Assembly (NCBI RefSeq): GCF_001043115.1
Contig: NZ_LFME01000016.1
Span: 1 to 64,000, forward strand
Origin: Xanthomonas sp. NCPPB 1128
GTDB lineage: Bacteria > Pseudomonadota > Gammaproteobacteria > Xanthomonadales > Xanthomonadaceae
Reading direction: 5' to 3'
Length of the DNA: 64,000 bases
The translations under genes were made by a program, and so were the position numbers. This document shows, in pieces, positions 1 through 64,000 of the stretch (the first letter of the stretch is position 1; each line of letters starts with the position of its first letter). The notes beneath the pieces were generated by a model. The model ran no database searches, was not told the origin of the DNA, and saw only the letters and a program-made list of their open reading frames with translations.

Positions 1-51
1 CCGGTGGTGGAGGCGGTGGTGGCGGGTAATCGCAGCCCGATCCTGCGGTGA
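1..51 (+). CDS. possible 3' end of an upstream gene (frame uncertain)
   Basis: Two plus-strand frames reach a stop here. One ends in a run of eight glycine codons followed by TAA at 27-29; a glycine-rich tail is a plausible protein C-terminus. The other ends at TGA 49-51. I cannot choose between them or name the product. Confidence 0.2.
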   Translation, partial: PVVEAVVAGNRSPILR

Positions 52-74
52 ATGGAATTTTCAAGAGGGACACG

Positions 75-710
75 ATGGATACGCCAAGCACGCCCGCGCT
101 ACCGGAAAGCGACACGTCCAACGAGGCGCTGCAAGAAACGATCAAGGCCATGGCGGCATTGATCGCAACGATGCAAGTAAGGGAGCAAAGCCTGCAAGAC
201 CAGATCTCCCGACAACTGCAGGTGCTCAATGGCGCGGTCGGCAACGCCGACCGGAGCGTCAATCGCGTGGTGGAGAACGCGCTGCCGCGGCTGACGCAAT
301 TGACGCAACAGGCACTCTCGGTGGCACTGGACCCGGCCGCCGAGCGATTCGATCGCACGCTGACCGCTGCGAACCAGACGCTGCAGCAAGCCACCCAGCG
401 CTATGCGCAAGCGCAGCAATCCCTCGAAGCCACGGCCATGCGCCGCATGTGGATGGGGTCCATTGCTATGCTGGGGGCGGCCGTCATGGGATTGTGCGGC
501 GTGGGGTACGTGCTCTACAGCGCCAAGTCGACCCTGGCCGAGGCCGAACAGCGCCGGGCCGAAATTTCGTACCTTGATCGCGTCGCACGGGCCGACTTGG
601 TACCCTGCGGTGAAGACAGGCTCTGTGCCGACTTCGAAAAGAAGGGACTGCGCTACGGGGACCATGGCCAATATCGGGTCATCACTCTGCGCCAATCCAG
701 TTCACGCTGA
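75..710 (+). CDS. coiled-coil membrane protein, possibly mobilization-associated
   Basis: A 211-residue protein. The ATG at 75 is preferred over an in-frame GTG at 48 because AAGAGGGA sits just upstream of it. Residues about 10-120 are rich in Gln, Ala and Leu in heptad-like order and predict a long coiled coil. One hydrophobic helix follows (about 124-148), and a short C-terminal domain holds two cysteines. This layout occurs in accessory proteins beside relaxase genes on integrative elements, but no motif proves that role. It lies on the far side of the island from the integrase, so it could belong to a mobility module continuing left of the window. Confidence 0.5.
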   Translation: MDTPSTPALPESDTSNEALQETIKAMAALIATMQVREQSLQDQISRQLQVLNGAVGNADRSVNRVVENALPRLTQLTQQALSVALDPAAERFDRTLTAANQTLQQATQRYAQAQQSLEATAMRRMWMGSIAMLGAAVMGLCGVGYVLYSAKSTLAEAEQRRAEISYLDRVARADLVPCGEDRLCADFEKKGLRYGDHGQYRVITLRQSSSR

Positions 711-842
711 CCACTGCACTGGTAATGCTGCTACACACATCGCCCGGGAAGCTTGTCAACCGCTCCCAAGCGCGGACCACGTACCGTGGTCATGCCTGAA
801 CCGCAGACGGACATTCCCCAGCAGGGGAAAAGGAACAGTGTG

Positions 843-1265
843 ATGGAGATGAAAGCAAAGACCCTGGCATTAGTCGTCGCCGCAGGGGCGGCCCTGTCCC
901 TCCAGGCCCATGCGCAATCGTGCTGCCCCTCGGGCGGGCATGGCGTACCGGCAGCCACGGGGCTGGGTGAAAGCGCTCCCCGCGCGACCAACCTTGCCAC
1001 CGATTCGGCATGGCGGATCTACGAGTTCCAACGCGATGGCGTGAACTATCTGCAGATCAACGACGCCACCGGCGTGGTCCGGGCCGCGGTCGGGCGCATC
1101 AACGAGACGTTGTGGGTCCTTCCCATGGGCAAGGACGTGGCCCGCGTGTCGCTGTCGGCCACGCCTGCCGCACCGGGGCGCGTGGTCTACCAGACCGGGG
1201 ATTTCGTGGTCTGGTTGCGATCGGATGCGAAGGGCGATGCCTGGGTGGTCACTTCGCGAGATTGA
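843..1265 (+). CDS. small exported protein of unknown function
   Basis: A 140-residue protein. The ATG at 843 (MEMKAKTLALVV) is chosen because a typical Sec signal peptide begins there: a charged n-region, an Ala/Leu-rich core and an AHA-Q cleavage site. An in-frame start 90 bases upstream would add a non-signal-like leader. AAAGGAAC precedes the ATG. The mature part begins with a CC pair and a Gly-rich stretch, then predicts mostly beta strand (WRIYEFQRDGVNYLQI onward). I recognise no family. Its last 17 bases overlap the convergent gene's 3' end. Confidence 0.55.
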   Translation: MEMKAKTLALVVAAGAALSLQAHAQSCCPSGGHGVPAATGLGESAPRATNLATDSAWRIYEFQRDGVNYLQINDATGVVRAAVGRINETLWVLPMGKDVARVSLSATPAAPGRVVYQTGDFVVWLRSDAKGDAWVVTSRD

Positions 1266-2763
1266 TCCCGACGCCCACACGCTCGGAGACGAGAAAGCTC
1301 AAGGCCAACGCATGGCGGCGCCGGCAGGTGCCGCCATGCGTTTTGAGCCGGACCGACAGTTCCCGATCGGACTCGGGATGTTCGCGGCGCACCGCGTTGA
1401 GCACGGACGCATCGGCGGTGATGCGCACGACGATCCCTTGCATGCCCCGCACCCGCCATACCCGGGCCTGGATCAGGTGGGTTCGCGCAACGGGTAACGT
1501 TTCCACGGCGTTGAGCACGCAACGATAGGCCACCAGCTGCAGTCCCAGCGAAAGCTGTCGGGGATCGCCTCGCATCCGCCAGCGGAATTCCGTGTTGCAC
1601 AGGTTGGCGAAGCTGACCGAACGCAGGGTGTGATACAGGCCATGCGTCTCGATGCCAAGCGGATAGAGCGCCGTGACGTACTCATCGAGCAGTTGAGCCT
1701 GGATCACCCCGGTGCGCGTCATCTGCATCGCCGCCGAGTGGTGTCCCTGGGAGCGCAGGTACTCCACAACATCCCTGCGCATCCGATTGATCTGCACCGT
1801 GAGATCGGTGTAGTCGACCACCCGCTTGCGCAGGGTGCGCTCAGCGGACAGATAGCCGGCCTGTGCGAACTCCAGCGCCTGCTCCCGCACGCGCCCGAAA
1901 TCGCGCACTTGCCTGTAGGCAGCAGAGAGGCGCGAGCCGAACGCAAACAGGCCGGTGGCGGTGACCGCGAGCAGAATCTGCACCGCGAAAGCCTGTGGGT
2001 CGTGCATGCCGACTTCGACGGCCTTGGGCAGCGACAGGGCCACTGCGACGTTCGCCAGTACCACGCCCAGTGCCGCACCGCGCCATCCATGGCGCAGAGT
2101 GAGCGCGATGGCGGGCACAACCAGCAACACCCTAAGCAACTGCCGCAGCACGGTGTCGCCAATGAGGGTGATAGCGACGAACAGAAGCGCCACCACCGCG
2201 ACGGAAGCCAGGCCTTCATGCAGCAGATGGGACGGCCGGCGCAAGGCTTCGTCGCGGCGCAGCCAAAGGAGCGCCGGCAGGACGAACATCAATGTGCCCA
2301 GGTAGTCGCCCAGCCAGTACCGGATCAGCGTGTCGATCGGCGCCGGCCCTGACGGGCCACCCAGCGCGGCATTGAGCGCCATGTTGCACAGCGTGCTCCA
2401 TAAGGCGGTCACCAGCGCGAGTGGTAGCAGCCAGTGGTCCTTGCGCGTCAAATCGGGAATATGAAAGCGTGCCGTGACGGGAAGCAGCGAGACCGCGGGC
2501 ATCAAGAGGAACGGGCTCAGGTATGCCCAGGTGGTGCTGGTACCCCAGTCATCAACCCTCGGCACGCGCAGCACCAGCAGGGCCGCGGCGTCACCCGCCA
2601 ACAACCAGGGCCATCGCCGCGCGGGCAAGAACAGCAGGCTGGCAACGCGCAATCCCGCCGGCAGGTACCACTGATCCACGGAGCATCGCCAAGCCAGCAG
2701 GAACGCGGCGCAGTAGCCCACGCTCAGCAAGGCGCCTTTGGCAATGTCTTTTACAGCGGCCAT
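1249..2763 (-). CDS. MASE1-type membrane protein with a degenerate sensor-kinase tail
   Basis: A 504-residue protein starting at the ATG at 2763. Residues 1-290 contain about eight hydrophobic helices of MASE1/UhpB character. A short helical linker follows (290-360). The C-terminal part keeps traces of a NarL-type histidine kinase: LYPLGIETHGLYHTLR resembles the post-phosphoacceptor segment, and LQLVAYRCVLNAVE resembles a worn N-box. I see no phosphoacceptor histidine in a normal H-box and no glycine-rich ATP-lid motifs. It is probably not an active kinase and may be a membrane signal receptor or adaptor. No response-regulator gene is adjacent. Confidence 0.55.
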   Translation of the reverse strand: MAAVKDIAKGALLSVGYCAAFLLAWRCSVDQWYLPAGLRVASLLFLPARRWPWLLAGDAAALLVLRVPRVDDWGTSTTWAYLSPFLLMPAVSLLPVTARFHIPDLTRKDHWLLPLALVTALWSTLCNMALNAALGGPSGPAPIDTLIRYWLGDYLGTLMFVLPALLWLRRDEALRRPSHLLHEGLASVAVVALLFVAITLIGDTVLRQLLRVLLVVPAIALTLRHGWRGAALGVVLANVAVALSLPKAVEVGMHDPQAFAVQILLAVTATGLFAFGSRLSAAYRQVRDFGRVREQALEFAQAGYLSAERTLRKRVVDYTDLTVQINRMRRDVVEYLRSQGHHSAAMQMTRTGVIQAQLLDEYVTALYPLGIETHGLYHTLRSVSFANLCNTEFRWRMRGDPRQLSLGLQLVAYRCVLNAVETLPVARTHLIQARVWRVRGMQGIVVRITADASVLNAVRREHPESDRELSVRLKTHGGTCRRRHALALSFLVSERVGVGINLAK

Positions 2764-3064
2764 TCGACCATCCGTGGCGTGTCAGAGCCACTGTACAAGC
2801 CGCGCGCGCTGCAGCAGTAGACATTTGGCAGTTACCCAAGGCGATCCGGTGGATCCTGGCTTGCAGGAGGTGGCCTCCACGGAACCAGAGCGGTTCACTA
2901 GACTCTTGGATATGTTCTTGCGGAAGCTGGCTGAGGCTTACATCGCTCCATTGGTTCTCAGCGTGTCTACAGAATAGGATTGGGGACTGGTCGCCACCTT
3001 GAGCCTCCATGGCACAATTGATTCGGAGATGGGGCAGTCAGGGAATTGGCAGGGGGCGAAGCGA
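2764..3064. other. divergent intergenic region upstream of the sspF-like operon
   Basis: This stretch separates the MASE1 gene from the plus-strand defence operon and should hold promoters for both. I found no convincing -35/-10 pair, no copy of the tRNA 3' end and no inverted repeat strong enough to call. Short ORFs cross it but show no family features. Confidence 0.4.
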
Positions 3065-4975
3065 GTGACTACCGTAACCAGCGAAGTCGGTTCAGCTGAA
3101 AAATTTTCTTTTCCTACAAGTGCGTGGGTGCGCTTGCTGAGGAGTTATGGGCCAACTTCGAGCAATCTTACGATGTTCGATGAGTACGTCATTGGCGCGA
3201 TCGGGCGAGCGAAAGTCCAACCGATCCGTCTTTCCACTCCGATGCTCGACGACATGATTCGGCATATTGAGTCGAAGGTGGAGGGCTCGCTCTTGATCGC
3301 CGGCACAGCGGGCGATGGCAAGACCTACCACTGCCGGGCACTGTGGAACCACATCGGCGGTGACCCCAAAGTCTGGGCGGGCAAAGAGAACGTGAAGGAA
3401 CATCGCCTCGCCGATGGTCGCCTAGCGGTGTTCATCAAGGATCTTTCCGAATTCAATGGCCAGGAGAGCGACCTGCCGCTGCAGCGCCTCGAAAGGTCGG
3501 TTCTGGAAGGCAACGACTCCGAAGTCGTAATCCTGGCGGCCAACCATGGCCAACTGCTCGATCGCCTGCGCGACCTAGGTAAACGGCAGGATCGCATGCA
3601 TCCGCTCCGCAAGCCCTTGCAGGAGAGCTTCCTGCAAGCAGGGGCCGCGCCCGACCGCTTGGCTGTATTCGATCTCAGCCGCTCCACCAGCCGCAAGACG
3701 CTCGACGAAGTCGCCAAGGCAGTTGCCGGACATCCCGAATGGGAAAACTGCTCTCGCTGCTCCTTGAGGGCAGGTGGGAATGTCTGCCCGATCGACGAGA
3801 ACCGCCGCCGCCTTCTCGGAGAAGCCGATGGCGGGCAGCTCGCGCGCCGGCTCGGCGACTTGGTCGAGATCGCCAGACTCAATGGGCTACATCTTCCGGT
3901 GCGCGATCTGCTAGCACTGTGCTCCAACATGGTCCTCGGTTACGCAGATGCAAAGTTGGCAAAAGAGAACCTGATGACTTGCGCGGACGTGCCCAAGATC
4001 CAAGAGGGCAACCACATCGGCAAGGCCAGCATCTACGCCAACGCATTCGGGGCCAACCTGCCTAAGCGACGGGCTTCTGATCGCCCCGTATTCAAGGCTA
4101 TGGCGAGTTTCGGTGTGGGTGAGGAGACGACCAACGCGGCCGATGGTTTGCTGGTCTACGGTAAGGACGATTCGCGGTTGCAGGCCGACTTCGCGCGTCT
4201 AGTAGCCGTTGACCCGATCTATGGCGCGACGGCGGACTTCCGCGCGGCTCAGGACGCCTACTTGGAAGGCTATGAAGGCGCGCGCTTGGATGGCGGCTCC
4301 GCTGAGTTCATGGAGATGCTTGAGGACCAGCGTCGCCGGCTCTACTTCAGCCTGCCTGAATCCGAGCCCGGCTACCCCCGCTGGTCAATGACGGCCTTTC
4401 GCTTCGCTGGCGAGTATCTGGACATCATTGAGTCACTCAAGGCCAAGAAGGCGGTGAACGACAACACTCGCGGGCGTATTGCGCGTGGCCTTAACCGGGT
4501 CATGACGGGCCTGCTCTTGGAGAACGTTGACCGCATCTTCATTGCCAGTTCCGGCGGATTCACGCAAAGCCGCGTGAGTGTGCTTTGCGATCATGAAACG
4601 CCATCGCGCAGGCAGGGTGGCGTAGGCATGGCCATCAAGTACAACGAGGAGTCTGGCCGCCTTCAGCTCGACGTATCGCTCTCGCCAAGCCCTGGCAACT
4701 CAGTCGCCTTCGACCTCACGCCTATCCGGCATGAGTTTCTCGCGCGGGTGGCCGAGGGCGCGCTGCCAGCAAGCTTTTCCAATGAGTGCCTTGAAGACCT
4801 TCTGGCCTTCAAGACCAAGCTGCTGCGCAAGGCCGAGATCGTCTGTAGGGCTGGCTTTGCCGGCGACGACGACGAAGTCGGCGGGGAAGCATCCGCATTG
4901 ACGCTGAATTTCATCGACATCGAGCCGGGAGGCCGTGGGTTCGCCCGCCCCGTGACCGTGAGGACTCCGGCATGA
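3065..4975 (+). CDS. sspF: SspF/DptF-like P-loop ATPase of a phosphorothioation restriction module
   Basis: A 636-residue protein from GTG 3065, chosen because AGGGGG at 3051-3056 lies eight bases upstream. ATG 3029 and TTG 2999 are in frame but have weaker ribosome sites. The Walker A motif GTAGDGKT is at residues 80-87. A four-cysteine cluster (CSRC, then C in the NVC segment, about 228-243) suggests a zinc finger. Gene order and size match SspF/DndF-type proteins, first in the three-gene modules that attack DNA lacking phosphorothioate marks. The stop overlaps the next start in ATGA. The function is inferred from family resemblance and context; orthology with SspF rather than DndF/DptF was not tested. 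Confidence 0.65.
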   Translation: MTTVTSEVGSAEKFSFPTSAWVRLLRSYGPTSSNLTMFDEYVIGAIGRAKVQPIRLSTPMLDDMIRHIESKVEGSLLIAGTAGDGKTYHCRALWNHIGGDPKVWAGKENVKEHRLADGRLAVFIKDLSEFNGQESDLPLQRLERSVLEGNDSEVVILAANHGQLLDRLRDLGKRQDRMHPLRKPLQESFLQAGAAPDRLAVFDLSRSTSRKTLDEVAKAVAGHPEWENCSRCSLRAGGNVCPIDENRRRLLGEADGGQLARRLGDLVEIARLNGLHLPVRDLLALCSNMVLGYADAKLAKENLMTCADVPKIQEGNHIGKASIYANAFGANLPKRRASDRPVFKAMASFGVGEETTNAADGLLVYGKDDSRLQADFARLVAVDPIYGATADFRAAQDAYLEGYEGARLDGGSAEFMEMLEDQRRRLYFSLPESEPGYPRWSMTAFRFAGEYLDIIESLKAKKAVNDNTRGRIARGLNRVMTGLLLENVDRIFIASSGGFTQSRVSVLCDHETPSRRQGGVGMAIKYNEESGRLQLDVSLSPSPGNSVAFDLTPIRHEFLARVAEGALPASFSNECLEDLLAFKTKLLRKAEIVCRAGFAGDDDEVGGEASALTLNFIDIEPGGRGFARPVTVRTPA

Positions 4976-6528
4976 ACGAGATCCTCAAACGGCCTGAGAT
5001 CAAAAGCGTCGATTTTTGCGTCGACGAGAACATCTGGGGGCACCGTCTCTACGACGAGCAACTCCCTCATTTGACGGTGCTCGAATTTCTCGGCGCACTG
5101 GGCTCGAACCTCGACAAGCCGCTTCGCCCCCAAGAGGGCCTTGGTGGTGCCGTCAAGTTCCAGCCGCAGCGCCAAATCCGTCTCCGCGGCCTGCTTTTCA
5201 ACAACCCCTACGTTGAGTCCATCTCCGAAAGCGCACAACCGGATGAGGAGAAATGGCGGCAGTGGTTCGGGCGCTTTGCCCATGGGGCAACGGGCAACGG
5301 TGACGGCGTTGACGACATGGCATACCTACGCAATTCGTTCGCGAGCTTCGACGATTTCGCTAAGGCCGTGGAACTGCTGCGCTCCTCTTCCTTCGAGTCG
5401 CGCAGCAACAAGCGCTGGAGTTCAAAATTTGTCTTTCCCTTCGGCCCGGACGCCCTCTACGAGGACTTGGAGATCGACTCAAAGGGCAAAATGAGTAACG
5501 ACCGGCGCTTCTTCGCGCGTACTGGCGAGCTGCTCTACCTGATGCTCACGCGGTCGAAGCGCGGCGCCGAACTGGGTGACTTGCTGGCTAAGCGCCTGTT
5601 CGACCGCGAAGCGCCGATGAACCGGCTCGCGCGAGCAATGCAAGGTACGTCACAGCGCGCGGATGAAGCCCGGCAGTCTGGCTATCTGCCTGAAGCCGCT
5701 AACCCGCGATTTGATCAAATTTGCAATGACTGGCTGTCGATTCTGGCGAGAGATATGCCGATCTATGACGCCTTGGAGCACCTGATCGTCATCTCGGGGC
5801 TCAACATGCTGCTCTACTTCCTTGAGCGGGCGAAGCGCGTAGCTGGCGACGATGATCCGGTCGAGATCATCTGCGAGATTGTTTCCAAAGAACGCACGAA
5901 GGTTCGCACACTTTCCGGCGACAGCTACCAGCTCAACCAAGGCCTTCCCGCCAAGGCGGTGCGCGCCCATGTCGAGTCGATCCGCATGGATGCCGGCTGG
6001 ACCGAGGCCGCCTCCAGTGAGTTCTCGGAAGCTGAGCGGGTGAGGCTCATGCGCGAGCGCTTCCAGTGGCCATCAGCCGATGGGGGCGACGACGAGGACT
6101 ACTCGGGCGAGAGTCCCGAAACCTTAGTCGAAAAGCTCACCGAGCTTGCCCTTGCGCGGCATCAGCAGCACGTCGGCAAGATTCACGCTTCCTGGTCGCG
6201 GGCGATTGGCCTCAGCTCCCGCCGCCTCTCGCGGCGCACCCGCTACGCCCCCAACGATAGGCTTTTAAAGTCGATCGTGGTGGCCATCGTCGACGACCCT
6301 ATGCAGTTCGACGAGTTCCTGACTGAGGCTAAAAAGCGCTATGGCCTCATCCTCGGCGACGCCGAAGGCGCGCGCTTGGTCGACGCGAAACTCGTAGACC
6401 AAGAGGAACTCAGTGAGAACCGGGACAACCTTGAAGCTCGGCTTGTGGGATTGGGCCTGGTCCGCAGGCTCTCCGATTCCTGCTCGTTTGTCGAAAATCC
6501 ATTCGCGAAGGAAGGGGCCGCATGCTGA
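4972..6528 (+). CDS. sspG: SspG/DptG-like protein of the same module
   Basis: A 518-residue protein whose ATG overlaps the previous stop. I see no nucleotide-binding motif, membrane segment or known catalytic pattern. The sequence is largely helical and charged, with a mid-section around residues 255-290 that looks like a buried core. Position between an SspF-like ATPase and a very large FtsK-like ATPase is the main reason for calling it the G component, in PT systems a partner of F and H. It overlaps the next gene by 7 bases, so F, G and H are probably made in fixed ratio from one transcript. Confidence 0.55.
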   Translation: MNEILKRPEIKSVDFCVDENIWGHRLYDEQLPHLTVLEFLGALGSNLDKPLRPQEGLGGAVKFQPQRQIRLRGLLFNNPYVESISESAQPDEEKWRQWFGRFAHGATGNGDGVDDMAYLRNSFASFDDFAKAVELLRSSSFESRSNKRWSSKFVFPFGPDALYEDLEIDSKGKMSNDRRFFARTGELLYLMLTRSKRGAELGDLLAKRLFDREAPMNRLARAMQGTSQRADEARQSGYLPEAANPRFDQICNDWLSILARDMPIYDALEHLIVISGLNMLLYFLERAKRVAGDDDPVEIICEIVSKERTKVRTLSGDSYQLNQGLPAKAVRAHVESIRMDAGWTEAASSEFSEAERVRLMRERFQWPSADGGDDEDYSGESPETLVEKLTELALARHQQHVGKIHASWSRAIGLSSRRLSRRTRYAPNDRLLKSIVVAIVDDPMQFDEFLTEAKKRYGLILGDAEGARLVDAKLVDQEELSENRDNLEARLVGLGLVRRLSDSCSFVENPFAKEGAAC

Positions 6529-9500
6529 CCGACCGCATTATTGGCCGCGTCGGCGCGGACATCTTAGCCAAGCGGGTTTCCAATCCCGGCCAGTCCGGCG
6601 ATTCTGCCGCGTTGTTCCGGCTCGACAAGCTCTCGTCCAGCCAGATTGCGGCTGTGGCGCGAGCGATCCTCGCTAATCCTGACCTGCTGGCTCGCGTGGA
6701 TCTCATGATCCCCGAGGCCTTGGTTGATGCCCAAAGCCTGCCGCCTGAGATCCTCATTCCGCATAACGCCGGCTACGTCCGCAACAACGCTGCGACCGTC
6801 AAGGCTGCAATCCTGACTGCTAACGGCAACGAGCACAACTTGGCCGACACGCTCGGCCACGTCATGGCCATCGGCGCCAAGGAGATGCGTGCCGACCCTG
6901 AATCCTGGGTCGAGGCTGCCTTGCACACCGGTGGGCTCGCGCCGGTGCCGGATGACCGCTCGGTGTTCCATGCGGCCTTGGGCGGATTGCTCGCCTCCTC
7001 TGAGCTCTCACTCGTCCAGCTTGGCGAGTTCTGCTCCGAAATTGTCGAGGCCATGTCTATCCGCGGGCTTGCCATCCGTGATGCCCTGGGCTTTGCAATG
7101 CCGCGTGCCGGTTTGCCCCGCGACACAGGGTTCTTCTCCAATGCAAAGAGCTTCGGACCGCTTCGCAAGCCCTGGCAGAAGGCCTTCGCCAAGCTCTTCA
7201 CGCAGCGCGCGCCGCTGTTAAAGAAACTTCGCCAGAACGGCCAGCCGCTGGATTCCGACGAGCTAATTGAGCGCATTGAGGCCAATGCGGCTGAGATCAC
7301 GGATGCCGCGCGCCTAGCGCTTGTTGCTTTCGTCAACGCTCCCGCGGGAGATCAGGAGGTGTCTTCCGCTCTGGCTCAGTTCGAGTGGGAGGCCGACGGC
7401 GTCTACCTCGCCTTCGACAAGCCCAAGGAGAAACAATTCGGATTGGCTGACTCGACCATCCGCTTCCTCGACCACGATTGCGACCAAGAGAATTCGCTCG
7501 ACCTCGAGGGCCGCCAGTTCTTGGAAGATTTGAAGTCGCGCGAGCGGCGCTCCGACTTTACCGAAGACGATGAGGAGTTCTTCATCAAGTACCGCCGGCT
7601 ACTTGAGCAAGATGCCAAGCTATGCGCGCGCTGGGAGAAGGCTCTCTATGGCAAGCCCATCGAATGCAACGACTTTTTCGATGGTTTCGCGCGCGTAGTG
7701 AACAGCCTACATGCGGGGCTGCGCGAGACCGAAGGCGAGCGCATCTTGCGCTTCACCGTGACCAAGGGTCGCAAGGAGTGGCGTGAGCGCTTCAATTACG
7801 ACGCCGGCAGCTACTTCTCGGCGATGTATCGTGGCTTGAAGGAGCTCATGGGTTCCAAGGCCGATTGGAAGGTTGAGCGTCTCGGAAATGCGAGCCTCCC
7901 CGATCCGCTTTTCGATTATGAGGCCTTCTTTGCCAAGGAGAAGGAGCTCCGCAGCGACAAGAAAAACAAGATGCGGCCGAATTCATCGCTCTCGCGCATG
8001 GCCTTGCAGATCAAGTTCGATGTGGCGCTAATCCAGTTCTTCAATGGCAAAGAGAATGTGCTCGCCAGGACCCAGCTCTTGTGGAGCTACAAACCCACCT
8101 CGATTGGCCTGTCGATGGTCGCAGATATGCGCCGCCTTTTGGAGAAGGGGGCGGCCGGTTGCACAGAAGTCCCGCGCCGCCTAGTAAGCAAGAAGGGTGG
8201 GGTGCAAAATGTCTCGCTGCTCGACACCGGCACGTTGGAGGCCACCTATTCCACCGACGCGGGTTCCTTGGTCCCAGCGGCCAGCAGGCTCCGCAGCCTG
8301 CGCCACGAGATAAAGGGCCGGATCAAGGACCTCGCGGAAGGCGGCTATCTAACTCCGCCGCAGCGCGACGAGGTCAAGGCATCCTGGGACAAGTTCGAGG
8401 AGGACTACATCAAGGCGATGGAGGACTTCGTCTCTATCGGCCTTCATGGCGAGGCCGTCATGCGCCAGGCGGAATCCTTCGGCGCCCTGATGGCGACCCT
8501 TATGTCCCAAGCGCGCGGCGACGTGTGCCGCTCGCGTCTGGTCTCCGAGATTCTTTCGGTAGGCACGGCCCGCGTGGCTGGCGACAACCCCGCGCTGATC
8601 ATCCCGCCATGGCACCCGGAGCGCATGAAGGCGTTGGCAGTGAAGTCCCGACGTGTCGCCGGATTTGCCACCCACTTGCTCTCCAGCAGCAACATCCTCT
8701 ATGGAGACCGCGAAATCTTCATGCGCGAGTTCTCCGACGAGATCGCCCATCCGTTCTATCCGGAGATCGCTGTCCTCAACCGGGCCGGCGCGCCGACGCT
8801 GGTGTCTGAGAGCAGCACGGTCAACGGCTATAGCCTCTTGGAATCGCCCACGCGGGGCAATCAGGATGCAATGACCGATGTGGACCCAGCTGCCGCTGCC
8901 AAGCAAGTACGAGAGCTCTTGGAGCGCTACGTTGGCTTGCAGCCTCATGAGGCATCGAACCTGAGCGTCGTACTTTACAACGCCGATGCGGCCGAGCTGC
9001 CGCTGGCTACCGTGCGGGAGCTCTCGTCGATTCAGGAGGACGGGAAGCTTCAATGCAGCGTGTCGGTGCGTCACTCGGATCCGGCAAAGCTGCGCAGCGT
9101 CTACGGTGAGCTGGTCAACAAGGCCGGAGAGGATCCGGACTTGCCCGTAGTCAGTGAGACCAGCGACAACTTCATCTCCAGGTTACGCATTGCGGTAACG
9201 CCTATCTCGGCCACGCCGAGCGAGAGCGCCCAGGGGTTCAAGGCCTTCGATGTAGCTTTCCTGCATGACGTGGTCTCGCGGGCGGCGCAGTCCGAATGGC
9301 TTTCTGTCACCTGGACGAACGATCGGCCGAATTTGGAGCACGCTCCCTCGCGCTGGTCCTACCGCAGCGTCTCGGGCGAGAATGAACTGAAATCCACTAC
9401 CTTCTTGGCCTGCCCTTGGCAGACGGCCTCGGGCTGGGCCTATGTGTCCGCAGTGGCTGCCGTGTGCCGCCAGCTTGATGCATTGCCTGGCGAACGCTTC

Positions 9501-11927
9501 CTGCCAGCCCGGCGCATCTCGCTGCAAAGCCCCGCGCTGGCCAGCATGATCAAGGACGCCCATGACTTGGCCGAGTGGGTCGCCACTTATGACGAGCTGC
9601 TCGACAAACGCCAACTTCAGCACAACGACATCACCGTCGTCCGCTATCGCCGCGGCTCCACTAACGGCCGCAATATGATCGTAAGCTCGACCTCCGAACT
9701 GCGTCTGCTAGGCGTGCTAGTGCGCCGCCGCTTGGACGAGCTGAATTTGCAACTCGATGCTTCCGAGGTCCAGGCCGCCGCTGACAAGGCCAAGCGCGAT
9801 GCGCTATCGGTCTCCGGCGATATCGTTTTGCGCGCAGCCAAGCGTGGCGTATCCGCAGGCGAAATGATCGGCCTGGTGCTTAGCCGCTATTTGCTCGCAG
9901 AGGAATTCAGAGCCGCCGCTGGCGGCGGGCAGATACTGACGGCGTACTTCCTGCTCGACGACTACGCAAGCTGGCTTTCGCAGCCAGAGAGCCGTATCGC
10001 CGACATCCTTGCGCTCAATGTCGAGGAACGGGAGGAGCGCGTTCGCGTAGTGATCTCAATCGTCGAATCCAAATACGTCGCCGCCGACAGCTTGGCAAAG
10101 GCGCGCCGCGACTCCAAGGACCAGCTCCTGACCACTCTCGGCATGTTCCGCGAGGCGCTTTTCGGCGATCCCGGCCGGCTCGACCGGGACGTGTGGTTAG
10201 CCCGCCTGGCCGATATGCTCATCGACGCCGACATCCCGCCAGGCATGACGGGCCTGATGGAGCGCGCGCGCTCGAAACTTCGTGAGGGCGATGTAGATAT
10301 CTCGCTGCGGGGCTACTCCCACGTCTACGTTCACACCTCGGACGCCGGCTCGGTTTCCGCCTCCGACCAGGAGCTTTTGGAAGATTCCGACGGCGTGAAA
10401 TCCTGGCAAGAGGTCTTCGATCGGTCCGATCTGCGAAAGCTCGCCGAGGCCTACGCTAAGGGCACCGGGGGACTCGGCGCCCGCGCTGCGCTGGGACCCC
10501 ACCAGCCCTGGGATGGGCATGGCTTCAAAAGGCCTGCCCCGCGCGTGCCATGGCTCGCCGCCATAGGCCAGCTCGCTAGCGGGGTGGGCGTGCTGTTGGA
10601 AGAAGCTCCAGGGGAAGATGAAGCCGCCGCCGCGACTCCGGGCACTAGCCTGGCGCAAGAGCCTTCGCAGGCTGCGCAAATCCCCGCCAAAGCTGACACC
10701 GTACCGCCGGCTCCGGCCCCAAGCCCTGCGCTGGCCGGCAACCTTGGTGCCGCTTTCTCAAAGCTGGTTGCCTCCAAGTTCGCGGGTGGCGCGCAGTTCG
10801 ACGCTGAGCGGGAGGAGTGGGCCCAGGAAGTCACCAAGAAGCTCAAAGCCGCGCTTAACAGTTACGGGCTACAAGCGGCCATTTTGGGGACGCGTCTGAC
10901 CCCCAATGGTTGCTTGGTGCGCCTAGCTGGCTCCGACCGGCTGCGCGTCGAAGACATTGAGAACAAGCGCACCCAGCTTCTGACCACGCACGCGATCAAT
11001 CTCGTCACTGTCCAGCCCAAGCCCGGCGAGATTGTGGTGACGGTCGCCGGCTCCAAACGCCAGTCCGTGTCGCTCTGGGAGCTGTGGTCTCGCCGCGAGC
11101 TCAACCGCAACGTCGCCGGCATCAATACGTCATTCCTCTTGGGCCTCCAAGAGATCAACGGCGCACTGCTGTATCTGAACCTTGGCTCGGAGTTTGGCGG
11201 GCTTTCGTCTCACGAGCCGCATTCGCTGGTGGCAGGTGCAACCGGTAGCGGCAAATCGGTGCTGATTCAGGCGCTAATCTTGGACATCGCTGCGACCAAC
11301 TCAAGGGATCTAGCGCAACTCATTTTGATCGATCCCAAAATGGGGGTCGATTACGCACCTTTGGCTGACTTGCCGCATATGCGCGATGAGATAGTTACAA
11401 CGAAGGAGAAGGCTAGCGAGGTACTCAAAGCGCTCGTTCAGGAGATGGAAGATCGCTATCGCGCGTTCGCGAAAGTCCGATCTCGGGATCTGCCGGCCTA
11501 CAACTCTAAGGTTTCGTCCGAGGAGCGCATGCCTATGGTGTTCTTGATCCATGACGAGTTCGCTGACTGGATGCTCGACGATGCCTACAAGGCGGCAGTG
11601 GGAGCCGCGGTTCAGCGGCTCGGCGTGAAGGCCCGTGCGGCCGGTATCCACTTGATCTTCGCGGCCCAGCGCCCCGACAAGGACGTGATGCCGATGCAGC
11701 TTCGGGAAAACCTGGGCAATCGCCTCATATTGAAGGTATCCAGCGAAGCGACATCCAAGATTGCGCTTGATCGACCGGGCGCCGAGCTGTTGCTCGGTCG
11801 AGGACATCTGGCCGCCAAACTCAACGGTGAACAAGGGCTCGTGTTCGCGCAAGCGCCGTTCCTTTCGGATCAGGAGATTGAGGCTGCGGTGGCAGCTATA
11901 GCCGCGGACAAAGAGGGCGCCGAATGA
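6522..11927 (+). CDS. sspH: SspH/DptH-like giant ATPase with C-terminal FtsK/HerA motor
   Basis: An 1801-residue protein; ATG 6522 follows GGAAGGGG. Residues 1-1360 are a long helical body with no motif I can name. A Pro/Ala-rich linker lies at about 1362-1405. The C-terminal 390 residues form an FtsK/HerA-type DNA translocase: Walker A GATGSGKS at 1572-1579, a strand IDPKMGVDYAPL, and Walker B VFLIHDE ending at about 1679, followed by FAAQRPDKDVM and ENLGNRLILKV segments typical of the family. The size and C-terminal motor match the H component of DndFGH/SspFGH. No nuclease motif is evident, so cleavage may come from a partner or from an unrecognised part of this protein. Its stop overlaps the next start (ATGA). 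Confidence 0.65.
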   Translation: MLTDRIIGRVGADILAKRVSNPGQSGDSAALFRLDKLSSSQIAAVARAILANPDLLARVDLMIPEALVDAQSLPPEILIPHNAGYVRNNAATVKAAILTANGNEHNLADTLGHVMAIGAKEMRADPESWVEAALHTGGLAPVPDDRSVFHAALGGLLASSELSLVQLGEFCSEIVEAMSIRGLAIRDALGFAMPRAGLPRDTGFFSNAKSFGPLRKPWQKAFAKLFTQRAPLLKKLRQNGQPLDSDELIERIEANAAEITDAARLALVAFVNAPAGDQEVSSALAQFEWEADGVYLAFDKPKEKQFGLADSTIRFLDHDCDQENSLDLEGRQFLEDLKSRERRSDFTEDDEEFFIKYRRLLEQDAKLCARWEKALYGKPIECNDFFDGFARVVNSLHAGLRETEGERILRFTVTKGRKEWRERFNYDAGSYFSAMYRGLKELMGSKADWKVERLGNASLPDPLFDYEAFFAKEKELRSDKKNKMRPNSSLSRMALQIKFDVALIQFFNGKENVLARTQLLWSYKPTSIGLSMVADMRRLLEKGAAGCTEVPRRLVSKKGGVQNVSLLDTGTLEATYSTDAGSLVPAASRLRSLRHEIKGRIKDLAEGGYLTPPQRDEVKASWDKFEEDYIKAMEDFVSIGLHGEAVMRQAESFGALMATLMSQARGDVCRSRLVSEILSVGTARVAGDNPALIIPPWHPERMKALAVKSRRVAGFATHLLSSSNILYGDREIFMREFSDEIAHPFYPEIAVLNRAGAPTLVSESSTVNGYSLLESPTRGNQDAMTDVDPAAAAKQVRELLERYVGLQPHEASNLSVVLYNADAAELPLATVRELSSIQEDGKLQCSVSVRHSDPAKLRSVYGELVNKAGEDPDLPVVSETSDNFISRLRIAVTPISATPSESAQGFKAFDVAFLHDVVSRAAQSEWLSVTWTNDRPNLEHAPSRWSYRSVSGENELKSTTFLACPWQTASGWAYVSAVAAVCRQLDALPGERFLPARRISLQSPALASMIKDAHDLAEWVATYDELLDKRQLQHNDITVVRYRRGSTNGRNMIVSSTSELRLLGVLVRRRLDELNLQLDASEVQAAADKAKRDALSVSGDIVLRAAKRGVSAGEMIGLVLSRYLLAEEFRAAAGGGQILTAYFLLDDYASWLSQPESRIADILALNVEEREERVRVVISIVESKYVAADSLAKARRDSKDQLLTTLGMFREALFGDPGRLDRDVWLARLADMLIDADIPPGMTGLMERARSKLREGDVDISLRGYSHVYVHTSDAGSVSASDQELLEDSDGVKSWQEVFDRSDLRKLAEAYAKGTGGLGARAALGPHQPWDGHGFKRPAPRVPWLAAIGQLASGVGVLLEEAPGEDEAAAATPGTSLAQEPSQAAQIPAKADTVPPAPAPSPALAGNLGAAFSKLVASKFAGGAQFDAEREEWAQEVTKKLKAALNSYGLQAAILGTRLTPNGCLVRLAGSDRLRVEDIENKRTQLLTTHAINLVTVQPKPGEIVVTVAGSKRQSVSLWELWSRRELNRNVAGINTSFLLGLQEINGALLYLNLGSEFGGLSSHEPHSLVAGATGSGKSVLIQALILDIAATNSRDLAQLILIDPKMGVDYAPLADLPHMRDEIVTTKEKASEVLKALVQEMEDRYRAFAKVRSRDLPAYNSKVSSEERMPMVFLIHDEFADWMLDDAYKAAVGAAVQRLGVKARAAGIHLIFAAQRPDKDVMPMQLRENLGNRLILKVSSEATSKIALDRPGAELLLGRGHLAAKLNGEQGLVFAQAPFLSDQEIEAAVAAIAADKEGAE

Positions 11928-12631
11928 AGATCGAGGAAGCGACTGACACGATCGCTAAGTTCTTCAATGACCTGATAGGTGCGTGGGTGCCTGGATCCGT
12001 CTTGGCGGTTGGTCTGACGCTCATGCACCTTGGCCCAGCTCAACTCAAGTCAGTGTTCAAGCTCGGCGACTCTACCGCTGCGGCCCTAACGTTCGCTGGA
12101 GTCCTTTTCGCTGGCGGGCATGCTTTGCTTGCCCTTCATGAACAGGCTTTTAAGAGGCTGCTGGCCAGGGTCAAGATCGCAAAGGTGTTTGACGAAGCAG
12201 GAGCGAAGAAGCGCCAGTCTTACGAATGGTTCGCCGAGCTGGTCAAGACTCAGCAGACTGGCTCCAGTGCGAAAGATTGGGACTACAACGACTTGCGAAG
12301 TGTGGCCTTCTCCGTTTCCACTGAGGCCTCGTCTATGGGTCGCAGGTTTATGTTTATTTCACTGTTGTGCAATGGCGTTGGTACTGCGCTGGCGATCGTT
12401 GCCATCGACTTTGCAGCGTGTTCATTGCTCTCACCCAAGTTACTTTTCGCCTACGATCAAGCGGCGCCTTGGTGGGCGCAGACGCTCTTGCTTTTGGGCC
12501 TGGCGTTGGCGCTCTTCAAGCGCGGCGAGGTTTTCTACAGCCGCGCGATGGCGACTCCCTTTTCGATCGCGGTCGCGGAGCTGAAATTTAAGAAGGATGC
12601 CAATGCTGGCAAGACCACTCCCAACCCTTAG
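11924..12631 (+). CDS. membrane protein coupled to sspH
   Basis: A 235-residue protein with the ATG inside the sspH stop (ATGA). Four hydrophobic helices are visible: about 20-40 and 50-70 near the N-terminus, then about 143-165 and 183-205, separated by a 70-residue charged cytosolic loop (RLLARVKIAKVF to SSMGRR). No family is recognised and no signal peptide is present. Tight coupling to SspFGH and to the deoxyribosyltransferase-like gene downstream argues for a shared job. A membrane anchor or effector is one option. It is not part of the PT restriction modules I know. Confidence 0.6.
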   Translation: MKIEEATDTIAKFFNDLIGAWVPGSVLAVGLTLMHLGPAQLKSVFKLGDSTAAALTFAGVLFAGGHALLALHEQAFKRLLARVKIAKVFDEAGAKKRQSYEWFAELVKTQQTGSSAKDWDYNDLRSVAFSVSTEASSMGRRFMFISLLCNGVGTALAIVAIDFAACSLLSPKLLFAYDQAAPWWAQTLLLLGLALALFKRGEVFYSRAMATPFSIAVAELKFKKDANAGKTTPNP

Positions 12632-13001
12632 AAAGATCTATCTGGCAGGCGGCTTCAGATCGAATTGGCAGGCGGAGGTGACTTCTCGCCTGGCCGGATC
12701 ATTTGAACTAATCGATCCGAGCTCCCACAACATCCAAGACCCTTCCGAATACACGCGATGGGACTTGGAGGCCGTTCGCAAATCCGATATCGTCTTGGCC
12801 AACATGGAGGCGTCTAACCCCGGCGGATATTCGCTCGCGCTGGAGGTCGGATTCGCGAACGCGCTAGGCAAACGAATCTTCATGGTCGACCAGATCGAGG
12901 ATCCCACGGTGAGGCGCTACTTCGAGATGGTACGTCAGTGTTCGGAGCGTGTTTTTCTAAAACTAGGCGATGCTCTCGATCACCTCTTGTCGCTGGACTA
13001 A
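12603..13001 (+). CDS. nucleoside 2-deoxyribosyltransferase-like protein
   Basis: A 132-residue protein. ATG 12603 is preferred over ATG 12597 because AAGAAGG is correctly spaced only for the former. The start overlaps the preceding gene by 29 bases. The pattern IYLAGGF, then D-P, then WDLEAVRKSDIVLANM, then GGYSLALEVGFANALGKRI is that of the nucleoside deoxyribosyltransferase (NDT/RCL) fold, which includes enzymes breaking N-glycosidic bonds of deoxynucleosides or deoxynucleotides. The Glu in LALEVGFA is placed like the family's catalytic Glu. In this setting it might alter or deplete nucleotides, but its substrate is unknown. The TAA overlaps the stop of the convergent gene. Confidence 0.6.
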   Translation: MLARPLPTLRKIYLAGGFRSNWQAEVTSRLAGSFELIDPSSHNIQDPSEYTRWDLEAVRKSDIVLANMEASNPGGYSLALEVGFANALGKRIFMVDQIEDPTVRRYFEMVRQCSERVFLKLGDALDHLLSLD

Positions 13002-15964
13002 AAAGATTCACCTAGCTGCATCGCGTATTCCTTGAGGATGTCGCTCGGCAGTCCCCAGCGCCGCCACAAATAAGCGATAAGCCAGTGGTGCCCTCTTTGG
13101 GGGTGCCCACCAATGACTCCGAGACTGTTGCATGCGGCTGCAAGACGATAAAATTTAATAGGGGCAGTCTTTGCGTCTCGGGCATCACGCTCGAATTGTG
13201 CAATCGCCGCTTCGAGATTGAGCAGCGCCTTCAATGTGTGGACCGCGTCGCTGCCAAGTTCGTCCCACCAAACCTCGTCTATCGCGCATACAGACTCCTC
13301 CGCCCATGGAAGCAACTCCGTTCGCAACGATGTAGGAAAGGCCAGATTCTTCTCTTTGTTGCTGAAGCTGATCAGGATGATCATCCCGAACAGATTGCGA
13401 AGCGCGCTGGAACAGGCGCTAAGCTCGAAAGGATATCGGGCAAAACAGCCTTTGATCGCACCAGCAACATCGTCGATGCCAGCTTCGATGATCTCGTTGT
13501 TCGGCATGCTTGGCCAGTCGCTCTCAGCAGCGAACTCGAGGAGCAAGTGCCCAAATTCGCTGAGCGCATTGCCCAAGTATCCTCGCATGCCTATGGCATG
13601 GAACTGCTTCGCTGCTTCTGTGTAGTGAACGGCGGCATCTGACAAGTTTCCGAGATACGCCTCGCAGTTGCCGATTTGATGGTGGAGCTGCCCAGCATTG
13701 ACTGCGATGCCTTGCCCTCGAACTAGTTCGAGTGATCTGCGATAAGCATTAGCCGCTGTGGCGAATTCGCGTCTCACAAGCAACGCCCCACCCAATAAGC
13801 CATAGGAGGACGAAAGGTCATTCTGAATGTCTTCTAGGTCTGCAATCTCGTCAGATGACTTCGAAGCGAATGAGAGTGCCTCATTGAAGTGTTCAATGGC
13901 GCTAAGGGCTTGCTCATGCACTACGTCGTTGTCGTCTCGAAGACTGCCCGTTATCGCACGACAAAGAGCCACATTGCCTAACGTCTCTGGGTCATCTGAT
14001 CTGTGGCCGATTTCTTCCATCAGGGCCATCGCGGCGGTGACGTCGATGCGCTCTTGGCTTCTGTGGGCCAGGCCAACAGTCATCGTAAGCAGATTGCTGG
14101 CGCTTCGCGGCCTCTTATCGCGCAATGCAATTCGGGCTCCACGTAGCATCACCTGGCTGCCGACGTGGCCTAGGTGGATGACAAAAAAATATCGCATAAG
14201 TTCAGCGCAGATGCCCGAGGCCATTAGGCCGAGGCGCGGATCGTAGGGTTGCTTTTCTGCGAGGTCCAGCACCCTGAGCAAGTTAGGCAGTTCCTCTTCG
14301 AAGCGGCCAACCATGTTCGGAAGGCCTCCATTCTGCTCAGAGTGCGTCGAGATGACGGCCGCCATCACCGCAAAGCTTTTTGCTAGCTCCATGGTGATGC
14401 TTTTGGCCTCGTCAGGGCGTTCTTTACTCCATCGAGCGACTGCATAGCTCGCAATTGGCGACAACATGCGGACGCGCTCACGTGGTTCGCCGCGGTTCGT
14501 CCCCTCGATGAGGCCCCATCGCCAAGCGCCCGCAATTGCCGACCTTCCGTCGCCAACCCACTCTTGGCTATCTTCCAGCATCCGGCTGAATAGTCCGCCT
14601 GGTGCATTTGCTATCAGATACAGGAGCTTTCGCTCGTCCTCCGAAAGTGCGTCATATGCGAGAGAAAGGCACGCCCTAAGAGAGGTGCGCCGGTTTTGCG
14701 ACGACCTCTTTTGAACTTCCAGTAGGTCGGCGCCACGCCGACGAATTTGGTCCAGCGCGATGGCGCTTGATCCAAAGTGGTTGATCAACATCGCTTCAAG
14801 GCGCAAGGTCAGAGGGTGGCCGTCTGCGAACGCGACGAGTTCCTGCCAGCTGCTCGCATCGGTTGGTGTGCCGGGGCGTAGGTAGTGGGAGAGAATCTGC
14901 TCGCCAGCTTCAACTTCAATTCCTGCTAGCCGCACGTAACTGTCCACTCGGGTTTGCGCCAAGTCCACCTGCGACGTGATGATGATCTGCGTTTCGATCA
15001 ATTGTGTCTGCAGTTGCGTGATCCAATCGTCAACCGCGTCGATTTCCCGGGCTTGGATTTGTTCCAGTCCATCGATGACTAAGCATGCCTGCAGCTTGTC
15101 TAGGGCGGATTCCAGCGATCCACCACCTCCTTGCTGGGCGCTGCGAAGCGAAACCTCCAAAGCCGCCCTCATCGCCTCAATGCCGTCGTATCGTTCTGCC
15201 TCGACCCAGAGCACGGGCCGTTCCGTGTCGGTGGCTTGAAGCGCCCTTAGCACAAGTTGAGTCTTGCCTATGCCACCTGGCCCATGCACAAGAAGATATC
15301 GGTCGGTGCGCAGCGAGTCACGGATACGTTCCAGTTCCTCCGCGCGACCGACAAATACTGGATCAGGTGAGGGCGACGGAAAGTGATGTCTGAGCTTCAA
15401 GCGGCTCCGTAGGTTTCCTCTGAGTCGATCAATTCCTGATGCTTTGAGGCCTCTGAGCTCTTCCGTCGGAAGACTATGGTGCGCGTCATGCTCGTTATGG
15501 CATGCCGAGCAAATCCTAAGAAGATTGTGATGATGGTTGCATCGAGAGTCCGCCCAAGGATCGATGTGCGCCGTCTGCACTGCGACACCCGAACCACACC
15601 GCATGCAACACCCACCGCTTTCGGCGTGCAGATATGCAAGCACCTTTTGTGGCAAGTCGCGGCGCGCTTCGCCTGCCTCGGCCCACGGTTCCATTAGGTA
15701 GCGGTCGAATGCCTCGAGATCCGAAACAAGAAATCGAGTCGAGCCTTCGACTTCATGAGTCGGCAGTTGGCGACTGTCCCCTGGGCGCTTCTGAAAACTA
15801 CGGCTCGTATAAAAGAACAATAGCTCAGGAGTAATTCCGAGATGCAGAGCCGCTTCCGCAGCAATCAGCCAATCTTTCGACAAAGGAAGCAAAGCTTCGG
15901 GGCCTGGCGAGGGAGTACCCATCTCGCTTCCGCTAGGAGGGGATTGGGACGCGGCTTCCTTCAC
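12998..15964 (-). CDS. HTH-HNH-NB-ARC-TPR (STAND) nuclease coupled to sspD
   Basis: A 988-residue protein. Residues 30-95 resemble an excisionase/MerR-like helix-turn-helix. Residues 117-160 form an HNH module with zinc-type cysteines: Cys119/120/123, His133-x-Asp135, His146-Asn147, Cys152/155 and His159. A STAND ATPase follows, with Walker A GPGGIGKT at 228-235 and Walker B CLVIDGLEQ at about 294-302. The C-terminal half is built of TPR-like helical repeats (for example GQLHHQIGNCEAYLGNLSDAAVHY). In known STAND proteins such repeats sense a ligand and the N-terminal nuclease is released on oligomerization. The ATG overlaps the sspD stop as ATGA, so it is the last gene of the PT operon. Its base composition is visibly less GC-rich than sspC. 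It could be an extra effector, a PT-dependent nuclease or an independent anti-phage gene. Confidence 0.7.
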   Translation of the reverse strand: MKEAASQSPPSGSEMGTPSPGPEALLPLSKDWLIAAEAALHLGITPELLFFYTSRSFQKRPGDSRQLPTHEVEGSTRFLVSDLEAFDRYLMEPWAEAGEARRDLPQKVLAYLHAESGGCCMRCGSGVAVQTAHIDPWADSRCNHHHNLLRICSACHNEHDAHHSLPTEELRGLKASGIDRLRGNLRSRLKLRHHFPSPSPDPVFVGRAEELERIRDSLRTDRYLLVHGPGGIGKTQLVLRALQATDTERPVLWVEAERYDGIEAMRAALEVSLRSAQQGGGGSLESALDKLQACLVIDGLEQIQAREIDAVDDWITQLQTQLIETQIIITSQVDLAQTRVDSYVRLAGIEVEAGEQILSHYLRPGTPTDASSWQELVAFADGHPLTLRLEAMLINHFGSSAIALDQIRRRGADLLEVQKRSSQNRRTSLRACLSLAYDALSEDERKLLYLIANAPGGLFSRMLEDSQEWVGDGRSAIAGAWRWGLIEGTNRGEPRERVRMLSPIASYAVARWSKERPDEAKSITMELAKSFAVMAAVISTHSEQNGGLPNMVGRFEEELPNLLRVLDLAEKQPYDPRLGLMASGICAELMRYFFVIHLGHVGSQVMLRGARIALRDKRPRSASNLLTMTVGLAHRSQERIDVTAAMALMEEIGHRSDDPETLGNVALCRAITGSLRDDNDVVHEQALSAIEHFNEALSFASKSSDEIADLEDIQNDLSSSYGLLGGALLVRREFATAANAYRRSLELVRGQGIAVNAGQLHHQIGNCEAYLGNLSDAAVHYTEAAKQFHAIGMRGYLGNALSEFGHLLLEFAAESDWPSMPNNEIIEAGIDDVAGAIKGCFARYPFELSACSSALRNLFGMIILISFSNKEKNLAFPTSLRTELLPWAEESVCAIDEVWWDELGSDAVHTLKALLNLEAAIAQFERDARDAKTAPIKFYRLAAACNSLGVIGGHPQRGHHWLIAYLWRRWGLPSDILKEYAMQLGESF

Positions 15965-16803
15965 TTGTGGCAGACGGCGCAGGAGCCGTTGCCGTCCTCG
16001 ACCCCGTAGATGTCGTCGATATCATCCGAGCAGGCCTTTACAGGCCGCAGCGGATTGATGGGGATGGCCTTGCGCATGCGGGCGCGGCGGCTCTCATATT
16101 CCGCTTCGATCTCCGCAATGCGTTCAGGCTGCTCCATATCTACCAGCGATTCGCCCTTCGACCAAGTGAAGGGGGAGCCATGCTCCAACGCGTCCTTCTC
16201 CAACGCCTTGGCATCTTCATATGCCTGCGGATGGCGCTCTCTCAGGCGCACCCACTCGATCTTCTGCTGGAAGAAGCAGAAGGTGCAGCCGCTGCGCGAT
16301 CGCCACTCGTAATACTTGGGATAGCCGACGCCGGAGTTCTCCAAGATGTCGATGACGCCTGCCTTGTCGATGCCCGCCTCGCGGAAGGGGAGCTTCACGA
16401 ACAGGTTGTCGGCCTTGGTCGAGTAGCCATCGCGGTAGTCCTCATCGGCGCGGATGGCCACATAGGACGTGACCTTGTCACCGTTCGCGAGCATCGGCCT
16501 GACCCAGTTCTCGAACGGGGCCAGCTTTAGCTTGCGGGTGCACCAGCGGGTGCTGGGATTGGGCAGGAAGTGGTTGTATTGGCGAAGCCAGAAGCTGAAA
16601 TCGCGGTCAGGGTTCAACCGAAGGATCGTCTTGCCAAGCTTTCCCTCAAGCTTACCCAGGAACTCGTAGACCTCGGGCAGCTCTTCGCCTGTGTCGGTAT
16701 AGAAGTATTCGATGTTGAGCTCGGGATGGCGCTCGCGCATATAGACGGCCAGAGCCGCGCTGTCCTTTCCTCCAGAGATCCCCAGGACGTGCCGCTCAGC
16801 CAT
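15961..16803 (-). CDS. sspD: SspD-like ATP pyrophosphatase (PAPS reductase family)
   Basis: A 280-residue protein with the PP-loop SGGKDS at 10-15, typical of PAPS reductase/ATP-pyrophosphatase enzymes. In PT systems (DndC, SspD) this enzyme activates the DNA backbone phosphate before sulfur is inserted. Cysteines at 88, 173, 176, 258, 275 and 278 could bind an iron-sulfur cluster as in DndC; the CTFC and CAVC pairs stand out. It overlaps sspC by 8 bases and the downstream HNH-STAND gene by 4. The linkage to a DUF4007 protein and a large ATPase favours SspD over DndC or a sulfate-assimilation CysH. Confidence 0.75.
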   Translation of the reverse strand: MAERHVLGISGGKDSAALAVYMRERHPELNIEYFYTDTGEELPEVYEFLGKLEGKLGKTILRLNPDRDFSFWLRQYNHFLPNPSTRWCTRKLKLAPFENWVRPMLANGDKVTSYVAIRADEDYRDGYSTKADNLFVKLPFREAGIDKAGVIDILENSGVGYPKYYEWRSRSGCTFCFFQQKIEWVRLRERHPQAYEDAKALEKDALEHGSPFTWSKGESLVDMEQPERIAEIEAEYESRRARMRKAIPINPLRPVKACSDDIDDIYGVEDGNGSCAVCHK

Positions 16804-19800
16804 TGGCTGCCTCCTTGTCGATAGACGCCAGTTTCATTCCAGCCTTGGCCAGGATCGCCAACACGACGTCCGTTCCCAAACCTTGGCCTTCCAACATGGA
16901 GACGACCTCGAGGACCTTGGCCTCCACGGTCTTGCGATGGCGGTCGGAAATAGCGAACGAGTGCGAGATCGTCTTGGTGTCTGCGCCCGCGCCGATGACC
17001 ACGGCGATGGCTTCGCTGTGAGCCTTGCGCCCTTGCACGGCGGCGAACGCCTCGGATTCGCGGAAGCGGCGCGCTAACTTCGCCAGTTCCAAGATTGCGA
17101 CGTCGATGTGCCGATCCACCCAATCGCGGGGCGGCTTCTCCGCTGCCAGGCTCAGGATGCCTTCGAGCGATGCTCTCGACCCGTCGTAGTTGACCAAACG
17201 CGTAGCGAAGCCATCAATTTGGAAGTCCCCCGAGATGCCGGAGACGGACTTCGCACGCTCGTGCAAGCTTTCCAAATCGTCGCGGCTCGCGTCCAAAGCG
17301 GCGAGCATCTTGGCTTCGACCTCAGCAAGCATCTTTCCGTAGGCGCTGGCGAGTTCTTGCAGCGGCGCGCGCAGCGCCTTCACATAAGCCTTGCCGTCGG
17401 ATGCGCCCAGGAGCGATGCCAGATCGACGAACAGTACCTTGTGTGGGTCGCTGGCCTTCAAAAGCATGTCGCGCATGTCACGGGCTGTTTGTCCAAGCCG
17501 CGAGGTGCGCCGGGCCCATTCGGGCAGGTTGAAGACCATAGCCACTAGGCCGCGGGCGGCCTCGAGCGGGTCGGCCGCGCCGGCGTTTTCGCCGATCTCG
17601 GCCAACAGCTTGGAAATGCCTTTGAGGATCCGGTTCTTGTCCTCGTCGATAGCCACCCAGCGCAGCGAAAAGCGATCGGGGTCTTGCAGGCACTCGTCGA
17701 TGTCGAAGTCGGTGAGCCGGGGTACGAACATCCCATCCTTGTAGACGGCGATGTTGGCCTTGTGGGCCAGCAGGAAAGTGGTGAGGAACACAGGCTGGAT
17801 GCCCAACTTCATGCCGAACGGCGGTGCGCTCCACAGTTTGTAGATCTCGTGCGCGCCCACGCGGGCGTCCGCGTCAGAGAAGAGGGCTCGCGTGGCGCTC
17901 CAGAGATTTTGGAAGCCTTCGGCGAACCCATCGTCAGGCGGCATGCAGCGCCAGGCCCCAGAGGCGTCTTGGCGATGCAGCCCCGTACGCTTGAGCAGCG
18001 TCTCATAGAGGCCGCGCTCGGCCGGGAAGCCCTCGAATCCCAATGCCTCTTGGCCTTCTGCATTGATCATCGCGTGCAACAGGTCGCGACGCGCCTTCAC
18101 GCTGTTGCTCGACACGCTGTCGCGGTTAACTAGCTCGCTCCACACCGGAGGCGAATCACCGAACATGTCTTCGGCCAGGCTCGACGCAACCGGTGAGAGC
18201 TTGGAGCCTGGCTCGACGATTTGCTCGGTTCCGTCGTGCCACTTTGCCAGCGACACCGCGGCTTGCAGTTGGTCCTCCAAGTCGGCGCGGGTGGCGGCTA
18301 GGCGCGCGTAGACTTCGCGGCGTGCGACGGCGTCGCCTGAGAGCTCGTGGCGATCTTTGACTTGCTCCAAGGCGACCAGTTCCGACGAGAGCTCGGCGAT
18401 GCGGGCGTGGTTTGCAGGAATGCCTACCATCACGGGCCATGGGCTCAACTTGGAGCATCCCTGTGCTCGTATCCGCGCGTCCCTGGGCTTCATGCCTTTA
18501 CTAGGCAGCGCGAGGATGAAGGTCCCGAACTCGCCCTTCTTGGGTTGGTAGTTCGCGGCGATTTTCTCAGCCTGCTCGATGCTGCATAGCGAGAGCTCCA
18601 TCCATCGCATGGAGCCGGTCTCGTGGTAGTGCCGCTTGGCCACGACCGGATGCAGACCCATGAGCTGCGCCAGGCGGCCGTAGTCGATGCCCGGAGAGGC
18701 GGCCAAGGTTTGGGCGATGGCCGCGTCGATGTCGAAGTCGCTGCCTTCGAAGACAGACCAGGCCCCGGTGTAATTCTTGTAGAGGGCGACTTTGAGATCG
18801 GAGAGCTTTTTGAGGGCAGCGTCCAGCTCCTCGCGCGTCTTGTCGTAGAATAGCGCGCCGATCACCGCGGCGTCGGCCGCCAGTCCCGAGCCATTGCGGA
18901 ACATGTCTATGACCGCGATGTTTTTGATCAGCGAGACGAGCAACGCATCGCCCGTCTTGGCTTCGGCTCGCTCGACCGCCTCGACGGCTTGCGACCAGCG
19001 GTGGCCGTCCGGAGAGGCTAGGATCGCCGGCTCCAAGTTCGAGCGCAGGTAGTCCCAGTAGTCGCTTGGACGATACCAACTCGCGTCCTCGCGAAGTGTC
19101 GAGTTCAGATAAGAGCGGAAACCATGCGGCTCCACAGACGAGAGGAAACCGAAGGTGCTGCGCTCGTTCTGGCCGAACTGCCGCTTTGAGATCGGGCCCA
19201 GGAGCGCAGCCATCGCTGGATGCAGCGGCCAACAGGCTTCCAAGGCCTTGGCGAAGTCTTTCCCCACCGCAGGGCGGCGGGAGCGGATCGCTTCGGCTAT
19301 GGCCTTGGACGCCTCGGGTATCCAGGGAGGGCTATCCTTTGCTTCGATCGCGCGACCGATGAGCTCGACGACCTCGTCGCTCGCGGCTACAAAGGGCAAG
19401 TCGATGTAGCGGCCTTGCACTTTGGCCCAATCGTCGCGGGTATCGATGCCTAAGCGGGCTGAATATTGCGCAAAGGACTGATGCAGCACGCCCACGACCA
19501 CTAGGCGACCCTCGGAGCGCGCGGCGGCTTCGGCTAGCTCTTGGAAGAAGTAGACGTCGTCCCCGGAGCCCAGTGCGGAAGCCTCGAGGAACTTGCCCAT
19601 CTCGTCGATAATGACCAGCGCGCCGTCATGGGGGCGACTTTTGGTCTCTTCGAGAAGCTCGGCGATCAGCGATTGCGCGTTGGGCTTGCTGCGACCATCG
19701 ATATTGCGACCTTGCGCTCGCCGCAGAGACGCATGCAGCTCTGCTACCACGCTTCCGCGCCGGCCCACGGCCGGCACGAGCAGCCACCCCTTACGCACGG

Positions 19801-20131
19801 GGAAGGCCTTGTCAAAGGCAGGCTTGGAGTCCAGTCGCAATGCCTTGCGCGACTTGGTCCGCAGATTCTTGTCAGGGTGCAGCGCGCTCGCCAAGGCTAC
19901 GGCAAGCGAACTCTTGCCACCGCCGAAGGGGCCAGTCCAGGTGAAGCAACGTTGGTTGGTGCCCGAGAGTTGCTTGCACATCCCATCGACCACAGCAGAC
20001 GCGGTCGCGTGGCAGATGTAGCCGGAAAGGGCGTCGGCGCGGCCGATATCGGCATCGACGCGGATGGAGCGCTGGTACTGGCGCGATATTTGGACGATGT
20101 CCGACAGAGCCAGTTGCTTCTTGTCAGTCAT
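16796..20131 (-). CDS. sspC: SspC-like large P-loop ATPase
   Basis: An 1111-residue protein. Walker A GPFGGGKS is at 67-74 and Walker B ALVIIDEMG at 171-179, followed by a helical AAA-like region. The remainder is long and mainly helical, with coiled-coil-like stretches near 610-650 and 930-980. Size, position between sspB and sspD, and the N-terminal ATPase fit SspC, the ATPase of single-strand phosphorothioation. The start overlaps the sspB stop by 8 bases and the end overlaps sspD by 8, a compact arrangement that implies translational coupling. A general AAA ATPase of another defence system is the alternative, but the neighbours argue against it. Confidence 0.7.
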   Translation of the reverse strand: MTDKKQLALSDIVQISRQYQRSIRVDADIGRADALSGYICHATASAVVDGMCKQLSGTNQRCFTWTGPFGGGKSSLAVALASALHPDKNLRTKSRKALRLDSKPAFDKAFPVRKGWLLVPAVGRRGSVVAELHASLRRAQGRNIDGRSKPNAQSLIAELLEETKSRPHDGALVIIDEMGKFLEASALGSGDDVYFFQELAEAAARSEGRLVVVGVLHQSFAQYSARLGIDTRDDWAKVQGRYIDLPFVAASDEVVELIGRAIEAKDSPPWIPEASKAIAEAIRSRRPAVGKDFAKALEACWPLHPAMAALLGPISKRQFGQNERSTFGFLSSVEPHGFRSYLNSTLREDASWYRPSDYWDYLRSNLEPAILASPDGHRWSQAVEAVERAEAKTGDALLVSLIKNIAVIDMFRNGSGLAADAAVIGALFYDKTREELDAALKKLSDLKVALYKNYTGAWSVFEGSDFDIDAAIAQTLAASPGIDYGRLAQLMGLHPVVAKRHYHETGSMRWMELSLCSIEQAEKIAANYQPKKGEFGTFILALPSKGMKPRDARIRAQGCSKLSPWPVMVGIPANHARIAELSSELVALEQVKDRHELSGDAVARREVYARLAATRADLEDQLQAAVSLAKWHDGTEQIVEPGSKLSPVASSLAEDMFGDSPPVWSELVNRDSVSSNSVKARRDLLHAMINAEGQEALGFEGFPAERGLYETLLKRTGLHRQDASGAWRCMPPDDGFAEGFQNLWSATRALFSDADARVGAHEIYKLWSAPPFGMKLGIQPVFLTTFLLAHKANIAVYKDGMFVPRLTDFDIDECLQDPDRFSLRWVAIDEDKNRILKGISKLLAEIGENAGAADPLEAARGLVAMVFNLPEWARRTSRLGQTARDMRDMLLKASDPHKVLFVDLASLLGASDGKAYVKALRAPLQELASAYGKMLAEVEAKMLAALDASRDDLESLHERAKSVSGISGDFQIDGFATRLVNYDGSRASLEGILSLAAEKPPRDWVDRHIDVAILELAKLARRFRESEAFAAVQGRKAHSEAIAVVIGAGADTKTISHSFAISDRHRKTVEAKVLEVVSMLEGQGLGTDVVLAILAKAGMKLASIDKEAANG

Positions 20132-21044
20132 AAGCGCGCCTGATCATGTTTTTTATGTCTTCCTTGGACAGATCCTTCCGGTGGACCTGCCGTAAACCGG
20201 CGGAGTCGGTCCACTCCAGCTTGCGCCTTGTGAAGTCCGAGAGAGCAATCAGTCGTTGGGCGATCGACTCCTCGTCTAGCTTAAAGACACGGCCAGGTGA
20301 ACCTTCCGCGTAGGCGACGGTTTCGAAGGCCAGCGAGCTTTGGCCATCGGCCTCGCGGTTCCAGAAGTCGACGAGGGCATACGCGAAGATGCCATCATGC
20401 AGCGAAGCCTTCGGGCCACGGCGGAAGGCATATTGTCCTTTATGGACCTCTTGCAGTAGTCCCAACTCGCCAAGCAGCGGCTCGGCGAAGTCCTCGGGCG
20501 AGCCGCCGACTACACGGGGAGCATAGCTGCGCAGGCACGTCTCCAAGTCTCGGGAGATCGTCGAGACTGAGAGGCGGTGCTTCGGATCGAGTTCGCGAGC
20601 GTATCGCTCCAGAGGCTCTTCGAGCTCTTGGCGGGTGAAAGTCGGCGCCGTCACATTGTTGAACAACCAGTACCACGTCGTCGAACGGAAGCAGCGGCCA
20701 GCAAGCTGCCAATGGGCAAGCCATGCCGTGGATGGACTCTCTGCATAGGGATCAAGACCGCCATCCTGCAGGATCTCACTAGCAAGCTTCCCAATACGAA
20801 AGTTGCCCTGTTCTTCATACAGGACGCCACAGGCTAGAGCCCAATGCCGGATGGAGGCAACCATGTTCTTGCCTACCCCAAAAGTAGCAATGGCATCGTC
20901 GCCCGTAAACGTTGCCTTCGGGATACTGCCACCTGCAACAGCTTGATCGTAGGCCTTTTTTAGCCACATCTGACGCAGGGGGAAGGTCTCGTGCCCCGAG
21001 AAATGGGCAGGAATCGAGGCTGATGTTGCGCGGTGGCGAGTCAT
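20124..21044 (-). CDS. sspB: SspB-like DUF4007 protein (probable strand-nicking component)
   Basis: About 306 residues from ATG 21044; an in-frame GTG lies 6 bases upstream and neither start has a clear Shine-Dalgarno. The N-terminal pattern FSGHETFPLRQMWLKKAYD is characteristic of the DUF4007 family, to which the SspB nickase of single-strand PT systems belongs. The next segments (DAIATFGVGKNMVASIRHWALACGV) suggest a winged-helix DNA-binding part. It lies 73 bases after sspA and overlaps sspC. The nicking role comes from published SspB work, not from catalytic residues seen here. Confidence 0.7.
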   Translation of the reverse strand: MTRHRATSASIPAHFSGHETFPLRQMWLKKAYDQAVAGGSIPKATFTGDDAIATFGVGKNMVASIRHWALACGVLYEEQGNFRIGKLASEILQDGGLDPYAESPSTAWLAHWQLAGRCFRSTTWYWLFNNVTAPTFTRQELEEPLERYARELDPKHRLSVSTISRDLETCLRSYAPRVVGGSPEDFAEPLLGELGLLQEVHKGQYAFRRGPKASLHDGIFAYALVDFWNREADGQSSLAFETVAYAEGSPGRVFKLDEESIAQRLIALSDFTRRKLEWTDSAGLRQVHRKDLSKEDIKNMIRRAYD

Positions 21045-21117
21045 GGACACATTCTATGCCCGACTGGAGGAGTTCACCAGTCCGAAACCGACCTCGCGGG
21101 CGGTAGAGACGTGCGCC

Positions 21118-22275
21118 CTATCCAAGCCTGCTCATACAGGCTGCAGCGTCAGCCAATATTCGTGCCGCTTCGTAGGCCTCAGACGTGGTCGATTGGCGAC
21201 CAAACCCGATGCGAACGACCTCCCGGGCCTCGTCGTCGGAGAACCCCGAGGCTTGCAGAACGTGTGAGCGATGAATGGAACCCGATGTGCAGGCAGAGCC
21301 GCTTGAAATGCTCAACTTGGGACTTGCGCGCATGACGAGGTCATCAGCATCGACCCCTATGAAGCGAATGCTTCTCAAGCCAGGAAGGTTTGGGCCGCCG
21401 CAATCGAACTTTTTGAAGTTAGCCCCGAACTCGTTGAGAAAATTACAGAACGAATCCGCAAGGACTTCGGTGTGCAGCGCATCGCGCTCCATGCTGTTTG
21501 CGACTATTTCGCACGCTTTTCCGAAGCCAGCTATCAGAAACACAGGTAGAGTTCCTGGGCGAAGGCCAGATTGTTGCCCTCCCCCAAAAAGTAGAGGTTG
21601 CATTAGTTTCCTGACTCGTGGCGAGATATAGAGAGCTCCAATTCCGGAGGGGCCATACATTTTGTGGGATGAAAGGCTTAATAAATCGACTCCCATTGCA
21701 GCAACGTCAATCCTTAGTCTTCCCGCCGTTTGCGCAGCATCGACATGCAAAATTCCATTTTTTGATGTCAATAAATTTGAAATTTCCTCAATTGGTTGTA
21801 TGGTCCCTATCTCGTTGTTGGCATGCATCACGGAAGCTAAATTAAGATCAAAGCGACCAAACTCAAGTATCTTCGTTGCAGCCTCCACTTCGACGCGGCC
21901 GTGCCTGTCGACAGGAATGGTCTCCACTGAAACGCCGCGTGTGCCTAGATGCGTCCCTACCTCAATAACGGCCTTGTGTTCAATTGAGGAATGCAAAAGT
22001 CTTGAGCCATTCGGATTCTGAGAAAGTACGCCTTGCAACGCGAGGTTGTTCGACTCCGTAGCCCCTGACGTGATAACCAGCTCACTCGGGGATGCTCCAA
22101 TCAGGCTCGCGATAGCCTGCAGAGCAGTGTCGACCGCCTTGGCGGCTCGCTGGCCAGCCAGGTGCCCGGCATGAGGATTGGCATGGGTAGCTCCAAGCCA
22201 GGGAAGCATGGCTTCGACAACCACGGGATCGGGTTGCGTTGAGGCATTACAGTCCAAGTAAATCGGAGGCTTCAT
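21118..22275 (-). CDS. sspA: SspA-like cysteine desulfurase (IscS/NifS family)
   Basis: A 385-residue PLP enzyme. ATG 22275 is chosen (AGGT eight bases upstream) over an in-frame TTG 15 bases earlier. Visible motifs are SGATESNN (70-77), HVDAAQ (177-182), the PLP lysine in LSSHKMYG (Lys205) and the sulfur-carrying cysteine in SSGSACTSG (Cys329). It would take sulfur from cysteine and pass it to the SspD/SspC machinery. The gene contains AT-rich stretches (around 21660-21850) unlike sspB-sspC beside it, so it may have a separate origin. It could also serve general Fe-S assembly, but its place at the head of sspBCD argues for PT use. Confidence 0.75.
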   Translation of the reverse strand: MKPPIYLDCNASTQPDPVVVEAMLPWLGATHANPHAGHLAGQRAAKAVDTALQAIASLIGASPSELVITSGATESNNLALQGVLSQNPNGSRLLHSSIEHKAVIEVGTHLGTRGVSVETIPVDRHGRVEVEAATKILEFGRFDLNLASVMHANNEIGTIQPIEEISNLLTSKNGILHVDAAQTAGRLRIDVAAMGVDLLSLSSHKMYGPSGIGALYISPRVRKLMQPLLFGGGQQSGLRPGTLPVFLIAGFGKACEIVANSMERDALHTEVLADSFCNFLNEFGANFKKFDCGGPNLPGLRSIRFIGVDADDLVMRASPKLSISSGSACTSGSIHRSHVLQASGFSDDEAREVVRIGFGRQSTTSEAYEAARILADAAACMSRLG

Positions 22276-22290
22276 TAGCGGACCTGGCAA

Positions 22291-22407
22291 CTACGGGGAA
22301 GAGACGAACTTCGCACGCGATACCTTGCCACATTTGGCATAGGCCGTTGCAATGAAGGCCGTCACTACGTCGCCCGCCTGCCAGTCGTAGCGCTGCCAGT
22401 GGATCAT
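22291..22407 (-). CDS. 38-residue ORF coupled to the integrase gene
   Basis: The ATG overlaps the integrase TGA as ATGA, and AGGGGAG lies five bases upstream, a strong ribosome site. The peptide begins MIHWQRYDWQAGD, has a central hydrophobic stretch VVTAFIATAY, and ends in a basic segment. Its TAG stop lies 15 bases before the sspA ATG. I recognise no family. It may be a tiny regulator or excisionase-like factor, or a relic of a longer gene. The signals around it are better than expected by chance. Confidence 0.45.
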   Translation of the reverse strand: MIHWQRYDWQAGDVVTAFIATAYAKCGKVSRAKFVSSP

Positions 22408-23612
22408 ACTGCTCCCCTATGCCGGTCTCGCGCCCCCTCAATGCGCAACCTGTCCAGATAGTCGGCCCACGCCTGCATCATCTTTTTGCGCTCTGACAGA
22501 TGTGCGGTGCGATTGTAGGCACGTCCCAGCGGGTCGCGCACGGCATGCGCAAGTTGGTGCTCGATATAGTCGGGGCGGAAGCCCAGCACCTCATCCAGGA
22601 CGGTGCGCGCCATCGCGCGAAAGCCGTGACCGACGATGGTCTCGCCGTCGAATCCCAGGTTGCGCAGGGCGGCGTTGATTGTGTTCTCGCTCATCGGCCT
22701 GTCTGAACTGCGAACGCCAGGGAACACGTAGTCGCTGCGCTTGGTGAGCGGCCATAGGTCCTGCAGCACGGTCACAGCCTGGCTGGACAGTGGAACGATA
22801 TGCGGGGTCTTGGTCTTGCTGGTGACGTAGCGCCACTCGGCGGCATCCATGTCGATGTCGGCCCACTTGGCATGCCGCAGCTCGCCGGGGCGCACGAAGA
22901 GCATGGGAGAAAGCTTGAGGGCTGCCTGCGTCACCGCAGCGCCTTGGTAGGCCCACAGTGCGCGCAGCAGGTCGCCAATCTGCTCGGGGTCCGTGAGGCT
23001 GGCGAAGTGCCTGGTCTGAGGCTGCTCCAGGGCACCCGCCAGGTTGTCGGCCGGGTTCCTTTCGGCGCGGCCCGTGGCGATGGCGTAGCGGAACACTCGG
23101 CCGGCATGGGCACGGGCCCGATGAGCAGTCTCAATGATGCCCCGCTGCTCCAGCTTCCGCAGGGCAGCCAGCAGGATGGGTGCGCTCACATCGGTGATGG
23201 GCATGTCGGCAATGGACGCCAGATCTTTCTCGATCAGCCGGCGCTCGCGCTTGACCGAGCCGGGACTCAGGCCCTCCTTCGCGCGCTTGGTCAGCAGCTC
23301 CAGTCCAATGGCGCCGAACGTGGTGTTCATGCGCTCGGCCTGGACGGCTCGCTCGACGCGCGCGACATGGGCCGGGTTGGCTCCACCCTTCAGCAGCACG
23401 CGCAGCTTGTCGCGCTCCGCGCGTGCCTGCATCAGTGACATGGCCGGGTATTCGTCGATGGTCACGATGCTTGGCTTGCCGGCATAGCGATAGCGGTAGC
23501 GCCACACTTTTGAGCCGGTGGGACGCACCTCTATGCACAGGCCATTCGAGTCGGCCACTCGAAAGGCTGTCTCTCTAGGTTTCAGTGCGCGAAGCTTGGC
23601 ATCCGTGAGCAT
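22404..23612 (-). CDS. P4-type tyrosine integrase of the island
   Basis: About 402 residues from ATG 23612; an in-frame GTG at 23657 is the alternative. The N-terminal MLTDAKLRALKPRETAFRV segment is the arm-binding DUF4102 domain. A SAM-like core-binding domain follows. The catalytic domain shows Arg in VRPGELRHAKW, His-x-x-Arg in GHGFRAMART, His in EHQLAHAV and the nucleophile Tyr in RAYNRT, so it looks intact. Its 5' end faces the 3' end of the tRNA-Ile2 gene 176 bases away, the usual layout for elements inserted in tRNA genes. It overlaps the small ORF toward sspA. Confidence 0.85.
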   Translation of the reverse strand: MLTDAKLRALKPRETAFRVADSNGLCIEVRPTGSKVWRYRYRYAGKPSIVTIDEYPAMSLMQARAERDKLRVLLKGGANPAHVARVERAVQAERMNTTFGAIGLELLTKRAKEGLSPGSVKRERRLIEKDLASIADMPITDVSAPILLAALRKLEQRGIIETAHRARAHAGRVFRYAIATGRAERNPADNLAGALEQPQTRHFASLTDPEQIGDLLRALWAYQGAAVTQAALKLSPMLFVRPGELRHAKWADIDMDAAEWRYVTSKTKTPHIVPLSSQAVTVLQDLWPLTKRSDYVFPGVRSSDRPMSENTINAALRNLGFDGETIVGHGFRAMARTVLDEVLGFRPDYIEHQLAHAVRDPLGRAYNRTAHLSERKKMMQAWADYLDRLRIEGARDRHRGAV

Positions 23613-23676
23613 GTGAGTCAGCTGGTTGTGAGTCGGATTGACCCATTGTCGCTCCACGACTCACAGCGTGACTCAC
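23613..23676. promoter_or_regulatory. four-copy GTGAGTC/GACTCAC array at the integrase start
   Basis: GTGAGTC occurs at 23613-23619 and 23628-23634, and its complement GACTCAC at 23658-23664 and 23670-23676, so two direct copies face two inverted copies around a 23-base centre. The array abuts ATG 23612. This fits arm-type integrase sites or an operator for int autoregulation. Confidence 0.5.
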
Positions 23677-23694
23677 TTTATTGCCGGATGCAAC

Positions 23695-23781
23695 TGGACA
23701 TCACTGGACTTCAGCGGACTGAAAATAGCCATTTTTAGGTAATTTCCTGCGAACTTTGGACTAATCCGGACACCCCTGGAC
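23695..23781. repeat. TGGAC short repeats between integrase and tRNA
   Basis: TGGAC appears at 23695, 23705, 23757 and 23777, all in the same orientation, in the 176-base gap between the integrase and the tRNA 3' end. They could be arm- or core-type sites for integrase or excisionase, but the motif is short. Confidence 0.3.
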
Positions 23782-23788
23782 TGCTTTT

Positions 23789-23864
23789 TGGTGGGCCCAC
23801 CAGGATTCGAACCTGGAACCAAAGGATTATGAGTCCTCTGCTCTAACCGTTGAGCTATAGGCCC
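23789..23864 (-). tRNA. tRNA-Ile2 (CAU anticodon), likely island attachment site
   Basis: The reverse strand gives a full 76-base cloverleaf with encoded CCA. The acceptor arms GGGCCTA and TGGGCCC pair with one G-U. The anticodon loop is CTCATAA within GACTCATAATC, and the T arm contains GGTTCGAATCC. The GACTCATAATC context and short D loop resemble E. coli ileX-type tRNAs, in which C34 is modified to lysidine to read AUA. Automated tools may call it tRNA-Met. The integrase beside the 3' end marks this as the attB half of the element. Confidence 0.85.
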
Positions 23865-24215
23865 GGACGCGTCCGGAGCGGGCGGGCGATGCGTCGGCCG
23901 CCGGCTTGGCGCCTCTGGCGTGCATACAGAGGAAGGCGCCGAGGCGGGCGTGAGTTTACCGGTCGGGGTGGTGGGCTGTCTGCCTGGGGTGGTAGACGGG
24001 GCCGAGAATTGCTCTCGGCCTGGGGGCTCAGCGCGTTGGGCGCCAAGGGCTGCACCTGATCGGCGCGCATCCTTGGCATCTCGGGTGGTTGCGGCGCAGG
24101 TACTGACAGCGGGTCGAGAAAGCGTCGGGACTGAAGTCCCTCCCACAACGGCTTGCTTCTCTCCGAACAGCCGGTTCGTTCCGCCCTCTAGCCGCGGCCC
24201 CTTCGCTTTCTCGCC
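23865..24215. other. intergenic region between tRNA and glgB
   Basis: About 350 bases with no convincing gene. It should hold the tRNA promoter and the glgB 3' end. The only structure noted is a short REP-like hairpin at 24124-24148. Confidence 0.4.
24124..24148. repeat. REP-like intergenic hairpin
   Basis: The complement begins TTGTGGGAGGGACTTCAGTC and contains the hairpin GGGACT/AGTCCC. Repeats of this wording are common between genes in Xanthomonas and related bacteria. Confidence 0.45.
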
Positions 24216-26395
24216 CTACTCCTCCACTCCGAGCACCAGCACCGCCAGCGGCGGGATGGTCAACGCCAGCGACGCCGGATGCCCATGCGTGCCGATGTTC
24301 TCGGCACGCACGCTGCCACCGTTGCCGGTGTTGCTGCCGCCGTAGATCTCGCTGTCGGAGTTCAGCAGTTCGCGCCATCGGCCGGCGCGGGGCACGCCGA
24401 TGCGGTAGCCGTGGTGCACCTGCGGGGTGAGGTTGGCGACCACCAGCAGCGGGGTGTCGCCGCTGCGGGCCTTGCGCAGGTAGGCAAACAGGCTGTTGCC
24501 GGCGTCGTCGCCGATAACCCAGGCGAAGCCTTCCGGCTCGTCGTCGCGGGCGTGCAGCGCCGGGTGCTCGGCGTAGAGGCGGTTGAGGTCGCGGACCAGG
24601 CGCTGGATGCCGCGGTGATTCGGTTGGTCGAGCAGGTGCCAGGGCAGCGCGGCGTCGTGGTTCCACTCGGTGGGCTGGGCGATTTCGCAGCCCATGAACA
24701 GCAGTTTGCGCCCGGGGTGGGTGTACATGTAGCCGAGGTAGGCACGCAGGTTGGCGAAGCGCTGCCAGTCGTCGCCGGGCATGCGGCCAAGCAGGGAGCG
24801 CTTGCCGTGCACCACTTCGTCGTGGGAGATCGGCAGCATGAAGCGCTCGGAATACGCGTAGACCATGCTGAAGGTCATCTCGCCATGGTGGTAGCGGCGG
24901 TAGATCGGGTCCAGTTCGATGTAGTGCAGGCTGTCGTGCATCCAGCCCATGTTCCACTTGTAGTTGAAGCCCAATCCGCCGTGGGCGAGGTCGGCGGTGA
25001 CGCCGGGCCAGGCGGTGGATTCTTCGGCGATGGTCATGGCGCCGGGCGCCTGGTCGGCCACGACCTGGTTGAGCCGGCGCAGGAAGGCGATGGTCTCGTA
25101 GTTCTCGCGGCCGCCGTGGATGTTGGGCACCCACTCGCCGGCGTTGCGGCTGTAGTCGCGGTAGAGCATGGAGGCGACGGCGTCCACGCGCAGGCCGTCG
25201 ACGTGGTAGCGCTGCAGGAACTCCAGGGCGCTGGCGATCAGGAAGCCGGAGACTTCGCGACGGCCGTGGTTGTAGATGAGGGTGTTCCAGTCGCGATGGA
25301 AACCTTCGCGCGGGTCGGCGTGTTCGTACAATGCGGTGCCGTCGAAGTGGGCCAGGCCGTGCGCGTCGGTGGGGAAATGCGCCGGCACCCAGTCGACGAT
25401 GACGCCGATGTCCTCGCGGTGGCAGCGGTCGACGAAGCGGGCGAAGCCTTCCGGGCTGCCGAAGCGGGCGGTGGGCGCGAACAGGCCCAGCGGCTGGTAG
25501 CCCCAGGAGCCGCCGAACGGATGCTCGGTGACCGGCAGCAGTTCGATGTGGGTGAAGCCCATGTCGGCCACGTACGGAATCAGCCGCTCGGCCAGTGCGT
25601 CCCAGTCCAGCATGCTGCCATCGGCGGCGTGCATCCACGAGCCGGCATGCACTTCGTACACGCTGATCGGCGCCTGCGGGGCGTGGCGGCGCGCGCGTGT
25701 GGCCATCCAGGCGTCGTCGCGCCACTGGAACGGCGCGGGGTCGGCGACGATGGAGGCGGTGCCGGGCGCCAGTTCGGCCTGGCGCGCGACCGGGTCGGCC
25801 TTGGCCGGCAGGTCTTCGCCTCGCGGGCCGCGCAGGGCGAACTTGTAGCGGGCGCCGGGGCCGACGCCAGGCACGAACAGTTCCCACACGCCGGCCTGGT
25901 GGCGCAGGCGCATCGGGTGGCGGCGCGCGTCCCAGCTGTTGAAGTCGCCGATCACCGCCACCCGCGAGGCATTGGGCGCCCACACCGCGAAGCGGGTACC
26001 GCGCTCGCCGTCGACCTCCACCACGTTCGCGCCGAGCGCGTCGGCCAGGTGCAGGTGATGGCCTTCGCCGATCAGGTGCAGGTCGAAGTCGCTGAGCTGC
26101 GGGCCGAAGGCGTAGGCGTCGGCGGTGTCCTGCTCGCCGCCGGGCCAGCGGATGCGCAGGCGGTAACGGCCCTCGTGCGGCAATTCGGTATGGAAGAAGC
26201 CCTCCGGCCCCTGCTGCAGCGGCACTTCGCTGCCGTCCTCCAGCACCGCCAGCACCGCATCGGCGCCCGGCTGGTAGCTGCGCAGCACCCGCGCGTTGCC
26301 GAGGCGATGCACGCCCAGCACCGCGAACGGGTCGCCATGGCGTGCGGTGGCGAAGGCACGTTGCGTCGCGTCGTCCCAGACGTGGACGGCATCAC

Positions 26396-26399
<4 letters not shown>
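24216..26399 (-). CDS. glgB: 1,4-alpha-glucan branching enzyme
   Basis: A 727-residue GH13 enzyme that makes alpha-1,6 branches in glycogen-like alpha-glucan. ATG 26399 overlaps the upstream stop (ATGA), which decides the start. Residues about 20-220 carry the N-terminal and CBM48 domains ([14 protein letters not shown]). The catalytic barrel shows [15 protein letters not shown], nucleophile Asp in [10 protein letters not shown] (about 403), acid Glu in IAEEST (about 460) and the HDEVVHGK motif. It is the last gene of the GlgE operon and would branch the linear glucan made by GlgE. Confidence 0.95.
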
Positions 26400-29745
<3,346 letters not shown>

Positions 29746-29749
<4 letters not shown>

Positions 29750-32700
29750 GCAGGAACTCCGGCGCGGATGCGCCACAGGGAGAACGGCCGCGACGGATCG
29801 AGGCGGATGTGTTGGGTCTTGCCGTGCCAGGCGAAGTCGTGGCCGTCCCACAGGTCGCGCACGGCGACGCTGGCGTGGTCGGGCAGGCCCAGTTCCCACA
29901 GCGGCACTTCGATCTGCGCGTTCTGCGCCGCATGCGGGTCCAGGCTCACCGCCACCAGCACCAGGCTGCGGCCGCGCGCCAGGTGCGCGGCATCGAGGAA
30001 CTTGCCGAAGTACAGCACCTGGTCGTTGTGGGCGGTGTAGAAACGCGTGCCCAGGTGCGACTGCAGCTCCGGATGCTGGCGACGCAACAGGTTGAGGCGA
30101 GTGATCTCATCGACGATGTCGCCCGGCGCGCGTTCTGGCCACACGCGCACCTGATACTTCTCCGAGTCGAGGTATTCCTCCTTGCCCGGCAGCGGCGTGG
30201 CCTCACACAGTTCGAAACCCTGGTACATACCCCACAGCCCGGACAACGTGGTCGCCAGTGCGGCGCGGATCAGGTGCCCGCTGCGCCCGCTGTGTTGCAG
30301 GAACAACGGATTGATGTCCGGGGTGTTGACGAAGAAGTGCGGGCGGAAACATTCGCTGGGCACACCGCTGTTGAGCTCCTCGATGTAGGCCTGCAGCTCG
30401 GCCTTGTGCTGGCGCCAGGTGAAATAGGTGTAGGACTGCGAGAAGCCGACCTTGGCTAGCCGGTACATCGGCTTGGGCCGGGTGAAGGCCTCGGACAGGA
30501 ACACCACGTCCGGATGGCGCCCACGCACCTCGGCGATCAGCCATTCCCAGAACGGGAACGGCTTGGTGTGCGGATTGTCGACGCGGAACAGGGTGACGCC
30601 TTCGTTGACCCAGAACAGCACCGCATCGCGCAGCGCGTTCCACAGCGCCGGCACTGCGCCGCTGGCGTAGAAGTCGACATTGACGATGTCCTGGTACTTT
30701 TTCGGCGGGTTCTCCGCGTAGGGGATGGAACCGTCTGCGCGCCAGGTGAACCAGTCCGGGTGATCGCGCAGCCAGGGGTGGTCCGGCGCGCATTGGATGG
30801 CGAAGTCCAGCGCCAGTTCCAGACCGTGCTCGGCCGCGGCCGCGCGCAGGCGGCGAAAACCCTCCAGCCCGCCCAGCTCCGGATGCACCTCGGTATGGCC
30901 GCCTTCGGCCGAGCCGATCGCATACGGGCTGCCGGGTTCGCCCGGCTCGGCGGTCACCGCGTTGTTACGGCCCTTGCGGTTCTTCTCGCCGATCGGATGG
31001 ATCGGCGGCATGTACAGCACGTCGAAGCCCATCGCCTGGATGTGCGGCAGCCGCGCGATCACGTCGTCGAAGGTGCCGTGGCGCTGCGGATCGCCGCTCT
31101 GCGAGCGCGGGAACAGTTCGTACCAGCTGGCGAAGTGCGCGGCGCGGCGCTCGGCCTCGACGCGGAAGGTCATCGGGTATTCGGTTCGGAACGGCTTGGC
31201 GTCGGCGCGCGCCATCGCCTCGGCGGTGTCGGGTTCGAGCAGCAGTTGCGCCTTCTCGGCCAGGTCGTCGGTGCGGGCGATACGGGTGGCGATGGCTTTC
31301 AAGCGCGTCGCCAATGCGCCACGGCTGCGCCCGCGCGCCGCCTCGACCTGGGCCAGCGCCTCCTGCACGTCCACCGGCAACAAGGTGCCGGCGGCGCGCT
31401 TCTTTTCCAGGTCGGCATGGGTCGTGGCGTAGATGTCGCGCCAGGCCTCGATGCGGAATTCGTAACGGCCCAGCCGCTGCAGCGGGAACTCGCCGCGCCA
31501 GCGGTCGTTGCCGAGCGCGCGCATCGGCGCGCTGGACCAGGTACGCGCATCGGCAGCGCGCCACAACAGGGCGACGGCGATGCGGTCGTGGCCATCGCAG
31601 AACGCATCGGCTTCGACGCAGATCCGGTCGCCGACCGTGCGCTTGACCGGAAAGCGGCCGTCGTCCACCGACGGCGTCACCGCCTCGATGCACACCCGTG
31701 CCTCGCCGGCGGCGACCTCGGCCGGTGTGCGGGCGCGCGCCGCGGTCAGCACCGGGCGCGACGGCAGGCTGCGATAGATGCGCACCTCGCCCGCTTCCAG
31801 GGTGCCGCCCTGCTCGCCCTGGATCGGCTCGCCATGGTCGCTGAGCAGGCCCTCGCTATCGCCGAGCAGGCGCAGCAGCGCCGGGCCGGGTACCGGCAGC
31901 AGGTGGTCGCGGTCGCTGTTGAGCAGCACCAGCCACGGCGCGCCGTGCAGCGGCTCCACCGCCACCGCGGTCAGCGCGCCATCGCGCAGCAGTGGGCGCA
32001 AGCGCAGCGAAGCGCTGGCATCGGGCAGCGACGCTGCAGGTGTGGACACGTCGCGCTCGGATGTCACCTGCTGCGCATGCTCGGGCTGCTCGTGTTCCGT
32101 CTGGGTATCCTGCGCGGCGATCGCCCAGGCACCGCCGAACGCGGCAGCCAAGCGCTGCCGCTGCGCGCGCGGCAAGGGCAATGCGGAGGTCGGAGACGCG
32201 TCCGCATCGACGGTGGCGACCACGCGGCGCGCCAGCGCCCGCAGGGCGCTATCTTCGTCGAAGAACCAGTCGCCGCGACCGTCCCACCAGGCCAGCGAGG
32301 AGAACGCGGCATCGAAGCCGGCGCCGGCCAGGCCGCGCAAGGCATCCAGGCCCAATCCGGGCGTCCACGCCAGCAGCCGCGCCTGCGGCGCCTGTGCATG
32401 CACCTCGTCGATCAGGGTGCGCCACAGCGACGCCGGTACGCGCTGCGGCTGCAGTATGCGAAAGCCAGCAACTCCGCTGCGCAGCCAATCGACCAAGCGC
32501 CCGCTCCACCAATGCGCCAGCCCCGCCCCTTCTTCCGCCGAGGCGAAACGGCCCACCGCAATGTCTGGCGCAGCGCGTTCGGCGCGCGGGTCCGGCAGCG
32601 CCGAACTGCGCGCGCGGAACCAGTGCGGATGTTCCTGCAGCAGGCGGCTGCCGCCGCCGATCTCGTCGATGCGCAGATCCAGCACGACCCGCAGGCCGTG

Positions 32701-32907
32701 CTGCTCGGCACGCTGGATCCACTTGCGCACCTGTGCCTGACCTGCGGCGTCGTCGACAGCCGGGTCGTGCAGGCGCCCGTCCGCGTCCTGCGCGAACGGA
32801 CTGGGTAAGACGATGTGATCGCAGCCCTGCGCTTGCGCCGCCGCCATGGCCGCCTCCAGCGCGGCCGCATCATGAAGGGGAAAAGGGGACAGCAGGCAGA
32901 CATGCAT
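29746..32907 (-). CDS. glgE: alpha-1,4-glucan:maltose-1-phosphate maltosyltransferase with long N-terminal extension
   Basis: A 1053-residue protein against about 660-700 for typical GlgE. It transfers maltose from maltose-1-phosphate to growing alpha-glucan. The GlgE part (about 400-1053) has the N-terminal beta domain, then a GH13 barrel with nucleophile Asp about 776 ([11 protein letters not shown]) and acid Glu about 805 ([11 protein letters not shown]), the 29-residue spacing known from Streptomyces GlgE. Residues 1-330 look like a second, worn GH13 barrel: [12 protein letters not shown] replaces the usual VVLDxVxNH, and GVAGFRIL replaces GVDGFRLD, so its catalytic Asp is missing. The ATG at 32907 begins [13 protein letters not shown]; a longer reading upstream is GC-rich noise. 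First gene of the operon. Confidence 0.92.
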
Positions 32908-33464
32908 TCGGAAGATCCCGTTCGACGAATGAGAAGGACACGTCGCCTCTACGCGCCGTTGCCGGCAGCGCCGATCGCGCCGTCGCATGGCAATGGCATC
33001 GGAACGGGATGGGCCTGCACGCCATCGCGCGTCAAGAACGCGCGATGGCGCCGGCGCACCCGGTCCGCGCGATGCGATGCAGCCGCGCCACAAGACCACG
33101 AACGCCGCAAATGGAATGTGTGGATGACATTAAATACGCGTGCATGGGATGCGACGCGGGGTGGCAGGGTGTGGCGGCGCACGCCGCGAGACGCCAGGCG
33201 CGATGCACGACACAGCAAACATTCACGCGGTGCTGACACTCACGCGTGCGTGCAGGCATCTGATCTGCAGCGAGCGTGGCACCGGTCGTGCGCAGATCCG
33301 CAGCGGTTCAGCCTCAAAGCGTCATGGACCTGTTTCCATCACGCACGCCGCGTGCCGCTTTCCCCGTAGGAGCGGCTTCAGCCGCGACCGGGCTTGATCG
33401 GGAACGCCTCGTCTCGGCTGAAGCCGCTCCTACAGGAGACGTCCCGCAGTCGTGGAGATGCCCT
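32908..33464. other. intergenic region between glgE and the GH92 gene
   Basis: About 557 bases. It should hold the glgE promoter, but I could not place a convincing -35/-10. A REP-like inverted pair occupies 33366-33433. No gene is supported. Confidence 0.4.
33366..33433. repeat. REP-like inverted repeat pair
   Basis: GTAGGAGCGGCTTCAGCCG at 33366-33384 and its exact complement at 33415-33433 flank a 30-base spacer. Each unit also folds on itself (CGGCTTCAGCCG). It lies downstream of the GH92 stop and may act as a terminator or mRNA stabiliser. Confidence 0.7.
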
Positions 33465-35816
33465 TCACTCGCTCATCGAATAGGCGCGCTCGGCACCCGC
33501 CGCCGCCCAGGCGGTGTTGGGCGTGGCCTGCAGGGTGAAGCGCAGTTCGCCGCCGGCCATGAGCTCCTCGTGGCGCAGGAACGCGCGGTTCAACGGGCGC
33601 CCGTTGAGGGTGACGCTGCCGACATAGGGATGCGCATCGTCCAGGCCGTCGGCGATCACCGTGAAGCGCTTGCCGTTGGGCAGCGCCAGGGTGGCGCGCG
33701 GCAGGAACGGGCGGCCAAGGATGTACTGATTGCTGGCCGGTGCCACCGGGTAGAAGCCCAGCGCGGTGAACACATACCAGGCCGACATCTGTCCCATGTC
33801 ATCGTTGCCGGCCAGGCCGTCCGGGCGCGCCGCGTACTGGCTGCGCATGATCTGCTGCAGCCGCGCCTGGGTACGCCACGGCTGCCCGGCGTAGGCATAC
33901 AGATAGGCGACGTGATGGCTGGGCTCGTTGCCGTGCGCGTACCAGCCGATCAGGCCGGTGATGTCCTCCATGTGCGCGAACACCTTGGGATCGACCTTGG
34001 CGTCGAACACCTGGTCCAGCCGCGCCAGCAGTTTGTCGTCGCCGCCATGCGCGCGAGCCAGGCCGGCCACGTCCTGCGGCACGTACCAGGAGTACTGCCA
34101 GGCGTTGCCTTCGGTGTAGTCGGTGCCGTAGCCGCTGGCGTCCGGATCGAACGGGGTGCGGAAGCTGCCGTCGCGCTTGCGCGCGCGCATGAAGCCGGTG
34201 TCCGGGTCGAAGGCGTTGCGCCAGTTGCCGGCGCGCTTGGCGAAAGCGGTAGCCACCTCGGTGCGACCCATGTCCTGCGCCATCTGCGCGATGGTCCAGT
34301 CGTCGAAGGCGTACTCCAGGGTTTTGGAGGCGGCCTCGCCTTCCTCGTCGATCGGCACGTAGCCGAGTTCGCGGTACTGGGCGATGCCGTCGTAGGGGCC
34401 GTAGTCGGCGCTGGCCACCATGGCCTTGAGCGCGGCGTCGGTGTCGTAGCCGCGGATGCTCTTCATGTACGCATCGGCGATCACCGGCACCGCGTGGTAG
34501 CCGATCATGCACCAGGTCTCCAGGCCGTGGAACGCCCACACCGGCAGCACGCCGTAGGGGCTTTCGCGCTGGTGCGCGAGCAGCGAGTTGACGATGTCGT
34601 TGGTGCGTTGCGGCGGCTGCACGATGGTCAGCAGCGGATGCAGCGCGCGGTAGGTGTCCCACAGCGAGAACGTCGAATAGTGGGTGTAGCCCTGCGCTTG
34701 GTGCACGGCGTTGTCCGGCCCGCGGTAGCGGCCGTCGCTGTCCATGAACAGGGTTGGGCCGAGCAGGCTGTGGTACAGCGCGGTGTAGAACTGAGTGCGC
34801 TGCGTCGGCGGCGCGTCCACCTCCACCGCGCCCAGCGCCTGCGCCCATTGCGCACGCGCGGCACGGCGCACGCCGTCGAAATCCCAGCCCGGCACCTCGG
34901 CGTCGAGATTGGCGATGGCGCTGTCCTCGCTGACCGGCGAGATCGCCACCTTGACCAGCAGCGGTCCGTGCAGGGCGTCGCCGAAGTCAAAGCTGCCCAC
35001 CAGTTGCCGGCCTTCGATCTGCGCGCGCTGGGTGGGGTCGTTGTCGCCCGGCGGCGGGAAGCCCTTGTAGGGGATGTCCTGCTCGGTGTTGTGGAAGGCA
35101 TGGCCGCGCACTGGCTGCGAAAAGCGCAGGGCGAAATACAACTGCCGCCCCGGCGCCCAGCCGCGCGTCTCACGGAAACCGGTGATGGTGCCGTCGGCGC
35201 GCAGGCGCAGCCGCGACCAGCTGATCTTGCCCGGGTAGTCGTACAGGCTGGTGCGCAGATCCAGCAATACGTGCGCCGGCTGCCCGGCCGGATAGGTGTA
35301 GCGGTGCACGCCGACGCGGGCGCTGGCGGTGAGTTCGGCGCGCACCTTGTAGTCGTCCAAGGTCACCGCGTAGTAGCCCGGCTCGGCACGCTCGTCGTCG
35401 TGGCGGAAGCGCGCGCTGTAGCCGCTGCCGGGTTTGTCCGGATCGCCACGCTCCAGCCGCACCGCGCCGCTGATCGGCATCAACAGCACGTCGCCCAGGT
35501 CGGAGTGGCCGGTGCCGGAGAAATGCGTGTGCGAGAAACCGACCAGGCTGCGGTCGTCGTAGCGGTAGCCGGCCGCCCAGCCGTAGGCGTCCTTGCGCGG
35601 CTGGATGCGCGTGTCCGGGCTCAGCTGGACCATGCCGAACGGCACCGTGGCGCCGGGATAGGTGTGGCCCTCGCCGCCGGTGCCGATGAAAGGATCCACC
35701 GCCGCCACCGCGCGCTCGCCCACCTTGGCGTCAGGTGCAGCGACGGCGGGCGCGATCGGCCACAGCACGGCCAGCAGCAGCGCGGCGGCGCCGCCCAGCT
35801 TCCTTGAGCTGCGCAT
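33465..35816 (-). CDS. exported GH92 alpha-mannosidase
   Basis: A 783-residue protein. ATG 35816 follows GGGGAG at good spacing and begins a Sec signal peptide (basic MRSSRKL, Leu/Ala core, AVA-A cleavage). Family GH92 enzymes are calcium-dependent inverting exo-mannosidases that trim alpha-mannosides such as N-glycans. Typical segments are VDPFIGTGGEGHTYPGA near the mature N-terminus, HTHFSGTGHSD, the catalytic-site GNEPSHHVAYLY and GNDDMGQMSAWYVF. It faces away from the LacI-type gene, with about 130 bases of shared control region, and should feed mannose to the neighbouring permease and isomerase. Confidence 0.92.
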   Translation of the reverse strand: MRSSRKLGGAAALLLAVLWPIAPAVAAPDAKVGERAVAAVDPFIGTGGEGHTYPGATVPFGMVQLSPDTRIQPRKDAYGWAAGYRYDDRSLVGFSHTHFSGTGHSDLGDVLLMPISGAVRLERGDPDKPGSGYSARFRHDDERAEPGYYAVTLDDYKVRAELTASARVGVHRYTYPAGQPAHVLLDLRTSLYDYPGKISWSRLRLRADGTITGFRETRGWAPGRQLYFALRFSQPVRGHAFHNTEQDIPYKGFPPPGDNDPTQRAQIEGRQLVGSFDFGDALHGPLLVKVAISPVSEDSAIANLDAEVPGWDFDGVRRAARAQWAQALGAVEVDAPPTQRTQFYTALYHSLLGPTLFMDSDGRYRGPDNAVHQAQGYTHYSTFSLWDTYRALHPLLTIVQPPQRTNDIVNSLLAHQRESPYGVLPVWAFHGLETWCMIGYHAVPVIADAYMKSIRGYDTDAALKAMVASADYGPYDGIAQYRELGYVPIDEEGEAASKTLEYAFDDWTIAQMAQDMGRTEVATAFAKRAGNWRNAFDPDTGFMRARKRDGSFRTPFDPDASGYGTDYTEGNAWQYSWYVPQDVAGLARAHGGDDKLLARLDQVFDAKVDPKVFAHMEDITGLIGWYAHGNEPSHHVAYLYAYAGQPWRTQARLQQIMRSQYAARPDGLAGNDDMGQMSAWYVFTALGFYPVAPASNQYILGRPFLPRATLALPNGKRFTVIADGLDDAHPYVGSVTLNGRPLNRAFLRHEELMAGGELRFTLQATPNTAWAAAGAERAYSMSE

Positions 35817-35926
35817 GGCAGGCTCCCCGTATCGAATCGATCCAAACGGATAGCACAAAGCCACTGCAATGCCTTGCTGCACTGCAAAATGCGGATCGGA
35901 TCACGACGGCGCAGGATGAGCGACCT

Positions 35927-35942
35927 TTTGAACCGGTCTAAA
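35927..35942. promoter_or_regulatory. candidate LacI-family operator
   Basis: TTTGAACCGGTCTAAA is an imperfect palindrome centred on ACCGGT, in the intergenic region between GH92 and the regulator and ending five bases before the regulator's GTG. A CG-centred palindrome of this size fits LacI-family binding sites. It could control both divergent transcripts. Confidence 0.45.
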
Positions 35943-35947
35943 CCACC

Positions 35948-36997
35948 GTGGCGCCGTCTCCCGCCGACAAACGCGTCACCGTGTCCGACATCGCCGCCGC
36001 CTGCAGCGTGTCGCGGGCGACCGTGTCGCTGGTGCTGCGCAACAGCCCGCTGGTGCACGCGGACACGCGCGCGCGGGTGGCGGCGGAAATCGCCCGCCAG
36101 GGCTATGTCTACCACCGCGGCGCGGCCAGCCTGCGCGGTCGCGCGTCCAATGCGGTGGCGCTGGTGGTCAACGACCTGGCCAATCCGTTCTTCGCCGAGT
36201 TCGCCGGCGGCGTCGACGCGGCGCTGGCCGAGGCCGGCTACGTGATGCTGATGGGCAGCACCGGCGAATCGCCGGAGCGCCAGCAGACCGTGCTGGCCTC
36301 GCTGATCGAGCACCACCCGGCGGCGATGATCCTTTCGCCCACCGAGAACACCGACGCGGCGCGGCTGCGCCAGTTGCTGGGGCCGCGCCTGCCGGTGCTG
36401 CTGTTCAACCGCGCGCTGGACGGCGACTGGCCGCTGCTGGCGCTGGACAACCGCCGCGGCGCGCGCCTGGCCACCGACCACCTGCTGGCGCAGGGTCACC
36501 GCGCCATCGCCTTCTTCGGCGGCCACCGCCAATCCAGCTCCTGCGCCGAGCGCCGCGCCGGCTACCGCGAGGCGCTGGCCGCCGCCGGCATCGCGGTCGA
36601 CCCGGCGTGGCTGATCGAATGCGCGCCGACCCGGCTGGAAGCCGCACGCCAGGCCGGCGCGCTGTGCGCGCGCGACCCGCTGCCGACCGCGCTGGTCTGC
36701 TACAACGACGTGGTCGCCCTCGGCCTGGCCAGCGGCCTGGCCGAACGCGGCCGCATCGCCGGCCGCGACTACGCGCTGATCGGCTTCGACGACATCCCCG
36801 AAGCCGCCGTCGCCACCCCGCCGCTGTCCACCGTCGCCGTCGCCCCGCGCGAGCGCGGCATGCAGGCCGCGCGCCTGGTGCTGGACGCGCTGCGCCACCG
36901 CCAGGTGCTGCCTGCGCTTACCATCGCCCCCGCCCGGCTGTGCCTGCGCGCCAGCAGCCGGGTCGCCCTCTCGCCCGTTCCCGGAGTCGCTGCATGA
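35948..36997 (+). CDS. LacI-family transcriptional regulator
   Basis: A 349-residue protein. The N-terminal helix-turn-helix VTVSDIAAACSVSRATVSLVLRN is a classic LacI domain, followed by a hinge and a periplasmic-binding-protein-like sugar domain (ALVVNDLANPFFAEF, GFDDIPEAAVATPPLSTVA). The GTG at 35948 keeps the whole HTH, but no Shine-Dalgarno precedes it and the probable operator sits almost on the start, so the mRNA could be leaderless or tightly autorepressed. Its stop overlaps the permease ATG. It probably senses mannose or a mannoside and represses the locus. Confidence 0.9.
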   Translation: MAPSPADKRVTVSDIAAACSVSRATVSLVLRNSPLVHADTRARVAAEIARQGYVYHRGAASLRGRASNAVALVVNDLANPFFAEFAGGVDAALAEAGYVMLMGSTGESPERQQTVLASLIEHHPAAMILSPTENTDAARLRQLLGPRLPVLLFNRALDGDWPLLALDNRRGARLATDHLLAQGHRAIAFFGGHRQSSSCAERRAGYREALAAAGIAVDPAWLIECAPTRLEAARQAGALCARDPLPTALVCYNDVVALGLASGLAERGRIAGRDYALIGFDDIPEAAVATPPLSTVAVAPRERGMQAARLVLDALRHRQVLPALTIAPARLCLRASSRVALSPVPGVAA

Positions 36998-38298
36998 GCC
37001 GTCGCCCGCTGTCCAACACCGCCGCCATCGCGGTGGTCAGCATGATCTTCTTCACCTGGGGCGGCCTGACCAGCCTCAACGACGTGTTGATCCCGCATCT
37101 GAAAGCCGTGTTCCAGATGAACTACGCGCAGTCGATGCTGATCCAGTTCACCTTCTTCGGCGCCTACTTCCTGATGTCGGTGCCGGCCGGCGCGGTGGTG
37201 TCGCGGGTCGGCTACAAGGCCAGCATCGTCATCGGCCTGGTGGTGGCGGCGATCGGCGCGGCGATGTTCTACCCGGCCGCGCGCCTGCCCTCCTACCCGC
37301 TGTTCCTGACCGCGCTGTTCGTGCTGGCCAGCGGCATCACCCTGCTGCAGGTTGCGGCCAACCCGTACATCAGCCTGATCGGCGCACCGGAGAAGGCGCC
37401 GAGCCGGCTCAACTTCGCGCAGGCGCTGAACTCGCTGGGCACCACCGTGTTCCCGTGGCTGATCGGCCCGCTGATCCTGGCCGGCGCGGTGCTCGGCGCC
37501 GACCAGCTGGCGGCGATGAATCCCGCGCAGTTGTCCGCGTACCGGATCGAGCAGGCGCGCTCGGTGGAAATCCCCTACCTGATGCTGGCCGGCGGCCTGC
37601 TGTTGCTGGCGGTGTTCGTGCTGGTGATGCGGGTGCCGTCGCTGCGCGAGGACAACGACGCCAGCTCCGAATCGCACCACAGCTTCGCCGACGCGCTGCG
37701 CCACCCGCACCTGCTGTGGGGCGTGGTGGCGATCTTCATGTACGTGGGCGCGGAAGTGTCGATCGGCAGCTTCCTGATCAACTACATCTCCGGCCCCACC
37801 ACCGGCGGCCTGACCGAAGCCGATGCCAGCCACTATCTGCCGTTCTACTGGGGCGGCGCGATGGTCGGTCGCTTCGCCGGCGCGGCGCTGCTGCAGTTCG
37901 TCCCGGCGCGCAAGCTGCTGGCGACCTTCGCCGGCATCGCCTCGCTGCTGCTGATCGCCACCATGCTCAGTACCGGGCATGTGGCGATGTGGAGCGTGAT
38001 CGCGATCGGCCTGTTCAACTCGATCATGTTCCCGACCATCTTCACCGTGGCCATCGAGCGCCTGGGCGTGCTCACCAGCAAGGCCTCCAGCCTGCTGATC
38101 ATGGGCATCGTCGGCGGCGCCCTGGTGCCGCTGGCGCAGGGCGCGCTGGCCGACGCCATCGGCATCCAGCACGCCTTCGTGATCCCGCTGCTGTGCTACG
38201 CCTACATCGTCTGGTACGGCCTGCGCGGTTCGCGCCTGTCGCCGGAGCTGGCGGCGGCCGCGCCCACCACCGCGCCGACCGCGCGCGTGATGCATTGA
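36994..38298 (+). CDS. sugar MFS permease (FucP/GluP family)
   Basis: A 434-residue protein with about 12 hydrophobic helices. The N-terminal IFFTWGGLTSLNDVLIPHLK and QFTFFGAYFLMSVPAGAVVSRVGYK are typical of FucP/GluP proton-sugar symporters, as is LQVAANPYISLIG. ATG 36994 overlaps the regulator stop. In this locus mannose or a small mannoside is the likely substrate; the sequence alone does not fix specificity. Confidence 0.9.
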   Translation: MSRRPLSNTAAIAVVSMIFFTWGGLTSLNDVLIPHLKAVFQMNYAQSMLIQFTFFGAYFLMSVPAGAVVSRVGYKASIVIGLVVAAIGAAMFYPAARLPSYPLFLTALFVLASGITLLQVAANPYISLIGAPEKAPSRLNFAQALNSLGTTVFPWLIGPLILAGAVLGADQLAAMNPAQLSAYRIEQARSVEIPYLMLAGGLLLLAVFVLVMRVPSLREDNDASSESHHSFADALRHPHLLWGVVAIFMYVGAEVSIGSFLINYISGPTTGGLTEADASHYLPFYWGGAMVGRFAGAALLQFVPARKLLATFAGIASLLLIATMLSTGHVAMWSVIAIGLFNSIMFPTIFTVAIERLGVLTSKASSLLIMGIVGGALVPLAQGALADAIGIQHAFVIPLLCYAYIVWYGLRGSRLSPELAAAAPTTAPTARVMH

Positions 38299-38385
38299 TC
38301 CGTTGATCCACTCCCGGCGCGGCGGCCCGCACGCCGCCGCGCGCCACGATCGTTCCCTCCCTCACCCAGCTCGCCAGCCAACCGT

Positions 38386-39672
38386 ATGAACCTGCCCGCC
38401 ACGCCCCTGCCCGACTTCGCCGACGCCGCCGTCCTGCGCGCGCACATCGCCGACACCATGGCCTTCTACCACCCGCGCGCGATCGACCCGGCGGGCGGTT
38501 TCTTCCACTACTTCCGCGACGACGGCAGCGTGTACGACGCCGGCCATCGCCACCTGGTCAGCAGCACCCGCTTCGTCTTCAACTACGCGATGGCGGCGAT
38601 CGAGTTCGCCGACTCGGCGCTGGCCGCCGAGTACCTGGACGCCGCGCGCCACGGCCTGCGCTACCTGCGCGAGGTGCACCGCGATACCGCCAGCGGCGGC
38701 TACGTGTGGACCCTGCGCGACGGCGTGGCCGAGGACCGCACCCAGCACGCCTACGGCGCCGCCTTCGTGCTGCTGGCCTACGCCACTGCGAAGAAGGCCG
38801 GCCTGGATACCGACGCGTGGATGGACGAGACCTGGCAACTGCTGGAAACCCGCTACTGGGACGCCGCCGCCGGCCTGTACCGAGACGAAGCCACCCCGGA
38901 GTGGACGTTCTCCAGCTACCGCGGCCAGAACGCCAACATGCACCTGTGCGAAGCGCTGATCGCCGCCTACGAGGCCAGCGCCGAGCCGCGCTACCTGCAG
39001 CGCGCGCTGCTGCTGGCCGACCACATCACCCGCCGCCAGGCGGCGCTGGCCGGCGGCCTGGTGTGGGAGCACTACGACGCCGACTGGCAGGTGGACTGGG
39101 ACTACAACCGCGACAACCCCAAGCACCTGTTCCGGCCGTGGGGCTTCCAGCCCGGCCACCAGGTCGAGTGGTCCAAGCTGCTGGTGCTGCTGCATGGGCA
39201 CCTGCAGGCGGGCACCGGCACCGCGCCGGGCTGGCTACTGCCGACCGCGCGGCACCTGTTCGATACCGCGCTGGCGCACGGCTGGGACGCGCAGCATGGC
39301 GGCATCGTCTACGGCTTCGCTTCCGGCACCGAAGACGCGCCGGTGGTCGGCGTTCCCGACGTGGCCGCGGCGCCGACCTACTTCTGCGACGACGACAAGT
39401 ACTTCTGGGTGCAGGCCGAGGCCATCGCCGCCGCCTCGCGGCTGCTGGCCGCCACCGGCGACGCCTCGTATCGCGCCGCCTACGACAAGCTGTGGGCGTA
39501 CTCCTGGGAGCACCTGGTCGACCACCGCTACGGCGCCTGGTTCCGCATCCTCAGCCGCGACAACCGCAGCTACAGCGACGAGAAGAGCCCGGCCGGCAAG
39601 ACCGACTACCACACCATGGGCGCCTGCCACGACGTGCTGGCGGTGATGCGCGGCAGCAAGGCGTTCGCGTAA
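38386..39672 (+). CDS. AGE-family sugar isomerase, probably mannose isomerase
   Basis: A 428-residue (alpha/alpha)6-barrel protein of the N-acylglucosamine 2-epimerase/mannose isomerase family. Motifs include HLVSSTRFVFNYA, YGAAFVLLAYA, RGQNANMHLCEALIAAYEA, RPWGFQPGHQVEWSKLL and KTDYHTMGACHDVL, whose histidines form the active site. The EDRTQHAYG and YFCDDDKYFWVQAEA segments favour the mannose isomerase branch over GlcNAc epimerase. With GH92 and a sugar permease beside it, turning free mannose into fructose is the likely job. It lies 87 bases after the permease. Confidence 0.85.
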   Translation: MNLPATPLPDFADAAVLRAHIADTMAFYHPRAIDPAGGFFHYFRDDGSVYDAGHRHLVSSTRFVFNYAMAAIEFADSALAAEYLDAARHGLRYLREVHRDTASGGYVWTLRDGVAEDRTQHAYGAAFVLLAYATAKKAGLDTDAWMDETWQLLETRYWDAAAGLYRDEATPEWTFSSYRGQNANMHLCEALIAAYEASAEPRYLQRALLLADHITRRQAALAGGLVWEHYDADWQVDWDYNRDNPKHLFRPWGFQPGHQVEWSKLLVLLHGHLQAGTGTAPGWLLPTARHLFDTALAHGWDAQHGGIVYGFASGTEDAPVVGVPDVAAAPTYFCDDDKYFWVQAEAIAAASRLLAATGDASYRAAYDKLWAYSWEHLVDHRYGAWFRILSRDNRSYSDEKSPAGKTDYHTMGACHDVLAVMRGSKAFA

Positions 39673-39724
39673 GCGGATGCGGCCCGCACAGAGGCGCAGG
39701 CGATCCTGCGCCTCTGTTGCCTTC

Positions 39725-39796
39725 TTGTAGGAGCGGCTTTAGCCGCGACGAGGCATTCCGGGTAAAGCCCTGTCGCGGCTGAAGCCGCTCCTACAA
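39725..39796. repeat. REP-like inverted repeat pair
   Basis: A 25-base arm beginning TTGTAGGAGCGGCTTTAGCC at 39725 and its near-exact complement ending at 39796 flank a 22-base spacer; the arms differ by one base. It belongs to the same family as the pair at 33366 and lies after the AGE-family stop. Confidence 0.7.
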
Positions 39797-39835
39797 TGGA
39801 TGCGGCGCACCGTTCGATCCGGCATCTCCGCCCAC

Positions 39836-39864
39836 AAAAAAGCCCCGCACATGGCGGGGCTTTT
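39836..39864 (-). terminator. rho-independent terminator of rpoD (bidirectional in form)
   Basis: AAAAGCCCCGC (39838-39848) pairs perfectly with GCGGGGCTTTT (39854-39864) around a five-base loop. Six A residues on the plus strand give a U tract for the leftward transcript. It lies 24 bases past the rpoD stop. Confidence 0.85.
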
Positions 39865-39887
39865 CCGTTACCGCGAACCGCGCGCGA

Positions 39888-41750
<1,863 letters not shown>

Positions 41751-41794
41751 GAGTGCTCGCGCCACCGGCAGGTAGGTGAATGAGTGAACCTAGC

Positions 41795-41803
41795 ATTATA
41801 ACA
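41795..41803 (-). promoter_or_regulatory. rpoD: candidate extended -10 promoter of rpoD
   Basis: On the minus strand TGTTATAAT gives a perfect TATAAT with an extended TG, 45 bases upstream of the rpoD ATG. No good -35 hexamer is seen at normal spacing, which extended -10 promoters can tolerate. Confidence 0.5.
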
Positions 41804-41844
41804 GCCCGGACCGCCGCTTGCCGGACGAGGAGCCTGAATGGCTC

Positions 41845-41864
41845 CGCCAGGAGCGCTCCTGGCG
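41845..41864. other. perfect 20-base palindrome after dtd
   Basis: CGCCAGGAGCGCTCCTGGCG is a perfect inverted repeat 12 bases past the dtd stop and upstream of the rpoD -10. It has no U tract. It could be a weak terminator or a protein-binding site. Confidence 0.45.
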
Positions 41865-41876
41865 TCTAGCGTCGTG

Positions 41877-42317
41877 CTAGGGCCGGAGCAGGAAAGTGAC
41901 CGGGCCGTCGTTGACCAGGCTGACGACCATATGGGCACCGAAGCGGCCGGTTTCCACCCCTGGCGGGTGCTGCGCGCGGCAGAGCTCCAGCAATCGGTTG
42001 AAGCCGCGTTCAGCCTCGGCCGGCGGTGCCGCGGTGGTGAAACTGGGCCGCATCCCCGAGCCGGTATCGGCGGCAAGGGTGAACTGGCTGACCAGCAGCA
42101 GGCCGCCGCCGGTGTCGCGCAACGAGCGATTCATGCGGCCACTGGCGTCGGAAAACACCCGGTAGCCGAGCAGGCGCTCGGCCATACGCCGCAGCTTGGC
42201 CTCGTCGTCGCCCGGCTCCACCGCCACCAGCGCCAGCAGGCCAGGCCCGATCTGGCCCACGACCTCGCCATCGACGCTGACCGAGGCCTGGGTGACGCGT
42301 TGGATCAGCGAGAGCAT
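41877..42317 (-). CDS. dtd: D-aminoacyl-tRNA deacylase
   Basis: A 146-residue enzyme that hydrolyses D-amino acids from mischarged tRNA. ATG 42317 begins [15 protein letters not shown], the typical N-terminus. The SQFTLAAD motif and the C-terminal NDGPVTF with the cross-subunit Gly-cisPro are both present. Longer readings upstream are not protein-like. It lies upstream of rpoD on the same strand. Confidence 0.95.
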
Positions 42318-42321
42318 AGGG

Positions 42322-42347
42322 CGGGGATTGGGGATTGGGGATTGGTT
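42322..42347. repeat. tandem GGGATTG tract
   Basis: Three tandem copies of GGGATTG (with a preceding G) lie just upstream of dtd. Tracts of this kind recur between genes in Xanthomonas; another is at 56220-56324. Confidence 0.5.
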
Positions 42348-42483
42348 GCGCGCGACGAACGGTTGCGATCGTGCGGCATCATCGCCGAATGGGCGAGATT
42401 GAGAAAGGGACAGCGCACGCAGCCGGCGCGATCCGCGATACCGGTCGGGCAGGCCAGATGCGCCGAGCGGATAAACTGGGCCA

Positions 42484-43398
42484 ATGAAACCCGCCACGCT
42501 CGCTTCCCTGCTGTACCGCTGCGCCGCCGCCGTGGCGCGCCTGCCGTGGCCGTGGCTGCGCCACCTGGCCGACGGCCTGGCCGGGCTGTGGCTGCGCCTG
42601 GACGCGCGCGAGAGCCGGGTGGTCCGGCGCAACCTGGAGCTGGCCTATCCGGAGCTGCTGCCCAGCGAGCGCGTGGCCCTGCAGCGCGACGTGCTGCGCT
42701 CGACCGCGCGGCAGGCGTTCGAAACCTTGGCGCTGTGGACACGGCCGCCGGAACAGAACCTGGCGCGGCTGCGCCTGCGCCATGGCCAGGCGCTGTACGA
42801 CGCGGCGCTGGCCGCTGGCCGTGGGGTGATCGTGGCCGCGCCGCATTTCGGCAACTGGGAACTGCTCAACCAGTGGCTGGCCTCGCGCGGCGACATCGCC
42901 ATCGTCTACCGCGCGCCGGAGTCGGCGGTCGGCGACGCCTTCCTGCAGTTGGTGCGCAGCGGCGAGCGGGTGCGCCAGGTGCGCGCCGAGGGCCCGGCGG
43001 TGCGGCAGCTGTTCAAGACGCTCAAGGACGGCGGTGCGGTCGGCATCCTGCCCGACCAGCAGCCCAAGGCCGGCGACGGCGTGTTCGCGCCGTTCTTCGG
43101 CGTGCCGGCGCTGACCATGACCCTGGTCAACCGCCTGGCCGAGCGCACCGGCGCCACCGTGCTGTTCGCCTGGTGCGAGCGGGTCGGCAACGACCTGGAG
43201 TTCGCCCTGCACGTGCAGCCCGCGCCGCCGGACATCGCCGACGCCGACCCCGTGCGTGCGGCCACCGCGCTCAACGAAGGCGTGGAACGGGTGGCGCGGC
43301 GCGATCCGGCGCAGTACCAGTGGACCTACAAGCGCTACACGCTGCGTCCGGACCCGGCCGAGCCCAATCCCTACGCCACCGAGCGCCATCCGCACTAG
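42484..43398 (+). CDS. lipid A biosynthesis-type lauroyl acyltransferase
   Basis: A 304-residue LpxL/HtrB-family protein. The acyltransferase HX4E motif appears as HFGNWE in [18 protein letters not shown], followed by [27 protein letters not shown] weakly hydrophobic N-terminus ([23 protein letters not shown]) may tether it to the inner membrane. It would add a secondary acyl chain to lipid A, though the exact acyl donor and position cannot be read. LpxL and LpxM paralogues are hard to tell apart here. Confidence 0.85.
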
Positions 43399-43496
43399 GG
43401 CGTAAGCCCCCCGAACATCCGCGGCGTGGGCGCGTTCCGGGAGCCAGGACGCACGAGCACGTGGCTGCCCCGTGACACGGCCGGACCGCGGTCGCG

Positions 43497-44018
43497 CTAG
43501 TCGTCGTGCGGCTGCGCCGGGCCGGCGAGGATGCGCTGGTAGAACGCCAGGTCCAGCCAGCGCCCGAACTTGAAGCCGGCCTCGCGCACGGTGCCGGCAT
43601 GCACGAAGCCCAGTTGCTCGTGCAGGGCGATGCTGCCGGCATTGCTGGCGTCGATGCCGCCGACCAGCACATGCACGCCGCGCGCCTGCGCGGTGTCGAT
43701 CAGCGCCTGCAGCAGGCGCCGGCCCGCGCCGCGGCCGCGATGGTCGCGGTGCACGTAGACCGAGTGCTCGACGCTGTACTTGAACGCCGGCCAGGCGCGG
43801 AAGGTGCCGTAGCTGGCGAAGCCGAGCAGGGTGCCGTCGGCGTCCTCCAGGCCCAGCACCGGGAAGTTGCCGGCGCGCTTGGTGGCGAACCAGGCCGCCA
43901 TGCTTTCCGGCGGGCGCGGCCGATAGTCGTACAGGGCGGTGGAATGGACGATGGCGTCGTTGAAGATCTCCAGGATCGCCATGGCGTGGCGCGGTTCGGT
44001 GCAATCGACGAGCTGCAT
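43497..44018 (-). CDS. GNAT acetyltransferase, phosphinothricin acetyltransferase-like
   Basis: A 173-residue protein from ATG 44018. The acetyl-CoA-binding segment VYVHRDHRGRGAGRRLLQALID and the later NAGSIALHEQLGFVHAGTVREAGFKFGRW are those of PAT/MddA-type N-acetyltransferases, which act on phosphinothricin-like or methionine-sulfoximine/sulfone substrates. A native role in amino-acid analogue detoxification is likely, but the substrate is not determined. A very long open frame continuing upstream is an antisense artefact of GC-rich DNA. Confidence 0.85.
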   Translation of the reverse strand: MQLVDCTEPRHAMAILEIFNDAIVHSTALYDYRPRPPESMAAWFATKRAGNFPVLGLEDADGTLLGFASYGTFRAWPAFKYSVEHSVYVHRDHRGRGAGRRLLQALIDTAQARGVHVLVGGIDASNAGSIALHEQLGFVHAGTVREAGFKFGRWLDLAFYQRILAGPAQPHDD

Positions 44019-44297
44019 GCGGGGGCCGGAGCGGACGCGGTGCCGCACAGTAGCAAGCAACCACCGACACGTGCACACCTCCCCCCGCCGGCGCGTTGCC
44101 ACAGCCGCCAATTTGGTTGCATCGGTGGCGCGCGCGAGCAGGCACAGTGCGTGCCATCGCCTGCAGGCTGGCGCATCAGGCAAAGCGCGCGACAATGGCG
44201 CCTGGGCGCCACGCGCCTGCCGGCACCGCGCCGGGGCCACCGCGACCGGACGCGGCAGCCTTGAAGCGGCGCCGCCGATCCCCATCTGGAGTCGTGC

Positions 44298-45422
44298 ATG
44301 ACCAGCCCCACCGCCCCCTCCGCGCACGCCTTCGGCGATCCTGCCGCGATCCGCAGCGAACGCGCGGCATCGGAGCTGCGTGCCGGACGCCCGGTCCTGC
44401 TCGAAGACGGCAATGGCCGCACCCGCGCGGTAATGGCCCTGGACAGCAGCACCGAGCCGGCCTACCTCGGCTTTGCCCAGGCCACGGCCCAGCGGCACTA
44501 CCTGTTCGTGACCCCGCCGCGCGCGCAGATGCTGGGCCTGGACGCGCCGCAGGGCGCGCGCATCGCCCTGGCCGGCCAGTCCTACGACGCGCTGGCGGCG
44601 CTGGCCTACCTGCGCGACGGCCCGGTGCCGTCGCACTGGCTGCCCGGCGACGCGCTCGATGCCGGCGCTGCCGAGGTCGCGCGGCTGGGCCTGCTGCTGC
44701 CGGCGATGGTCGCGGCGGAGCTGGGCGCCGACAGCAGCGCGTTCCAGGGCTGCCAGTCGCTGCGGCTGGACGATCTGGAACACGGCTGCGCCCTCGCCGC
44801 CTCCGACAGCTACACCCTGGTCACCCGCACCCAGGTGCCGCTGCGCGACCTGGGCACCGGCGAGTTCGTGGTGTTCCGCGGCGGCGTGGCGCAGCGCGAC
44901 CAGGTCGCGATCGTGATCGGCCAGCCCGACCTCAGCGCGCCGGTGCCGGTTCGCGTGCATTCCTCCTGCCTCACCGGCGACCTGTTCGGCTCGCTCAAGT
45001 GCGACTGCGGCGACCAGCTGCGGCACGGCCTGGCCAAGCTCAAGGCGCTGGGCGGCGGCGTGCTGCTGTACCTGGACCAGGAAGGCCGCGGCACCGGCAT
45101 CGCCACCAAGATGCGCGCCTACGGCTACCAGCACGACGGCCTGGACACCATCGACGCCGACGCGCAACTGGGCTTCGGTGCCGACGAGCGCCGCTACGGC
45201 AGCGCCGTGGCCATGCTGCGCGGGCTCGGCATCGGCCGCGTGCGCCTGCTCACCAATAACCCGAACAAGGCCGAGCGCCTGCGTGCGGCCGGCATCGAGG
45301 TGACCGAGCGCATCCCGGTCACCGGCACGATCACCGCCGAGAACGAAGGCTACCTGCGCACCAAGGCCGCCCGCGCCGGCCACGCGCTGGACGTGGACGC
45401 ATTGCTGCGCGCGGTGCGCTGA
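44298..45422 (+). CDS. ribA: GTP cyclohydrolase II with a degenerate RibB-like N-terminus
   Basis: A 374-residue protein. Residues about 180-365 are a GTP cyclohydrolase II domain: zinc cysteines 224, 235 and 237 (SSCLTGDLFGSLKCDCGD), LDQEGRGTGIATKM and LLTNNPNKAERL. This is the first step of riboflavin synthesis. The first 150 residues resemble the layout of 3,4-dihydroxybutanone-phosphate synthase but lack the acidic DxENEGD motif, with LEDGNGRTRAVMAL in its place. That half is probably not an active RibB. It stands alone, with no riboflavin genes next to it. Confidence 0.85.
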   Translation: MTSPTAPSAHAFGDPAAIRSERAASELRAGRPVLLEDGNGRTRAVMALDSSTEPAYLGFAQATAQRHYLFVTPPRAQMLGLDAPQGARIALAGQSYDALAALAYLRDGPVPSHWLPGDALDAGAAEVARLGLLLPAMVAAELGADSSAFQGCQSLRLDDLEHGCALAASDSYTLVTRTQVPLRDLGTGEFVVFRGGVAQRDQVAIVIGQPDLSAPVPVRVHSSCLTGDLFGSLKCDCGDQLRHGLAKLKALGGGVLLYLDQEGRGTGIATKMRAYGYQHDGLDTIDADAQLGFGADERRYGSAVAMLRGLGIGRVRLLTNNPNKAERLRAAGIEVTERIPVTGTITAENEGYLRTKAARAGHALDVDALLRAVR

Positions 45423-45558
45423 CTCCACGGCGCGATCCGGCGCGCCACATTCCTGGATCACGCAGGGACCCGCATGGCGGGCAGCGCACGCCTGCCAGCG
45501 TCGCGTTAGGATCGAGGCCACGCCGCGCGCCCGCGCCCGCTCGCCCCGAGACCCCGAC

Positions 45559-46122
45559 GTGACTGCACCGCCGCCCATGGACGACTCCCCCACCGCGCCC
45601 GCGCCCAGCGCTCCCTCTGCCGTTGCCGCGCCAGCGTCCGCGGACTGGCCGCCGGCGGACTGGCAACCGCTGCCGTTGCGCGGCGCCTGGCTGGCTGCGC
45701 TCGGCGGCGGCTGCATGCTGGGGCTCAGCCTGATGGTCGCCGCCGCCATCGTCGGCCTCAGCCTGCACAGCCTGCATGCGCTGGCACTAGGCGCCGTGGC
45801 GGCGGCGGTGGGCAGCCTGTTCGGTGCCTGGATCGGCTTCGTCCGCCACCGGCGCATCCGCTGGCGGCTCAATGCCCAAGGCCTGGACGTGTTCCGCGGG
45901 CGCCTGTGGCAGAGCGAGACGCACGTGCCGATCTCGCGTGTGCAGCATCTGGATCTGCGCCGCGGCCCGCTGGAACGCGCCCTGCGCCTAGCGACCCTGG
46001 TCGTGCACACCGCCGGCACCCGCCATACCGCGGTCGCCGTGCCCGGGCTGGACCAGGCCGACGCGCAGCGCCTGCGCGAGCGCCTGGCGCACCAGCTCGA
46101 CCACGACGACGACGCCCTGTGA
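45559..46122 (+). CDS. YdbS-like bacterial PH-domain membrane protein
   Basis: A 187-residue protein from GTG 45559. The Ala/Pro-rich N-terminus is followed by two hydrophobic helices (about 48-68 and 72-94). The bPH_2 (DUF304) domain is then marked by WRLNAQGLDVFRGRLWQSETHVPISRVQHLDLRRGPLERALRLATLVVHTAG. Its stop overlaps the next start as GTGA. YdbS/YdbT pairs are widespread; their function is not settled. Confidence 0.85.
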   Translation: MTAPPPMDDSPTAPAPSAPSAVAAPASADWPPADWQPLPLRGAWLAALGGGCMLGLSLMVAAAIVGLSLHSLHALALGAVAAAVGSLFGAWIGFVRHRRIRWRLNAQGLDVFRGRLWQSETHVPISRVQHLDLRRGPLERALRLATLVVHTAGTRHTAVAVPGLDQADAQRLRERLAHQLDHDDDAL

Positions 46123-47651
46123 GCGACCTCGCCGACGCCGAGCACACCACGCCGGTGCGGCGCCTGCATCCGTGGTCGTGGCTGTTCGTGCTGCTGCAGC
46201 ACCTCAGGCAGTTCCTGGTGCCGTTGCTGGCGCTGCTGGTGTTCGGCAGCCGCGACGGCCGCCACGACCATGCCGACCAGTTGGTGATGCTGGCGGTCGG
46301 CACCACGCTGGTGGCGGTATCGCTGCTGCGCTATCTCACCTACCAGTACCGCATCGGCCGCGACAGCCTGAGCATCCGCAGCGGCTGGCTGGAACGCAGC
46401 CTGCGCGAGATCCCGTTCGCGCGCATCCACAACGTGGTGGTGCACCAGTCGCTGCTGCACCGGCTGTTCGGCGTGGCCGAAGTGCGCCTGGAGTCGGCCG
46501 GCGGCAGCAAACCCGAGGCGCAAATGCGGGTACTGCGGCTGGACCAGGCGCTGGCGCTGGAACAGCAGATCCGCCATCGCGCGCCCGCCGCCGACATCGG
46601 CGCCGCCACCGATGCCGACGCTGCGCCCGCCGCCGCGCCTGACAGCGAATTGCTGCTGGCGCTGCCCACCGCCGAGGTGCTGCGCCAGGGGCTGATCTCC
46701 AACCGCGGCATGGTGGTGCTGCTCACCGCGTTCGGCGCCACCTACCACCTGTTTCCCGAGCGCATGATCTCCAACGCGATCGAGCACTACGGGCGGCAAC
46801 TGTTCGGCTACGCCACGCACCTGCAACTGGGCTGGATGGCCGGCACTGTCACCTTCGCCATGATGCTGGCGACGCTGTTGCTGCTGATGCGCGCCTTGTC
46901 GATGGGGCTGGCGCTGGTGCAGTACCACGGCTTCCGGCTGAGCGAGAGCGAGCGCCGGCTGACCGTGGAGCGCGGCCTGCTGACGCGGTTGCGCAGCAGC
47001 GTGGCGCGGCGCCGGATCCAGGCCTGGACCCTGCACGAGAGCGTGCTGCAGCGCCTGCTGCGGCGGCGCAGCCTGCACATCGACACCGCGGTGATCCAGT
47101 CGCACCACGGGCACGACCACGCCCTGACGGAACTGGCGCCGCTGGTCACCCCGGCCGCCTGCGATGCACTGCTGCAGCGGCTGCTGCCGCAGATCGCCTG
47201 GCCGCCGGCATACTGGCACGGCATCGCCACGCGCTGCTGGTGGCGCCTGTCGCTGCCGGCGCTGCTGCTGGTGCCGCTGCTGTGCGCGGGGCTGTGGCCC
47301 ACGCTCGGCGCCTGGGCCGCGCTGGGCCTGCTGTGGCTGCCGTGGTCGGCGTTCAAGTCCTGGCGCCAGGCGCAGCGCATGGGCTACGCACTGGATGCGC
47401 GCTACGTGGCGGTGCGCGGCGGCTGGTGGCGGCGCTGGTGGCGACTGGCCGAACTGGACAAGCTGCAGGCGCTGCACCTGAGCCGTTCGCCGCTGGACCG
47501 CTGGTGCGGCACCGCGACCCTGTCGCTGGACACCGCCGGCGCCCGCCACGGCGAGCCGCCGCTGCGCATGCGGCTGCTGCCGGACGCCGAAGCGCGAGCA
47601 CTGTATCGGCAACTGGGCGAGGCGCTGGCGCAGCGGCGGCTGCGCTGGTAA
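46119..47651 (+). CDS. YdbT-like multi-PH-domain membrane protein
   Basis: A 510-residue protein starting at a GTG that overlaps the previous stop. It has three bPH_2-type repeats, recognisable by IREIPFxRIxNV-like segments (SLREIPFARIHNVVVHQSLLHRLFG; SSVARRRIQAWTLHESVLQRLL; LAELDKLQALHLSRSPLDRW), separated by pairs of membrane helices. With the preceding gene it makes the usual two-gene YdbS-YdbT unit. Confidence 0.85.
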   Translation: MSDLADAEHTTPVRRLHPWSWLFVLLQHLRQFLVPLLALLVFGSRDGRHDHADQLVMLAVGTTLVAVSLLRYLTYQYRIGRDSLSIRSGWLERSLREIPFARIHNVVVHQSLLHRLFGVAEVRLESAGGSKPEAQMRVLRLDQALALEQQIRHRAPAADIGAATDADAAPAAAPDSELLLALPTAEVLRQGLISNRGMVVLLTAFGATYHLFPERMISNAIEHYGRQLFGYATHLQLGWMAGTVTFAMMLATLLLLMRALSMGLALVQYHGFRLSESERRLTVERGLLTRLRSSVARRRIQAWTLHESVLQRLLRRRSLHIDTAVIQSHHGHDHALTELAPLVTPAACDALLQRLLPQIAWPPAYWHGIATRCWWRLSLPALLLVPLLCAGLWPTLGAWAALGLLWLPWSAFKSWRQAQRMGYALDARYVAVRGGWWRRWWRLAELDKLQALHLSRSPLDRWCGTATLSLDTAGARHGEPPLRMRLLPDAEARALYRQLGEALAQRRLRW

Positions 47652-47673
47652 GCGCGTGCGGCGCTGCTGCGCG

Positions 47674-48708
47674 TCAGCGCGCGCCGCGGCCCCAGTAGCC
47701 GATGCGGCGGCGGATCTTCAGCTTGCGCCACAGGTTCAGCGGTTTGCGCCGCGGGTTGCGTGCGCCCTCGGCGACGAAGTCGTCGATCGCGCGCAGCACG
47801 CGCTCGCTGGACTGGCCGTCCCGGTAGGGATGCAGGCCATCGGCGAACTCCCGGATCGCCGCCATCAGTTCCGGCGGCCGCTGCAGCGCGCGGCGGATCG
47901 CCGGCTCGAACTGCGCAGGATCGTCGATGTCGATCAGCTGCGGCCCAGGGCGACGATTCTTGAACGTCACCACCGGCTTGTAGGTGAGCAGGAATTCGTT
48001 GAGCGCGGACGAGGTGTCCGAGCACATCATGTCCACCTGCGGGAACAGCTCCAGGATGTTGTCGTTGTCGGCGAAGTGCAGGTACTCGCTCTCCAACGCG
48101 CGGTAGCGGGCGACCACCGCCGGGTCCATCTTCGGATGGAAGGTGACGATCCAGCGCCATTCGCCACTGCGCGAGAGCCGCGCGACCTCGTCGTAGAGGA
48201 TGCCGGCCGCGCTCCATGACGGCGAGAACGTGGAGTGGTACAGGATCACCGGCGGCTGCCGCACCGGCGCCAGCTCCGCGCCGATCTCGCGCATGAACGG
48301 GTCGATCTTGGGGAAGCCAGTCTCCTTGACCGCGAAATGGCCGAGCTTGCGCGCCAGTGCACCGAACGCGGCGGTGTCGCGCGGGCCGGTGGTGCAGTAC
48401 AGGTCGAAGAAGCCACGCACGTAGATGTGCCGCGGCTTGCCGGCGTCGAAGCCATGGAAGGTCTCGACCTTCACGCCCGGGAAGAAATGCGGCACCGCGT
48501 TGCTGGAGGTTATCACCGCGTACGGATTCCAGGCCAGCACCTCTTCCACCGTCGCCAGGTGGCGCTCGTCGGCGCTCAGATCCTCGGCGCCGGGGCCGTC
48601 GAAGAACCATGCCGCCTGGTCGCCGCGCGCGCGGATCGCCGCCTGCAGCGGGCGCAGGATCGCCAGCGCATAGCGCTCGGACCCGTACAGCAGATAGTGC
48701 TTGCTCAT
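47674..48708 (-). CDS. CDP-glycerol glycerophosphotransferase-like envelope protein
   Basis: A 344-residue protein. The order of KVETFHGFD, FFDLYCTTGP, ILYHSTFSPSWS, WIVTFHPKMD and MMCSDTSSALNEFLLTYKPVVTF matches the glycerophosphotransferase/glycosyltransferase-B fold of TagF-like proteins. ATG 48708 shares one base with the stop of the GT2 gene upstream, so it is in the LPS/envelope operon. Its acceptor is unknown; phosphate-containing decoration of LPS core is a fair guess. Confidence 0.75.
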   Translation of the reverse strand: MSKHYLLYGSERYALAILRPLQAAIRARGDQAAWFFDGPGAEDLSADERHLATVEEVLAWNPYAVITSSNAVPHFFPGVKVETFHGFDAGKPRHIYVRGFFDLYCTTGPRDTAAFGALARKLGHFAVKETGFPKIDPFMREIGAELAPVRQPPVILYHSTFSPSWSAAGILYDEVARLSRSGEWRWIVTFHPKMDPAVVARYRALESEYLHFADNDNILELFPQVDMMCSDTSSALNEFLLTYKPVVTFKNRRPGPQLIDIDDPAQFEPAIRRALQRPPELMAAIREFADGLHPYRDGQSSERVLRAIDDFVAEGARNPRRKPLNLWRKLKIRRRIGYWGRGAR

Positions 48709-49541
48709 CAGTGCTCCAGATCATGCCGTTGCAGTTGCGCCCGCGCCTGCTCCACCGAGGCCGGGTTGCTCTGCATCTCGTAGTAGCGCATGCGCTTGTA
48801 CAGCGCGTAGCTGGCCGCGGTCTGCGCCACCACGAAGCCGCGCCAGCCGTCTAGGAAGGCCAGCCGCAGCAGATAGTCCTTGAGGAAGGCGCCGGCGAAC
48901 ACGAACGGGCTCTGCCACATTCTCACCGGCTTGCGCTTGTCGCGCCAGCCGAGCGCCTTGAGTTCGGCGTAGCGCAGCACCTTGAGCTGCTTGTGCACCA
49001 GGGTCGGGTTGTGCAGGTGGTTGAACGGCGGCGCGAACTCGGCGCTGGCGCCGTCGAAGCGCAGCGATTCGTGCACCCGCGCATCGCTCCAGCGCGCGCG
49101 GCCGCGGTGGTACAGCCGCGCCAGGCGCTCGCCGACCATCGGTTTGTACCAGCGCATCGGCGCGCCCATGTACCAGGTGCTGCGGCGCAGCCACACCGCG
49201 TCCACGCGGTCCTCGGCGAGCAGTTGCGGCAGCCGCGCCAGGCACTCGGCGCGCAGCGCGTCGGACAGGAACTCGTCCGCGTCCAGCACCAGGATCCAGT
49301 CGTGCGCGGCGTGGGTGGAGGCGAAGTTGCGCTGCGGGCCGAAGCCCAGCCAGGCCTGCTCGACCACGCGTGCGCCGTGCGCGCGGGCGATCGCCACGGT
49401 GTCGTCGGTGCTGCCGCAGTCCACCACCAGCTTGTCGGCGGCGAACGGCACGCTGTCCAGGCAGCGCGCGATGTTGGCGGCCTCGTTGTAGGTCATCACC
49501 ACCAGGCTCAGCGGCAGGGTAGCGGCGGCGGCGTCGGCCAT
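48708..49541 (-). CDS. WaaE/KdtX-like GT2 glycosyltransferase
   Basis: A 277-residue protein from ATG 49541. It has the GT2 pattern SLVVMTYNEAANIARCLDSV, DCGSTDDTV and the DXD-like VLDADEFLS. The middle and end (RRSTWYMGAPMRWYKPMV, NHLHNPTLVHKQLKVLRYAE) match LPS core beta-1,4-glucosyltransferases of the WaaE/KdtX type. It acts on the cytosolic face during core assembly. It overlaps the next gene by one base. Confidence 0.8.
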   Translation of the reverse strand: MADAAAATLPLSLVVMTYNEAANIARCLDSVPFAADKLVVDCGSTDDTVAIARAHGARVVEQAWLGFGPQRNFASTHAAHDWILVLDADEFLSDALRAECLARLPQLLAEDRVDAVWLRRSTWYMGAPMRWYKPMVGERLARLYHRGRARWSDARVHESLRFDGASAEFAPPFNHLHNPTLVHKQLKVLRYAELKALGWRDKRKPVRMWQSPFVFAGAFLKDYLLRLAFLDGWRGFVVAQTAASYALYKRMRYYEMQSNPASVEQARAQLQRHDLEH

Positions 49542-49623
49542 GGCGCGCAATTTCCGGAAGTCAGACGCGGTGCCGGCGGCCGGCGCCAGGCGCCGCGCCG
49601 CCCGGCGATGCGGGACCGGCAGT

Positions 49624-50892
49624 CTACCGGCTTCGCGCGACGCCTTCAGCGGCCGGCTCCGCCTCGCGCGCGGCCAGCCCGATCAGCACGCCGACCAGCG
49701 AGACATAGAAACCGGTACTCACCTGGTGCGCGAACATCGACTGGGTCATGCCGCACAGGATGTAGGCCGCCACCACCATGATCCCGGCCGCTGCCGCGCC
49801 GTGGAAGTGCGGCTGCGGCCGGCGCCGGTACAGGCGCAACAGCAGCCACAGCGGCACGCCGTACACCAGCAGGATCAGCACGGTACCGGGCAGGCCCTGG
49901 GTCGCGCTCCATTCGGCCAGGTCGTTGTGCGCGTGGCCAAGGTGGCAGCGCTCGACAAAGCCCTTGCGGCAGTCCGGCAGGCGCAGCATGGCATTATCGA
50001 AGCGGCCCACGCCGACCCCGACCACGGGGTGTTCGACGAAGGTCGCCGCCGCCACCTGCAGGCGTTCGATGCGCGCACCAGCCGAGGAATCGCTGTCGCC
50101 GCGCTCGTAGCGCTGCACGTCGTGGTGCAACTCGGCCAGGCGGGTCTGCTTGGTCAGCGCCGGCACGCTCAGCACCAGCACCGCCGCCAGCGCGGTGCAC
50201 GCGCCCAGGATCATCAGCCGGGTCGCGCTGTCGCGCCAGCGCAGGCACAGGGCGCTGACCACCAGCAGCAACAGCACGCCCAGCCACACGCCGCGGCTGC
50301 CGCTGAGCAGGATGACGATGCCGCCGGCCACCACCGCGGCCACGGCCCACGGCCACTGCCCGCGTGGCCGGCAGAACACCGCCAGCACCATCAGCATCAG
50401 CACCACGTCGGCCAGCACAATGGCGTTGGTCCAGCCCTCGGCGCGCGGCTGGCCCTGCAGCACCTGCACGCTGGCCAGCACCAGCGCGGCGAGAATGCCG
50501 AGCAGCGCGCCCCACCACAGCAGGCGCTGCGACGGCCGCAGGGCGTAAGTCCACAGCGCCGCCCACGGCAGCACCAGGAAGCGGGTGCGGTTGTCGATGT
50601 CCTTCAGCGGCTGGCCGAAATACAGCACCGAGCACAACGACAGCCCGATCACCAGCAGCGCCAGGATCCACAGCCAGCGCAGCGATGGCTGCATCGGCGT
50701 CACCGCCTGGCGCAGTTGCGGCAGCGCCAGCAGGCTGGTCGCCAGCAGTAGCAGGCCGAACGGCAGCAAGCCGCTGGGCATGCTGATCACCAGCGCCGGC
50801 AGGCACAGCAGCGCGAGCGCCGCGCCGCGTTCGGCCAGCGACTGGCGCGAGAACGCGGAAACGGCATGGCGTGGCGCGATCGGCTGGGACAT
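49624..50892 (-). CDS. waaL: O-antigen ligase/polymerase-like membrane protein
   Basis: A 422-residue protein with 10-12 hydrophobic helices and a large periplasmic loop in the second half. The Wzy_C/WaaL-type segments are ILLSGSRGVWLGVLLLL and, in the loop, VEHPVVGVGVGRFDNAML and HLGHAHNDLAEWSATQGLPG, with the conserved His. It probably joins O-antigen to lipid A-core, and the core-biosynthesis neighbours support this. Wzy polymerase is the alternative. Confidence 0.75.
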   Translation of the reverse strand: MSQPIAPRHAVSAFSRQSLAERGAALALLCLPALVISMPSGLLPFGLLLLATSLLALPQLRQAVTPMQPSLRWLWILALLVIGLSLCSVLYFGQPLKDIDNRTRFLVLPWAALWTYALRPSQRLLWWGALLGILAALVLASVQVLQGQPRAEGWTNAIVLADVVLMLMVLAVFCRPRGQWPWAVAAVVAGGIVILLSGSRGVWLGVLLLLVVSALCLRWRDSATRLMILGACTALAAVLVLSVPALTKQTRLAELHHDVQRYERGDSDSSAGARIERLQVAAATFVEHPVVGVGVGRFDNAMLRLPDCRKGFVERCHLGHAHNDLAEWSATQGLPGTVLILLVYGVPLWLLLRLYRRRPQPHFHGAAAAGIMVVAAYILCGMTQSMFAHQVSTGFYVSLVGVLIGLAAREAEPAAEGVARSR

Positions 50893-50946
50893 CGAGGAGG
50901 GAAGGCCGTAGGGGTGGGGTGGTCGGCGATGATCCGGGGCGCTTCC

Positions 50947-51981
50947 CTAACCCGGCCTGACCTGTTCGCGATCGGCGCCATGGCTGGCCGGCACGGCGGG
51001 CGGCGGCGTCTCCCCGAGCAGATCGGCCACCGCCGCACGCAGGCGCTCGCCGAACTCGCGACGGCGCGCCTCGAAGAAGCCACGCGCGGCGGTGCCCAGC
51101 GCGTCGCACTGCATCGGCGTCAATGCCAGCGCCTGCGCCATCGCCTGTTCGAGGCCGGCCGCCTCGATCCGGTAGCGCACGCCGAAGTTGTCCGGGCCCT
51201 CGCCGACCGGGTCGATCAGTACGCCGCGCTCGGCGCTCACCAGTTCGTTCATCGGCGCACCATTGGTGGTGATCACGACCGCGCCGACGCTCAGCGCTTC
51301 CATGATGTAGTGGCCGAAGCCCTCCACCTCGGACGGGCACAGGTGGAAGCGGTGCGCGTTCTGCAGCCGCCGCAGTTCCTGCTGGTCGAGGTAACCGGTC
51401 AGGTAGTCGATGTTCTCGGCCTCGATCGGATGGGACTTCTTGGCGCTCTGCACCACGGTCAGCCGCGGCCACTCGGGGTGCCGCGCCCAGGTCTGCAGCA
51501 GCAGCGCGGTGCCCTTGGCTGAACTGCGCCCGGCCACATGCAGGCAGGCGCGTTCGCGCGGCACCTCTGGACGGTAGCAATCGTCGCTGCAAAAGCCGAT
51601 GAAGGCGGTCGGCGCCATCGTGGAGAAACGTTGTTCGGCCTGGCGGGTCTTGCACAGCACCTGGGCGAAGCGCGGCAGGCAGCGCAGCCATTTGTGCCGG
51701 AACCATTCCGGGTTGGGGATCAGCGCGTTGCGCAGGCCGCTGCCCAGGCAGCGCGGGTACACCCGCTCCAGGAAGATCTGCAGGTCGGCGCGCCCGAACA
51801 GCAGGCTGCGCAGGAACAGGCGCAGTTCGCGCAGGCGGTTGGCCATGCGCACGGTGCCGAAGCCCAGCACCTCGACGCGGTAGCGGCCGGTCTCGCGCAG
51901 CAGGTCGGCGACCACCTGCAGGTCGCGGCTGAGGCCGCCGCCGTTGTCGCGGCTGATGACCCGGATCAGGCGTGGCGGCAC
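50947..51981 (-). CDS. GT4-family glycosyltransferase
   Basis: A 344-residue protein. GTG 51981 is chosen because GGGGAG precedes it and the protein then begins PPRLIRVISRDNGGGLSRDLQ, a normal N-terminal strand-loop; longer versions add Arg-rich noise that overlaps the upstream gene. The C-terminal half has the GT-B donor motif CPSEVEGFGHYIMEALSVGAVVITTNGAPMNEL. It probably adds a sugar to LPS core or another surface glycan. Confidence 0.75.
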   Translation of the reverse strand: MPPRLIRVISRDNGGGLSRDLQVVADLLRETGRYRVEVLGFGTVRMANRLRELRLFLRSLLFGRADLQIFLERVYPRCLGSGLRNALIPNPEWFRHKWLRCLPRFAQVLCKTRQAEQRFSTMAPTAFIGFCSDDCYRPEVPRERACLHVAGRSSAKGTALLLQTWARHPEWPRLTVVQSAKKSHPIEAENIDYLTGYLDQQELRRLQNAHRFHLCPSEVEGFGHYIMEALSVGAVVITTNGAPMNELVSAERGVLIDPVGEGPDNFGVRYRIEAAGLEQAMAQALALTPMQCDALGTAARGFFEARRREFGERLRAAVADLLGETPPPAVPASHGADREQVRPG

Positions 51982-52057
51982 GCGCGCTCCCCAGCCGGCG
52001 CGGCACGCTGGCCGCCAGCGGCACCTGCGCCACGCCGCCGCAACGCGCGGGCGCGGT

Positions 52058-53773
52058 TCATTCGAGGCGATCCTTGTCCTGCTCGCGCAGGCGATCGAAA
52101 TCTTCCTGGGTGGCCACGCAGCGGCCATGCACCGCAGTGGCCGGGACCAGCCACCAGTTGCGTCGGTTGGCGACGCCGGCCAGGACACTGGCGCTGCGGT
52201 CCACACAGCCCAGCATCGCCGCCTCCTGCACCAGCAACCAGCGCCGCTGCGGCGCCTGCGCCTGCCAGGCGATGCCGCGGCGCAATTGCTGTTCCCACGG
52301 CACCACGAAACCGAAGGTCGTCGCGGGGCGGTCGGCCATCAGCAGGTTCTGTTCCTTCCAGGCGACCAGGCCGAGTTCGGCATCCGGGCCGATGCGGCGC
52401 CCGACCGACTCCATCACCCCGCGCGCGGAGCTGGACAGGTTGATCAGCGGGTACACCAGCAAGCCGGCCATCGCCCAGACCATGGTCAGGGTCGAGACCG
52501 TCGCCAGTTCCGGGCGGCGCCGCGCGAACGCGGCCAAGCTGGCCACGCCCCACAGGCCGATCGCCAGCAGGATCCAGGCCAGCACCTGCACCGTGGCCAG
52601 GTCGATGCCGCGGTCTTCCATCATCCGCGCGCGGAAGCCGTGTCCCAGCAGGATCGCCGCGCCGACGCCGCCCAGCGCCAGCGTCAGCAGGGCGGTGAAC
52701 GCCAGCAGCAGGCGCTTGACCCCGGTCTTGCGCAACAGCCCGGGGATCAGCGGCCCCATCGCCAGGCACAGCATCGGCAGCGCCGGCAGGACGTAGACGT
52801 CGCGCTTGCCGGTCGGGATCGAGAAGAACAGCACCACCAGCGCCCACCAGGCCAGCGGCAGCAGGTAGCGCGCATCGCGCCGGCGCAGGCGCCGCGCCCA
52901 GGCGGAGATCGCCCAAGGCAACGCCAGCAGCACCGGCAACCACATGCTCGGCATCACCCCGAAGAAGTACAGCGGCCCGTGCGCGTGGTCCCAGGACTTG
53001 GCGTAGCGCCCGGCGGTCTGCCGGAACAGGATGTCGTTGAGATAGGCGCGGTACTCGGGCGCGTTGCTCGACAGCGCGGTGACCACCATCGGCAGCAGCC
53101 AGATCGACACCGCCGCCAGGAACGCCAGTGGCCCCAGCCAAAAGCGCGGATCGCGCAGGCCGACCCGCACCCCGCGCCAGTGCGCCAGCGACGCCGCCGC
53201 GGCCGGCAGCAGCATCAGCAGCGCCAGCACGCCCACGCCCTTGGTGATGGTGCCCAGGCCGGCGGCGAACCAGCCCAGCGCCCACAGCCGCCAGTCCGGC
53301 CCGCGCAACAGATGGCGCAGCAGCGCGTAGTTGGCCAGGGTGATGAAGAACACCACCAGCGGATCGATCTGCGCCTTCTTCGCCTGGTAGGTGAAGTGGA
53401 AGGCGAACAACAACGCATAGGCAGCGTACATGCCGACGCGGCGCGTCCACAGGCGCCGGCCGAGGTCGTAGACGCAGGCCAGCGTGCCCAGCCCGGCCAG
53501 CAGCGACGGCAGCAGGAACGCCACCCGCCAGTTGCCGAACAGCGTATAGAAGCTGGCCTGCAGCCACATCAGCATCGGCGGCTTGTCCGAGTACAGCTCG
53601 GTGCCGCGGTGCGGGAACAGCCAGTTGCCGCTCTCCACCATCTGCTTGGCGACCAGCGCGAAGCGCGGTTCGTCGGCCGGGTGCGGATCGCGCAGGCCCA
53701 GGCCGGCGCCGAGCACCAGCACGGCCAGGATGGCCAACAACCAGAACTCTCGGGACGCGCGGGTCTTCAGCAT
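52058..53773 (-). CDS. ArnT-like undecaprenyl-linked glycosyltransferase (GT83/PMT family)
   Basis: A 571-residue protein with about 12 hydrophobic helices. The N-terminal GLRDPHPADEPRFALVAKQMVESGNWLFPHRG has the catalytic-type D-E pair, followed by YSDKPPMLMW, both typical of ArnT/PMT enzymes acting at the periplasmic face. It could add a sugar to lipid A or to another glycan. The arnBCADEF genes are not in the window, so aminoarabinose is not proven. It starts 25 bases after rsmB. Confidence 0.8.
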   Translation of the reverse strand: MLKTRASREFWLLAILAVLVLGAGLGLRDPHPADEPRFALVAKQMVESGNWLFPHRGTELYSDKPPMLMWLQASFYTLFGNWRVAFLLPSLLAGLGTLACVYDLGRRLWTRRVGMYAAYALLFAFHFTYQAKKAQIDPLVVFFITLANYALLRHLLRGPDWRLWALGWFAAGLGTITKGVGVLALLMLLPAAAASLAHWRGVRVGLRDPRFWLGPLAFLAAVSIWLLPMVVTALSSNAPEYRAYLNDILFRQTAGRYAKSWDHAHGPLYFFGVMPSMWLPVLLALPWAISAWARRLRRRDARYLLPLAWWALVVLFFSIPTGKRDVYVLPALPMLCLAMGPLIPGLLRKTGVKRLLLAFTALLTLALGGVGAAILLGHGFRARMMEDRGIDLATVQVLAWILLAIGLWGVASLAAFARRRPELATVSTLTMVWAMAGLLVYPLINLSSSARGVMESVGRRIGPDAELGLVAWKEQNLLMADRPATTFGFVVPWEQQLRRGIAWQAQAPQRRWLLVQEAAMLGCVDRSASVLAGVANRRNWWLVPATAVHGRCVATQEDFDRLREQDKDRLE

Positions 53774-53798
53774 GGGAGGCGATGATACCGGGGCCGGT

Positions 53799-55118
53799 TC
53801 ATGCCGTCTTGCGGAACCTTGCGTAGTAGAACCCGTCGCAGTCCTGCTCGCCCGGGAAGCGCTGGCGGCCGCCGCCGGAGGCATGCCCGCAGGCCACGCC
53901 CGGATCCTCCAGGGCCGCACCGGGCTGCCGCGCCAGCAAGGCCTGCACCTGCCGTGCGTTCTCGTCCTGCAGCAGCGAGCAGGTGGCGTAGACCAGCACC
54001 CCGCCCGGCCGCAGCACCTGCCAGGCGGCGTCGAGCAGGCGCACCTGCAGTGCCTGCAGGGCGGTCACGTCCTCGCGCCGGCGATGCAGCAGCACATCCG
54101 GCTGGCGGCGCACGATGCCGGTGGCCGAACACGGCGCGTCGAGCAGCACCGCGTCGAACGGCTCGCCATCCCACCAGTCCTGCGGCTGCGCCGCGTCGGC
54201 GACCTGCAGCTGCGCCTGGGCGCCAGTACCAGTGCGCGCGAAGGTCTCGCCGACCCGCGCCAGGCGCCGCGCATCCACGTCCAGCGCGGTCAGGCGCAGG
54301 CTCGGGTCGCGTTCGAGCAGGTGTGCGGACTTGCCGCCGGGCGCCGCGCAGGCGTCGAGCACGCGCGCACCCGGCGCCGGCGCCAGCACGTCGGCGACCT
54401 GCTGCGCCGCGCCGTCCTGCACCGAGACGCGGCCGTCGGCGAAGCCCGGCAAGGCGCCCACCGCCAGCGGTGTCTCCAGGCGAATGGCATCGGCCAGCAG
54501 CGGCGACGCCTGCGCGGCGATGCCGGCCGCAGCCAGTTCCTGTAGATAGGCATCACGGCTGCCGTGTTGGCGGTTGACCCGCAGCCACAGCGGCGCCGGC
54601 GGCTGGCTGGCGGCGAAGATCGCCTCGGCCTGCTGCGGCCAGTCGGTGTGCAGCGCATCGCGCAACCACAGCGGCCAGCCCGCATCGGCGGCGACCGCCG
54701 GCAGCCCGTCGCGCAGCGCGCGCCGCAGCAGCGCATTAACCAGCCCGGCCTGGCGCGGCCGATCCAGCGCGCGCGTCGCCTCCACCGTCGCCGACAGCGC
54801 CGCGTGCGGCGCCAGGCCCAGCGCATCGAGCTGGGCGAAGCCGGCCAGCAGCAGGCCGCGCAATTCGGCATCGCGCTGCGGCAATTGCTTCTGCAGCCAC
54901 ATCCGCAGCGCCGCCTCGTAGGCCGGGCGGCGGCGCAGCACGGCGAAGCAGATCGCCTCCACCAGCGCACGGTCGCGCGAGTCCGGCAGCGTCGGCAAGG
55001 CGATGGCCAGTTCGGCCTTGAGCGAGCGGCCGCGATCGATCACCGCGGTCAGCACGCGGGCGGCGACCACCCGCGGGGCCACGCCTGGTGGCCACGCAGC
55101 GGCGGGCGTCGTGGTCAT
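53799..55118 (-). CDS. rsmB: 16S rRNA m5C967 methyltransferase
   Basis: A 439-residue protein. Residues 1-130 are the NusB-like RNA-binding domain, then a SAM-dependent methyltransferase: [15 protein letters not shown] binds SAM, with catalytic cysteines in [17 protein letters not shown] and [15 protein letters not shown] 55118 ([16 protein letters not shown]) overlaps the stop of a small ORF upstream as ATGA. It follows def and fmt as in many gamma-proteobacteria. Confidence 0.95.
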
Positions 55119-55279
55119 CGGCGCGTGCTCCGGGACATGGCGTGCCCGCGCGCGTATGCCGTGCCGTGGTTGCGCATGCGGATGGCGGGGATGCGCGAAG
55201 CGGTGGACGTCCGCCTGCGCATCAGCGAGCACGCGGCCACGGCCGCGCCTGCGAGGCTCAACGCGGCGTACGCAGGCAT
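55115..55279 (-). CDS. 54-residue membrane or lipoprotein-like ORF between fmt and rsmB
   Basis: The ATG at 55279 follows GAGG (eight-base spacing) just after the fmt stop, and the TGA overlaps the rsmB ATG (ATGA). The peptide begins [20 protein letters not shown], a short hydrophobic helix ending in a VAAC lipobox-like pattern, and continues with an Arg-rich tail. No family is recognised. The tail sense argues for an N-out anchor or a leader peptide coupling fmt to rsmB; a chance frame in GC-rich DNA remains possible. Confidence 0.4.
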
Positions 55280-55289
55280 GCTCGACGCC

Positions 55290-56213
55290 TCAGGCCAGGA
55301 CCGGCAGGTCGCGCCGTGCATTGAGGTAGTCGGCGGCGGTGATCGCCTTGCCACCCTCGCGCTGCAGCACGCGCAGGCGCAGCGCGCCCTGGCCGCAGGC
55401 GATGTCGATGCCCTGCTTGGACGCGGTCAGCACCGTGCCCGGCGGCTGCCCGTGGGCCAGGTCCAGCGGGATCGCGCCGCGCACCCGCACCCGCTCGCCG
55501 GCCAGCATCGCCTCGGCGACCGGCCACGGATCGAAGGCGCGCACCTGCCGCGCCAGCTGCGCCGCCGGCTGCTGCCAGTCCAGCCGCGCCTGCGCCTTGT
55601 CCAGCTTCTGCGCGTACGTCACGCCGGCCTCCGGCTGCGGCTGCGCCACCGGACGCAGGCCGGCACGCAGCAGGCCCAAGCCATCGGCCAGCACCTGCGC
55701 ACCGAGCGCGGCCAAGCGATCGTGCAACTGCCCGCCGGTCTCGTCGGCGCCGATCGGCGTGCGCTGCGACAGCAACACCGGGCCGGTATCCAGCCCGGCC
55801 TCCATCTGCATCAGGCACACCCCGGTCTCGCTGTCGCCGGCCTCGATCGCGCGCTGGATCGGCGCGGCGCCGCGCCAGCGCGGCAGCAGCGAGGCGTGGA
55901 CGTTCCAGCAGCCATGGGTCGGGATCGCCAGCACCGCCTTGGGCAGGATCAGCCCGTAGGCCACCACCACGATCAGGTCCGGCTGCAGCGCGCGCAGCGC
56001 CTGCAGCGTCTCCGGCGTGCGCAGCGTCTGCGGCTGCAGCACCGGGATGCCGCGCGCCACCGCCTCCAGCTTGACCGGCGACGGGGTCAGCCCACGCCCG
56101 CGCCCGGCAGGGCGGTCAGGCTGGGTGTAGACCGCGATCACTTCATGGCGCTGCGCAGCCGCGCGCAACGACGGCACGGCGAAGTCCGGCGTACCGGCGA
56201 AGACGAGTTTCAT
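55290..56213 (-). CDS. fmt: methionyl-tRNA formyltransferase
   Basis: A 307-residue enzyme that formylates initiator Met-t[19 protein letters not shown] is the usual start; [34 protein letters not shown] (catalytic Asn/His) and LDTGPVLL complete the catalytic domain. The C-terminal beta-barrel follows from about residue 205. It lies downstream of def on the same strand. Confidence 0.97.
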
Positions 56214-56219
56214 TTGGCG

Positions 56220-56324
56220 GAGATTCGGGATTGGGGATTGGGGATTCGCAACGGCAGGATCGGCGACCGGCAGGGGACGATTCGCTCTGGCGAATCCCCA
56301 ATCCCGGCTCCCGAATCCCGGCCG
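56220..56324. repeat. GGGATTGGGGATT-type intergenic repeat
   Basis: GATTCGGGATTGGGGATTGG-type units run left to right at about 56220-56250, and complementary AATCCCCAATCCCGG units lie at about 56293-56322, so the spacer between def and fmt can fold into a long imperfect hairpin. It may be a mobile repeat or an mRNA processing site. Confidence 0.45.
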
Positions 56325-56837
56325 TCAGGCCACGTGCTTGCGCGCCTTGGCCAGTTTCTTGCGCACCATTTCGCGCTTGAGCGGGGACAGGTAGTCGACG
56401 AACAGCTTGCCGTCGAGGTGGTCCATCTCGTGCTGCACGCACACCGCCAGCAGGCCGTCGGTGCTCAGTTCCTGCGGCTGGCCCTGGCGGTCCAGGTAGC
56501 GCACGGTGATGGCGTCGGCGCGGGTCACGTCGGCGTAGATGCCGGGGACCGACAGACAGCCCTCCTGGTACACCTGTTCGCCGTCGCGCTGCACGATCTG
56601 CGGGTTGATGAACACCTGCGGGGCGTTCTTCTCCTCGCTGACGTCGATGACCATGAAGCGCTTGTGCACGTCCACCTGGCTGGCCGCCAGGCCGATGCCC
56701 GGCGCGTCGTACATGGTCTCGAACATGTCGTCGAGCAGGCGTTGGAAGGCCGCGGAGGTGACCTCGGCGGCATCGACCGGCACCGCCTTGGTGCGCAGGC
56801 GCGGGTCGGGGAATTCGAGAATGGGGAGCAGGGCCAT
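56325..56837 (-). CDS. def: peptide deformylase
   Basis: A 170-residue metal enzyme that removes the N-formyl group from new proteins. ATG 56837 ([15 protein letters not shown]) is preferred to a start 12 bases upstream. All three motifs are present: [17 protein letters not shown] and QHEMDHLDG, with Cys and both His metal ligands. First gene of the def-fmt-rsmB run. Confidence 0.97.
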
Positions 56838-56931
56838 AGCGGTACCCAAGATGGGGGCGCCGGACGATTCGGCAAGACCTGCGGATTCTACCCGTTTCTG
56901 CGCCCGACGCTTGCGCCCGCACCAGGGTTCT

Positions 56932-56943
56932 GCACTATAGTGC
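56932..56943. promoter_or_regulatory. palindrome overlapping a candidate -10 of the LysM gene
   Basis: GCACTATAGTGC is a perfect 12-base palindrome containing TATAGT, 33 bases upstream of the LysM ATG. A TTGCGC at 56911-56916 could be a -35 with 19-base spacing. The palindrome may be an operator, or chance symmetry around a -10. Confidence 0.4.
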
Positions 56944-56975
56944 GCGAACCTGTTGGGGAATCAGGCTCCGCGCTC

Positions 56976-58112
56976 ATGTTCAATCGACTCCGCACGGTCG
57001 TCGCCGTGGCGATGCTCACCGTGGCGACCTATGCTGCTTCCGCCAGCATGGCCGCCGAACACCCCGACACCTACGTGGTGCGCAAGGGCGATACGCTGTG
57101 GGACATCGCCGGGCGCTTCCTCGGCAAGCCCTGGCTGTGGCCGGAGATCTGGCAGGCCAATCCGCAGGTGCACAACCCGCACCTGATCTATCCCGGCGAC
57201 GTGCTCAGCCTGGCCTACCTGGACCGGGTGGCGCGTGCCGAGGTCAAGCCGGGTCCGCGCCAGGACGCGCCGATCGACGCGATCCCGCTGGCGCAGGTGG
57301 AGCCGTTCCTGAAGAACCTGCGCGTGGTCGACCGCATCGACGACCTGCCCTACGTGGTCGGCACCGAAGACAACCGCCTGCGCGCCACCGACGGGCAACT
57401 GGTCTACGCGGTCGGCCTCGGCCAGGCCCAGGCCGGGCAGCGCTACGCCGTGGTCCGCCCGACCGTGCGCTACCTGCTGCCCAAGCTCAGCGACGACCTC
57501 AATGCCGAAGGCCGCAGCATCCCCGGCAGCGGCAACCTGTGGCAGACCTTCGTGCCGCCGGACAAGCGCCGCGAGACGCTCGGCTACGAATTGGCCCAGG
57601 TCAACATCGGCACCGTCGCCCGCGTATCCGCCGATGGCCGCCAGGCCACTGCCCTGCTGCTGCAGGACAATGCCCGCGAAGTGCGCGCCGGCGACCGCCT
57701 GATCCCGGTCGAGGCGCAGCCCTACGACCTGCAGTTCGTGCCGCACCCGCCGTCCGAGCAGGCGCTGGCCGCCGGCCTGCGGGTGCTGGCGGTGGCCGAC
57801 GCGTTCAGCGCGGCCGGTCCGCGCGACGTGATCGCCATTTCCGGCGGCCGCCGCGAAGGCATCGACAACGGCACGGTGGTGTCGCTGTGGCGCCACGGTA
57901 CCCGGGTCAACGACCGCGTGCGCCACCCCAACACCTCCCGCGCCGACGACGGCTTCACCGGCGGCAGCGGCACGACCGTGGCGCTGCCGGACGAATACGC
58001 CGCGCACGCGATGGTGTTCCGCACCTTCGACAAGGTCAGCTACGCGCTGGTGATGGACGGCATCAAACCGACCCGCATCGGTTACGACGTCAAGCACCCG
58101 GACGCGCGCTGA
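56976..58112 (+). CDS. exported LysM-domain protein
   Basis: A 378-residue protein with a Sec signal (MFNRLRTVVAVAMLTVATYAA to about residue 27). A LysM domain follows at about 33-83 (YVVRKGDTLWDIAGRFLGKPWLWPEIWQANPQVHNPHLIYPGDVLSL), which binds peptidoglycan. The rest is a uniform, mainly beta region. This is the arrangement of the LysM protein commonly placed before dprA and smg in gamma-proteobacteria. It is probably periplasmic and cell-wall-bound; the activity is unknown. Confidence 0.9.
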   Translation: MFNRLRTVVAVAMLTVATYAASASMAAEHPDTYVVRKGDTLWDIAGRFLGKPWLWPEIWQANPQVHNPHLIYPGDVLSLAYLDRVARAEVKPGPRQDAPIDAIPLAQVEPFLKNLRVVDRIDDLPYVVGTEDNRLRATDGQLVYAVGLGQAQAGQRYAVVRPTVRYLLPKLSDDLNAEGRSIPGSGNLWQTFVPPDKRRETLGYELAQVNIGTVARVSADGRQATALLLQDNAREVRAGDRLIPVEAQPYDLQFVPHPPSEQALAAGLRVLAVADAFSAAGPRDVIAISGGRREGIDNGTVVSLWRHGTRVNDRVRHPNTSRADDGFTGGSGTTVALPDEYAAHAMVFRTFDKVSYALVMDGIKPTRIGYDVKHPDAR

Positions 58113-58143
58113 CCCGCCGCCGGGGCATCCCCCTACAGCGATT

Positions 58144-58171
58144 GCAGACGGCGCCCGAGGGCGCCGTCTGC
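58144..58171 (+). terminator. strong GC hairpin after the LysM gene
   Basis: GCAGACGGCGCC pairs perfectly with GGCGCCGTCTGC around a four-base loop, 31 bases past the stop and 22 bases before dprA. There is no U tract, so it may pause or protect transcripts rather than terminate them fully. Confidence 0.5.
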
Positions 58172-58193
58172 GTCTGCGGCCTAGGCTGGACGC

Positions 58194-59348
58194 ATGTCCA
58201 GTCCGGCCCCCGCTCCCGTCCACGCACCCACCGATCCGGCCCTGCTGCGCCTGTCGCTGGCCGGCGGCGCCAGCGCCCCGCGCCGGCTGCTGTTGGAACA
58301 GCACGGCAGCCCGGCCGCGGCATTGGCCGCAGGTCCCGCCGGCTGGCATGCCGCCGGCCTGGATGCGGCGCAGATCGCCGCGCTGCAGCGGCCCGACCGC
58401 GCAGCGCTGGAAACCGCCGAGCGCTGGCTGGCGCAGCCAGGCCGGCACCTGCTGGGCTGCCACGATCCCGACTACCCGGCCCTGCTGCGGCGTACGCCCA
58501 ACCCGCCACTGGCGCTGTACGTGGACGGCGACCCCGCGGCGCTGTGGCACCCGGGCGTCGCCGTGGTCGGCAGCCGCGCGCCCAGCGCCGGCGGTCGCGA
58601 CAACGCCTACGGCTTCGCCCTGGCCCTGGCCGCGGCCGGCTTCGCGGTGACCAGCGGCATGGCCAGTGGCGTGGATGCCGCCGCGCACCGGGCGGCGCTG
58701 TCGCGCGCGGACGGGCTGACCGTGGCGGTGGTCGGCACCGGCCCGGACCTGGCCTACCCGCGCCAGCATGCCGCCCTGCGCAGCCAGATCGCCGAACGCG
58801 GCGCGGTGGTCAGCGAGCATCCGCCCGGCACGCCAGCGCGGGCGGGCCACTTTCCGGCGCGCAACCGGATCATCGCCGGGCTGAGCCTGGCGACCCTGGT
58901 GATCGAGGCGGCCACCCGCTCCGGCGCGCTGATCACCGCGCGGCTGGCCGCCGAGGCCGGGCGCGAGGTGTTCGCCCTGCCCGGCTCCATCCATAACCCA
59001 CTGGCGCGCGGCTGCCACCGGCTGATCCGCGACGGCGCCGGGCTGGTGGAAAGCGCCGAGGAGGTGTTGGCCGGCGTCGCCCCCCTGGCGGCCGAACTCG
59101 CCGACGCCTTGCGCGGGCGCCTGAACGCCCCCACACAGGGAGCCAGCATCGCGCGCGACGCCACACCGGCCTTCCCTCACTCCGACTACCAGCGCTTGTG
59201 GCAGGCGCTGGGCCATGACCCCATCTGTATGGATTCAGTGATCGCACGCAGCGGATTGACGGCCGCAGCGGCGTCCTCCATGCTGCTGGCCATGGAACTG
59301 GATGGCTACGTGGCGGTCGAACGCGGTCGTTACACCCGCAAACCCTAG
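58194..59348 (+). CDS. dprA: DNA-processing protein A
   Basis: A 384-residue protein. After an N-terminal SAM-like domain comes the Rossmann-like DprA core: [67 protein letters not shown] and [25 protein letters not shown]-terminal winged-helix part is also visible. It binds single-stranded DNA and loads RecA during transformation. All core motifs are present. Confidence 0.96.
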
Positions 59349-59391
59349 TTTCTTCACCTCCACAGCGTCTCGCGACGCAGGCCGAGGGGCA

Positions 59392-59865
59392 ATGAAAGAG
59401 AGCATTCTGGATGTCCTGCTGTACCTGTTCGAACACTATTTCAGCGAAGACGCGGATCCGGTCCGCGATCGCGACTCCCTCCAGAATGGCCTGATCCAGG
59501 CCGGTTTCAGCCCCACCGAGATCAGCAAGGCGTTCGACTGGCTCGACGCCCTGGCCGACCAGCGCCCAGCCGTGGCGCAGCCGCGCATCGATGGTCCGAT
59601 CCGCATCTACCACGGCCCGGAACTGGACAAGCTCGACGTGGAATGCCGCGGCTTCCTGCTGTTCCTGGAACAGCACGGCATCCTCGACAGCGACCAGCGC
59701 GAGCTGGTGCTGGACCGGGCCATGGCCCTGGACCAGGATGAGCTGGACCTGGACGACCTGAAGTGGGTGGTGCTGATGGTGCTGTTCAACCAGCCCGGTG
59801 CCGAGGCGGCGTACGCGTGGATGGAAACGCAGATGTTCGTCGACGAGCCGGAGCCGGTTCACTGA
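59392..59865 (+). CDS. smg: Smg/DUF494 family protein
   Basis: A 157-residue protein from ATG 59392, preceded by [42 protein letters not shown] and [17 protein letters not shown] are the conserved segments of the Smg family, usually sited between dprA and topA as here. Its function is unclear. Confidence 0.93.
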
Positions 59866-59886
59866 GCCGCTGACGGTCGCGCACGG

Positions 59887-60609
59887 ATGCACGAAGACAC
59901 CCTTTCCCCGACGCTCTGGTACTACGTCGATGCCGCACGCGAGCGGCACGGCCCGTTGCCGGCGCCCGCCCTGCTGGAACGCCTGCACGACGGTCGCCTG
60001 CAGCGCGAGACCCTGGTCTGGCGCGAAGGCCTGCCGGAGTGGCGGCCGCTGCACGCGGTCGCCGCCGAGCTGGGCCTGCCCGATACCCCCATTCCACCGC
60101 CGTTGCCGCCACCGCTGCAGGCAGCCGCTCCCGCGAGCCCCGCTGCCGTCGCCGCGCCACGCAGCGGCCTGTCCGGCTGCGCCATCATGGCCATCGTCGG
60201 CGCGATCGGCGGGGTGCTGCTGGTGGCGTTCCTGGGCATCGCCGCGGCAATCGCCCTGCCTGCCTATCAGGACTACCTGGCCCGCGCGAAGGTCACGCAG
60301 GCCCTCGGCGACCTGGCGCCGCTGAAGGACCAGATCGCCGCCTTCGCCGCGCAGGAGCACCGCTGCGCGGTGAACGGCGACACCGGCTTCGGCACCCCCG
60401 AGAGTTATGCCGGCACGTCCATCGCGCAGGTGCGGATCGGCCGCTTCGACAACGGCCACTGCGGCCTGGAAGCCACGCTGCGCCTGCCCGAGCACAAGCG
60501 CCTGGATGGCAAAGCGCTGTGGCTGGACTACGATGAGCGCACGTCCGCCTGGAACTGCAGTTCCGACCTGGACGACCGCGACCTGCCGGTCCACTGCCGC
60601 GGCGGCTGA
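59887..60609 (+). CDS. GYF_2-domain protein with a type IV pilin-like segment
   Basis: A 240-residue protein. Residues 9-55 (LWYYVDAARERHGPLPAPALLERL to TLVWREGLPEWRPL) form a GYF_2 domain. A Pro/Ala-rich linker covers 66-92. A hydrophobic helix follows at about 98-125, continuing into IALPAYQDYLARAKVTQALGDLAPLKDQIAAFA, which closely resembles the N-terminal helix of type IV pilins but is internal and lacks a prepilin peptidase site. The C-terminal part has a pilin-like cysteine pair. The next gene has the same GYF_2 start. Confidence 0.75.
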   Translation: MHEDTLSPTLWYYVDAARERHGPLPAPALLERLHDGRLQRETLVWREGLPEWRPLHAVAAELGLPDTPIPPPLPPPLQAAAPASPAAVAAPRSGLSGCAIMAIVGAIGGVLLVAFLGIAAAIALPAYQDYLARAKVTQALGDLAPLKDQIAAFAAQEHRCAVNGDTGFGTPESYAGTSIAQVRIGRFDNGHCGLEATLRLPEHKRLDGKALWLDYDERTSAWNCSSDLDDRDLPVHCRGG

Positions 60610-60646
60610 CCGGCACACCGTTTTCGACTGCACCCCGGGGAAAAGA

Positions 60647-61594
60647 ATGACTGAGTGGTACTACGCCGACGCGGCGCAGCAGCGCCATGGGCCGCTCGCG
60701 GCCGCCGACCTGCAACAGCGCTTCCAGCGCGGCGAGATCGGGTTGTCCACCCTGGTCTGGCGCGAAGGCCTCAGCGAGTGGCGCACCCTGGCCGAGTTCG
60801 TCGACGAACTCGGCCTGACCCAGGCGCCGGTCCCGGCACCTGCGTTGCCCCCCTTGGAGGCCGGCGCAGAGGTGCCGCCGCCTGCCCCGATCCCGGCCGT
60901 GCCCGACGCCTGGACCGCACCCGCCCCGGCCGCGGCGACCTCGCCCTACGCAGCGCCCAGCGCCGTGCTCGACGGCGGCGTGCGGGTGGTCGGCGGCGGC
61001 GAGGTGGTGCAGGCCGGGTTCTGGAAGCGCGTGGCCGCCTACCTGATCGACGCGTTCCTGGTCGGCATCGTCGCCAACGTGATCCAGTTCGTGGTGATGC
61101 TGGGCTTCTTCGGGATCAGCGGCTTCGGCAAGCAACCCGACTTCGCCACGGCCGCAGGCATCGTCATGCTGCTCCTGCTGTACCTGCTGCCGATGGCGAT
61201 CTCGGCGCTGTACTACGGCCTGTTCCACGCCTCCACCAAGCAGGCCACGCTGGGCAAGATGGCGGTCGGCATCAAGGTCGTGCGCACCGACGGCAGCCGC
61301 ATCACCGTGGCCCGCGGCGTGGGCCGCTATTTCGGCTTCATGCTGAGCAGCCTGACCCTGGGCATCGGCCTGCTGATGGCAGCCTTCACCGAGCGCAAGC
61401 AGGCCCTGCACGACATGCTCTGCGACACCCTGGTGGTGGACAAGTGGGCCTACACCGACCACCCGGAATGGCAGCAGCGCAAGCTGGGCACCGTCACCGT
61501 GGTGATCCTGTCGCTGTTCGGCCTGCTGATGGCGGGCGTGATGCTGCTGGTCGCCCTGGCGATCGGCATGGCCGCCAAGGGCGGCTGGCACTGA
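60647..61594 (+). CDS. GYF_2-RDD membrane protein
   Basis: A 315-residue protein. Residues 1-48 are a GYF_2 domain (EWYYADAAQQRHGPLAAADL to LVWREGLSEWRTL) closely similar to that of the preceding gene. A Pro-rich linker leads to an RDD domain with about four membrane helices: AGFWKRVAAYLIDAFLVG carries the R-D pair, then TLGKMAVGIKVVRTDG and RQALHDMLCDTLVV-type ends. GYF_2 domains bind proline-rich peptides. The duplicated domain suggests the two products interact or were copied. Confidence 0.85.
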   Translation: MTEWYYADAAQQRHGPLAAADLQQRFQRGEIGLSTLVWREGLSEWRTLAEFVDELGLTQAPVPAPALPPLEAGAEVPPPAPIPAVPDAWTAPAPAAATSPYAAPSAVLDGGVRVVGGGEVVQAGFWKRVAAYLIDAFLVGIVANVIQFVVMLGFFGISGFGKQPDFATAAGIVMLLLLYLLPMAISALYYGLFHASTKQATLGKMAVGIKVVRTDGSRITVARGVGRYFGFMLSSLTLGIGLLMAAFTERKQALHDMLCDTLVVDKWAYTDHPEWQQRKLGTVTVVILSLFGLLMAGVMLLVALAIGMAAKGGWH

Positions 61595-61706
61595 GTCCAG
61601 TGGGTTCCGGGCGCCACGCTGCCGCCCATACGGCGGCCCGGTCATCCGGCGCGGGCTTGACAGCGGGCGCCGGGCATGTCCACTAATAAATAAGCGCCGT
61701 AGCTGA

Positions 61707-61732
61707 ACGCCCGGGGGTTCCACCCCGGGCGT
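61707..61732 (+). terminator. GC-rich hairpin upstream of topA
   Basis: ACGCCCGGGG pairs with CCCCGGGCGT around a six-base loop, followed by CGGCTTCTCT, a poor but pyrimidine-rich tail. It lies 113 bases after the RDD gene and likely ends that transcript. Confidence 0.6.
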
Positions 61733-61832
61733 CGGCTTCTCTGCCAGACCGCAACGCTTCACTAACCGGAGCAATTGCGCCACCCTACCGCCCCCAGGGC
61801 GTCCGCCCACGCCCATCGAAGCCCGACCCGCC

Positions 61833-64000
<2,168 letters not shown>

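What the first reader, a model, noticed from the sequence alone, without database searches (positions are those of the whole stretch)
12998..16803. HTH-HNH-NB-ARC-TPR protein encoded as the last gene of a phosphorothioation operon
The 988-residue gene begins inside the sspD stop (ATGA), so it is co-translated with the PT-modification enzymes rather than merely nearby. It joins a helix-turn-helix, a zinc-type HNH nuclease, a STAND ATPase with intact Walker A, and TPR sensors. Known PT partners (SspE, SspFGH, DndFGH, sulfur-binding HNH proteins such as ScoMcrA) are not STAND proteins. It may sense invasion or loss of PT marks and fire a nuclease, an abortive layer over SspFGH. Seen: domains and coupling. 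Inferred: the role.
Basis: partly seen in the sequence, partly recalled or inferred. Interest (0 to 1): 0.87.

Follow-up and report, generated by a model that had tools for sequence, protein, structure and literature searches.

The report
Nuclease-fused immune switch in DNA-sulfur locus
Behind a bacterial DNA-sulfur-marking operon lies a gene for a DNA-cutting domain fused to an immune-switch ATPase; it sits in a pocket where related loci carry nothing or other defence-like genes, so it looks like an exchangeable extra weapon rather than a fixed part of the marking system.

Summary
The gene is real (window 15964-12998, minus strand) and follows sspABCD. Its domains hold up: a winged-HTH-like segment (by eye), an HNH nuclease with H133/N147/H156 and four cysteines, and a STAND ATPase with intact Walker A and GxP; the C-terminus is helical with only weak TPR signal.

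The coupling claim fails as stated. The overlap is GTGA, not ATGA; AAGTGA is sspD's own Lys-stop and recurs in loci lacking this gene. ATG 15922 is a likelier start. A true ATGA overlap lies at sspH and its next gene.

Two loci of the same family with 93-96% identical SspD lack the gene; nucleotide homology stops at the sspD stop and resumes near the sspH end. Of 19 convergent sspBCD/sspHGF loci, 10 have an empty junction, 4 hold SspE or an SspE-like gene, 5 (this window included) hold other cargo. None of 49 other sspD loci matches this protein.

Best reading: a rare NLR-like STAND protein with a DNA-nuclease effector, exchangeable cargo of a PT-defence locus. PT sensing is possible, not shown.

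The parts
12998..15964 (-). HNH-STAND gene: 988 codons from GTG 15964; likelier start ATG 15922 (974 aa)
   Evidence: open frame; start argued
15695..15877 (-). winged-HTH-like segment, residues about 30-90
   Evidence: conserved with Methylobacterium proteins; the HTH label is by eye
15470..15652 (-). HNH nuclease domain, residues about 105-165 (H133, N147, H156; C120, C123, C152, C155)
   Evidence: PHROG HNH E 7.4e-8; residues; hhalign to another HNH protein, probability 94; Pfam below cut-off
14615..15370 (-). STAND ATPase core, residues about 199-450
   Evidence: FxSxx_TPR E 3.2e-15, below cut-off; AAA_16 E 3.8e-7, below cut-off; motifs
13001..14614 (-). helical C-terminal part with weak TPR signal, residues 451-988
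   Evidence: Pfam TPR_2 at 760-786, below cut-off; motif scan; low-confidence helical model
15961..16803 (-). sspD
   Evidence: PADLOC E 1.2e-136
16796..20131 (-). sspC
   Evidence: PADLOC E 0
20124..21050 (-). sspB
   Evidence: PADLOC E 3.6e-118
21118..22290 (-). sspA
   Evidence: PADLOC SspA E 2.8e-116, DndA E 5.6e-112
2999..4975 (+). sspF
   Evidence: PADLOC E 3.2e-254
4972..6528 (+). sspG
   Evidence: PADLOC E 1.2e-226
6522..11927 (+). sspH
   Evidence: PADLOC E 0
11928..15960 (.). junction between sspH and sspD: the variable cargo slot
   Evidence: homology to L034, L056 and L057 stops at 15960-15963 and resumes at 11878-11899; survey
11924..12631 (+). 235-aa protein, probably membrane-bound (by eye); ATGA overlap with sspH
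   Evidence: 26% identical to the N-terminal part of a 362-aa slot protein in L042
12597..13001 (+). 134-aa nucleoside 2-deoxyribosyltransferase-like protein; ends tail-to-tail with the HNH-STAND gene
   Evidence: Pfam Nuc_deoxyri_tr2 E 7.9e-9, above cut-off; 47% identical to the C-terminal part of the L042 protein

Best explanation
The protein is a bacterial NLR-like immune switch: an N-terminal DNA-binding plus HNH nuclease effector, a central STAND ATPase and a helical C-terminal sensor. A phage product or infection state sensed by the C-terminal part would let the ATPase oligomerise, bring HNH domains together and so cut DNA, ending the infection by phage-DNA cleavage or by death of the cell. 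It is carried as exchangeable cargo in the junction between the convergent sspBCD and sspHGF operons and is probably transcribed with sspABCD. Shown here: domains, position, gene order, clean replacement at the junction, other effector genes in the same junction of sister loci. Inferred: nuclease activity, oligomerisation, trigger, outcome, and that PT marks are not required.
For: Effector-STAND-sensor order with intact Walker A and HNH residues. Same-family loci with 93-96% identical SspD carry other genes at that place, with nucleotide homology breaking at the sspD stop and resuming near the end of sspH. 10 of 19 convergent loci have an empty junction, so nothing there is needed for SspBCD-FGH. 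Filled junctions hold SspE (L056, L057, L067) or an SspE-like gene (L059), nuclease, ATPase and helicase-like genes (L034) and a deoxyribosyltransferase-like gene (L042). The HTH-HNH module occurs without ssp genes in the stretches held of 8 Methylobacterium or Methylorubrum loci.
Against: No full-length relative was found, so nothing shows the architecture is conserved or selected. Pfam HNH and STAND scores lie below their cut-offs. The TPR sensor is thinly supported and the model is poor. SspE in the same junction speaks for a PT-linked role instead. The second acidic residue of Walker B is not evident (LVIDG).
Confidence: 0.5

Rival explanations
1. PT-gated restriction: the HTH-HNH part reads PT marks or their absence, the STAND domain is the switch, and the protein does the job that SspE does in sister loci.
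For: SspE, or an SspE-like gene, in the same junction in 4 of 19 loci; no SspE in this genome; weak matches of the N-terminus to modification-dependent enzymes: PADLOC mREase_IV E 7.3e-4, TagI E 0.01.
Against: No sulfur-binding or SRA domain detected by Pfam; SspFGH is already present; SspE lies on the sspH strand, this gene on the sspD strand; absent from the nearest PT loci; N-terminal relatives without ssp genes in the stretches held.
Confidence: 0.2
2. A guard of the PT system: it senses loss or inhibition of Ssp proteins, for example by a phage anti-restriction protein, and then kills the cell.
For: Position at the end of the modification operon; STAND architecture; backup nucleases are described beside PT and BREX genes (passages of PMC10853773 and PMC12839542).
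Against: No full-length relative and no conserved pairing with ssp genes: 0 of 49 sspD loci; nothing here tests an interaction.
Confidence: 0.12
3. A transcription regulator: winged HTH plus STAND plus helical repeats, with a relic HNH, controlling the island.
For: STAND-only matches L050, L051 and L054 begin with segments that look like winged-helix regulators (sequences; label by eye); a LuxR-family regulator model matches the P-loop at E 8e-7, far below its cut-off.
Against: HNH residues and cysteines are intact; the gene is last in its operon, away from a promoter.
Confidence: 0.08
4. A recent, non-functional or toxin-remnant passenger captured with the slot and of no use to the cell.
For: Found in a single genome of those searched.
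Against: The frame of 988 codons is intact, with active-site residues kept.
Confidence: 0.1

Closest known systems
SspE (GmrSD_N plus GmrSD_C/HNH partner of SspABCD)
   Same: Nuclease gene in the same sspD-sspH junction in L056, L057, L067 and, as a shorter relative, L059; HNH-type chemistry
   Different: No GmrSD_N domain here; a STAND ATPase instead; opposite strand
ScoMcrA/TagI-type modification-dependent HNH enzymes
   Same: HNH domain behind a DNA-binding segment; weak TagI and mREase_IV matches
   Different: No SRA or sulfur-binding domain detected; STAND core added
Bacterial STAND defence proteins (Avs type)
   Same: N-terminal nuclease effector, STAND core, C-terminal sensor (plan recalled from the literature; Avs4 model E 0.0053 over the P-loop)
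   Different: Avs4 score 14 of 1500 bits needed; HNH effector; NB-ARC-like core
FxSxx-COOH system TPR protein and PH0952 (6mfv)
   Same: STAND-TPR core: E 3.2e-15 over residues 199-450; E 4.3e-4
   Different: Score 55.7 of 300 bits needed; match confined to the STAND core
Methylobacterium/Methylorubrum HTH-HNH proteins (506-519 aa)
   Same: Residues 27-183 at about 29-31% identity
   Different: Cysteine-rich repeats in place of the STAND part; the HNH asparagine is not kept

Membership tests
STAND NTPase (AP-ATPase/NB-ARC type) | Walker A P-loop | tested here: met
   GPGGIGKT at 228; AAA_16, nSTAND1 and FxSxx_TPR matches, all below cut-off
STAND NTPase (AP-ATPase/NB-ARC type) | Walker B and GxP motif of the nucleotide-binding arc | tested here: inconclusive
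   GHPL at 382 present; Walker B LVIDG has one clear acidic residue; motif definitions recalled
STAND NTPase (AP-ATPase/NB-ARC type) | repeat sensor at the C-terminus | tested here: inconclusive
   one weak TPR_2 unit, one motif hit, helical low-confidence model
STAND NTPase (AP-ATPase/NB-ARC type) | ligand-driven oligomerisation | not testable with these tools
   needs protein work
HNH nuclease | H-N-H residues with flanking cysteine pairs | tested here: met
   H133, N147, H156, C120, C123, C152, C155; PHROG HNH E 7.4e-8; Pfam below cut-off
Avs (AVAST) STAND proteins | match to an Avs family model at its cut-off | tested here: not met
   only Avs4, E 0.0053, 14 of 1500 bits; no Avs model in PADLOC at E 0.001
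SspE | GmrSD_N (DUF262) plus GmrSD_C | tested here: not met
   neither found in this protein; both in L056 and L059
SBD/SRA-HNH PT-dependent enzymes | sulfur-binding or SRA domain before the HNH | tested here: inconclusive
   none detected by Pfam; the structure job for the N-terminus failed, so a remote fold is not excluded
Core component of the Ssp PT system | conserved presence with sspBCD or sspFGH | tested here: not met
   0 of 49 other sspD loci; 0 of 10 whole genomes bearing sspD

The most novel reading that the evidence does not exclude
A PT-gated NLR: the STAND protein takes the place of SspE as reader of the PT mark, with PT state controlling assembly of an HNH nuclease, so that DNA-backbone marking and inflammasome-like switching are joined in one operon.
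Probability: 0.18. Interest if true: 0.85.

Novelty: new variant of a known kind. Interest (0 to 1): 0.52.

Why it matters
Wang et al. found 2,211 of 2,678 sspBCD sets without sspE or sspFGH and suggested that further partners exist (PMC8092258, one section read). The sspD-sspH junction, empty in 10 and filled in 9 of 19 loci, is a defined place to look for them. An HNH effector on a STAND switch would add another DNA-cutting type to bacterial NLR-like proteins. If PT gates it, DNA marking and NLR-type switching would be linked in one gene set.

Tried and rejected
Full-length relatives: plasmids, 1 record of 72,556, N-terminus only; viral contigs, 2 stretches, no relative; 100 kin genomes, own genome plus 5 weak local matches; 369 class genomes at E 1e-8, own only; 385 family genomes at E 1e-5, own only; 299 phylum genomes at E 1e-5, own plus 4 genomes with STAND-only matches; 10 sspD-bearing genomes, none (the tool warns that an empty answer without a positive shows nothing). 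These samples overlap. The one genome-contig scan used the N-terminal module with two peptide patterns; 7 of 104 stretches were relatives, so full-length relatives elsewhere are not excluded. The N-terminal module found nothing in phages or viral contigs (212 stretches, none a relative); its Methylobacterium relative found only itself in plasmids. A P-loop fragment found one viral-contig STAND protein without ssp genes sought (L055).

ATGA coupling: rejected. Base composition: GC3 of the gene is 0.60 against 0.72-0.81 for sspC, D, F, G, H, but sspA (0.54) and sspB (0.66) are low too, so it does not show a separate origin. Promoter and terminator scan: 2 promoter-like and 6 terminator-like sites, no more than in shuffles. 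Attachment repeat of the tRNA 3' end: none in the window; contig C16 starts at window base 1. The full-length model (mean pLDDT 46.3) was too poor for fold searches; none was run.

Papers: eight searches listed no STAND partner of Ssp and no sspD-sspH cargo slot that I could see. I read passages of PMC10853773 and PMC12839542, outline and abstract of PMC11662687, outline and one section of PMC8092258; all others only as listings with the start of the abstract.

Rows dropped: of 69 plasmid records with sspD, 40 were listed and 22 fetched (left out: Acinetobacter, near-duplicates, one already held as L042, low-identity records). L033 is cut before sspH and is not among the 19. L064 and L065 look like duplicates but both stay in the 49; one search surveyed 9 of the 10 viral loci. 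One search skipped L034 and L035; one search covers all 49.

Full report
What is there. On the minus strand sspA, sspB, sspC and sspD (22290 to 15961) are followed by a 988-codon frame, 15964-12998. On the plus strand sspF, sspG and sspH (2999-11927) converge on it. Between them, also on the plus strand, lie a 235-aa protein, probably membrane-bound by eye (11924-12631), and a 134-aa nucleoside deoxyribosyltransferase-like protein (12597-13001; Pfam E 7.9e-9, above cut-off), which the finding does not mention.

Start and coupling. sspD ends CAC AAG TGA, so a GTG start would overlap it as GTGA, not ATGA. Of 49 other sspD genes, 7 end in AAGTGA: among them L033 and L034, whose next gene starts at an ATG 17 bases on, and L078, L083 and L087, which have no gene in the junction. 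The overlap is thus a by-product of sspD's own end. The N-terminal relatives begin near our M15 and a GGAAG precedes that ATG, so I take ATG 15922 (974 aa) as the likelier start. Co-transcription with sspABCD remains likely: no minus-strand promoter-like site lies between (a consensus scan only). A true ATGA overlap is sspH with the 235-aa gene.

Domains. Residues 27-183 match a 519-aa Methylobacterium aquaticum protein at 30% and seven further Methylobacterium or Methylorubrum proteins. These carry cysteine-rich repeats, not a STAND domain, and none of the eight loci shows an ssp gene in the stretch held, which is only 4.6 to 20 kb. HNH identity rests on PHROGs (E 7.4e-8), a profile comparison with another HNH protein (probability 94) and the residues H133, N147, H156, C120, C123, C152, C155; Pfam scores are below cut-off and TagI is a weak match (E 0.01). 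The HTH label for residues 30-90 is by eye. The STAND core has Walker A, a Walker B with one clear acidic residue, and GHPL; the best curated match is FxSxx_TPR over 199-450, E 3.2e-15, but 55.7 bits against a cut-off of 300. TPR evidence is thin. The AlphaFold2 model is poor (mean pLDDT 46.3), with a helical C-terminal half.

Rarity. No full-length relative was found (limits under Tried and rejected). STAND-only matches at E 5.6e-9 to 2.5e-6 came from 4 of 299 phylum genomes besides the own one; those that could be read as whole frames (L050, L051, L054) start with segments that look like winged-helix regulators (label by eye).

The junction slot. I collected 49 other sspD loci: 17 from whole genomes, 10 from viral contigs and 22 of 69 plasmid records. 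Eighteen have a convergent sspH; with the window, 19. Ten have at most 100 bases between the two stop codons: L041, L071, L073, L074, L078, L081, L082, L083, L085 and L087. Nine are filled. L056, L057 and L067 hold SspE and L059 a shorter SspE-like gene. L066 has a GHKL-type ATPase and a 675-aa protein. L042 has one gene joining a part like our 235-aa protein to a deoxyribosyltransferase-like part. L080 has a 489-codon frame of unknown kind. L034 has a HEPN-like gene (RNLRNH motif by eye; no Pfam support) behind sspD, and endonuclease-like, HATPase and helicase-like genes behind sspH. The ninth is the window, which shares the L042 gene pair and adds the HNH-STAND gene. In the window, L034 and L042 cargo lies directly behind sspD on its strand. 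The HNH-STAND protein matches none of the 49 loci at E 0.01.

Clean replacement. Against L034 the window is 93.7% identical in nucleotides from 21065 to 15960, then nothing, then 94.8% from 11878 to 2869. L056 (81%) and L057 (73-76%) break at 15963 and at 11890 or 11899. L033 (97.3%) shows the left break only. Two nearly identical PT loci in the same family thus carry wholly different cargo; their genomes showed no match to the protein.

How it most likely works. STAND immune proteins are thought to hold an effector silent until a ligand binds the sensor (recalled); here the effector would be the HNH. That is inference from architecture. The PT link is open: SspE in the same junction raises it, while SspFGH already present, the opposite strand and absence from the nearest loci lower it. 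No SspE was found in this genome with the PADLOC model PDLC02790, whose control rang in 5 of 14 genomes.

What is known. Wang et al. report sspBCD mostly without sspE or sspFGH and propose further partners (PMC8092258, one section). Surveys of PT and BREX loci describe wHTH-SRA-HNH enzymes and backup nucleases (PMC10853773, PMC12839542; passages); searching their text for TPR and NB-ARC gave no occurrence. I found no description of the sspD-sspH slot in the eight paper searches listed.

Verdict. A real and unusual gene.

Noticed in passing
window 11924-13001 (+): Two overlapping frames (235-aa, probably membrane-bound, and deoxyribosyltransferase-like) correspond to one 362-aa fused protein in L042 (26% and 47% identity); the second ends tail-to-tail with the HNH-STAND gene.
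   Followed up: partly
window 22404-23864: Phage-type integrase beside a tRNA-Met gene: the PT locus looks like an island; no attachment repeat in the window.
   Followed up: partly
L061, L069, L070, L072 and, with another nuclease, L034; near sspD: A recurring set of PLD-like nuclease, HATPase and DEAD-box helicase genes behind sspD: perhaps a further Ssp-linked module.
   Followed up: no
L084 and L086, behind sspD: Protein-kinase genes (in L084 with a DUF262 gene) follow sspD on the opposite strand.
   Followed up: no
L087:11931-17389: sspH reads as two separate frames; described only.
   Followed up: no
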